Positions 1 to 38,428 of a stretch of 38,428 bases of DNA are shown in pieces. Source of the stretch: an uncultured Prolixibacteraceae bacterium. GTDB lineage: Bacteria > Bacteroidota > Bacteroidia > Bacteroidales > Prolixibacteraceae. Under the pieces are notes generated by a model that saw nothing but the letters and a program-made list of their open reading frames with translations, was not told the origin of the DNA and did no database searches. Position numbers and translations under genes: made by a program. The first letter of the stretch is position 1. The number at the start of each line of letters is the position of its first letter. The stretch is from assembly GCA_903834475.1 (NCBI GenBank), contig CAILJH010000045.1, positions 1-38,428 on the forward strand, written 5' to 3'.

Positions 1-456
1 CTCGACACCCAATGGTTCATACTGGTAATTCGATGCCGATTTATGACATGCACTGCATTCAACAACCGTATGGCCACCTTCCAGCGGGAATCGGGTCGCT
101 TTGTGCAAGGTAATGGAACTTTTAATGGTCCAGGCCTGTGTGTCGTGGCAACGGGCACAGCTGGGTCCCAGGGTATTGCGGTGCATATCGGTATGGCAGG
201 AAATACATTCACTTTTTGCTTCCTCAAATTTGAGTGTTTTGTGACAAAGGATGCAATCGGTAGCCTGATGCTGGCCGGTCAATTTAAAAGTTGTTGTATT
301 GTGATCGAAGGTCATAACTGTCTTGAGCAACTTCCAGCTATTTGAGGTGTGGAAAGCTGTGCAGTCTGTTTTGAACGTTGAACCATGCGGAGATGTTTGA
401 GCAAACCCAGCTAAGGACAACAAGACAAAGACTATTATTTGTGACAGCTTTTGCAT
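1..456 (-). CDS. Multihaem c-type cytochrome, N-terminal part (cut by left window edge)
   Basis: An open frame of 152 codons runs from ATG at 456-454 to the window edge with no stop, so only the N-terminus is visible. It begins with a Sec signal peptide (hydrophobic residues about 4-17, cleavage probably after FAQ), so the product is exported. Four intact CxxCH haem-attachment motifs follow (CILCH, CISCH, CARCH, CSACH). A fifth site near residues 32-36 reads CTAFH, with Phe where the second Cys should be. Its start overlaps the 3' end of the upstream 20-haem cytochrome gene by 22 bases, so the two are co-transcribed and probably translationally coupled. Expected role: periplasmic electron carrier working with the cytochrome b and flavoprotein encoded upstream. 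Haem motifs and signal peptide are read directly; partner and acceptor are unknown. Confidence 0.85.
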   Translation of the reverse strand, partial: MQKLSQIIVFVLLSLAGFAQTSPHGSTFKTDCTAFHTSNSWKLLKTVMTFDHNTTTFKLTGQHQATDCILCHKTLKFEEAKSECISCHTDMHRNTLGPSCARCHDTQAWTIKSSITLHKATRFPLEGGHTVVECSACHKSASNYQYEPLGVE

Positions 457-2045
457 ATCATTTCTGTGTTTTTATATTGGATAAATGGAGCGGAAGTTGA
501 ATTATTCAGTTTATGACATTTCTTGCATTCCACTTTTTGGTGTCCTCCATCAAGCTTAAACCGGGTTTTGCTATGGTCAAACTTTTCAGCTTTCCAGTTA
601 TCAAACCCATGGCACAACATACAATCAGTTTTTTCCTTGACAATAAATTGTTTTTGGTGCACATCGGTATGGCACTCTTCACAATCTCCTGAAAGTTCTG
701 AAAATTTCTGAACGGCAACATTGTCATTTCCATTTTTGAAGTGACATTCACGACACGTTCGATTTTCGTGTTTACCTTTTAATTCAAAGTTTGTTTTCTT
801 ATGATCAAACGCAATACTATTCCAATTTATTACAGTATGGCAACTTTCGCATTTTTCTTCCGGAATAAATTTTTCCTTGATGTGGCTTTTATGGATGTTT
901 TCATGGCAGGCAACACAACGCTTATCCATTGCAGCAAATTGCCAATCTTTTTCTTTCTTGTGGCAGAATAAGCAGGGAGTTGCAGCATGTGCGCCTTCTA
1001 ATTTGAAGCTGGTAAGGTTGTGGCGTTCAAAGTTGAAAGATGATCCTGGGAATCCTTTTACATTATGACACTCTTTACAATCCGGAGTGAATGTATTCTT
1101 TGTAAATTGTCCTTTATGGTAATCCGTGTGACAATCACCGCATCGTGCAAATTTCATTGGCGTCGTGTAACTGCCGGTTTTGTGGCACTTCTTGCATTCA
1201 ACATTCAAATGTTTCCCAATAAGCGGGTAATCTGTTTTGGAATGATCGAATGTATTTGAACTTACAGATGCAATCTGATGGAACGAATTTTCAGAATGGC
1301 ACTTCCGGCAATCCTGACCAAATTTATTTTCATGGATGTCTTTATGACAGTCGGTGCATTTGCTGAATGCTATTCCCGAAAATTTCTGAAAATCCTTTCC
1401 TTCTTTCTTTTCTTTTAAATGGCATTTGATGCAATCAACATCGGCATGTTTTCCGATCAGAGGGTATTTGGTACTTTGGTGTTTAAAATTCGGTGCAGGT
1501 TTAAACGAATCGTGACCGTGACAGGAAGCACAATCGTTTGTTGACAGGGTTTTTTGGTGATAATCGACATGGCACGAAACGCATTTGGTATCTAATCCCA
1601 GGTAAGATTTTCCTGAACTTTTCTGTGATTTTTTTACTTTAACGAATTCACTTTTATGGCATGCGCTGCATGATATTTTGGCATGTTTTCCTTTTAATTC
1701 ATAACCTGCTAATTGATGGTTAAATTTAATCGTGTCGAAGCGCACAATCTGAAAATTACGGCCGTGATGATCGCTATGGCAGGCAAAACAATCTTTGCCT
1801 TTCACATCGGTTGAAATATGGTAACCTTTATTCGCATCAATCAACGACTTGATTTCCTTATGGCATTCCAAGCATTTTCCTGAGGTTACTTTATTGCCCA
1901 GTTCATGGCAAGCCGTACAATTGGAAAGACCTTCAAGCTTGGCATGTGCAGAAGTCAATTTCCCGGGCGAGATTTGAGCCTGGGTATGGTATATACTGAC
2001 CGTTAAAAGAATACTTATAAGAATTTTTGCAAATCTTCTCTTCAT
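435..2045 (-). CDS. Periplasmic multihaem cytochrome c with 20 CxxCH motifs
   Basis: This 536-residue protein has a Sec signal peptide (residues 1-23, ending HTQA-Q) and no lipobox or later membrane segment, so it should be soluble and periplasmic. I count 20 CxxCH motifs, from CTACH near residue 43 to CKSCH at the extreme C-terminus. They recur in a repeating pattern, roughly 'FxHxxTxxxLxGKHxxxxCxxCH' followed by 'CxxCHxDxHxxxF', with many extra His residues that can act as distal haem ligands. This resembles cytochrome c3/c7-type repeat proteins that act as electron wires or capacitors. It is third in a minus-strand operon after a cytochrome b-like protein and a ferredoxin-flavoprotein, 45 bases below the latter. 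Terminal acceptor cannot be told from sequence. Confidence 0.9.
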   Translation of the reverse strand: MKRRFAKILISILLTVSIYHTQAQISPGKLTSAHAKLEGLSNCTACHELGNKVTSGKCLECHKEIKSLIDANKGYHISTDVKGKDCFACHSDHHGRNFQIVRFDTIKFNHQLAGYELKGKHAKISCSACHKSEFVKVKKSQKSSGKSYLGLDTKCVSCHVDYHQKTLSTNDCASCHGHDSFKPAPNFKHQSTKYPLIGKHADVDCIKCHLKEKKEGKDFQKFSGIAFSKCTDCHKDIHENKFGQDCRKCHSENSFHQIASVSSNTFDHSKTDYPLIGKHLNVECKKCHKTGSYTTPMKFARCGDCHTDYHKGQFTKNTFTPDCKECHNVKGFPGSSFNFERHNLTSFKLEGAHAATPCLFCHKKEKDWQFAAMDKRCVACHENIHKSHIKEKFIPEEKCESCHTVINWNSIAFDHKKTNFELKGKHENRTCRECHFKNGNDNVAVQKFSELSGDCEECHTDVHQKQFIVKEKTDCMLCHGFDNWKAEKFDHSKTRFKLDGGHQKVECKKCHKLNNSTSAPFIQYKNTEMICKSCHK

Positions 2046-2090
2046 ACTTTTGCTTACTCCTGCAAATTAGTAATATCAATGGCTACATCG

Positions 2091-3422
2091 TTAGTGTTTC
2101 AGCAGTGCTTCACCAAACTTCCGGGTAATCTGAATTCCAGCTTTTTCAAGGAACTGGGTCGGAAGCTCTCCGCCGGCAAAAATGTAAACCAATTCGTTTT
2201 CAAGCTCAGTAACTTCATTTGACAATAAATCCGTAATTTTTACATGATCCTCCTCAATGGATTTTAAACTGGTATTGAATCTGACATCTATTTGGTTCAG
2301 CGTCATAGCCTCTTTTATTTTCACGTTATTCCCAGGTTTAATTCTCCCAAAAGTTTCGCCCCGATAAGAAAGTGTGACCTGGTTTTGCTCTGTAAGCAGC
2401 AATGCAGTTTCAATGGCTGAATCACCCCCACCTACAACTACAATTTTTTTGTTCTCAATGAGTTCAGGTTCAAGAAGCCGGTAGGCAACTTTAGCTGTCA
2501 TTTCTCCGGGGATATTTAATTTCCTTGGCGTTCCCCTTCGTCCAATCGCCAATAATACTTTCCGGGCCGTAAAATATTCTTTGGTAGATGTTTCTATTTT
2601 GAACCGAAAATCCTGATAAGTAATGCTTTCAACTTTCGAGTTCTCCTTGATCTTAATTTGATTCTTGCCTAACACATCAACCCACAAGTCCAACAGTTCA
2701 GACTTGCTGGTTTCAAAAAGCTTCACTTTACCATACAGCGGAATATCCATTGGAGAAGTCATAACTATTTTTTTCCTTGGAAAAGTAAAAACAGTTCCCC
2801 CCAAAGAATCTTGTTCCAATGTAAGAGCAGAAAGCTCCAGCTTTTTCGCAGTCAGTGAAGCGGCAATTCCTGCCGGGCCTGCGCCGATTATGATTAAATC
2901 ATAGTCGGCTTCAATTTTTTTGTCGATTTTTTTCGAAAGGTTTTCAACGGCCTGCTTGCCTTGAACAACCGCATTTTTGATCAAACCCATTCCCCCGATT
3001 TCTCCTGCAATGTAAATGCCAGGTACGTTCGTTTCGAACATTTGATCGACGTGAGGCAAATCAACACCGCGCTTCTCAGTACCAATGCATAACGTAATTG
3101 CCTGTGTGGGGCAAGCATGAAAACAAGCACCATGACCAATGCAGTGGGAAGTATTAATTGCTGTTGCTTTGCCATTCAGAATTCCCAGAATGTCTTTCTC
3201 AGGACAAGCAGTAATGCATGCGCCGGATTGAATACAGGAATTTACATTGACAACCGGGTGAAGCGAAACTGGCTCATACAAGCCGTCAGCTTTGGCAATC
3301 TTTATTTTTTCCTCTACAATTTTCGAATTTCTCTTTTGTTTCCGGAGATAAATAAAAAGGATCGAAAAAAATAGAATCCCAAAGAATGAATAGATGATTA
3401 TTGTTTCAGTTAATTCTTCCAT
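2091..3422 (-). CDS. Membrane-anchored ferredoxin-FAD/NAD(P) oxidoreductase
   Basis: The 443-residue protein has one N-terminal membrane segment (about residues 8-26) followed by a Lys/Arg-rich stretch, so the bulk should face the cytoplasm. A ferredoxin-like domain (about 55-110) carries two Cys clusters, C63-C69-C73 and C94-C100-C104. Each lacks the second Cys of the usual CxxCxxCxxxCP motif (Ser66 and His97 sit there). A thioredoxin-reductase-like domain follows, with an FAD GxGxxG (GAGPAG, about 180-185) and a second dinucleotide motif GGGDSA. No redox-active CxxC is visible, so it is not a true thioredoxin reductase. A segment resembling the VPGIYIAGE tail of such reductases lies before the FAD motif, near residue 133. 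Probable role: NAD(P)H oxidation feeding the neighbouring cytochromes. Partners are inferred from the operon, with 9-base spacing to the cytochrome b gene. Confidence 0.8.
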   Translation of the reverse strand: MEELTETIIIYSFFGILFFSILFIYLRKQKRNSKIVEEKIKIAKADGLYEPVSLHPVVNVNSCIQSGACITACPEKDILGILNGKATAINTSHCIGHGACFHACPTQAITLCIGTEKRGVDLPHVDQMFETNVPGIYIAGEIGGMGLIKNAVVQGKQAVENLSKKIDKKIEADYDLIIIGAGPAGIAASLTAKKLELSALTLEQDSLGGTVFTFPRKKIVMTSPMDIPLYGKVKLFETSKSELLDLWVDVLGKNQIKIKENSKVESITYQDFRFKIETSTKEYFTARKVLLAIGRRGTPRKLNIPGEMTAKVAYRLLEPELIENKKIVVVGGGDSAIETALLLTEQNQVTLSYRGETFGRIKPGNNVKIKEAMTLNQIDVRFNTSLKSIEEDHVKITDLLSNEVTELENELVYIFAGGELPTQFLEKAGIQITRKFGEALLKH

Positions 3423-3431
3423 CGTTTATAT

Positions 3432-4304
3432 CTAAAAAATCCATCGCGCACCAAAAGTAACAGTAACAATTACATGTATAATCATGATGATCAGCATCAA
3501 TATAGCAAATGGCAAATGTGCAACATGCCAGTATTTAAAGAGGTTTTGCATGGTAAGAAGCCGGTCAATTTTTCGGTTCAGATTGATTTCGTTTTTAATA
3601 AGGCGTATAACTTGCTTGAAGTTATTTCCGCTGATTCCGCTATCTATAAGTATTTCCTTTACATCCTTGATGGTTTTACGTTCAAATTTGTACTTGGCAA
3701 TACTCCTTTGGAGCATATTGCCTCCCAGTCGGTCGGGCCGTTGTTTAACAGCCTGTAGAACAACTTCAAGCACAATTTCGTCAAGATTATAACCTTTGGA
3801 AAGTTGCAGGTTCAACTCATCTTTCATATGGTTGATTTCATTCAGGTTCATTTCTCCCCCTTCAATGGTTCGGGGAATTTGCAAATAAATATATCTGCCT
3901 ATTACTCCGCTGAGAACAACTGCAACCATGCTCCAAAAGCTAACTGCAACCAGTCCTCCAAAAATGAAAGCGGTGTGATAAAGTACCAGTACGGGACCAA
4001 GAATACACAGGAAAATATGAAATTCGAGCCAATGCGATAATAAACCGAACCTGGAGAATTTCCGGATTCTTTTACGAAACATGTACATGGCAACTCCAAG
4101 AACAATCAGTATCGAACCGACGATTCCAAAACCATGACCCAAAAGACCACTTGATTTTAACGACTGATTATCAGGATGAAAAAAACGATCTTCAATACCT
4201 AATGAATAATAGCTATAGCCTAAATAGCCTAAGTAAAAAGTAGTAATTACTACAATAACGGAAAGTACTCCGATATATATTCGGTGTGTGTAACTATGCT
4301 TCAT
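3432..4304 (-). CDS. Cytochrome b-like integral membrane protein
   Basis: I choose the ATG at 4304 (MKHSYTH); a TTG two codons upstream is possible. The roughly 290-residue product shows about five membrane helices, near residues 10-32, 58-78, 92-118, 122-145 and 264-288. A charged soluble stretch of about 110 residues lies between helices 4 and 5. Histidines sit at helix ends and inside helices (GHGFG in helix 2, HWLEFH and YHTAF in helix 3, HVAHLP and IIHVIV in helix 5). That is the pattern expected of b-haem ligands, but I cannot assign a named family. It is first in the operon with the flavoprotein and two multihaem cytochromes. The likely task is carrying electrons across the inner membrane between the cytoplasmic flavoprotein or quinol and the periplasmic cytochromes. 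Confidence 0.7.
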   Translation of the reverse strand: MKHSYTHRIYIGVLSVIVVITTFYLGYLGYSYYSLGIEDRFFHPDNQSLKSSGLLGHGFGIVGSILIVLGVAMYMFRKRIRKFSRFGLLSHWLEFHIFLCILGPVLVLYHTAFIFGGLVAVSFWSMVAVVLSGVIGRYIYLQIPRTIEGGEMNLNEINHMKDELNLQLSKGYNLDEIVLEVVLQAVKQRPDRLGGNMLQRSIAKYKFERKTIKDVKEILIDSGISGNNFKQVIRLIKNEINLNRKIDRLLTMQNLFKYWHVAHLPFAILMLIIMIIHVIVTVTFGARWIF

Positions 4305-4421
4305 TTGCAAATCTTTTTAATCCCTACCAACAATAATCCACATCATTCTGTAGGATGAAAGTACTCATTATTTTTATATTCAATCATTTTAACGGACATT
4401 TTAACTAATTATTATTCTTTT

Positions 4422-4437
4422 TGTGATCTTGGTCATT
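4422..4437. promoter_or_regulatory. Candidate CRP/FNR-family operator
   Basis: The site reads TGTGA, six bases, TCATT: 8 of 10 half-site positions match the CRP-type consensus TGTGA-N6-TCACA. The inner core TGATC-TT-GGTCA is itself nearly symmetric. It lies about 118 bases upstream of the cytochrome b start and about 119 bases upstream of the glycosyltransferase start. CRP/FNR-family regulators often govern respiratory genes, which favours the cytochrome operon as target. A single site found by eye may be chance. Confidence 0.35.
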
Positions 4438-4522
4438 GTTTGATAAGCATAAATATTTAGCTTGTAATCCACACAAATGGTCGCGTTTATGATTTATTAA
4501 ACTATTTTAGGATGAAAAAAAT

Positions 4523-4530
4523 TATCTTTA
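4523..4530 (+). promoter_or_regulatory. Possible -7 promoter element for the glycosyltransferase pair
   Basis: TATCTTTA matches the Bacteroidota -7 consensus TAnnTTTG except for the last base, and lies 26 bases upstream of the ATG at 4556. No convincing -33 TTTG was found at the expected distance. Confidence 0.3.
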
Positions 4531-4555
4531 CCGGGCAAGATATTCTGCATTCCGA

Positions 4556-5845
4556 ATGATCATGAAGAAGGTACTGATAATTACATATTACTGGCCGCCA
4601 TCAGGTGGGGCAGGTGTTCAGCGATGGCTGAAATTTGCCAAATACCTGCCGGAGTTTGGCTGGCAGCCAATCATCCTGACTGTCGATCCCAAATATGCCA
4701 GTTATCCGCAACGCGACAATAGCCTGTTAACTGAAGTCGACTTTAATTGCATGGTTTTCACCACTAAAAGCTTCGAGCTATACAATTTATACAAATTTGT
4801 TTCAGGTAAAAAGGAAGTTCCATATGGCGGTTTTGCCAATGAGTCGAAAGAAGGAATCTTTCAAAAAGTATCGAAATTCCTGAGAGGGAATTTTTTACTG
4901 CCCGACCCGCGAAAAGGCTGGAATAAATATGCTTATAAAAAGGCAACCGAACTGATACGCGAATACCATATTGAAACAGTGATAACCACCAGTCCTCCGC
5001 ATTCAACGCAACTCATTGGCCTGAAACTTAAGCGGAACTTTCCGATTCAATGGATTGCCGATTTGCGCGATCCGTGGACCGATATTTATTATTACAATCA
5101 ATTTAAACATACGGCGCTGGCTCGAAAAACTGATCAGAATTACGAGCGAAAAGTCGTTGAAAATGCTGATTTACTAATCACTGTAAGCGAAGATGTGAAA
5201 AGGATATTTGCTGAGAAATCAGATTTACGCATAGCAAATAAAACTTTTGTAATTCCAAACGGATTTGATGAAGATGATTTTAAAATCAACATTTTACCTG
5301 CTGAAACCAGAAAAGTTATAACCTATTCCGGCACTATCTCAGAAGCATATCCTCTGGAAAGTCTGCTGAAAGCACTTTGCCTTTTACCCGACGAATTGAA
5401 ATCTCAAATCATCATTCGATTTGTAGGTAAAGTTCCGGCCTCGATTGTTGACCAATTCAGGTCCGCAGGACTTGAAATTGACTTGACAGGATATGTCGAT
5501 CATCCCAGATCCATTGAATATTTATTTCGGTCCGACTTGCTTTTGCTGGTAATTCCGAAAGTGAAAAATAACAAGGGAATCCTGACGGGCAAATTTTTCG
5601 AATACCTGGCTTCACAAAAACCGGTTCTGGCTATTGGTCCAACCGATGGCGATCTGGCAAAAATCATTCAGGAAACCAAATGCGGCAAACTATTTGATTA
5701 TGATGACATGAAAGGAATGCGTCGGTTTATTCAGGATAAACTGAGCAACCCGAAAGAATTGTCCAGTCCGGAATTGGCAAACCGGTATTCACGGAAAGAA
5801 CTGACCAGAGATCTTACAAAGATTCTCGAAAATAGTCAGCCATGA
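4556..5845 (+). CDS. Glycosyltransferase, GT-B fold (GT4-like)
   Basis: The 429-residue protein starts with a Rossmann strand and a glycine-rich loop (VLIITYYWPPSGGAGVQR) typical of GT4-type transferases of surface polysaccharides. The C-terminal nucleotide-sugar half includes VIPNGFDEDDF near residue 237 and GKFFEYLASQKPVLAIG near residue 345, where the Glu-containing EYLA segment normally contacts the sugar nucleotide. No signal peptide or membrane helix is seen, so it is cytosolic or peripheral at the membrane. An alternative ATG lies two codons downstream. Its stop overlaps the start of the next gene (ATGA), so the pair is translationally coupled. Donor and acceptor sugars cannot be deduced; the nearby nonulosonate and flippase genes suggest cell-surface glycan assembly. 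Confidence 0.85.
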   Translation: MIMKKVLIITYYWPPSGGAGVQRWLKFAKYLPEFGWQPIILTVDPKYASYPQRDNSLLTEVDFNCMVFTTKSFELYNLYKFVSGKKEVPYGGFANESKEGIFQKVSKFLRGNFLLPDPRKGWNKYAYKKATELIREYHIETVITTSPPHSTQLIGLKLKRNFPIQWIADLRDPWTDIYYYNQFKHTALARKTDQNYERKVVENADLLITVSEDVKRIFAEKSDLRIANKTFVIPNGFDEDDFKINILPAETRKVITYSGTISEAYPLESLLKALCLLPDELKSQIIIRFVGKVPASIVDQFRSAGLEIDLTGYVDHPRSIEYLFRSDLLLLVIPKVKNNKGILTGKFFEYLASQKPVLAIGPTDGDLAKIIQETKCGKLFDYDDMKGMRRFIQDKLSNPKELSSPELANRYSRKELTRDLTKILENSQP

Positions 5846-7650
5846 GCAAGACAATCATTATTAACAGGCTGCTTTCTGATTCCGAAATCGATGAAATCAA
5901 ACGATTATCTGACGCCGGATCGAATGTTTTTTCCATTTCTGCGGCAAATTCAATGCATTTCGCTGAACGGATTTTGCTCAGTTCGGAAGAAAAAAAACAG
6001 ATCAATTATGAAATCATGGACGAAGTTCTTCGGTTTGGCGACTTGCCCGTTGGCGATCAAACCCTTGCCGACCTGTTCCGGATTGATACCGCAAGTGTCT
6101 GGCACTACCAGAAATTCAGGGTATATTTTGCAGTGCGCAACCTAATGTATTTTGTGAAGTCAGCCCAACTGAAATTCAGTTCGTTCGAAGATCATACCTG
6201 GTTTGTTCCTTCAGAAACCAAACCTCTTTCCGGCCTTTTTCCTGAAGTTGATTTCAGGTTTCCGACAACAAAAGCCAAAGCCAAATTCAATTTTGACAAT
6301 CTTTTCAGTTATTTGGTTTTGATCAAATACCGGTTCCTCAGCCAGTTGTTTTCTGCCCCAAAACATCCGGAATATTTGGTATACCTGACTGAAAAGTATT
6401 CCTCTGTTTTGGATAAATCCACGATGAAAACAAGGCCAAGTCATCATATTCTGGAATACCTGATTTCGGAATTGGATAGCCGATTTGCTTTATTGACAGA
6501 AGTTCTGATGCCTAAACCGAAAGGGAAATCGGACTATTCGTTTTCATGGAATCAATTTCAATCTTCCTGGAAAGAACATCCGAAGGTTTTTTTGGAAGGG
6601 TTTCTGATTTCAGGATTGCTGAAAAGGAGCGTCCGTAAATCGGCAAACAAGGCGCAGGAAACTATTCGGTCTGCCTATCCAAAAGTTCGGGAAACGGAAC
6701 TTTCGCTGATTCAAAAAATAACACTTGAAGTTTTTCAGTCTTTGGATAAATCGTCAGGATTCTACCTGTATCGCTACTTTGCTGCCCGGAATTACTTCAA
6801 GACTTCAGGAATTAAAGCGGTGATTGCTGCTGACGAAAACAGCCCACTCACCAAATCAATTCTGGATGCAGCCAAATTCTGCGGGATAAAAATCATTGGA
6901 TTGCAGCACGGAACCATGCACGATTTGCACCCGGCATATCTTTATACTGAAAACGATCGCAAAAATCGTATGATGCCCGACCTGACGCTGACCTGGGGGA
7001 AATACTGGGAGGAATTTCTAATTGAAAAAGGCAATTATCCAAAAGATTCCGTGATTTCTGTTGGTCAAATTCGAACCGATATTATTCCGGTTTTACTAAA
7101 ATCTGAAAATCTGAAAAATTCGGAATCGTCTAAAACAATTGTATTTGCATCGCAACCTCAACGCGATCCTGAATTGAGATTTCAGGCGGCTTTCGATGTG
7201 TTCAAGTCTGCGGGCAAATTGCCTCAATCACGCTTAATCGTAAAACTTCATCCCCGCGAGTTTGCTGATTCGGAGTATTATTCAGCGATTGCCAAAGAAG
7301 CAGAATGCTCCAATTACACATTGAATACCACTTCCGATTTGTATCAGTTGATTGCTTCATGCGATGTGCTGATTACCTGCTTTTCAACGGTTGGCACCGA
7401 AACAGTCTACTTTCACAAACCACTGATTATTCTTGATCACTTGAAACAGGATATCATGGGATATGTCGCAGAGGGCGTGGCCTTTCAGGCTACTGATGCC
7501 GTAAGTCTGACAGAAATTCTCTCCGGAGTTTTCTCAGGATCGCTTCAGATTAACCGTGAGAAGTACGATTCATTTATTCAGAAATATGCTTTTCAGATTG
7601 ATGGAAGAGTGGCTGAGCGGTGTTTAAAAGCAATAACAAAATCGGTGTAA
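5842..7650 (+). CDS. Putative surface-carbohydrate transferase (GT-B-like C-terminus)
   Basis: This 602-residue protein has no signal peptide or obvious membrane helix. The C-terminal half carries motifs seen in the GT-B superfamily that groups CDP-glycerol glycerophosphotransferases, capsule transferases and UDP-GlcNAc 2-epimerase-like folds: GLQHGTMHDLHPAY near residue 354, TWGKYWEEFL near 389, KLHPREF near 472 and a Ser/Thr-Glu loop (CFSTVGTETVYFHKPLIIL) near 515. The N-terminal 250 residues match nothing I recognise. It overlaps the preceding glycosyltransferase by four bases. Probable role: transfer of a sugar or phospho-polyol during surface polysaccharide synthesis. The stop codon directly abuts the stop of the convergent toxin gene. 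Confidence 0.6.
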   Translation: MSKTIIINRLLSDSEIDEIKRLSDAGSNVFSISAANSMHFAERILLSSEEKKQINYEIMDEVLRFGDLPVGDQTLADLFRIDTASVWHYQKFRVYFAVRNLMYFVKSAQLKFSSFEDHTWFVPSETKPLSGLFPEVDFRFPTTKAKAKFNFDNLFSYLVLIKYRFLSQLFSAPKHPEYLVYLTEKYSSVLDKSTMKTRPSHHILEYLISELDSRFALLTEVLMPKPKGKSDYSFSWNQFQSSWKEHPKVFLEGFLISGLLKRSVRKSANKAQETIRSAYPKVRETELSLIQKITLEVFQSLDKSSGFYLYRYFAARNYFKTSGIKAVIAADENSPLTKSILDAAKFCGIKIIGLQHGTMHDLHPAYLYTENDRKNRMMPDLTLTWGKYWEEFLIEKGNYPKDSVISVGQIRTDIIPVLLKSENLKNSESSKTIVFASQPQRDPELRFQAAFDVFKSAGKLPQSRLIVKLHPREFADSEYYSAIAKEAECSNYTLNTTSDLYQLIASCDVLITCFSTVGTETVYFHKPLIILDHLKQDIMGYVAEGVAFQATDAVSLTEILSGVFSGSLQINREKYDSFIQKYAFQIDGRVAERCLKAITKSV

Positions 7651-7956
7651 TTATCTTTTTCTGTTATGTTTTTTTCTGGCGGATTGGTAGGAATTGAAAA
7701 TATGCAAGATGTAAACTATATCCGTTTTTGGTGAATATTCATAAATGATTAGATAAGGAAACCGTTTAACTGACGCTTCACGAAATGAACCTTTTTTCTT
7801 CGGAAAACTTTCCGGATAATATTCAATTATTCCAAATACTTTATCCACAAATTCAATAAACCGAAATCCCAGACCAAGTAAAAGATTTTCATACCATTCA
7901 AATGATTCCTGAAGCTCTTTTGCAGCATGAGTTGAGATTACAATCTGACTTTGCAT
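7651..7956 (-). CDS. Type II toxin, ParE/RelE family
   Basis: The 101-residue protein has the layout of ParE/RelE toxins. An N-terminal helix pair with 'HAAKELQESFEWYE' is followed by 'GLGFRFIEFVDKVFGIIEYYPESFP' and a beta-strand tail 'VKRFPYLIIYEYSPKTDIVYILHIFN', the usual place of the conserved Arg and aromatic residues. The start ATG overlaps the stop of the antitoxin gene upstream (TAATG), the normal coupling of such modules. ParE members poison gyrase and RelE members cleave mRNA on the ribosome; I cannot decide between them. The gene ends exactly where the convergent glycan gene ends, with no intergenic base. Confidence 0.85.
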   Translation of the reverse strand: MQSQIVISTHAAKELQESFEWYENLLLGLGFRFIEFVDKVFGIIEYYPESFPKKKGSFREASVKRFPYLIIYEYSPKTDIVYILHIFNSYQSARKKHNRKR

Positions 7957-8192
7957 TAGATGTCCTCTTTAGGCAGACCATTTTTAAAATCGGTCCAGGA
8001 GATTCCAACATCCATGCCTGATTTTAAATCGGCCGACCGTTGTTCAATTTCAGCAACCAACTTATCATCTTTCCACCATTCATTCACATGATCAATATCG
8101 CCCTCAACAATTGTATAAATTGCTTTTACTTTCTTCTCATCAGCTGATCTAATGTACTCGTATAATTTTTGTCTTATTGTTGCTGTATCCAT
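7956..8192 (-). CDS. Antitoxin of ParE/RelE-type module
   Basis: This acidic 78-residue protein lies directly upstream of the toxin and overlaps it by one base. It resembles the small antitoxins paired with ParE-like toxins in Bacteroidota: an N-terminal helical stretch (IRQKLYEYIRSADEKKVKAIYTIV) and a C-terminal tail rich in Asp, Glu, Trp and Lys that would wrap the toxin. No classical helix-turn-helix or ribbon-helix-helix is evident, so autoregulation by DNA binding is uncertain. A -7-like box lies just upstream at 8209-8216. Assignment rests mostly on the partner gene. Confidence 0.75.
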   Translation of the reverse strand: MDTATIRQKLYEYIRSADEKKVKAIYTIVEGDIDHVNEWWKDDKLVAEIEQRSADLKSGMDVGISWTDFKNGLPKEDI

Positions 8193-8208
8193 AATCTACT
8201 AATTAATC

Positions 8209-8216
8209 CAAATTTA
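8209..8216 (-). promoter_or_regulatory. Candidate -7 promoter element of the toxin-antitoxin operon
   Basis: On the minus strand this reads TAAATTTG, a full match to TAnnTTTG. It lies about 17 bases upstream of the antitoxin ATG, so the leader would be very short. No clear -33 element was found. Confidence 0.4.
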
Positions 8217-8235
8217 AGGAATAATATTCAAGAAG

Positions 8236-8763
<528 letters not shown>

Positions 8764-8830
8764 TTACAATTTGACGATTTACTATTTACCAATTAGTTGA
8801 AAATTAAAGACATTAATTGGCTTTTTCAAG

Positions 8831-8874
8831 TCTCCCCTTTTGGGGGAGATTTACCCGCCTGCCTGTCGGGCAGG
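8831..8874. repeat. Double palindromic repeat reaching into the neuB 3' end
   Basis: Two inverted repeats lie in tandem. The first has arms TCTCCCC (8831-8837) and GGGGAGA (8843-8849); the second has arms CCTGCC (8858-8863) and GGCAGG (8869-8874). Similar GC-rich palindromes occur again in this window near 29899 and 34904. The second palindrome lies inside the neuB reading frame and supplies its last codons and probably its stop. Confidence 0.7.
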
Positions 8875-9921
8875 GAGAGGGCTGAGCATTTCAGGATAAA
8901 TAATTTCATTGGCAGGAATAGCTTTTCGTGCGATTTTACCTACAACCTGTTCTCTTTCGGCCCACTTAAAACCATCGCCGGGACTGAGCAAATGCAAGTC
9001 ATTCTCAGAAATCAGTTCACCTGCCGCGATGTTTCTGATTGTTGCAACCGAGCGTTCGAGTTTGATGCGTGTGGCTTTAACTTTCTCGCTTACGAAAATA
9101 GCGTTTTCACCAATGGCATATTCGGTATTTCGAATGTCGCGCACCATACGCCAGATGCCTTCCGGCTCAAGCGATCCGCGGTGGTCAGTGCCTTTCATGG
9201 TGCGGTCGAGCGTGATGTGTTTTTCGATGATTTCGGCACCCATGCCAACGGCAACGGCCGGCATCAGGATTCCGATGGAATGATCTGAATAACCGATTGT
9301 GAATTGCGGATAATTCTCTTTCAGAAATTGAATACTCAATAAATTAATATTCTGGTATTCCGATGGATATTGTGATAAACAATGCAGAATACTGATGTTT
9401 GAATGGTATTTGGTAATGATTTCAAGTGCATCGTCGAGTTCCTTTTTACCGGTCATTCCGGTCGAAAGGATCATCGGAATCCGGGTTTCAGCCATGACTT
9501 CCAGAAGCGGAAGATTGGTCAGATCACGGGAAGCAACTTTCAGCCGATCAGGAGTGAACAGCTTCAACATGAAAAGGCAACCTTTGGCGCAAAGGGTTTC
9601 CACGACTTCCAAGCCTTTTGATTTGGCATACCGGTAAACTTCAAAATGCTGTTCGTCATTCAGTTCCAGAAAAGCCCGGTGTTCACCGTAGGTTTTGCCG
9701 AAGGAATTCGGATTGTCGTAAGGACGGTGCATTTCGGAGGCTGAAAGTTCTTCATTCAAATCGCGGCGCGTCATTTTAACCGCATTCATCGGCATCAGGT
9801 TCTGTCCGAAAAGCTTGTCGATTACCGGTTCGGTGACCACATCGATGAGCTTTTTGGCAATCTCAACTTCGCCGTTGTGGTTCTGTCCGATTTCGCCAAT
9901 GATATAAGTTGATTGGGTCAT
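8851..9921 (-). CDS. neuB: NeuB-family synthase (sialic/legionaminic-acid-type nonulosonate synthase)
   Basis: The 356-residue protein has the two domains of NeuB enzymes, which condense phosphoenolpyruvate with an N-acetylated hexosamine or its derivative to form a nine-carbon sugar acid. The N-terminal TIM barrel starts with GEIGQNHNG (residues 9-17) and includes the signature EKHITLD (233-239), then DH at 246-247 and SLEPE (250-254), the metal- and substrate-binding residues of the family. A C-terminal SAF (antifreeze-like) domain spans about 285-345. The last eight residues are encoded by an intergenic-type palindromic repeat and are probably not ancestral. Whether the product is sialic, legionaminic or another acid cannot be read from the sequence. 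It follows the SpsF-like gene by four bases. Confidence 0.85.
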   Translation of the reverse strand: MTQSTYIIGEIGQNHNGEVEIAKKLIDVVTEPVIDKLFGQNLMPMNAVKMTRRDLNEELSASEMHRPYDNPNSFGKTYGEHRAFLELNDEQHFEVYRYAKSKGLEVVETLCAKGCLFMLKLFTPDRLKVASRDLTNLPLLEVMAETRIPMILSTGMTGKKELDDALEIITKYHSNISILHCLSQYPSEYQNINLLSIQFLKENYPQFTIGYSDHSIGILMPAVAVGMGAEIIEKHITLDRTMKGTDHRGSLEPEGIWRMVRDIRNTEYAIGENAIFVSEKVKATRIKLERSVATIRNIAAGELISENDLHLLSPGDGFKWAEREQVVGKIARKAIPANEIIYPEMLSPLPARQAGG

Positions 9922-9925
9922 TTTT

Positions 9926-10678
9926 CTATTTCTTATTTCTTTTTATTTCAGCTTTCATTAGTTCCAATATTTCAGGATGACGGTCGAGCCAGCTGACAAT
10001 TTCAGGAATACCAAAATTAGGATTTTCCGCGCTGATTGCAGCATATAGTTGGCGCTGAATTTCAAAATCTTCCGGAGTGTCCAGTGTCATCCGGATATCA
10101 GTTCGCGAATAAACCAGCTGATCAGCCGGAATAAACTGAACATTGAACAGAGTCGGGTTGCCGTAAATGAAATTGGTAACATGTTCATGATACAATTTTT
10201 CGGAAGTCAATTTCTGAGCTTCCTCAAGCGCATCAAGCCGCACGGCTTCTGTCCAAAACCCGAAATGAGTCAGAATGGATGGTTTATTTCCGGCGAGTTG
10301 AAAACTGAAGTAATCAGCATCTGATTGACCGAATTCAGTGATCAGAGTTTGAATTCCGGCGAAATCCAAAAACGGATTATCGGCGCAAACGCGGATGATT
10401 TTCCTGAAATTATTTTGCTTTGCGGCCTGAATAAAACGGTCGAGCACATCATTTTCTGAACCCCGGAAAACTGAAACATTATGGTTCCTGGCCAAATTAC
10501 AAATCCGGTCGTCGGAAGGATTGATTGTTGTAGCCAATACCAATGGAATCTGAAGCTTTTTCACTTTTTCAAGAAGCAGATCCAAAATGGATTGCTCCTG
10601 ATAAAAAGGCAGGATCACCTTTTCGGGCATCCGTGTTGAACCGGTTCGGGCTTGCAGTATGATTCCTAAATCAGTCAT
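9926..10678 (-). CDS. SpsF-like cytidylyltransferase (CMP-sugar-acid synthetase family)
   Basis: The 250-residue protein begins with the nucleotide-binding signature QARTGSTRMPEK (residues 9-20) shared by CMP-acylneuraminate synthetases and Bacillus SpsF. It continues with the family's VFRGSENDVLDRF and RVCADNPFLD segments, the latter carrying the metal-binding Asp. Such enzymes activate a sugar acid with CTP. Placed directly upstream of neuB (four-base gap) and overlapping the flippase gene by eight bases, it is probably the CMP-activation step of the same surface sugar. Annotation pipelines often call this family 'glycosyltransferase'; I consider nucleotidyl transfer more likely. Cytosolic, no signal peptide. 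Confidence 0.75.
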   Translation of the reverse strand: MTDLGIILQARTGSTRMPEKVILPFYQEQSILDLLLEKVKKLQIPLVLATTINPSDDRICNLARNHNVSVFRGSENDVLDRFIQAAKQNNFRKIIRVCADNPFLDFAGIQTLITEFGQSDADYFSFQLAGNKPSILTHFGFWTEAVRLDALEEAQKLTSEKLYHEHVTNFIYGNPTLFNVQFIPADQLVYSRTDIRMTLDTPEDFEIQRQLYAAISAENPNFGIPEIVSWLDRHPEILELMKAEIKRNKK

Positions 10679-12170
10679 GATTTGATGATTTGATGATTTG
10701 GATTTGTTTGAGAAAGTTGTTTACAATCTTATTCAGGTCATCCGAAACATGAAACAGATAACTCAACCCGATAAAAACTATGCTGATGACCGAACAGCGT
10801 ACAATCAGGTCAACCAGAAAATGGAACGGCAAAACCGGAATAACTTTTCCGATAGCAAAAGCGAGTAGTCCGGCAGCCAGGCATTTCAGATGCGTCAAGC
10901 GGTAAGGGAAAAGTTTCATGCTCCGCTTCAAATAAAAAACACGAAGCAGAGAAGCACTCGAAACCGACAACATGGAACCAAGTGCAGCTCCGTTCATTCC
11001 CCAGAGCGGAATAAAAATCATGTAGAAAATTACAACCAAAAGAACCAAAACACCCATGGAGTAAGTTTGAATTTTATACCGGTGCGAGGTTCCGATGATC
11101 TGAACGCTCGACCCGGTGGAGGCGACAATCAGACTCGAGAGCGAAATCAGGATGATCACCCATTCGGTTCCCATGTATTTTGGACCCAAAAGCTGAAAGA
11201 TGTTATTCAGGTTGGTAACAATCAGGATAAAAAGCAATAAGCTGGCAAATAACTGGTTGATACTGCTTTTGTAATAAATGTCTTCGATGGTTTCCATATC
11301 CTTGTCTTTCCAGGCATCAGCAATAATCGTGGATGAGATTTTTCCAAGTGCGACACTGGGTATCAGAATCACCGTGCCAAAAAAGAAAAGAATGGAATAA
11401 ATACCGGTCAAGGAAAGATCAGTGTAAACACTCATCATAATGGTGTCAATTTGTTTCAATGCGATACTGCTCACTCCGCCGATAATGCCGAATACTGACA
11501 GACTGATCATTTCTTTCCGGAGATGTGGCGTGATGAAACCGAGTTTTGGCTGAAGGTTGAACTGCTTCCGGTAAATGAGCAGGCCAGCAAGATACACGGC
11601 CGGAAGACTCAGAAAAAGAACAAATCCGAATACGAATTGTGAAAAACTGATCCATTTCAGGAAGAAAGCTCCAAGCAAAAAAAGCGTTCCAATCCGGTAA
11701 ACAAAATCACTTAGAATTGATCCGGTAGTCGCGTCAAAAAGCATTTTATTGTAAGTATCGAGCATCACCGAAAACATCCTGAAAAAGATCAGTGGAATTA
11801 AGTACCAGATGTATTTAACCAGAAGAGCCGATTCTTTCGGATTGTGCTCAATGATATAGGGTTTCATGACCAGAAAAGTGACCAGGGAAATTATAAAACC
11901 AACCATTCCGACTGTCAGAGTAAGAAACACAAATCCGTTGTGATTTTGGTCTTTATCCCTGAAATACGGGAAAAGTCGCTCAATTACTTTCGTGAAACCA
12001 AGTGTCGAAAATTGTGAATAAACCGCCGAAACTGCAACCAAAATTGCCGTGAGTCCGATTTGTTCCGAAGAGAGCAGTTTGATCGACAGGATTGTATAAA
12101 GGAACCCAATGGCAACGCCAAGGTATGAGTAGATTGACCCCTTGATTGTTTGCCTTTTAATTACGCCCAT
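10671..12170 (-). CDS. Oligosaccharide flippase, Wzx/MATE-like
   Basis: This 499-residue protein is hydrophobic throughout, with about 14 predicted membrane helices and few charged loops, as in the polysaccharide-transporter (PST/Wzx) branch of the MOP superfamily. The start (MGVIKRQTIKGSIYSYLGVAIGFLY) is typical of Bacteroidota flippases. It probably moves lipid-linked glycan units across the inner membrane. It leads the minus-strand operon flippase - SpsF-like - neuB - phosphatase and overlaps the next gene by eight bases. The substrate is unknown but likely contains the sugar acid made by its operon partners. Confidence 0.85.
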   Translation of the reverse strand: MGVIKRQTIKGSIYSYLGVAIGFLYTILSIKLLSSEQIGLTAILVAVSAVYSQFSTLGFTKVIERLFPYFRDKDQNHNGFVFLTLTVGMVGFIISLVTFLVMKPYIIEHNPKESALLVKYIWYLIPLIFFRMFSVMLDTYNKMLFDATTGSILSDFVYRIGTLFLLGAFFLKWISFSQFVFGFVLFLSLPAVYLAGLLIYRKQFNLQPKLGFITPHLRKEMISLSVFGIIGGVSSIALKQIDTIMMSVYTDLSLTGIYSILFFFGTVILIPSVALGKISSTIIADAWKDKDMETIEDIYYKSSINQLFASLLLFILIVTNLNNIFQLLGPKYMGTEWVIILISLSSLIVASTGSSVQIIGTSHRYKIQTYSMGVLVLLVVIFYMIFIPLWGMNGAALGSMLSVSSASLLRVFYLKRSMKLFPYRLTHLKCLAAGLLAFAIGKVIPVLPFHFLVDLIVRCSVISIVFIGLSYLFHVSDDLNKIVNNFLKQIQIIKSSNHD

Positions 12171-12198
12171 TTATTTTAGTTATTGACCTAAAAAGGTT

Positions 12199-12206
12199 TA
12201 TTTTTG
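12199..12206 (+). promoter_or_regulatory. Candidate -7 promoter element upstream of yfhO-like gene
   Basis: TATTTTTG is a full match to TAnnTTTG, 44 bases upstream of the ATG at 12251, in the 80-base divergent region between the flippase and the YfhO gene. A TTG at 12183-12185 is nearer than the usual -33 spacing. Confidence 0.4.
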
Positions 12207-12250
12207 CTCCGCACGAAAATACGAATTTAAAAATTACACCAATCAATAAT

Positions 12251-14722
12251 ATGGATACAAAAAACCTCCTACGCAAATCGGGACCTTATCTCATTGCTGT
12301 TGTGCTGTTTCTGCTGATCAGCGTATTGTATTTCTCGCCTGTTCTGGAAGGAAAAAAACTGCAGAGTTCGGACGGAACCCAGTTCAAGGGAATGTCGAAA
12401 GAAATTGTGGATTACCGCGAAGCTACCGGAAAGGAAGCACTTTGGTCGAATAACATGTTCTCCGGAATGCCGGCTTACCTGACTTCAACCATCTATTCGG
12501 GCGAAATCATTTCGACCATACAAAAGTCAATCACGGCGATTTCGCAGCCGGTAATGATACTCACCTTTAGTTTTTCTTTCTTTTTTATTCTTTGTATCCT
12601 TCTGGATATTGGTGTCTGGACTGCCTTTGCGGCAAGCCTTGCCTATGGCTTTATGACGTTCACTTTTGTGGTGATGGTTACCGGCCATTTAACCAAAGCA
12701 CACGCATTAACTTATACAGCTTTGATTGTGGCCGGAATTCTGGTCGCTTTCAAGAAAAACAAAATCGGTGGAAGTTTGATTGTGGCCCTTGGATTGTCTC
12801 TGATGTTGAGTGCCAACCATCTGCAGATGACTTATTATGTGGCTATCATGGCATTAATTCTGGGAATTACTTACCTGATTTTTGCCATCCGAGAAAAAAC
12901 ACTTCCAGATTTTGCAATAACAGCTGCATTTCTATTGGTCGCCGTTTTGCTTGCCGTTGGAACCAATTTTTCGCGACTCTATACCACCTACGAATATGGA
13001 AAATACTCCATGCGCGGTCAGTCAGATCTGAGCCTTAACGGCGAAAACAAATCCAGCGGTTTGGATCAGAATTACATTCTGGATTACAGTTACGATCTGG
13101 GTGAAGCCATGACCGCATTTATTCCCCGTTTTAAAGGCGGTGGTATGAGCGAACCATTGAGCACCAGTTCAGATACGTACAAATTTCTGTCTGAATCTCA
13201 GGGAGAAGGACCTGCAAAAAAAATGGTTGAAGGTGGAATGCCCATGTATTGGGGAAGTCAGCCGATTTCGGGGGCACCGTTCTATTTCGGTGCGGTCCTT
13301 TGTTTCCTTTTCGTGCTGGGAATATTCCTGGTAAAAGGGAAAGATAAATGGTGGCTTGTTGCGGTTTTTGTTTTTTCACTATTGCTGTCGCTCGGTAAAA
13401 ATTTCTCCATTTTAACCGATCTCATGCTCGACTATTTTCCCGGATACAACAAATTTAGGGATGTAAAAAATATCATCGTCATTCAGCAATTCGCCATGGC
13501 ACTGCTTGGAGTGTTGGCGATTAAAGAAGTTTACCAGCGTAAAATCACCAACGAAGAATTCATGAAAGGCCTGAAATATGCCTTTGGAATTACGGGCGGA
13601 CTGGCGTTGTTATTTGCCATTGTTCCCGGAATTGCAGGTAGTTTCTCCGGAAGCACCGATGCCCAATATATGCAAATGGGATGGCCAAAAGAGTTGATTA
13701 ATGCCTTGATTTCCGACAGGCAATCTTTCCTTCGTGAAGATTCCTTCCGTACCTTTATATTTGTAACTCTTGCTGCAGCCGGCTTGTGGGCCTGGTGGAA
13801 CAATAAAATAAAAGGTCAATACGCGATTGTTTTGTGGGTCGTTCTGATTATCGGCGATATGTGGACGGTTAATAAAAAGTACTTTAATAACGACCATTTC
13901 ACCTCAAAGAAGGAAGTTGCAGTTCCGTTCCAGAAAATGACTGTTGATAAAGAAATTCTGAAAGATAAAGACTTGTATTATCGCGTACTGAACCTCCAGA
14001 ATCCGTTTGCCGATGCAAGGACTTCGTATTTTCACAAATCGCTGGGTGGCTATCATGGAGCCAAAATGAAACGATACAATGAACTGATCAGTTATGCGAT
14101 TCAACCTGAAATGCAGGCTTTGATTGCCGGATTCAAGAAACCGGCTTCGATTGATTCGGTAATGAATTATTTGCCTGTTATCAACATGCTTAACACCAAA
14201 TATTTCATCTACGATCTGAACAGTGCTCCATTACCTAACTCGCATGCCTTAGGCAATGCATGGTTGGTGAAATCCGTTAAGATGGTTGGCAAAGCTGACG
14301 AAGAAGTGACCTTGCTAAAGAATTTTGATCCCAAATCGACTGCAATCGTCAACAAAAGTTTTGAGAAAGATTTGGCCGGATTCACTTCAGCTTCAGGAGA
14401 AGGTGAAATCAAACTGAAGGAATATCAACCAAATTACCTGAAATATGAGGCTTCGGTGAACAGTGGGTCGCAGTTGGCTGTTTTCTCTGAAATCTATTAT
14501 CCGAAAGGTTGGAAGAGTTTCATTGATGGAAAGGAAACTGCTCATGTTCAGGCGGATTATGTGCTGCGTGCCATGGTCATTCCTTCAGGAAAGCATGAAA
14601 TTGAATTTAAATTTGAACCACAATCGTTTTACCTTGGAAACAAGGTTTCGATGGCCAGTTCAATCTTATTGCTTTTGGCCATTGGCGGATATTTTATCTA
14701 TGTTTTTAAACAAAAAAAGTAA
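12251..14722 (+). CDS. YfhO-family polytopic membrane protein
   Basis: The 823-residue protein matches the YfhO layout: an N-terminal helix (residues 12-30), an extracytoplasmic loop with the family's 'SDGTQFKG' and 'WSNNMFSGMPAY' segments, some 10-12 more membrane helices up to about residue 540, a large outer domain (about 545-790), and a final helix near 800-818. Conserved features include FPGYNKFRDVKNIIVIQQFAMALLG-type sequence near residue 395. YfhO proteins are thought to act like GT-C glycosyltransferases that decorate cell-surface polymers (in Gram-positives, lipoteichoic acid); the Bacteroidota substrate is unknown. It is followed after six bases by ftsX, so the two are probably co-transcribed. 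Confidence 0.85.
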   Translation: MDTKNLLRKSGPYLIAVVLFLLISVLYFSPVLEGKKLQSSDGTQFKGMSKEIVDYREATGKEALWSNNMFSGMPAYLTSTIYSGEIISTIQKSITAISQPVMILTFSFSFFFILCILLDIGVWTAFAASLAYGFMTFTFVVMVTGHLTKAHALTYTALIVAGILVAFKKNKIGGSLIVALGLSLMLSANHLQMTYYVAIMALILGITYLIFAIREKTLPDFAITAAFLLVAVLLAVGTNFSRLYTTYEYGKYSMRGQSDLSLNGENKSSGLDQNYILDYSYDLGEAMTAFIPRFKGGGMSEPLSTSSDTYKFLSESQGEGPAKKMVEGGMPMYWGSQPISGAPFYFGAVLCFLFVLGIFLVKGKDKWWLVAVFVFSLLLSLGKNFSILTDLMLDYFPGYNKFRDVKNIIVIQQFAMALLGVLAIKEVYQRKITNEEFMKGLKYAFGITGGLALLFAIVPGIAGSFSGSTDAQYMQMGWPKELINALISDRQSFLREDSFRTFIFVTLAAAGLWAWWNNKIKGQYAIVLWVVLIIGDMWTVNKKYFNNDHFTSKKEVAVPFQKMTVDKEILKDKDLYYRVLNLQNPFADARTSYFHKSLGGYHGAKMKRYNELISYAIQPEMQALIAGFKKPASIDSVMNYLPVINMLNTKYFIYDLNSAPLPNSHALGNAWLVKSVKMVGKADEEVTLLKNFDPKSTAIVNKSFEKDLAGFTSASGEGEIKLKEYQPNYLKYEASVNSGSQLAVFSEIYYPKGWKSFIDGKETAHVQADYVLRAMVIPSGKHEIEFKFEPQSFYLGNKVSMASSILLLLAIGGYFIYVFKQKK

Positions 14723-14728
14723 GAAATA

Positions 14729-15610
14729 ATGGCAGGCAAGGAACAGCCAAGAAAGCTGAAAAAACGGATTTTCAAATCTTATCTGACTACAACCATCAGC
14801 ATTTCAATGGTTTTATTCCTGATTGGTTTGCTTGGAGTTGTTTTGCTGAATGCCGGGCGACTTGCCAGATATGTCCGCGAAAATGTGGGTGTAACATTGG
14901 TTTTGAACGAAGATATTCAGAAGCAGGAAATTACTGAGCTCCAGACCTCCTTGAAATCAAGCAACTTTGTAAAGTCAGTTGAATACATCGACAAGGAAAC
15001 CGCAGCAGAGAAACTGAAACAAGAACTTGGCGAGGACTTTACCGGATTTCTGGGATACAATCCTTTACTTTCATCTATGGATGTGAAGCTATTTGCCGAA
15101 TATGCAACTCCTGAGAAGTTGGGATTGCTTGAGAAGAAATTCATGGAATCTCCAAAGGTAAAGGAAGTCATTTTTCAACATGATCTGGTGAGTATCATTA
15201 ACGAGAACGTTCAAAAGCTGGGATTTATTCTGGTCTTTTTCTCAGCCTTGTTGCTGCTGATTTTTTTCGCTCTAATCAACAATACCATACGGATTTCAAT
15301 TTATTCACAGCGCTTCATTATCAATACGATGTTGCTTGTCGGAGCAACAGACCGGTTCATTCGTGCACCGTTTGTTAAAAGGAGTGTCAAATTTGGAATT
15401 ATTGGCGCACTTATCGCGAATGTATTGCTGTTGATTCTCATGCTTACTTACCAGTCGGAACTTACCGGAATCATTGACATGAATGATTTTAAGATATTTG
15501 GATTTGTATTTGTGGTCGTTGTTTTATTGGGAATGATAATTTCATGGGTGTCAACTTATCTGGCAGTGAATAAATTCATCCGGTTAAAATTCGATGAATT
15601 GTTCTATTGA
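14729..15610 (+). CDS. ftsX: Cell division protein FtsX
   Basis: The 293-residue length and topology match FtsX: a cytoplasmic N-terminus rich in Lys/Arg, helix 1 (about 22-42), an extracytoplasmic domain (about 43-165) with the ECD pattern 'VGVTLVLNEDIQKQEI', then three helices at about 170-192, 222-245 and 253-278. FtsX is the membrane subunit of the FtsEX ABC-type complex, which controls peptidoglycan hydrolases at the division site. ftsE is not adjacent, which is common in Bacteroidota. The order ftsX - DUF3098 - truB - queA downstream supports the assignment. Confidence 0.9.
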   Translation: MAGKEQPRKLKKRIFKSYLTTTISISMVLFLIGLLGVVLLNAGRLARYVRENVGVTLVLNEDIQKQEITELQTSLKSSNFVKSVEYIDKETAAEKLKQELGEDFTGFLGYNPLLSSMDVKLFAEYATPEKLGLLEKKFMESPKVKEVIFQHDLVSIINENVQKLGFILVFFSALLLLIFFALINNTIRISIYSQRFIINTMLLVGATDRFIRAPFVKRSVKFGIIGALIANVLLLILMLTYQSELTGIIDMNDFKIFGFVFVVVVLLGMIISWVSTYLAVNKFIRLKFDELFY

Positions 15611-15648
15611 CATTCATTACACAAAGTATGAATATTAATTTTTTCAGC

Positions 15649-15656
15649 TAACTTTG
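15649..15656 (+). promoter_or_regulatory. Candidate -7 promoter element before the DUF3098 gene
   Basis: TAACTTTG matches TAnnTTTG exactly and lies 16 bases before the ATG at 15672. It would allow the small membrane-protein gene to be transcribed independently of ftsX. No strong -33 box is visible. Confidence 0.4.
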
Positions 15657-15671
15657 TAAAAAATTTAGAAA

Positions 15672-15917
15672 ATGGCAAAGAAATATTTTGAGAATATGGA
15701 AGGATTTGCTCTCGGCAAAGAAAACCTTAAATTACTGTTGATCGGATTTGTAATCATTGTGTTTGGCTTTTTGCTCATGGTTGGCGGAAAGAGCAGTGAT
15801 CCATCGATTTTTAATCCTGAAATTTTCAGCTTCAGAAGGATCACTCTTGCTCCAATGGTTGTTCTTTTTGGATTTCTCTTCGAGATTTACGCCATTATGA
15901 AAAAGCCGAAAGAATAA
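15672..15917 (+). CDS. DUF3098 small membrane protein
   Basis: The 81-residue protein has two membrane helices (about residues 22-42 and 58-76) linked by a loop with 'SSDPSIFNPEIFSFRRI', characteristic of the DUF3098 family found almost only in Bacteroidota between ftsX and uppP/truB. The function is unknown; the constant neighbourhood suggests a role in cell-envelope growth or division. The start is the first ATG, 61 bases after ftsX. Confidence 0.85.
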   Translation: MAKKYFENMEGFALGKENLKLLLIGFVIIVFGFLLMVGGKSSDPSIFNPEIFSFRRITLAPMVVLFGFLFEIYAIMKKPKE

Positions 15918-16198
15918 GTAGCAGAACCCCTTACAACGCACTTTTCCCAATCTGAAATAATTCTCCATCGGATTATATCCCGTTATTTCTTTTGACTTCC
16001 GGCCTTCAACGGTTATTTTATTTTATGGAATAAAGGGAAAATATCAGGCAATTTCTGCCCAGTTTTAATTTCAGTGCGTACTCCATCTTTAATTATTTTT
16101 TCATTATTTAGCTATTTTGGTATCCAATTGCTATATTTGCGGCCTGAAATCCGGATCTTTGGCCCGATTACAAATCACTAATTTTAAAGCGTTTCAGG
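15918..16198. other. Non-coding gap where uppP usually lies
   Basis: This 281-base gap between the DUF3098 gene and truB holds no credible ORF in six frames. In many Bacteroidota uppP (undecaprenyl-diphosphate phosphatase) occupies this spot; I see no recognisable remnant. A -7-type box for truB lies near its 3' end. Confidence 0.5.
16132..16139 (+). promoter_or_regulatory. Candidate -7 promoter element for truB-queA
   Basis: TATATTTG matches TAnnTTTG and is followed by GC, as often in Bacteroidota promoters. It lies 60 bases upstream of the truB ATG. A TTTG at 16116-16119 is closer than the usual -33 position. Confidence 0.45.
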
Positions 16199-16918
16199 AT
16201 GGGGAGATCCGTTGAAGAGTATGATTTTCAAAAGGGCGAAATCCTTCTTTTTAATAAGGAACTGGATTGGACATCTTTTGATCTGGTTCGGAAACTAAGA
16301 AATTTTATTTGTCGGAAAACAGGAGTTAAGAAACTGAAAGTTGGGCACGCGGGAACACTGGATCCCAAAGCAACCGGACTCATGATCATTTGTACCGGAA
16401 AGCAAACCAAAAACATTGATTTAATTCAGGCTAAAGAAAAGGAATATATTGCAACAATCAGGTTGGGCGCCACCACTCCTTCATACGATTTGGAAACGGA
16501 AGAGAACGAAACATTCCCAACGGAACATGTTAATCTTGATCTGATAAAAGAAAAGCTAAACGGTTTTATTGGCGAAATTGATCAGGTTCCGCCATTGTTC
16601 AGTGCCGTAAAGATTGATGGTAAACGGGCATATCTGCATGCAAGAAAAGGAAGTGATATAGTCCTTCAGTCAAAAAAAATTACGATTTCGGATATGGAGA
16701 TTCTTAACTTTTTAAACAATGAGATCGTATTACGAGTTGTATGCAGCAAAGGAACCTATATCAGATCATTAGCCAGAGACTTGGGCCTTGCCCTCGAAAG
16801 TGGAGCCTATCTGGTTGGCTTACAACGAACGAGAATTGGTGATTTGAGAATGGAGGATGCCTGGGCGCTCGAAGATTTTATGGATCTTTTTAAGGCAGAT
16901 GCAAAAATTGAGAATTAA
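16199..16918 (+). CDS. truB: tRNA pseudouridine(55) synthase TruB
   Basis: The 239-residue protein isomerises U55 in the T-loop of tRNAs. It shows the TruB signature [20 protein letters not shown], with the catalytic nucleophile Asp55, then '[19 protein letters not shown]' and the RNA-binding '[14 protein letters not shown]' block near residues 180-193. It is slightly shorter than the E. coli enzyme because the C-terminal PUA-type domain is lacking, which is normal in this phylum. The start ATG at 16199 has no Shine-Dalgarno. queA follows after 20 bases. Confidence 0.93.
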
Positions 16919-16938
16919 AAATAAAAGCTATATATATT

Positions 16939-17988
16939 ATGAAATTATCAAAGTTTAAATACGATTTACCTGAAGAATTAATTGCCTTGCATCCGGCTGC
17001 AAACCGGGATGAGTCAAAATTATTGGTTTTGAATCGGGCTACAGGAGCAATTGAGCACAAGGTTTTCAAGGATATTGTTAATTACTTTGGAGATAAAGAC
17101 GTATTTATCTTTAATGATACCAAAGTTTTTCCTGCACGTTTATATGGGAATAAGGAAAAAACAGGTGCTGAAATTGAAGTTTTTCTGCTTCGTGAATTGA
17201 ACCGTGAGCAGCGTCTTTGGGACGTATTAGTCGATCCTGCACGTAAAATCCGCATTGGGAACAAATTGTATTTTGGTGAAAATGATTTGCTCGTGGCTGA
17301 AGTAATCGACAATACCACTTCGCGCGGCCGTACACTGAGATTCTTATTTGACGGCCCATACGAAGAGTTTAAGAAAACACTTTATGGTTTAGGCGAAACC
17401 CCACTTCCAAAATTTATAAAACGCGCTGTTACTGCCGATGATAAGGACCGCTATCAAACCATTTTTGCAAAGCACGAAGGTGCAGTCGCTGCTCCAACTG
17501 CAGGGCTTCATTTTAGCCGCGAATTGATGAAACGGCTGGAAATCAGCGGTGTTAATTTCAGTTACGTCACACTTCATGTTGGACTCGGCAATTTCAGGAG
17601 TGTTGATGTGGAAGATTTGACCAAGCACAAAATGGATTCGGAGCAAATCTGGATTTCCGAAGAGGCCTGTGAAATTGTAAATACTGCACGCGATGCCAAA
17701 AAGAATATTTGTGCTGTCGGTACCACCGTTATGCGTACCATCGAGAGTTCGGTTTCAACACAGGGACACATGAAACCATATGAAGGCTGGACGAACAAGT
17801 TCATTTTCCCTCCATACGAATTTAGTGTCGCCAACCGAATGATCACCAATTTCCATTTACCACTTTCAACGCTTTTGATGATGGCTGCCGGGTTTGCCGG
17901 GTATGACAACCTGATGAAAGCCTACAAAGAAGCAATTAAGGAAAAATACCGCTTTGGAACTTATGGCGATGCCATGCTGATTCTGTAA
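16939..17988 (+). CDS. queA: tRNA preQ1 S-adenosylmethionine ribosyltransferase-isomerase QueA
   Basis: The 349-residue length and sequence match QueA, which transfers the ribosyl group of S-adenosylmethionine to 7-aminomethyl-7-deazaguanine in tRNA during queuosine synthesis. Family blocks seen include [22 protein letters not shown] near the start, [16 protein letters not shown] (about 54-69), [13 protein letters not shown] (about 181-193), [11 protein letters not shown] and [17 protein letters not shown] near the C-terminus. It is the last gene of this unit and is followed by a strong intrinsic terminator. Confidence 0.95.
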
Positions 17989-18011
17989 GAAGAACACAAT
18001 ATATGAAACTG

Positions 18012-18047
18012 AAATCCCCGTCAACTATGTGCTGGCGGGGATTTTTT
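18012..18047 (+). terminator. Rho-independent terminator after queA
   Basis: A perfect nine-base-pair stem (AAATCCCCG at 18012-18020 pairing with CGGGGATTT at 18036-18044), a 15-base loop and a T-run through 18047 form a classical intrinsic terminator. It lies 24 bases after the queA stop, between queA and the convergent hflX. Confidence 0.85.
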
Positions 18048-18057
18048 ATGCTTTTCC

Positions 18058-19278
18058 TTATTCCTGATTATCAATTTTCATCGTCCAGTTTTCATCATAC
18101 AAAAAATCATTGTACGGGAAACGGGTGATGTGAATCTTCTTAACTTGCTCATAAAGCGTCCGCTTTAAATCTTCGATATGGAGTTTTTTGGTCGCAGATA
18201 CGAATAATGAAGGCGTATTGTTTTTCGACATCCAACTACTCTCCCATTCTTCCAGAGAAATATTCCGTTTGGTTCTTGGACTCAAATCATCCTGATGTTT
18301 TTCGACGTAAGTAAAAGCATCAATTTTATTGAACACATAAATTGTTGGTTTGTCGCCGGCATTGATCTCACTAAGCGTACGGTTTACAACTTCGATTTGC
18401 TCTTCAAATCCCTGGTGCGAAATGTCAACGATATGCATCAGGATGTCCGACTCGCGCACCTCATCAAGCGTCGATTTGAACGACTCGACCAATCCATGAG
18501 GTAATTTGCGTATGAATCCAACGGTATCGGCCAACAGAAATGGCAGGTTTCCAACGACCATTTTTCGTACGGTAGTATCAAGTGTTGCAAAAAGCTTGTT
18601 TTCCGCAAAAACATCCGATTTGCATAACAGGTTCATCATAGTGGATTTGCCCACATTGGTATATCCGACCAAAGCAACACGAACCATTCGTCCACGATTT
18701 TTACGCTGAGTCGATTTTTGCTTGTCAATTTTTATCATCTGCTCTTTCAGCAGAGCAATTTTGTCGAGAATAATCCGGCGGTCGGTTTCGATTTGCGATT
18801 CACCCGGGCCGCGCATACCGATACCTCCACGTTGCCGTTCAAGGTGTGTCCACAAACGGGTCAGGCGCGGTAACATGTATTGATATTGTGCCAGTTCAAC
18901 CTGTGTTTTAGCATGAGCCGTTTGCGCTCTCCGGGCGAAAATGTCCAGAATCAGAAAAGTGCGGTCCAGAACTTTACATTCCAGCGCTTTTTCGATGTTC
19001 CGGAGTTGGGTCGGGCTGAGGTCATCATCAAAAATAACGGTGCCTACCTCGTGAGCCTTGATGTACTCACTAATTTCTTCCAGTTTGCCTGAACCGACAA
19101 ATGTGGCATGATTGGGAATATCCAAACGCTGTAAAAAGTGTTTCTTTACCTCTGCACCGGCAGTATCAGCTAAAAATTCCAATTCCTCCAAATACTCTTT
19201 GGCCTGACTTTCATCCTGATTTCTGGTGATCAGTCCAACCAAAACTGCAGTTTCTATAATGGGTGAGTTTTCAATCAT
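18058..19278 (-). CDS. hflX: GTPase HflX
   Basis: The 406-residue protein has the HflX domain order: an N-terminal nucleotide-binding domain (about 1-110), a linker helix with RRAQTAHAKTQVELAQYQY, the glycine-rich RGGIGMRGPGESQIETDRR block (about 150-168), then a Ras-like G domain. The G domain shows P-loop GYTNVGKST, DTVGF and NKID. HflX binds the 50S subunit and splits stalled or hibernating 70S ribosomes, for example after heat stress. It is transcribed towards queA and appears monocistronic; a -7 box matching TAnnTTTG lies about 62 bases upstream. Confidence 0.95.
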   Translation of the reverse strand: MIENSPIIETAVLVGLITRNQDESQAKEYLEELEFLADTAGAEVKKHFLQRLDIPNHATFVGSGKLEEISEYIKAHEVGTVIFDDDLSPTQLRNIEKALECKVLDRTFLILDIFARRAQTAHAKTQVELAQYQYMLPRLTRLWTHLERQRGGIGMRGPGESQIETDRRIILDKIALLKEQMIKIDKQKSTQRKNRGRMVRVALVGYTNVGKSTMMNLLCKSDVFAENKLFATLDTTVRKMVVGNLPFLLADTVGFIRKLPHGLVESFKSTLDEVRESDILMHIVDISHQGFEEQIEVVNRTLSEINAGDKPTIYVFNKIDAFTYVEKHQDDLSPRTKRNISLEEWESSWMSKNNTPSLFVSATKKLHIEDLKRTLYEQVKKIHITRFPYNDFLYDENWTMKIDNQE

Positions 19279-19339
19279 ACTTTGTGAAACGCTAATTCAT
19301 TTGTTTATTTATCCGGAATTAACAGAATTTCATGGACGC

Positions 19340-19347
19340 CAAAGATA
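19340..19347 (-). promoter_or_regulatory. Candidate -7 promoter element for hflX
   Basis: On the minus strand this reads TATCTTTG, a full match to TAnnTTTG, with the hflX start 62 bases downstream. No clear -33 element. Confidence 0.45.
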
Positions 19348-19521
19348 ACGATTAATCTTTCAGGAAATGAAACGGATCAACAGATCGCAAAACTTCGTTC
19401 TCCTATTTTGTGGGATATGAAAGGTGCGATACACTGTAAAATTACCATCTCGTGGGACAAAATAACTTTTTCAATCTGAATGCATTGAATCTGTATCAAA
19501 CGATTTTTCTTTTGGATTTCA

Positions 19522-19529
19522 TATCTTTG
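19522..19529 (+). promoter_or_regulatory. Candidate -7 promoter element for the barrel-like gene
   Basis: TATCTTTG followed by G is a full match to TAnnTTTG, 82 bases before the ATG at 19611. It would give a leader of about 75 bases. Confidence 0.45.
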
Positions 19530-19610
19530 GTCCTTGAAATATTTAAGGTTGATACAAGTCGTAATATCTTTCCAAACTTTACTCAAACTCAACCGAAATA
19601 AATTGGACCC

Positions 19611-20390
19611 ATGATGAGAACTATATATACCATTCTTGTATTCGTTTTGTTTTTACTGTTCTGCTCCTCGCAAGCTAAGGCACAGGACAACTATGAAATC
19701 CAGGTATATACTTCAGAACTGGTTGAAATACATCATACTGCAATTGAGCTCCATAGCAATTATACCACAAATGGATCAACCCTGATGATGGGCGGAGTTT
19801 ATCCTTCGAATCATGTTGTCCACGAAACGCTGGAAATTACACATGGCTTTTCGGATTGGCTTGAGGTCGGTTCATACCTTTTTACTTCACTTGGATCGGA
19901 TGACCGGACAGGTATTGCCGGAGTTCATGTTCGCCCAAGAATTACCGTTCCTGAAGAATACAAACTACCTGTAGGACTAAGTCTAAGTTCCGAAATTGGC
20001 TATCAGAAAACCGAGTTTTTTGGAAGTCGGTGGGGGGCTGAAATACGACCTATTATCGACAAAAAATGTGATCGATTATTTTTCGCTCTCAATCTGGCAA
20101 TGGGGATTGTCCTGGACAGTAACCAGAGTCACATTCCGGATTTTAGTCCATGCTTTAAAACGACTTATGACATGACCAAAAAATTTGGCCTTGGAATTGA
20201 ATATTATTCTTCACTTGGAGCGATCAACCATCCTGAACCAATTCAGGCTCAAAAACATCAGGTATTCGGGGCAATCGACTGGGAGTTCTCTCCGGATTGG
20301 GAATTCAATGCCGGATTAGGTTATGGGCTCACCTCAGCCACCGATAAATGGATTGTTAAGTTTATCCTTGGATACAAGCTGCCATTTTGA
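19611..20390 (+). CDS. Exported outer-membrane beta-barrel-like protein
   Basis: The 259-residue protein has a clear Sec signal peptide (residues 1-24, cleavage probably after SQAKA). The mature part is rich in alternating hydrophobic and polar strands with many Gly and aromatic residues (for example WLEVGSYLFTSLG, VGLSLSSEIGYQKTEFFG, WEFNAGLGYGL). It ends in Phe, the usual C-terminal signal of outer-membrane barrel proteins. I do not recognise a named family. It could be a small porin or an uncharacterised barrel. The permease gene follows 141 bases later on the same strand, so a joint role in uptake is possible but unproven. Confidence 0.6.
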   Translation: MMRTIYTILVFVLFLLFCSSQAKAQDNYEIQVYTSELVEIHHTAIELHSNYTTNGSTLMMGGVYPSNHVVHETLEITHGFSDWLEVGSYLFTSLGSDDRTGIAGVHVRPRITVPEEYKLPVGLSLSSEIGYQKTEFFGSRWGAEIRPIIDKKCDRLFFALNLAMGIVLDSNQSHIPDFSPCFKTTYDMTKKFGLGIEYYSSLGAINHPEPIQAQKHQVFGAIDWEFSPDWEFNAGLGYGLTSATDKWIVKFILGYKLPF

Positions 20391-20531
20391 ATTTCAAATA
20401 AACTGGAATCTTAATCAAATTGGTTTCTAAGTCAAGGTCTGTAGATATGATCGGCTGGAAGTTTTGAGCCAAAACAGGCATTAGTTAACTTATTTCTTAA
20501 TTTAGAACCGTTAAAAAATAAAAAATTGGTT

Positions 20532-21950
20532 ATGGGTAATCAAAGGAAATTGGTCCGGACACTTGGGTTGGGCTACGTTATCATTTTTGTGATTGCAAAT
20601 ATCATCGGATCAGGGGTCTACAAGAAAATTGCACCGATGGCAGCAGAGCTTCACTCTTCGGTGTGGATATTGGCGGCATGGATTGTCGGAGGTATTATCA
20701 CCCTTTTCGGTGCATTAAGTAATGCTGAAGTCGCCGGTTTACTAGCCGATACCGGGGGCGAATTCGTTTATCTGAAGAAAATTTACAACCGATTTTTTGC
20801 ATTTATATATGGCTGGTCGCTGTTTACGGTCATCCAAACCGCCACCATTTCATCTTTGGCATACGTTTTTGCTCAATCGCTGAACAGCATCATCCCAATA
20901 CCTGATTTATTATCCTCCATGCAACACTTTTCGATCGGCGGAGTTTTCTTCCCATTTCAGGATTTTGGGGTCAAACTGGTTGCAATCCTGCTGATTTTAC
21001 TCCTGACCGGCCTCAATATTTCAGGCTTAAAAAGTGGGGCAGGAACCAGTAAAGCCATCCTTTTACTGGTTTTCACAGGTCTTCTGGTGATCGTTTTCTT
21101 TGGCTTGACCAGTTCAGTTCACACGCCTGAAAATTTTCTGAATGTCGGTGAACTGACCACCGGAGCCGTCACATTTTCATCCTTTTTCACAGCCATGCTG
21201 GCTGCTTTCTGGGCATATCAGGGCTGGGTTTCTGTTGGGTTTATCGGTGGAGAGGTTAAATATCCAACCCGGAACATCCCGAAAGGAATCGTGATGGGCG
21301 TTTTTGTGGTGATCTTCATTTACCTGTTGGTCAATGTGACTTACCTTTCGCTCATGTCTATTCCACAACTCGAACAAGTTCATGCGGCAGGCAATCAGAT
21401 TGCAGCTGTTGAGGCCGTGAGGAGTTTCTGGGGAACAGGTGGGGTGCTTTTTATTTCCCTGCTGATTCTTGTGACAACTTTGGGTTGTACCAACGCCAGT
21501 ATTCTTACCGGAGCGCGTCCCTATTATGCAATGGCCCGCGAACGGCTTTTCTTTTCAGGCATCGGAAAGCTGAACAATACCAACGTACCGGGGAACTCGC
21601 TGTTGGTGCAGGGAATATGGGCCTCGGTGCTTGTTTTATCCGGAACGTTCGATCAGCTGACCGACATGATTATTTTTGCCGTATTTATATTTTACGGAGC
21701 CACCACGCTCGGTGTGTTTATTTTGCGCCGCAAGATGCCCAATGCTCACCGGCCATACAAAGTATGGGGTTATCCGTTTGTGCCAGCCATTTTTATCCTT
21801 TTTTGTATTGGACTATTTGTCAATACCATTGTCGCCCGTCCCCGTGAAGCCGCCATTGGTATGACACTTATTTTATCAGGAATCCCGGTCTATTTTTTCC
21901 TGAAACGGAGATATTCGAAAAAGGAGGTTGATTCGGAATCGGAACTTTAA
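20532..21950 (+). CDS. APC-superfamily amino acid permease
   Basis: I choose ATG at 20532 (MGNQRK); a TTG two codons upstream also opens the frame. The product of about 472 residues has about 12 membrane helices. The first has the APC hallmark 'IIGSGVYKKIAP', the broken helix 1 that binds the substrate's amino and carboxyl groups, and 'AEVAGLLADTGGEFVYLKKIYN' follows helix 2. It is closest in feel to the LAT/SteT exchangers. The substrate cannot be read. A lysine or arginine/aspartate role is attractive because a cyanophycinase and a lysine degradation operon lie downstream, but that is inference. No adjacent regulator is present. Confidence 0.85.
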   Translation: MGNQRKLVRTLGLGYVIIFVIANIIGSGVYKKIAPMAAELHSSVWILAAWIVGGIITLFGALSNAEVAGLLADTGGEFVYLKKIYNRFFAFIYGWSLFTVIQTATISSLAYVFAQSLNSIIPIPDLLSSMQHFSIGGVFFPFQDFGVKLVAILLILLLTGLNISGLKSGAGTSKAILLLVFTGLLVIVFFGLTSSVHTPENFLNVGELTTGAVTFSSFFTAMLAAFWAYQGWVSVGFIGGEVKYPTRNIPKGIVMGVFVVIFIYLLVNVTYLSLMSIPQLEQVHAAGNQIAAVEAVRSFWGTGGVLFISLLILVTTLGCTNASILTGARPYYAMARERLFFSGIGKLNNTNVPGNSLLVQGIWASVLVLSGTFDQLTDMIIFAVFIFYGATTLGVFILRRKMPNAHRPYKVWGYPFVPAIFILFCIGLFVNTIVARPREAAIGMTLILSGIPVYFFLKRRYSKKEVDSESEL

Positions 21951-22003
21951 CAATGGTGTTTGAGATACTAATGTTTTGTTAATGAAGATTCGACGCATTG
22001 TCA

Positions 22004-22068
22004 TGCCGTCCCGAGACCTCGGGATCGGCATCCCTTAACTGAATGAGACCCCGAAATGAATTCGGGGT
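22004..22068. repeat. Pair of intergenic palindromes between convergent genes
   Basis: The first palindrome has arms TGCCGTCCCGAG (22004-22015) and CTCGGGATCGGCA (22018-22030), paired with one bulge. The second has arms ACCCCGAA (22048-22055) and TTCGGGGT (22061-22068) with a five-base loop. They lie between the convergent permease and cyanophycinase genes. There is no T-run, so they are more likely a dispersed Bacteroidota-type repeat than an intrinsic terminator, though the RNA hairpins could still stop or stabilise transcripts. Confidence 0.6.
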
Positions 22069-22102
22069 GACTGGTACTTGTCAGAATTAAGTTAACACAA
22101 AA

Positions 22103-23158
22103 CTATATCATATAGAAAATACCACTGTTGACGTAATAATACAACCAGTCTCCGCCTGAAACCGTGCTGTAGTTTTTCAAATCAAAAGAACCGTTGCCGG
22201 TGGCTGAACCTTTTATACGGTAACCCTTGATAGCTTTTGCTGTATTGTTCCAGGTTAAAGGCTTACCTGCCACACAGGTTTCAGGCCCCGATGATGTTAT
22301 CTGAAGAAAGTAAGCATTGTTTAATCCAAACACTGTTGCTATTCCATTTTCATCTATGCATACAGCAGTTTGTTCATCCGATGCAATGCCACGAGGAATT
22401 AATATAGTCTTATCCTTGTACATTCGTGCCAAAAAAGTGACCAACCTACCTTCACGACCGCGCTGTGTGTAGTGTTGATCAGTAATTGAATTTTTAAGAA
22501 CAGGAATATTAATAAAATCATCGTGTCCGAGCGTGACCAATGAATTGTAAGGATTAGCCAAAGCTTGAGCTGAAGTGACCGATCCGTTTAATGCAGAAAA
22601 GTATGAAGAGCCAAGTATTGCACAACCGGCACTAGTACCGCCTACCGGCACTTTCTTAGTATTAATCAGATAATTAACGGCATCTTCAACCAGTGTATTT
22701 TTCCAAAGTCTGACATAATTAGCCTGATCTCCACCGGTAATAAATAAAGCTTCTGCATTGCGGATTTTGGTCGATATAACAGCATTGTTTGCATCGGCAG
22801 CTTTAGCGATAACAACTGTTTCAACCGAATTTACTCCACCCATATCGTAGATATAGGAATTATACCCGTTGGAGTTGTCAACTCGAATGACTACAAAATC
22901 ACCGCCACCGGACTTTGAGATCATCCAATTAAACGCGGCGTCCACATCCGTTCCTCCACCCATTAAGCAAGTGCCTCCGGTGGTTGATTTTGTGACATCT
23001 GCAGGATCACCAACAAGTGATTTGTTGCTAGCTTTTGCAGTGCTTGATGCAGTCTGGATTAGTTGAGCACCCGGAACCATTCCAATATTTCCGTCATTTT
23101 TTGAACATCCTGAAATGACCAGCAGGAAACCCAATAAGATCGATAAATTTGTTTTCAT
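22103..23158 (-). CDS. Lipoprotein cyanophycinase (peptidase family S51)
   Basis: I choose the ATG at 23158 (MKTNLSILL); a TTG 12 codons upstream would extend past the signal peptide. The product of about 351 residues has a lipobox (VISGC, lipid Cys18), so it should be a membrane-anchored exported lipoprotein. It carries the S51 nucleophile in GGTSAGC (Ser176) and GGDQ (Gln145). It also carries the block D227-Q228-H229 then R233, R235, R238, which matches in spacing the Asp, Gln, His and three Arg reported as catalytic or cyanophycin-binding in cyanobacterial CphB. SDEQ (Glu262) fits the catalytic Glu. Such enzymes release beta-Asp-Arg (or beta-Asp-Lys) dipeptides from cyanophycin. The C-terminal 60 residues are extra. 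It is transcribed away from the lysine operon. Confidence 0.85.
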   Translation of the reverse strand: MKTNLSILLGFLLVISGCSKNDGNIGMVPGAQLIQTASSTAKASNKSLVGDPADVTKSTTGGTCLMGGGTDVDAAFNWMISKSGGGDFVVIRVDNSNGYNSYIYDMGGVNSVETVVIAKAADANNAVISTKIRNAEALFITGGDQANYVRLWKNTLVEDAVNYLINTKKVPVGGTSAGCAILGSSYFSALNGSVTSAQALANPYNSLVTLGHDDFINIPVLKNSITDQHYTQRGREGRLVTFLARMYKDKTILIPRGIASDEQTAVCIDENGIATVFGLNNAYFLQITSSGPETCVAGKPLTWNNTAKAIKGYRIKGSATGNGSFDLKNYSTVSGGDWLYYYVNSGIFYMI

Positions 23159-23402
23159 AGTATTCTTTCTTATAAAGTTATGAAAAAGCAACAAGAAAAA
23201 TACCGGAAAGTTTTCACTGCGGATTTTCTATGAAAACCTAATTCTAATCATAGTTTAAGTATGAGTTTTATTATCATTTCTTAGTGTTTTAACTCCTAAA
23301 TTCGATGCACCATTATGTACGCTTAATTGATGTACTAAATGCAATAGTCAACTGATTTTATTTCAAAAACAATATTTCATTTAACTCCCAAATGAATAAA
23401 TT
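23159..23402. other. Divergent region between cyanophycinase and the lysine operon
   Basis: These 244 AT-rich bases must hold the promoter of the lysine operon and of cyanophycinase. I found no exact TAnnTTTG box on either strand, no obvious operator palindrome and no ORF. Confidence 0.4.
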
Positions 23403-24653
23403 ATGAAAGAATTCAAACAACTTAACCTGGAAAAGTCCATTGCTGAATTCGCTTATGCAAAGACCTTGATCCCGGGAGGAGTCATGGGTATTCGCAGACC
23501 TTATAATTTCGTGGAAGGTGAGTATCCGATTTATTTCGAAAGCGGTAAGGGAAGTCATTTGACCGATATTGACGGCAATGAATACATCGACTATTTATGC
23601 GCTTATGGACCAACTATTTTAGGTAACCGGGAAGAAGAAATTGATAATGCTGTCATCCGGCAAATTCAGGAAAAAGGCTTTTGCTTCTCGCTTTGCCAGA
23701 CCCAACAGAACCAGTTGGCAGAAAAGATGAAAGAACTCATCCCTTGTGCCGAAATGAGCGTATTTGTTGGAACCGGTTCCGATGCCACCACTCTTGCCAC
23801 ACGGATTGCCCGCTCGTACACCAGCAAAAAGAAAATCTTCAGATGCGGATATCACGGCTGGCATGACTGGTGTGTGGAAGTCAAAGGCGGTGTTCCTGAA
23901 AAACTTTACGAAGATGTTCACGAATTTGAATACAACAATCTGGATGAATTGAAAGAGTTATTCAAGGTGCATGGAAACGATACAGCGGCTGTAATCATCA
24001 CTCCGTTTGGTCATCCGCTGGCCATGGAAATGCAGGAACCAAAACCAGGTTTCCTGGAATCAGTTAAAGAAATTACCCATCAGAACGGCACGGTATTGAT
24101 CTTTGATGAAATACGCACCGGTTTTCGCGTTTCGATTGGCGGTGCTCAAAAATACTACGGTGTTACTCCTGATCTGGCCGTTTTCGGAAAGGCGATGGCC
24201 AACGGATATGCCATCAGCGCGGTATGCGGAATAGCTGAAGTCATGAAAGAAGTTGAAAAGAAGGTTTTCATATCGTCAACCTTTTTCCCGAATAGCCTGA
24301 GTTATGTTGCAGCACTAAAAACTATCGAAATTTTGCAGCGCGATCAGGTGATAGAAAAGGTTTGGGAAAAAGGAACTTACTTCAACCAAAGCATCGAAAA
24401 GTTATTGCAAAAATTTCCGGTGGGTGCGCGCATTTCAGGAATTCCTCCGATGATGTTCATCACATTTGACAAGGATGAAGCCAAACAATACAAAAATAAG
24501 CGAACTGATTTTTATACCCAACTGATTCGTAGAGGTGTTTTCTTGCAGCCTTTTCATCACGGATACATTTGCTACCGGCACACTCAGGAAGATCTGGATT
24601 ATACGCTCCAATCCATCGAGGAAGCTTTACAATACGTTCAAAACAAGTATTAA
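23403..24653 (+). CDS. kat: Class-III PLP aminotransferase, probable 3-aminobutyryl-CoA transaminase (Kat)
   Basis: The 416-residue protein is a fold-type I, class-III aminotransferase. It shows the PLP-phosphate loop GTGSDATT (about 123-130), FDEIRTGFR with the PLP-ring Asp235, and the Schiff-base Lys263 in FGKAMANG. By sequence alone it looks like glutamate-1-semialdehyde aminotransferase (HemL). Its position as first gene of a complete lysine operon that lacks kal makes the better call the acyl-CoA beta-transaminase Kat. Kat was characterised from Cloacamonas acidaminovorans and turns 3-aminobutyryl-CoA plus 2-oxoglutarate into acetoacetyl-CoA plus glutamate. The thiolase at the operon's end would use that product. 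The next gene starts ten bases on, after a GAAGGAG Shine-Dalgarno. Function is inferred from context. Confidence 0.7.
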   Translation: MKEFKQLNLEKSIAEFAYAKTLIPGGVMGIRRPYNFVEGEYPIYFESGKGSHLTDIDGNEYIDYLCAYGPTILGNREEEIDNAVIRQIQEKGFCFSLCQTQQNQLAEKMKELIPCAEMSVFVGTGSDATTLATRIARSYTSKKKIFRCGYHGWHDWCVEVKGGVPEKLYEDVHEFEYNNLDELKELFKVHGNDTAAVIITPFGHPLAMEMQEPKPGFLESVKEITHQNGTVLIFDEIRTGFRVSIGGAQKYYGVTPDLAVFGKAMANGYAISAVCGIAEVMKEVEKKVFISSTFFPNSLSYVAALKTIEILQRDQVIEKVWEKGTYFNQSIEKLLQKFPVGARISGIPPMMFITFDKDEAKQYKNKRTDFYTQLIRRGVFLQPFHHGYICYRHTQEDLDYTLQSIEEALQYVQNKY

Positions 24654-24660
24654 GAAGGAG
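24654..24660 (+). promoter_or_regulatory. Shine-Dalgarno of the CoA-transferase A gene
   Basis: GAAGGAG ends three bases before the ATG at 24664 and starts right after the kat stop. It decides the start: the frame is open further upstream inside kat, but that reading overlaps kat by about 120 bases. Confidence 0.7.
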
Positions 24661-24663
24661 ATA

Positions 24664-25647
24664 ATGAGTACAAAAAACTTACAAACCGGACAGGGCGAAC
24701 TTTTCATGTCACCCAATGTGGAAGATGCACGGGCTTTCTTTCATCAGAAGAAAAAGCTGATGACCAATAAACTGACTTCAGTAAAAGAAGCAGTTGAACG
24801 CTATATACATAACGGCGATTACCTGGCTATTGGCGGTTTTGGCGGTGTGCGAATACCCACTTCGCTGTTACACGAAGTCATCCGGCAGCAGAAAAAGAAT
24901 TTAGGATTTTCAGGACACGTCGCCACTCACGATTGCCAGATTTTAAGTGCAGGCGAATGCTTCAACCGTTGCGACGCGGCTTATATTGTCGGGCTCGAAG
25001 CGCGCGGACTTTCAACCAATGCGCGCCGCCTGTTCGAATCGGGTACTATCCAGGTTACCGAATGGAGCAATGCCGCTTTATCATGGCGTTTTAAAGCTGC
25101 GGCCATGGGCGTGCCCTTTTTGCCATGCCGTTCGATGTTGGGCACCGATACATTTAAATACTCAGCTGCCAAAGAGATCGAATGTCCGTTTACAGGACAG
25201 AAACTGCTTGCAGTGCCTGCCCTCTTTCCTGATGTGGCTTTCATCCATGTCCATCGGGCCGATATCTATGGAAACTGTCAGATCGACGGCATTCTGGTTG
25301 CCGATGACGACATTGCAAAAGCGTCCAAACATGTCATTATTACTACGGAAAAAATAATCGATCACGAAGAAATCAGGCGCGAACCGGGTAAAACCATCAT
25401 CCCGTTCTGGTGTGTCGATGCCGTTATCGAAGTGCCGTTCGGTTCCTATCCGGGGAATATGCCCGGAGAGTATTATTCAGACGAAGAACACCTGGCCGAA
25501 TGGTTAAAGAAAGAGAAGAATCCGGAAGAATTTGCGGCTTTTATCCGGAAGAATATCCTTGAAACAAAAGACTTCTACGAATATTTGCAGCTCAATGGCG
25601 GCATTCAGAAAATTCAGAAACTTCATCAAACCGAACACCTCTTGTAA
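24664..25647 (+). CDS. Glutaconate-type CoA-transferase, subunit A
   Basis: The 327-residue product from ATG 24664 is a family I CoA-transferase alpha subunit. Its length (glutaconate CoA-transferase A is about 320) and sequence, with GDYLAIGGFGGVRIPTSLL near residue 50 and FPDVAFIHVHRADIYGN near 192, fit the GctA branch, not the roughly 220-residue AtoD branch. The catalytic Glu is in subunit B, encoded one base downstream. In this operon the expected job is moving CoA onto acetoacetate released by Kce, giving acetoacetyl-CoA for the thiolase. The CoA donor (acetyl-, butyryl- or succinyl-CoA) is unknown. The first 35 residues are an extension of uncertain role. Confidence 0.8.
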   Translation: MSTKNLQTGQGELFMSPNVEDARAFFHQKKKLMTNKLTSVKEAVERYIHNGDYLAIGGFGGVRIPTSLLHEVIRQQKKNLGFSGHVATHDCQILSAGECFNRCDAAYIVGLEARGLSTNARRLFESGTIQVTEWSNAALSWRFKAAAMGVPFLPCRSMLGTDTFKYSAAKEIECPFTGQKLLAVPALFPDVAFIHVHRADIYGNCQIDGILVADDDIAKASKHVIITTEKIIDHEEIRREPGKTIIPFWCVDAVIEVPFGSYPGNMPGEYYSDEEHLAEWLKKEKNPEEFAAFIRKNILETKDFYEYLQLNGGIQKIQKLHQTEHLL

Positions 25648-25648
25648 A

Positions 25649-26425
25649 ATGGAAACATACTATAACAACATGGAATTGATGGTGACTATTGCATCGCGCA
25701 ATCTCGAAGACGGCGCAGTGGTGGTTGTAGGCACAGGTGTTCCTTGCGCAGCGGCCATGCTGGCCCAAATGACACAATCGCCCAATCTTACCATCCTGTT
25801 TGAAGCCGGAGGTATCGCACCGCTGCTTCCATCCATGCCTATTTCGGTAGGCGATTCGCGAACCACTTACAAAGGATTGAAATCGACCTCCATGGCCGAA
25901 ATCATGGAATTTTGTCAGGCCGGAATTGTGGATTACTGCTTCCTGGGTGGAGCTCAAATCGACCAATATGGCAACCTCAACTCGACCATGATTGGTACCG
26001 ATTACAACAAACCGATAACTCGTTTCCCCGGAAGTGGCGGTGCAAACGATCTGGCCTCGCTCTGCTGGAAGACCATGGTTGTGACTCCTCAGAACCAGAA
26101 ACGCTTCGTAAAGAAGGTTGATTTTGTGACCACGCCCGGTTATTTGCAGGGAGGCAACTCCCGCACCGAAGCCGGTCTTCCGGTCAATACAGGTCCGTAT
26201 AAAGTAATCACCGACATTGGTGTTTATGGCTACCATCCTGAAACCCGGCAGATGATGTTGCTGTCGCTTCATCCCGGAAAAACCTTGGATGATGTGAAAA
26301 ACAATGCCGAATTCGAAATTCTGATCCCTGAGAAATACGAAATTACGGAAGAACCTACCGATTTCGAATTAAAGATCCTGAGGGAAAAAGTGGATCCCAA
26401 CGGATTGGTTATTGGCAGAAAATAA
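25649..26425 (+). CDS. Glutaconate-type CoA-transferase, subunit B
   Basis: I start the gene at ATG 25649, one base after the subunit A stop, which gives 258 residues, close to GctB (about 266). The conserved Glu52 in ILFEAGGIAPLLP is the probable catalytic residue that forms the glutamyl-CoA thioester; in glutaconate CoA-transferase the equivalent is Glu54 of the beta subunit. GSGGANDLASL near residue 131 and TDIGVYGYHPETRQM near 189 are also family-like. It works as a heteromer with subunit A. A second ATG seven codons downstream is possible. Proposed substrate in this operon: acetoacetate. Confidence 0.8.
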   Translation: METYYNNMELMVTIASRNLEDGAVVVVGTGVPCAAAMLAQMTQSPNLTILFEAGGIAPLLPSMPISVGDSRTTYKGLKSTSMAEIMEFCQAGIVDYCFLGGAQIDQYGNLNSTMIGTDYNKPITRFPGSGGANDLASLCWKTMVVTPQNQKRFVKKVDFVTTPGYLQGGNSRTEAGLPVNTGPYKVITDIGVYGYHPETRQMMLLSLHPGKTLDDVKNNAEFEILIPEKYEITEEPTDFELKILREKVDPNGLVIGRK

Positions 26426-26481
26426 GCTGAACTGCAAACTTGAAAGTCGAGAATTAAAACTAACGAAAAAAACAATCAGCA

Positions 26482-27309
26482 ATGAACAAGATGGTTATAA
26501 CATGTGCGGTATGCGGAGCCGAAACGACCCGTGCGCACAATCCGAATTTACCTCTTACTCCTGAAGAAATAGCCATTGCAACCTACGATGCTTATTTGGC
26601 AGGGGCTTCCATCGTCCATCTTCATGTTCGCGACGAAAACGGCGGACCGACGCAAGATCCTGAAGTTTTTAAAAAAGCCATCCGGCTCATCCGCGAAAAA
26701 TGTGACATTGTCATCGAAATCACTACCGGCGGAGCTGTTGGAATGACCGACGACGAACGCCTTCTGGTTGTTCAGGAATTACAGCCTGAAATGGCTTCGC
26801 TCGACTGCGGAACCGTAAATTTCGGGAATGATTACATTGTCAATACACTTCCTACCATGCGCCGCTTTGCCAAAGAGATGATCAAATACAATGTCCGGCC
26901 AACACTCGAATGCTTCGACATTTCACACATTCAGGCTGCGGACATCCTGATCAAAGAAGGATTATTGTCGCCGCCTTATTACTATGGATTCGTCATGAAT
27001 GTTCCGTGTGCTGTTCGTTACGACGTTGAAACCTTGCGATTCTTTGTGAACCGGATTCCAAAAGGCAGCTTGTGGACAGTCATGGGTGTTGGCAGTGCAT
27101 GCCTTCCGGCTCATTATGGCGCACTGGCCGTTGGTGGGGGATTCATCCGCGTTGGGTTTGAAGACAACGTCTATTACACCAAAGGAGTTTTGGCCGAAAG
27201 CAACGCACAATTAGTTGCCCGTACGGCTAAAATTTCAAGAGATGCAGGTCTCGAAATTGCTACACCGGCCGATGTTCGCGAAATGTTTCAACTTAAAGGA
27301 ATAAACTAA
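26482..27309 (+). CDS. kce: 3-keto-5-aminohexanoate cleavage enzyme Kce (BKACE family)
   Basis: The 275-residue protein belongs to the DUF849/BKACE family of zinc-dependent beta-keto-acid cleavage enzymes. Kce condenses and cleaves 3-keto-5-aminohexanoate with acetyl-CoA, giving acetoacetate and 3-aminobutyryl-CoA. The zinc site His46-Leu-His48 in IVHLHVRD matches in number and spacing the residues reported for the Cloacamonas enzyme. Glu227 in GFEDNVYY fits the third ligand, and TGGAVGMTDDER (about 82-93) is a family loop. It lies 56 bases after the CoA-transferase and two bases before kdd. The combination with kdd and kamADE makes the specific name firm. Confidence 0.93.
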   Translation: MNKMVITCAVCGAETTRAHNPNLPLTPEEIAIATYDAYLAGASIVHLHVRDENGGPTQDPEVFKKAIRLIREKCDIVIEITTGGAVGMTDDERLLVVQELQPEMASLDCGTVNFGNDYIVNTLPTMRRFAKEMIKYNVRPTLECFDISHIQAADILIKEGLLSPPYYYGFVMNVPCAVRYDVETLRFFVNRIPKGSLWTVMGVGSACLPAHYGALAVGGGFIRVGFEDNVYYTKGVLAESNAQLVARTAKISRDAGLEIATPADVREMFQLKGIN

Positions 27310-27311
27310 GA

Positions 27312-28364
27312 ATGATCGAAGTCAGAAAAGGAGGAAACCCGTTTGGAAGCCATCGGGTGATAGAGCCGAAAGGCGTTTTGCCTCAACCGGCCAGCCGGAT
27401 TGATAATTCGATGGACCGAATCTGGGACAATGAAATCCTGGTTGATGTGGACATTTTAAATATCGATTCGGCAAGCTTCACTCAAATCAAGGAAAAAACA
27501 AAAGACGATGTTGAAGCGATAAAAAAGGAGATTCTTTCGATTGTTTCGTCTCAGGGAAAAATGAAGAATCCGGTAACCGGTTCAGGAGGAATTTTCATAG
27601 GTACTGTTTCGAAAGTCGGTGATGCCTTGCAGGGTAAAATTGATCTGAAACCAGGTGACCGCATTGCTTCATTAGTTTCTCTTTCGCTGACTCCTTTGAA
27701 CATTGAAGAAATCATTGAGATTAAAAAGGATATCGACCAGGTAATCGTTAAAGCAAAAGCCATTTTATTTGAAACCGGTCTTTATGCCAAACTTCCAGCC
27801 GACATTCCGCCTTCGCTGTCAATGGCTGTTTTGGACGTGTGCGGCGCACCCGCTCAAACGCAACGTCTGGTGAAAAAGGACGACACCGTTGTCATCATTG
27901 GTGCCGGAGGAAAGTCAGGAATTCTTTGCGCCTACATGGCCAAACAGCAGGCTGGTCCTAACGGGAAGGTCATCGGAATTGAATTTAATGACCAGAACAT
28001 AGCGATATTAAAATCGCTGAACCTGTGTGACGAAGTTGTAAAACTGGATGCCACCAATGCACTCGCCTGCTACGAAATGATCAATGATCTGACTTCAGGA
28101 AAAATGGCCGATGTGGTGATCAATAATGTCAATATTCCCAATACTGAAATGGGTACCATCCTGATGTGCCGTCACCGGGGAATAGCCTACTTTTTTAGTA
28201 TGGCAACTTCGTTTACCAAAGCGGCCCTTGGCGCCGAAGGAGTTGGGAAAGACATTGATATGCTTGTCGGCAACGGATATGCCGTCGGCCATGCTGAACT
28301 TGCCCTGTCGATTTTAAGGGAAAGCAAAGAAATAAGGAAGATATACGAGGAATTGTACAGTTAA
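27312..28364 (+). CDS. kdd: L-erythro-3,5-diaminohexanoate dehydrogenase Kdd
   Basis: The 350-residue protein opens with the Kdd-type block KGGNPFGSHRVIEPKGVLPQ and carries a Rossmann motif GAGGKSG near residues 196-202. Kdd oxidatively deaminates 3,5-diaminohexanoate to 3-keto-5-aminohexanoate with release of ammonia and reduced nicotinamide. The binding domain is medium-chain-dehydrogenase-like. It starts two bases after the kce stop and is followed 11 bases later by kamA, consistent with one transcript. Whether NAD or NADP is used cannot be judged by eye. Confidence 0.92.
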   Translation: MIEVRKGGNPFGSHRVIEPKGVLPQPASRIDNSMDRIWDNEILVDVDILNIDSASFTQIKEKTKDDVEAIKKEILSIVSSQGKMKNPVTGSGGIFIGTVSKVGDALQGKIDLKPGDRIASLVSLSLTPLNIEEIIEIKKDIDQVIVKAKAILFETGLYAKLPADIPPSLSMAVLDVCGAPAQTQRLVKKDDTVVIIGAGGKSGILCAYMAKQQAGPNGKVIGIEFNDQNIAILKSLNLCDEVVKLDATNALACYEMINDLTSGKMADVVINNVNIPNTEMGTILMCRHRGIAYFFSMATSFTKAALGAEGVGKDIDMLVGNGYAVGHAELALSILRESKEIRKIYEELYS

Positions 28365-28375
28365 AAATTCAGTCT

Positions 28376-29656
28376 ATGATAATGACTTTTCAAAAGGTAG
28401 AATATAAACACATCCCTTTATACAAGGATGTTACCGCCGAACAATGGAACGACTGGAAATGGCAGATGCGTCATACAATTCGCGATATTGAAACACTTAA
28501 ACAGGTTGCTGAACTTTCGGATTCCGATATTGAAAACCTGGCCGAAACGCTGAAGAAGTTCAAAATGGCTATCACGCCTTATTATGCTGCCCTGATGGAT
28601 CCGGTTGATAAAACCTGTCCGGTTCGGATGCTGGCCGTTCCAACCCTGAATGAATTGTACACTGATGAGTTCGATCTGGAAGATCCGCTGCACGAAGACG
28701 TTGATTCGCCTGTTCCCGGATTAACCCATCGTTATCCCGATCGCGTTTTATTGCTGGTCACGCATCAGTGCTCCATGTATTGCCGGCATTGTACCCGTCG
28801 AAGAGTGGTTGGTGAAACCGACAGCCCAATGAGGCAGGATCATCTGGAACAAGCCTTTGAGTATATCCGCAACAATCCGATGATACGCGATGTGATTATT
28901 TCCGGAGGAGATCCTTTGGTCCTGAGCGATGAACGGATTGACTATATTCTGGGTGAACTCCGGAAGATTGAGCACGTGGAGATTATCCGTTTAGGAACGC
29001 GAATGCCTGTGGTATTGCCCCAGCGCATTACCGACAATTTGTGTGAAGTCATCAAAAAGCATCATCCTGTTTATGTCAATACGCACTTTAATCATCCCAA
29101 GGAGATTACAGAAGAATCAAAAATTGCCTGCGAGAAACTGGCCAATGTCGGAGTAAATATTGGCAACCAGTCGGTTTTGCTGAAAGGTGTAAACGATTGC
29201 CCGAACATCATGAAAAAGCTTTCGCACAAAATGATGCTGATTCGTGTCCGTCCTTATTACATCTACCAATGCGACTTATCCATTGGGATTTCTCATTTCA
29301 GGACCCCGGTTTCGAAAGGGATCGAAATTATCGAAAACCTGCGTGGACATACTTCTGGACTGGCCGTTCCAACTTTTGTGGTAGATGCTCCGGGTGGAGG
29401 TGGTAAGATTCCGGTGATGCCCGATTACCTGATTTCGCAAACCAACGATAAAGTGATCCTTCGTAATTTTGAAGGAGTGATAACTGCTTATTCGCAACCG
29501 ACGCATTATGAAGGGCACAACAAAGAGAACTGCGAATTTTGCGCCGACAAAAACCTTCTGGCAAAAGATGGTATCGCTACCTTGCTAAATGGAGATCGGA
29601 TCATGCTGCAGTCTGACGATTTGAGTCGTTCGAGACGCAGTAACGGAAAACATTGA
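28376..29656 (+). CDS. kamA: Lysine 2,3-aminomutase KamA (radical SAM)
   Basis: The 426-residue enzyme converts L-lysine to L-beta-lysine. Cys132, Cys136 and Cys139 in QCSMYCRHCTRR form the radical-SAM CxxxCxxC site for the [4Fe-4S] cluster. The C-terminal VDAPGGGGKIP block holds the PLP-binding Lys (near residue 344) and an Asp that recognises the lysine amino group. The second lysine-binding Asp lies in YQCDLSIGISHF. The length matches clostridial KamA (416 residues), with both ends slightly longer. It is followed by an unusually long gap (377 bases) containing palindromic repeats before kamB. Confidence 0.95.
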   Translation: MIMTFQKVEYKHIPLYKDVTAEQWNDWKWQMRHTIRDIETLKQVAELSDSDIENLAETLKKFKMAITPYYAALMDPVDKTCPVRMLAVPTLNELYTDEFDLEDPLHEDVDSPVPGLTHRYPDRVLLLVTHQCSMYCRHCTRRRVVGETDSPMRQDHLEQAFEYIRNNPMIRDVIISGGDPLVLSDERIDYILGELRKIEHVEIIRLGTRMPVVLPQRITDNLCEVIKKHHPVYVNTHFNHPKEITEESKIACEKLANVGVNIGNQSVLLKGVNDCPNIMKKLSHKMMLIRVRPYYIYQCDLSIGISHFRTPVSKGIEIIENLRGHTSGLAVPTFVVDAPGGGGKIPVMPDYLISQTNDKVILRNFEGVITAYSQPTHYEGHNKENCEFCADKNLLAKDGIATLLNGDRIMLQSDDLSRSRRSNGKH

Positions 29657-29705
29657 TTTTAAGAATGATATCCGCAATTCCCAAATGGCTAATCCAGGTT
29701 CAAAA

Positions 29706-29830
29706 TAAATATTTCGTACCTACGGCACTCCGGATTCAGCGGTTAATCGGTGTTCTACAAATATCTCGTGCCTCTGGCACTTTTACCTATCCGGAAAGTG
29801 GAGCCCCAGAGGGGCAGAATATTTGTAGAA
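29706..29830. repeat. Large palindromic intergenic element with partial tandem half-copy
   Basis: Outer arms TTCTACAAATAT (29753-29764) and ATATTTGTAGAA (29819-29830) are perfect 12-base inverted repeats. Inside lie two small perfect hairpins, GTGCC-TCT-GGCAC (29768-29780) and GCCCC-AGA-GGGGC (29803-29815), whose inner bases CCTCTGG and CCAGAGG are also complementary to each other. At 29706-29730 there is a degenerate second copy of the left half. The element resembles a palindromic repeat class I know from other Bacteroidota intergenic regions. RNA from it could fold in two alternative ways. Confidence 0.75.
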
Positions 29831-29898
29831 ATGCGAAATACGCGAAAGAGACCGTCCGCGCGGCAATGTTATTCAAGGTAAAAAACCATCTTTCGGAC

Positions 29899-29915
29899 GC
29901 CTGCCAGCCGCAGGC
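29899..29915. repeat. GC-rich hairpin
   Basis: Arms GCCTGC (29899-29904) and GCAGGC (29910-29915) enclose a five-base loop. The motif is close to the palindromes at 8858-8874 and 34904-34918, so at least three copies of this type occur in the window. Confidence 0.6.
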
Positions 29916-30033
29916 AGGGAATCCTGCCAGGAGACAAACTGTGCAACGACCTTAAATATTGTCAGATTCTTGCAGTGTTTTATTTGAAAATTCATGATTT
30001 GTAAACATTCAGTTTGTAACAAAAGACCTTAAC

Positions 30034-30921
30034 TTGATCCTTAACAACGAACATATCAGGCCGTACCTGCTGCAAAATCTTCAGGATAAAACCACCTTTA
30101 TTGCTGGAAATGTCAAGAATGCCGGTAAAACGACTTTCCTGAATTACCTGTTGCCGATACTTCGGGTAAGCGGGAATCCGTTTGTTTACACCAGTATCGG
30201 TGTCGATGGAGAGGATTTCGACCGGATTACCAGTCAACGAAAGCCACAGATTGTGGCTGTTGCGGGCGATTTTGTCGTTTCGACCAACAAAGCGCTTCAA
30301 AACAAAGGATTTCAGTTGGTTGAAGCTTTTCCGTTCAACACAACTGCCGGTCAGATTGTAATGGGAAAAGCTACCCGACAGACTCCGATTGAACTCATTG
30401 GGCCGGAAGATAATGACAGCCTTGCTTCAATCCTTGAGATTATTAAAACTCAGCATCAAATCACAACAGTTTTAATCGACGGCGCCATCAACCGGATAAC
30501 CCAGCTGGCAAGTGCAGTCAATCCGGTTTATGTTTTTGTAGCTACAGTTGACCGCCGAAATGTGAATGAGCTGATGCACGAATTAAAACGTCTTTCGGTG
30601 CTGAATGAGATTCAGGTCTGGGATGAACTAACGACTGATGCCGAAGAAATACAAGGCGCGCTGACCGAATCCCGATTAAGAGAGATTCCTGCATCATGCA
30701 ATTCGCTTGTTATTAGCGATTTCACAAAGATATTTTTACCTTTAAGAAGTTTACTGAATTTGCTTCAGACCCAAAAAATCTATTTTAAAAACCGGTTTCC
30801 CATGATATTCTGCGTGCTAAATCTGAAAGATATCAGTCAGCATCAATGCGAAGTTCATTTGAGCAAAATAGGCTTTTCCATCGATGTGCTCTTTAATCCG
30901 TACCAACAAAATCCGTCATGA
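30034..30921 (+). CDS. kamB: KamB, P-loop NTPase of the lysine 5,6-aminomutase operon
   Basis: No ATG is available: the frame opens after a TGA at 29995, and the first usual start is TTG at 30034, giving 295 residues. The P-loop NVKNAGKTT (residues 26-34) resembles the KNSGKTT loop of MobB and other SIMIBI-class nucleotidases, so the protein should bind ATP or GTP. The rest matches no enzyme I can name. Position between kamA and kamC-kamD-kamE is the place of KamB in clostridia, fusobacteria and Porphyromonas, where its function is unproven. Its stop overlaps the kamC start (ATGA). A G-protein-like chaperone role for the B12 mutase, like MeaB for methylmalonyl-CoA mutase, is a guess. Confidence 0.8.
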   Translation: MILNNEHIRPYLLQNLQDKTTFIAGNVKNAGKTTFLNYLLPILRVSGNPFVYTSIGVDGEDFDRITSQRKPQIVAVAGDFVVSTNKALQNKGFQLVEAFPFNTTAGQIVMGKATRQTPIELIGPEDNDSLASILEIIKTQHQITTVLIDGAINRITQLASAVNPVYVFVATVDRRNVNELMHELKRLSVLNEIQVWDELTTDAEEIQGALTESRLREIPASCNSLVISDFTKIFLPLRSLLNLLQTQKIYFKNRFPMIFCVLNLKDISQHQCEVHLSKIGFSIDVLFNPYQQNPS

Positions 30922-32525
30922 TATTCACTGAAGAGCTTTTTCAATTCACACGTTTCGGGGAATTTTACGAAAATTTCAGGCCTTTGACCGTTTTTGGCAA
31001 ACGGTTCAAAAACCGGATGGTAGTTTTTGATCGTGCCGATGAACTTCAGGAAATATCTAACTTGATTGCCAAAACCGTTGAATTCATCGCTGAAAATCCT
31101 GAAAAGGCGAATCAGATTGAGTTTTTTTTGAAACGGATTTCACCTCTGAACACCTTTGAAAAAGAGTCATTCGACACGACAGACCTGTTTCTTTTGAAGC
31201 GGTTTCTCAGCAATTTCAAGTCAATCAGTTTACTGCTTTCTCCTGAATTAAGGAAGGTTTTTTCAGTAGATTTCCAGCTCGAAGAACTGCTTTCGTTCCT
31301 TTCAAAAGGCGAAAACGAAATCGATACTTTTTATATTTCAGGAGATTACAACCCCAGACTTAAAGCGGTTCGATCGCAGATTGAATTTGTTGACAAAGAA
31401 ATCCAGGCAATCCGGAACGAAACTTTTTCAATCCTTCAGCACAAGTACGCTCTCAACTTTACAAACCTCGATTTTTTGGTTGTTCCGGAAATGACAGCAT
31501 TCCGTTTTGAACCTAACCAGATTTATAAAGAGCCCTATGATAATACTTCAGTGCTGGTAAAACCTGTTATGCCTGAGCTGTTTTTTGCGAAGTCAGAAGA
31601 ACGGGAAAACCTCATCATTACCGAATCAGAATTGGAGCACGAAGTACTACTTTTCCTTTTGGCTGAAGTAAAAAAACAGATGACCGAAATTGAACAGGCG
31701 ATTGATGCCGTTCAGAACATTGATGTCAATCTGGCTAAAGTGCGGATGGTGCAGAGCATGGAATTAACTTCACCGATCCTGACGGAAGACGCGATTCAAA
31801 TTGAAGTGATTGATGGGCATTTTCTTCCGCTCGAAAAACAATGCGCCGAAAAAGGACTTCGCTACCAGCCGCTCGATGCGATATTCGATAATCAAACGAT
31901 TGTAATCAAGGGCTCCAACATGGGCGGTAAAACGGTTTTGCTGCAGACCATCGGATTTCTTCAGATGATCAGCCAAATGGGATTTTGGGTACCGGCAAAA
32001 CAGTTTCGATCGCGTGTATTTAAGCACATTCAATTCATTGGCATCGAACGCAAGTCCAAAGAAATTGAAGGGTTGAGCAGTTTTGGAAAAGAAGTTTTTC
32101 AACTCAGCGAAATTCTGGAAAAGCTTGATGAACCTGTTTTGATACTGATCGACGAATTCGCCCGAACCACCAATTCCATTGAAGCCGAAGCATTGACTGC
32201 CGCTCTGCTGGAAACATTCTCAGAAAAAAATACGGTGAATGCCTTTTTGTCAACGCATTTCACTCATTTGCCATTAAGCGGACAGGCATCGGTTTACCGG
32301 ATGAAAGGACTCAACTATCAAGGATTTGAAGAGGAATACTCTCGAAGCAAAAACCTTGATATAACCGATCGCATCAGATTACTAAATCAGCATAACGATT
32401 ACAGCATTGTGAAAGACACTGCAGATTTGCCCTGTTATGACGCACTTCAGATTGCCGGATCACTTGGCTTAGACAACGAATTAATTACACGCGCCAGAAA
32501 TATTTTAGGAGGAAAAAATGAATAG
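30918..32525 (+). CDS. kamC: KamC, MutS-like ATPase of the lysine 5,6-aminomutase operon
   Basis: The 535-residue protein ends in a MutS-type ABC ATPase: Walker A GSNMGGKT (about 332-339), Walker B LILIDEFAR (about 409-417), then the TNSIEAEALTAALL dimer-contact helix and the H-loop STHFTHLP. A helical lever/clamp-like region precedes it (about 150-320). The mismatch-recognition and connector domains of MutS are absent, so DNA repair is unlikely. Its place is constant next to lysine 5,6-aminomutase genes. It overlaps kamB by four bases and kamD by eight, so all three are tightly coupled in translation. A role in assembling or reactivating the aminomutase is plausible and unproven. Confidence 0.88.
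   Translation: MIFTEELFQFTRFGEFYENFRPLTVFGKRFKNRMVVFDRADELQEISNLIAKTVEFIAENPEKANQIEFFLKRISPLNTFEKESFDTTDLFLLKRFLSNFKSISLLLSPELRKVFSVDFQLEELLSFLSKGENEIDTFYISGDYNPRLKAVRSQIEFVDKEIQAIRNETFSILQHKYALNFTNLDFLVVPEMTAFRFEPNQIYKEPYDNTSVLVKPVMPELFFAKSEERENLIITESELEHEVLLFLLAEVKKQMTEIEQAIDAVQNIDVNLAKVRMVQSMELTSPILTEDAIQIEVIDGHFLPLEKQCAEKGLRYQPLDAIFDNQTIVIKGSNMGGKTVLLQTIGFLQMISQMGFWVPAKQFRSRVFKHIQFIGIERKSKEIEGLSSFGKEVFQLSEILEKLDEPVLILIDEFARTTNSIEAEALTAALLETFSEKNTVNAFLSTHFTHLPLSGQASVYRMKGLNYQGFEEEYSRSKNLDITDRIRLLNQHNDYSIVKDTADLPCYDALQIAGSLGLDNELITRARNILGGKNE
32507..32512 (+). promoter_or_regulatory. Shine-Dalgarno of kamD
   Basis: AGGAGG, five bases before the ATG at 32518, lies inside the end of kamC. 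Such a strong site is unusual in this window, where most starts have none. Confidence 0.75.
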
Positions 32526-34077
32526 ATCAAAATTGGACCTCGATCCCGAAAAGATTGACTATGCCCGCGAAATCTCTAAAAAGATAACGCAACCCGTTCA
32601 GGATTATATTTCCGGACATACCACCGTTTCGGTTGAGCGGACCACCTTGCGGATGCTGGGTGCTGATGGCATTGACGCCAACGAAGTTCCGGTCCCCAAT
32701 CTCATTATTCAACAACTCAAAGAGCGGGTTGGCGAAGGTACGGCCAAATTTTACATCAATGCTTTACTAAAAAAAGGTCTCACGCCGTCTGCATTAAATA
32801 GCGAAATTGCCAACGGTCTCGATATTTCAACACTCGAGTGGGCTGAATCAGCTCAGATTGAAAAGAAAGCTGCAGAATTGGTTCAATCGTTTTCTTCGCG
32901 TGTTAAAGAAAATGTAGGCTTCCGGAACGAAAAACTGGCCCTGCACAACAGCAGTCAAAGCACGCCGCTGCTCTATTTAATTGTTGCTACCGGAAACATC
33001 TACGAAGATGTGAAGCAGGCGCAGGGAGCCGCCATTCAGGGAGCAGATGTGATCGCAGTGATACGTACCACCGGACAAAGCCTGCTCGACTATGTTCCTT
33101 TTGGCCCAACCACCGAAGGATTCGGAGGCACCTATGCGACTCAGGAGAACTTCAAAATCATGCGAAAAGCACTGGATGAGGTTGGTGAGAAAATTGGAAA
33201 ATACATTCGGTTGGTCAATTACTGCTCCGGACTTTGCATGCCAGAGATTGCCGTCATGGGTGCCTTGGAGCGCCTGGATATGATGCTGAATGATTCGATG
33301 TACGGCATACTTTTCCGCGACATCAACATGTACCGCACTTTTGTGGATCAGAAGTTTTCGAGAATGGTCAATTCTTTTGCCGAAATCGTTATCAATACCG
33401 GCGAGGACAACTATCTGACAACTTCGGATGCCTTCGAAAAAGCATACACCGTAACTGCCTCACAGTTTATCAATGAGCAGTTTGCCTTTGAGTCGGGCAT
33501 GCCGGCGCGCTTAATGGGTTTGGGTCATGCCTTTGAAATGAATCCCGAAATGAAAAATGGATTCCTGTTTGAGATGGCTCAGGCACAAATGGCCCGTGAG
33601 ATTTTCCCTGAAGCTCCTTTAAAATACATGCCGCCAACCAAATATATGACCGGCGACATTTTCAAAGGATATGCCATGAACACGCTTTTCAACTTCATCG
33701 CCAAGTCAACCAATCAAGGAATCCTGTTGCTGGGAATGCTGACTGAAGCCATTCACACGCCTTTTATGCAGGACAGATATCTCGGCGTTGCCAATGCCCG
33801 GTATGTACTGAACAGCATGGCCGATTTTTCCGATGATATTGAATTTAAAAAGGATGGCATCATGCAGACCCGGGCCAAAAATGTATTGGACCAATCCATT
33901 TCTTTTCTTGAACAGATCAACGAAAAAGGATTGTTCAATGCGATTGAGCAACGGATGTTTGCCGAGGTCGCCCGTCCCAAAAATGGAGGCAAAGGACTGG
34001 ATGGAGTCTATGAAAAGACCGAAGGATATTACAATCCAATGTATTCGTTTTTAGCGCGCGAACTGAAGATTAATTAG
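32518..34077 (+). CDS. kamD: Lysine 5,6-aminomutase alpha subunit KamD
   Basis: The 519-residue length and sequence fit the catalytic TIM-barrel subunit of adenosylcobalamin- and PLP-dependent lysine 5,6-aminomutase (clostridial alpha about 516 residues). The complex moves the terminal amino group of beta-lysine from C6 to C5, giving 3,5-diaminohexanoate. Typical blocks include SVERTTLRMLGADG near residue 39, IVATGNIYEDVKQAQGAA near 153, VIRTTGQSLLDYVPFGPTTEG near 181 and MPPTKYMTGDIFKG near 371. It starts at a strong Shine-Dalgarno inside kamC and is followed 12 bases later by kamE. Confidence 0.94.
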   Translation: MNRSKLDLDPEKIDYAREISKKITQPVQDYISGHTTVSVERTTLRMLGADGIDANEVPVPNLIIQQLKERVGEGTAKFYINALLKKGLTPSALNSEIANGLDISTLEWAESAQIEKKAAELVQSFSSRVKENVGFRNEKLALHNSSQSTPLLYLIVATGNIYEDVKQAQGAAIQGADVIAVIRTTGQSLLDYVPFGPTTEGFGGTYATQENFKIMRKALDEVGEKIGKYIRLVNYCSGLCMPEIAVMGALERLDMMLNDSMYGILFRDINMYRTFVDQKFSRMVNSFAEIVINTGEDNYLTTSDAFEKAYTVTASQFINEQFAFESGMPARLMGLGHAFEMNPEMKNGFLFEMAQAQMAREIFPEAPLKYMPPTKYMTGDIFKGYAMNTLFNFIAKSTNQGILLLGMLTEAIHTPFMQDRYLGVANARYVLNSMADFSDDIEFKKDGIMQTRAKNVLDQSISFLEQINEKGLFNAIEQRMFAEVARPKNGGKGLDGVYEKTEGYYNPMYSFLARELKIN

Positions 34078-34080
34078 AAC

Positions 34081-34085
34081 GGAGG
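34081..34085 (+). promoter_or_regulatory. Shine-Dalgarno of kamE
   Basis: GGAGG lies four bases before the ATG at 34090, in the 12-base gap after kamD. Confidence 0.75.
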
Positions 34086-34089
34086 AACT

Positions 34090-34821
34090 ATGCAACTCAT
34101 CAAACCCTATGGAGATACTTTGAACGATGGAGCTGTTCAGCTTTCGTTTACCTTGCCGGTGGCAAACGGAGCCAAAGCCATTGAAGCGGCCATTCAATAT
34201 ACCAAAAAACTGGGATTCACCGAAGCCGAAGTCGTGAACGCTCATCCTCTTTCCGACGATTTTACTTTTTTTGTGGTTTACGGAAAAACCCCATTGGCTA
34301 TTGATTACGACAAAATCGTTGTTGAAGAAATTGAAAAGCCGATGGATTTTTATGGCGTGAACAGCTACATCAAGGAACACATCCAGCGAAAGATTGCAGT
34401 GATTGGTGCCTGTACCGGGACCGATGCGCACACCGTTGGGATTGATGCCATCCTAAACATGAAAGGCTGGGAACAGCACTACGGATTGGAGCGATATCCG
34501 ATGATTGATGCCTTTAACCTTGGCGCACAAATCCTGAATGAAGATTTAATCCGTCTGGCTGTGGAGAAAAATGCTGATGCCATCCTGGTTTCGCAGGTGG
34601 TTACACAAAAAGATGTGCATATAAATAACCTCACCAACTTCATCGAACTGCTTGAAGCCGATGGTCTGCGTTCGCAGTTTATTGTGCTTGCCGGGGGACC
34701 GCGCATCAGCAACAAACTGGCACTCGAACTGGGTTTTGATGCCGGTTTTGGCCGTGGCACCTATCCGGAGCATGTCGGATCTTTCATCGCTAAAAAGATG
34801 GTTGAGAAGATGATGAGATAA
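34090..34821 (+). CDS. kamE: Lysine 5,6-aminomutase beta subunit KamE (B12-binding)
   Basis: The 243-residue subunit has a dimerisation region (about 1-95) and a Rossmann B12-binding domain. The base-off/His-on motif DAHTVG gives Asp112, His114 and Gly117, with His114 as the lower cobalt ligand. Lys125 in LNMKG is 11 residues further, the same spacing as the His133/Lys144 pair of the Clostridium sticklandii enzyme, so it is the probable PLP-anchoring Lys. The distal SxL...GG part is seen in VLAGGPRISNK near residue 197. It functions only with KamD. An array of short palindromes follows. Confidence 0.95.
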   Translation: MQLIKPYGDTLNDGAVQLSFTLPVANGAKAIEAAIQYTKKLGFTEAEVVNAHPLSDDFTFFVVYGKTPLAIDYDKIVVEEIEKPMDFYGVNSYIKEHIQRKIAVIGACTGTDAHTVGIDAILNMKGWEQHYGLERYPMIDAFNLGAQILNEDLIRLAVEKNADAILVSQVVTQKDVHINNLTNFIELLEADGLRSQFIVLAGGPRISNKLALELGFDAGFGRGTYPEHVGSFIAKKMVEKMMR

Positions 34822-34918
34822 GTCCGAAGGACTTTAATTTGAATAACCTCCGGTGAAACCGGAGGCAACAAAACAAAGGGAATTCGGAACCCCGAAGTGC
34901 CTGCCTGCCGCGGGCAGG
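34822..34918. repeat. Cluster of four short palindromes between kamE and thiolase
   Basis: Four hairpins follow each other: GTCC/GGAC (34822-34832), CCTCCGGT/ACCGGAGG with a three-base loop (34847-34865), TTCGG/CCGAA (34883-34896) and CCTGCC/GGCAGG (34904-34918). None is followed by a proper T-run, so they are better described as dispersed intergenic repeats than as terminators. They may still modulate read-through or mRNA decay before the thiolase gene. Confidence 0.65.
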
Positions 34919-34970
34919 GGTTCAACTGTGTTTCAAAAATAGCTGAGAAAAAAAATTAAACGAAATAACC

Positions 34971-36152
34971 ATGAACGAAGTATTTATCATCGATGCTGTC
35001 CGCACAGCAATCGGAAACTTTGGAGGAGCAATCTCCTCGCTTTCCGCCACCGAACTGGGAACAATCGTTGTTAAAAACCTGCTGGAACGAAATAAGCTGA
35101 ATGGCGAAGAAGTGGATGAAGTTATAATGGGCAATGTTTTGCAGGCTGGTCAGGGCCAAAATATGGCCCGACAGGTAGCCATTCATGCCGGTATTCCGAA
35201 TGATAAAACAGCCATGACCATCAACATGGTTTGTGGTTCAGGCCTACGAACAGTAACCCTGGCGGCTCAGGCAATCAAATCAGGCGATGCCCAACTGATT
35301 ATTGCCGGAGGCGCCGAGAGCATGTCGAATGCGCCATACTTGTTGCCAAAGGCCCGATACGGATACAAAATGGGCAACGGCACATTAGTCGATTCAATGG
35401 TCAATGATGGTTTGTGGGATGTTTTCAACGATTACCATATGGGGCTGACTGCCGAAAACCTGGCCACCAAATATGATCTGAGCCGCGAAGAGCAGGATTT
35501 GTTTGCCGCTCAATCGCAAAACAAAGCTGAAAAAGCCATTCAGGATGGAAAATTTAAAGACGAAATTGTTCCGGTGTTGATTCCGCAGAAGAAAAAGGAC
35601 CCGATCGTTTTTGATCAGGATGAGTTCGTTCGTTTTGGCGTCACTCCTGAATCACTGGCAAAACTTCCGGCAGCTTTTAAATCCGGCGGAACAGTTACAG
35701 CAGCCAATTCATCGGGCATCAACGATGGTGCTGCGGTTATTCTGCTGGCAAGCTCTGAAGCCGTTAAGAAATACAATCTGAAACCAATGGCCCGGATAGT
35801 TTCCTATGCTTATCATGGAACCGATCCGTCGATCATGGGAATCGGACCTGTTGAAGCGGTAAAAAAAGCCCTTGCCAAAGCTGGATGGACGGTTGGTGAT
35901 CTGAATCTGATTGAAGCCAACGAAGCCTTTGCCGCTCAGGCGTTATCCGTTCAAAAAGAACTTCAGTTCAATACCGATATGGTCAATGTAAATGGCGGTG
36001 CCATTGCTTTAGGTCATCCAATCGGAGCCAGTGGAAGCCGGATTCTGACCACCCTCGTACACGAAATGAAACGACGCAAGGCCGAAAAAGGATTAGCAAC
36101 TTTGTGCATTGGTGGAGGCATGGGTATTGCCCTATGTGTTGAATTGTGCTAA
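34971..36152 (+). CDS. Acetyl-CoA C-acetyltransferase (thiolase)
   Basis: The 393-residue length and all active-site elements match biosynthetic or degradative acetoacetyl-CoA thiolases: the nucleophile Cys88 in NMVCGSG, His349 in [16 protein letters not shown], and the second catalytic Cys379 in LCIGGGMG. In this operon it should split acetoacetyl-CoA, formed by the transaminase and by the CoA-transferase, into two acetyl-CoA. A thiolase at this position is expected if the pathway ends in acetyl-CoA and not in butyrate. It has no Shine-Dalgarno; the 149-base gap upstream is filled with palindromes. Confidence 0.93.
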
Positions 36153-36191
36153 CTATTGAATATCTTTAAATCCCAATTTAAAGCAGAAGAT

Positions 36192-36560
36192 ATGTTGTTG
36201 ATTGCGATGAATTTAATATTTGTAGCCTGTATTTTATACACCATAGGAGTTTGGAGTGAAAAGATTCAAGGTCGTTTAAAGCCGTGGCACCTCGTGGTAT
36301 TTTGGCTCGGATTATTTTTTGACACGGTTGGTACTGGAGCGATGGGAATTCATGCAGGTTCCATCATCCAATTTAACTTTCATGGCATCACTGGAATGTC
36401 AGCCATATTGTTGATGCTCTTTCATTCGATATGGGCTTCAATAGTCCTATTTAAAAATCAGAGGGAGAAAATCCTTCAATTCCATAAATTCAGTCTTGTT
36501 GTTTGGATTATCTGGCTTATCCCCATGATAACAGGAATGATTTATGGTTCTTCGATGTAG
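36192..36560 (+). CDS. HsmA-family small membrane protein (TIGR03987-like)
   Basis: I choose ATG 36192 (MLLIAMNLI); a TTG at 36156 would add 12 residues. The 122-residue product has four membrane helices, at about 2-20, 31-50, 60-82 and 96-118. The sequence pattern IGVWSEKIQGRLKPWHLVVFW, FDTVGTGAM, NFHGITG and HKFSLVVWIIWLIP matches the family annotated HsmA/TIGR03987, whose function is unknown. Several His residues at helix ends could bind metal or haem. It is the last gene on this strand, 39 bases after the thiolase. Confidence 0.6.
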   Translation: MLLIAMNLIFVACILYTIGVWSEKIQGRLKPWHLVVFWLGLFFDTVGTGAMGIHAGSIIQFNFHGITGMSAILLMLFHSIWASIVLFKNQREKILQFHKFSLVVWIIWLIPMITGMIYGSSM

Positions 36561-36773
36561 ATTTCCGGATAATTACAATTATAACCAACACTCCGCCGCT
36601 GGCAAAGATTTGTATAAACGATACCTCATAACCAGCAGAGTTCAATTAGAGATTACAAATCTCCATTCTGCAGGGCGCGGCTTGTAAATCCGCACCAGCG
36701 GGATTCATCCTTAGTGCCAGAAAACCACTGGTGGTGCTGCTTAAATCCATCTTATTGCAGCAATTCCACCTGA
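36561..36773. other. Convergent intergenic region with palindromes
   Basis: In the 213 bases between the lysine operon end and the convergent FN3 remnant there is a perfect hairpin GAGATT-ACA-AATCTC (36649-36663) and an imperfect one, AATCCGC/GCGGGATT (36687-36705). A CCACTGGTGG repeat lies near 36726. No T-run terminator was seen. Confidence 0.5.
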
Positions 36774-37316
36774 TTATTGTTCGAAACTCAGATCGTCAAA
36801 ATAGAGGGCTTCCCCCATACCCATAGGGTCGGTGCCATTTGTTGAAATCACTAAATATCTGACAGCATTCATGTTAATAGTTACTTGCCCGTAATCCCAC
36901 GAAACACCAGCTGTTACTGTTCCAACAAGTACATTACTTGAATTATACCCCTTAATGGTAATTGAGCTAATTGAATTACCCTCATTATTTAAAACCCAAA
37001 TACTCTTAGCATTAAAGTTAGCTGAATTTGATAATTTAATTGTTGGTTGATAGAAAGAAAATTGTACCAGCCAGGAGTACGTGCCGGTATGTATCGATTG
37101 ATCATAACCTCTGATAGAATTCCATGCCCAAACGGCACTCCATATAGTCCCATAGAAAATCTGAGCTAAATCATCACCCCCAAATTCAAATGATAAAATC
37201 TGGAGAGCAGGCCCGGGAGCAGGCGTTGCAGGGTTGGAAGCCTCACTTGGTCCACTTGTACCCACTGAATTGGTAGCGGTAAAAGTATAAGCTTTGCCCT
37301 TGGGAAGCCCGGTCAC
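36774..37316 (-). pseudogene. 5'-truncated FN3-containing exported protein remnant
   Basis: The only usable start is GTG at 37316, giving 180 residues without a signal peptide. FN3-like sequence (KGESRTITV, then TGLPKGKAYTF and ATNSVGTSGPSEASNP) begins about ten codons upstream of that GTG, so the present frame starts in the middle of a fibronectin-III domain whose first strands are missing. After a Pro/Ala linker comes a beta-rich domain of about 140 residues that ends in ALYFDDLSFEQ, resembling jelly-roll C-terminal domains of surface proteins. It lies 61 bases downstream of the DUF1566 gene. I read it as the 3' end of a larger surface-protein gene that lost its 5' part; a live gene with a non-standard start is the alternative. 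Confidence 0.5.
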
Positions 37317-37377
37317 GGTTATTGTTCTGCTTTCCCCTTTCGCAAAATGCGTCGGCTGCGCGGTAAGGTTTCTATTG

Positions 37378-38211
37378 TTAAAAGTACCGCACTGCCCGTA
37401 CCAAGATGGAGTAACTGTTTGGATAATGCCACAGCAGTCCTGTATTAAAATTTAAGACTTTTCCGTCGGTTGAGCTATATTGTTCGCTACTCCAATACGC
37501 GCCTAACCCAATAATGTTCGGTATGCTACTTTGAAGTAATTGAATATTATATAAATCATTCATGCCGGGCAAAAACCAGTCGGAATAAATACCCGTGCCG
37601 GTATCAGGGTTGATATAATTATCGCATGCAGTAAAAGCCCCTGTCCATGAATACCAACCTACATCTTCTTTGGCTACTATGGTCCCATGTATGCCAGTGT
37701 AGTCAATGTAGATAATGGTTCCACCCTGGTATAGTTGGCCAAGTGCCAGGGAAGTTGTAAAACTCACTTCTTCCCCATAGGCAGTGGCGATGCTGGTAGA
37801 GACATAAGCACGCACATAATATTTAGTGCCGGAGGTAAGCCCGGTAACTGCGCTATTGAAAGAGCCGATGCCTGAGCCATCGGTTGTTCTATTGCCGGAG
37901 GTGGTCGGGCCTGTGGAGGTGCTCCAGCAGACTCCGCTGGCAGTAACGGCGGCCCCGCCGGTAGAAGTTATAGTACCGTTGCCTGTTGCGGTTGTAGCCG
38001 TAACATCCGTAACTGCAGAAGTGGTGACAATCGGGGCAAAAGGAATATTTTCGCCGGTTGAACGTATCCCCCACAAACCAACAGCCCCGTTTTTATTTAC
38101 AATCTCTGATGCAGATGAAGTGACCTGCCCGTATTTATTGAGGTTCTGTGAAAAACAATCCTTTGAGATGAATAATCCACCAAGTAAAAATATAAGTAGT
38201 CTGATTTTCAT
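37378..38211 (-). CDS. Exported FN3-like plus DUF1566-type surface protein
   Basis: I choose ATG 38211 (MKIRLLIFLLGG), which opens with a Sec signal peptide (cleavage probably near residue 22, CFSQ). The 277-residue product then has an FN3-like, Thr/Gly-rich region (about 40-135, with ATTATGNGTITSTGG and GLTSGTKYYVRAY). A C-terminal DUF1566 (Lcl_C)-type domain follows (about 140-277) with WYSWTGAFTAC, DWFLPGMNDLYNI, YWSSEQYSS and a terminal LVRAVRYF. Such proteins are exported or cell-surface, with no known enzyme activity. It lies 28 bases downstream of another beta-rich partial gene, so the two probably share a transcript. Confidence 0.75.
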   Translation of the reverse strand: MKIRLLIFLLGGLFISKDCFSQNLNKYGQVTSSASEIVNKNGAVGLWGIRSTGENIPFAPIVTTSAVTDVTATTATGNGTITSTGGAAVTASGVCWSTSTGPTTSGNRTTDGSGIGSFNSAVTGLTSGTKYYVRAYVSTSIATAYGEEVSFTTSLALGQLYQGGTIIYIDYTGIHGTIVAKEDVGWYSWTGAFTACDNYINPDTGTGIYSDWFLPGMNDLYNIQLLQSSIPNIIGLGAYWSSEQYSSTDGKVLNFNTGLLWHYPNSYSILVRAVRYF

Positions 38212-38239
38212 TTGCTTATCATTTTTTTGTGCGATCGGA

Positions 38240-38428
38240 TTAATAATAATAATCAAACTGAATCCTGTCTCCGGCCGATAAAACATAGGCCCCGTTATTT
38301 GCCGGAATATAAGTCAATGTAGTGCCGCTTACGCTATAAGCCGTATTACTGATCCGGATACCGTTGACATACATTTTAACCGTACTGTTGGTCGATTTTG
38401 TTTGTGATAACGTAAAACTGGTTTGGGC
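38240..38428 (-). CDS. C-terminal part of beta-rich surface or fibre protein (cut by right edge)
   Basis: An open frame enters from the right edge and ends at TAA (38242-38240), leaving 62 residues. The sequence (FTLSQTKSTNSTVKMYVNG, ISNTAYSVSG, LTYIPANNG, LSAGDRIQFDYYY) is a beta-rich repeat-like C-terminus. I associate it with tail-fibre-like or exported structural proteins of Bacteroidota. It is directly upstream of the DUF1566-type gene. Neither its N-terminus nor the rest of its family can be judged here. Confidence 0.65.
   Translation of the reverse strand, partial: AQTSFTLSQTKSTNSTVKMYVNGIRISNTAYSVSGTTLTYIPANNGAYVLSAGDRIQFDYYY

What the first reader, a model, noticed from the sequence alone, without database searches (positions are those of the whole stretch)
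23403..36560. Complete lysine-to-acetyl-CoA operon using a transaminase in place of Kal
Seen: kat-like class-III aminotransferase, CoA-transferase AB, kce, kdd, kamA, kamB, kamC, kamD, kamE, thiolase and an HsmA-like gene, all on one strand. No roughly 130-residue kal (3-aminobutyryl-CoA ammonia-lyase) is present. Known: classical lysine fermenters use Kal, crotonyl-CoA and butyrate; Cloacamonas has a 3-aminobutyryl-CoA transaminase. Inference: here lysine runs to acetoacetyl-CoA and acetyl-CoA, with nitrogen captured as glutamate, which demands an external electron sink and not butyrate formation.
Basis: partly seen in the sequence, partly recalled or inferred. Interest (0 to 1): 0.75.

Follow-up and report, generated by a model that had tools for sequence, protein, structure and literature searches.

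The report
Kat-type lysine degradation operon
This is a bacterial gene set for breaking lysine down to acetyl-CoA with a transaminase in place of the usual ammonia-lyase, a pathway variant published in 2011, here in a Bacteroidota species that also has genes for oxygen respiration and hydrogen production.

Summary
Window 23403-36560 carries, all on the + strand: a class-III aminotransferase, two CoA-transferase subunits, kce, kdd, kamA-E, thiolase and an HsmA-family gene. No kal was found in the window's genome (66% complete) or in a 99%-complete congener with the same genes; a kal-bearing genome was the positive control. The window's genome has a separate hemL. The aminotransferase falls in a Kat group distinct from HemL; 39 of 80 relatives lie beside at least one lysine gene, and 0 of 80 fetched stretches show a kal match. 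The variant is already published: Perret et al. 2011 (PMC3149608) assayed Kat from Cloacamonas and from a Bacteroidetes genome with a clustered lysine pathway. Refinements: only one of lysine's two nitrogens goes to glutamate; the CoA-transferase is glutaconate (GctAB) type, not AtoDA; oxidases and NADH-linked [FeFe] hydrogenases are possible electron sinks. 'No butyrate' is plausible but unproven. Of 23 genomes searched in this genus, two carry the genes. Verdict: a well-supported new member of a known kind; low interest.

The parts
23403..24653 (+). kat: 3-aminobutyryl-CoA aminotransferase (class III PLP, 416 aa; PLP lysine expected at K263)
   Evidence: PF00202 182 bits; best HemL models far below cut-off; Kat clade and residue pattern
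24664..25647 (+). ctA: GctA-type CoA-transferase alpha subunit (327 aa)
   Evidence: PF01144; best solved relative glutaconate CoA-transferase 1poi_A 154 bits
25649..26425 (+). ctB: GctB-type CoA-transferase beta subunit (258 aa); Glu52 aligns with a glutamate of GctB
   Evidence: 1poi_B 160 bits and alignment; Glu52 kept in 17 of 17 ctB homologues found in the 80 loci
26482..27309 (+). [quoted passage not shown]
   Evidence: NF052387 374 bits, just under cut-off 382; solved Kce 2y7d_A 220 bits
27312..28364 (+). kdd: L-erythro-3,5-diaminohexanoate dehydrogenase
   Evidence: NF052381 270 bits, cut-off 200
28376..29656 (+). kamA: lysine 2,3-aminomutase
   Evidence: TIGR03820 626 bits, cut-off 525
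30034..30921 (+). kamB: lysine 5,6-aminomutase reactivase subunit (divergent)
   Evidence: NF052386 136 bits, below cut-off 210; position and 91% match in G415
30918..32525 (+). kamC: MutS-like reactivase ATPase
   Evidence: NF052383 362 bits, cut-off 300
32518..34077 (+). kamD: lysine 5,6-aminomutase alpha
   Evidence: NF052384 822 bits, cut-off 600
34090..34821 (+). kamE: lysine 5,6-aminomutase beta
   Evidence: NF052385 370 bits, cut-off 280
34971..36152 (+). acetyl-CoA C-acetyltransferase (thiolase)
   Evidence: TIGR01930 492 bits, cut-off 240.55
36156..36560 (+). HsmA-family small protein, role unknown
   Evidence: TIGR03987 149 bits, cut-off 78; no Pfam match
20526..21950 (+). APC-superfamily amino-acid permease, possible lysine uptake (substrate is a guess); 94% identical upstream of kat in G415
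   Evidence: PF13520 148 bits; synteny

Best explanation
An intact Kat-variant lysine degradation operon. Lysine becomes beta-lysine (KamA), then 3,5-diaminohexanoate (KamDE, kept active by KamBC). Kdd oxidatively deaminates it, releasing ammonium and NADH; Kce cleaves the product with acetyl-CoA into acetoacetate and 3-aminobutyryl-CoA. Kat transfers the remaining amino group to 2-oxoglutarate, giving acetoacetyl-CoA and glutamate; glutamate dehydrogenase can recycle the glutamate. A GctAB-type CoA-transferase probably activates the acetoacetate, and thiolase yields acetyl-CoA for Pta-AckA or the TCA cycle. The surplus electrons, about four per lysine, probably go to the terminal oxidases or the NADH-linked hydrogenases. 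Shown here: gene content, order, purifying selection, Kat-group placement, no detectable kal, presence of hemL, gdh, oxidase and hydrogenase genes. Inferred: every reaction in this organism, and the electron route.
For: Gene identities. Same order in G415 as far as its contigs reach, and kat-ctA-ctB-kce-kdd in Carboxylicivirga, Plebeiobacterium, Sumerlaeota and a spirochaete. 39 of 80 Kat loci have at least one lysine gene in the fetched stretch, 37 have two or more, 0 of 80 have a kal match (one Kal query, E 1e-6). Kal not found in G000 or G415; found in G297 as positive control. Separate HemL above cut-off in G000 and a 34%-identical HemL-like match in G415, not scored further. 43 positions constant across the Kat rows differ from HemL. 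Kat activity shown for the Cloacamonas enzyme and for one from a digester Bacteroidetes genome with a clustered pathway (PMC3149608, parts 1-3 of 6 read). Candidate sinks: aa3-type, cbb3-type, [FeFe] group A6 hydrogenases; GDH; Pta and AckA in G415.
Against: No activity was measured for this protein, and neither assayed Kat sequence was in hand for comparison. The window's genome is 66% complete. Tree: quick method; the branch between Kat and non-Kat rows has SH-aLRT 94, not starred, and three of the 13 outgroup rows have implausibly long branches. A sister clade, 61-64% identical, lies in a quite different gene neighbourhood, and one genome holds both Kal and a member of it, so similarity alone does not fix the substrate.
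Confidence: 0.9

Rival explanations
1. The aminotransferase is the organism's HemL (glutamate-1-semialdehyde aminomutase) and lies in the operon by chance.
For: Its best family matches are HemL models (288 and 281 bits) and its best solved relatives are HemL structures.
Against: It is far below the HemL cut-offs (398, 527), while another gene of the same genome scores 660 and 622. It is 24-34% identical to the 30 non-Kat rows extracted and 61-94% to the 80 Kat rows. It keeps its place by lysine genes in many phyla. A position that is Glu in HemL rows is His in Kat rows.
Confidence: 0.02
2. Classical Kal/butyrate pathway, with kal on an unassembled part of the genome.
For: The window's genome is only 66% complete, and one Desulfobacteraceae genome (G465) has both Kal and a Kat relative.
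Against: Kal was not found in G415 (99% complete) with the same genes. In 8 Marinilabiliaceae genomes with Kat (G453-G460) there was no Kal match in 5 and only a 21-25 bit match in 3, far below the 160-bit cut-off; such weak matches also occur in 8 of 14 control genomes. The kal-bearing G297 has kal next to kce, plus EtfBA beside a ~380-residue acyl-CoA dehydrogenase and Hbd beside crotonase, pairs not seen in G415.
Confidence: 0.04
3. Kat makes acetoacetyl-CoA, but the cell reduces part of it to butyryl-CoA internally, so no external electron sink is needed.
For: G415 has EtfBA beside a ~570-residue acyl-CoA dehydrogenase, and a 3-hydroxyacyl-CoA dehydrogenase between pta and ackA. Perret et al. 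drew such a branch for Cloacamonas, with unidentified steps.
Against: The 3HCDH scores 232 bits against a 3-hydroxybutyryl-CoA dehydrogenase cut-off of 408 (G297's scores 449). The ~380-residue acyl-CoA dehydrogenase of G415 lies by a biotin carboxylase, an enoyl-CoA hydratase and an isopentenyl-PP isomerase, not by Etf. Crotonase was not searched genome-wide, so this is not excluded.
Confidence: 0.15

Closest known systems
Kat variant of lysine fermentation, Candidatus Cloacamonas acidaminovorans CLOAM0809 and digester Bacteroidetes DIG1_60031 (Perret et al. 2011, PMC3149608)
   Same: HemL-like class III aminotransferase in place of kal, upstream lysine genes present, kal missing; the Bacteroidetes example is also clustered.
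   Different: Those come from an anaerobic digester and are described as fermentative; this genome also has oxidase genes. The Cloacamonas CoA-transferase is AtoDA (complex of 101.5 kDa); here it is GctAB-type. Which type the 2011 Bacteroidetes contig has is not stated in the text I saw (figures are not held).
Classical Kal pathway (Fusobacterium nucleatum, Clostridium sticklandii)
   Same: Steps from lysine to 3-aminobutyryl-CoA, with KamA, KamDE, Kdd, Kce.
   Different: No Kal found; the Bcd-like/EtfBA and Hbd/crotonase pairs of the kal-bearing G297 were not seen in the 99%-complete congener.
Glutaconate CoA-transferase GctAB (PDB 1poi)
   Same: Subunit sizes, best sequence match (154 and 160 bits), glutamate kept.
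   Different: Only moderate similarity; placed in a lysine operon, where acetoacetate is the expected acceptor.
HemL
   Same: Closest relatives among solved structures.
   Different: Below HemL cut-offs; separate HemL in the same genome.

Membership tests
Kat (3-aminobutyryl-CoA aminotransferase, EC 2.6.1.111) | class III PLP aminotransferase with the PLP lysine | tested here: met
   PF00202 182 bits; Lys263 of the motif FGKAMANG aligns with the lysine of the matching GK in HemL structures
Kat (3-aminobutyryl-CoA aminotransferase, EC 2.6.1.111) | encoded with kce/kdd/kam genes in place of kal | tested here: met
Kat (3-aminobutyryl-CoA aminotransferase, EC 2.6.1.111) | about 65% or more identity to the assayed Kat proteins | tested here: inconclusive
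   assayed sequences not in hand; Cloacimonadota relatives L098, L104, L115, which share the kat-thiolase pairing reported for CLOAM0809/0810, are 64-65% identical
Kat (3-aminobutyryl-CoA aminotransferase, EC 2.6.1.111) | transamination of 3-aminobutyryl-CoA with 2-oxoglutarate | not testable with these tools
   needs an enzyme assay
HemL | score above the HemL equivalog cut-off (TIGR00713, 527 bits) | tested here: not met
   281 bits; the genome's other gene scores 622
Classical Kal lysine fermentation | kal (NF052388 / Kal part of NF052389) | tested here: not met
   not found in G000 (66% complete) or G415 (99%); positive control G297 at 202 bits
AtoDA-type acetoacetate CoA-transferase | scores above TIGR02429 / TIGR02428 cut-offs (128.5 / 243.55) | tested here: not met
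   51.7 and 38.5 bits
GctAB-type class I CoA-transferase | catalytic glutamate of the beta subunit (its role is recalled) | tested here: met
   Glu52 aligns with the glutamate of 1poi_B; the four 5n00-5n03 chains aligned lack it; kept in 17 of 17 homologues
GctAB-type class I CoA-transferase | acts on glutaconate | not testable with these tools
   the operon suggests acetoacetate instead

The most novel reading that the evidence does not exclude
A respiratory or hydrogen-evolving lysine oxidation module, in which Kat is paired with a GctAB-type (not AtoDA) CoA-transferase that activates acetoacetate, so that lysine is oxidised to acetyl-CoA without butyrate. It occurs across Bacteroidota, Sumerlaeota and some spirochaetes, and is carried only sporadically within this Prolixibacteraceae genus.
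Probability: 0.45. Interest if true: 0.4.

Novelty: new member of a known kind. Interest (0 to 1): 0.25.

Why it matters
It shows that the Kat variant, assayed in 2011 from two digester lineages, is widespread: among the 80 relatives kept by the scan (of 462 found), 39 lie beside lysine genes, in records titled Bacteroidota, Spirochaetes, Sumerlaeota, Riflebacteria, Fibrobacteria, an anammox planctomycete and others. If used with oxidases or hydrogenases, lysine from decaying biomass would yield acetate and reducing power, not butyrate. For annotation: a HemL-like gene beside kce is better called kat.

Tried and rejected
HemL identity rejected (scores, separate HemL). Kal hidden elsewhere: searched with two models, not found in G000 or G415. 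A missing gene in the kamA-kamB gap: the only ORF listed there (29653-29955) has no Pfam match and the stretch looks repeat-like to the eye; treated as intergenic. Promoter/terminator scan: promoters no more than in shuffles (20 against mean 23.6), terminators slightly more (20 against 15.8, sd 4.2); uninformative. Empty-site comparison: of 7 same-genus regions fetched around hflX, none showed operon genes, but two are cut short by contig ends and the neighbourhood varies, so gain and loss cannot be told apart. Literature: (open-licence PMC only). Of the papers listed I opened PMC3149608 (parts 1-3 of 6 and passages) and passages of PMC8397731, PMC8674449, PMC8027456 and PMC8473912; only the first two mention Kat in what I saw.

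Counts and dropped rows: the tree used 74 rows: the window, 60 of the 80 Kat relatives (20 left out by my own choice, to thin similar rows) and 13 of the 30 HemL or other rows extracted. In one search, 36 loci were given; 3 of them show no Kat gene, apparently because a longer antisense ORF displaced it in my filter. An earlier count said 'of 33'; 36 is right.
Full report
What is there. The window is one whole contig (G000:C45) of a 66%-complete genome. Of the 22 other genomes of its genus searched, only G415 has the Kat gene at high identity (94%). G415's kat contig has the same number and length (C167, 28,173 bases) as CAIPKZ010000167, titled uncultured Prolixibacteraceae, so I take the window to be Prolixibacteraceae. 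From 23403 to 36560, all on the + strand, lie kat, ctA, ctB, kce, kdd, kamA, kamB, kamC, kamD, kamE, thiolase and an HsmA-family gene. KamB (136 bits, cut-off 210) and Kce (374, cut-off 382) fall below their cut-offs; position and conservation support them. Against G415, the 9 operon genes compared show dN/dS of 0.017-0.179 with no internal stops, so they look to be under purifying selection.

Kal and HemL. Kal was sought with the bifunctional Kal-Kce model (18 genomes) and the Kal model itself (15 genomes). In one search the Kal part matched only in G297 and G465; the other matches are of the Kce part. In one search, 6 of 15 genomes had a match at E<=0.01; G297 had 202 bits, the other five 20-25 bits against a cut-off of 160, and such matches also occur in 8 of 14 control genomes. 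G000 and G415 (99% complete, 2% contamination) had none. In G297, kal lies next to kce. Of the 80 genome stretches around Kat relatives, 0 show a Kal match (G297 Kal as query, E 1e-6). A separate HemL scores 660 and 622 bits in G000; the window protein scores 288 and 281 on the same models. In the tree the 61 Kat rows stand apart from the 13 HemL and other rows (SH-aLRT 94, not starred; the program warned of long branches among the outgroup). Across 75 Kat rows, 43 positions are constant (at most one exception) and differ from the residue found in at least 9 of 10 HemL rows.

Context elsewhere. A genome scan found 462 relatives and kept the best 80. Of these, 39 have at least one lysine gene in the fetched stretch and 37 have two or more; many stretches are cut by contig ends. 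They include Carboxylicivirga and Plebeiobacterium strains, Sumerlaeota, Spirochaetes, Riflebacteria, Fibrobacteria, a Bdellovibrionales record and an anammox planctomycete. The CoA-transferase beside them is GctAB-type in 16, AtoDA-type in 14 and not seen in 9 of the 39. In the window it is GctAB-type: best solved relative glutaconate CoA-transferase (154 and 160 bits), with a glutamate at ctB residue 52 aligned to that of 1poi_B and absent in the four 5n00-5n03 chains aligned (its catalytic role is recalled). It is kept in 17 of 17 ctB homologues in the 80 loci. That two CoA-transferase types accompany the same pathway supports, but does not prove, a role in activating acetoacetate.

Distribution near home. 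KamD was found in 4 of 395 genomes of the class (own included, E<=1e-100). In the genus and family it was found in 2 of 37: own and G415. Kat at 94-100% identity was found in the same two of 61 genomes, 23 of them of this genus (own included); the other matches are 38% identical or less. The operon is thus accessory in this genus; gain and loss could not be told apart.

How it works. By pathway knowledge and Perret et al. 2011 (PMC3149608; parts 1-3 of 6 and passages seen): Kce yields acetoacetate and 3-aminobutyryl-CoA, Kat converts the latter with 2-oxoglutarate to acetoacetyl-CoA and glutamate, and a CoA-transferase and thiolase lead to acetyl-CoA. Kdd releases the first nitrogen as ammonium, so only one of two nitrogens passes through glutamate. 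My balance: lysine + 4 H2O = 3 acetate + 2 NH3 + 4 [H], against lysine + 2 H2O = butyrate + acetate + 2 NH3 for the classical route. So without butyrate an electron sink is needed. G000 and G415 each have three COX1-family matches; in G000 these are an aa3-type CtaD (651 bits, just under its 670.75 cut-off), a fused cbb3-type subunit and a NorB-type protein. Three [FeFe] hydrogenases scored (two of G000, one of G415) are above the cut-off of group A6, named NADH-dependent. Glutamate dehydrogenase is present in both; G415 has pta and ackA. The sink is not uniformly respiratory among Kat carriers: Plebeiobacterium marinum (G453) had no COX1 match while Carboxylicivirga mesophila (G456) had two; both have PF02906 hydrogenase matches.

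Butyrate. The kal-bearing G297 has a ~380-residue acyl-CoA dehydrogenase beside EtfBA, and Hbd (449 bits, cut-off 408) beside crotonase (360, cut-off 394). G415 shows neither pair. Its ~380-residue acyl-CoA dehydrogenase lies with a biotin carboxylase, an enoyl-CoA hydratase and an isopentenyl-PP isomerase, which I read as leucine degradation to mevalonate. It does have EtfBA beside a ~570-residue acyl-CoA dehydrogenase, and a 3-hydroxyacyl-CoA dehydrogenase (232 bits, cut-off 408) between pta and ackA. G000 had one weak acyl-CoA dehydrogenase match and no 3HCDH match, which means little at 66% completeness. Crotonase was not searched genome-wide. So 'no butyrate' is likely, not shown.

Known or new. 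The Kat enzyme, its replacement of Kal and its presence in a Bacteroidetes genome with clustered lysine genes were published in 2011 with enzyme data for both lineages. In the open-licence library, 3 papers hold '3-aminobutyryl-CoA aminotransferase': that one; a Thaumarchaeota paper that reports putative Kat and Kal without the rest of the pathway (PMC8397731, passages); and one I did not open (PMC9966250). I found no paper on the GctAB-type pairing, on one search (2 papers hold both terms; of PMC8473912 I saw lysine passages only; of PMC9403272 only the listing). I therefore file this as a new member of a known kind.

Noticed in passing
L073-L119 without lysine genes, e.g. L074:5053-11260, L113:4961-11248 (NaphS2): A sister clade of Kat, mostly in deltaproteobacterial records (61-64% identical to the window), sits in a different conserved cluster: a saccharopine-dehydrogenase-like protein (29 of 36 loci; directly upstream of Kat in 8 of the 10 printed), a molybdenum hydroxylase resembling 4-hydroxybenzoyl-CoA reductase (FAD, FeS and Mo subunits in 22, 18 and 22 of 36) and a methylmalonyl-CoA-epimerase-like protein (10 of 36). 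Positions 30, 35, 67 and 207 separate it from lysine-cluster Kats. I know of no described pathway with this set; no literature search was made.
   Followed up: partly
L071 (Candidatus Anammoxibacter): An anammox planctomycete carries kce, kdd, kamA, kamD, kamE and kat in one stretch, suggesting lysine degradation by an anammox bacterium.
   Followed up: no
G465 (genome of L100, Desulfobacteraceae): One genome holds a Kal next to a Kce as well as a Kat relative at another place.
   Followed up: no
22103-23194 (-): Peptidase S51 / cyanophycinase-like gene (77 bits, cut-off 126.6) between the permease and kat. In G415 only a 41% match lies in the 541-bp gap there (L040), while G396 has a 78% copy next to hflX.
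   Followed up: partly
435-4310 (-): Multihaem cytochrome c-like protein, a ferredoxin/FAD oxidoreductase-like protein and a protein without a family match, found as a block in G415 too (L121); a possible electron-transfer module.
   Followed up: partly
29657-30033: 377-bp gap between kamA and kamB with repeat-like palindromes (by eye) and no recognisable gene.
   Followed up: partly
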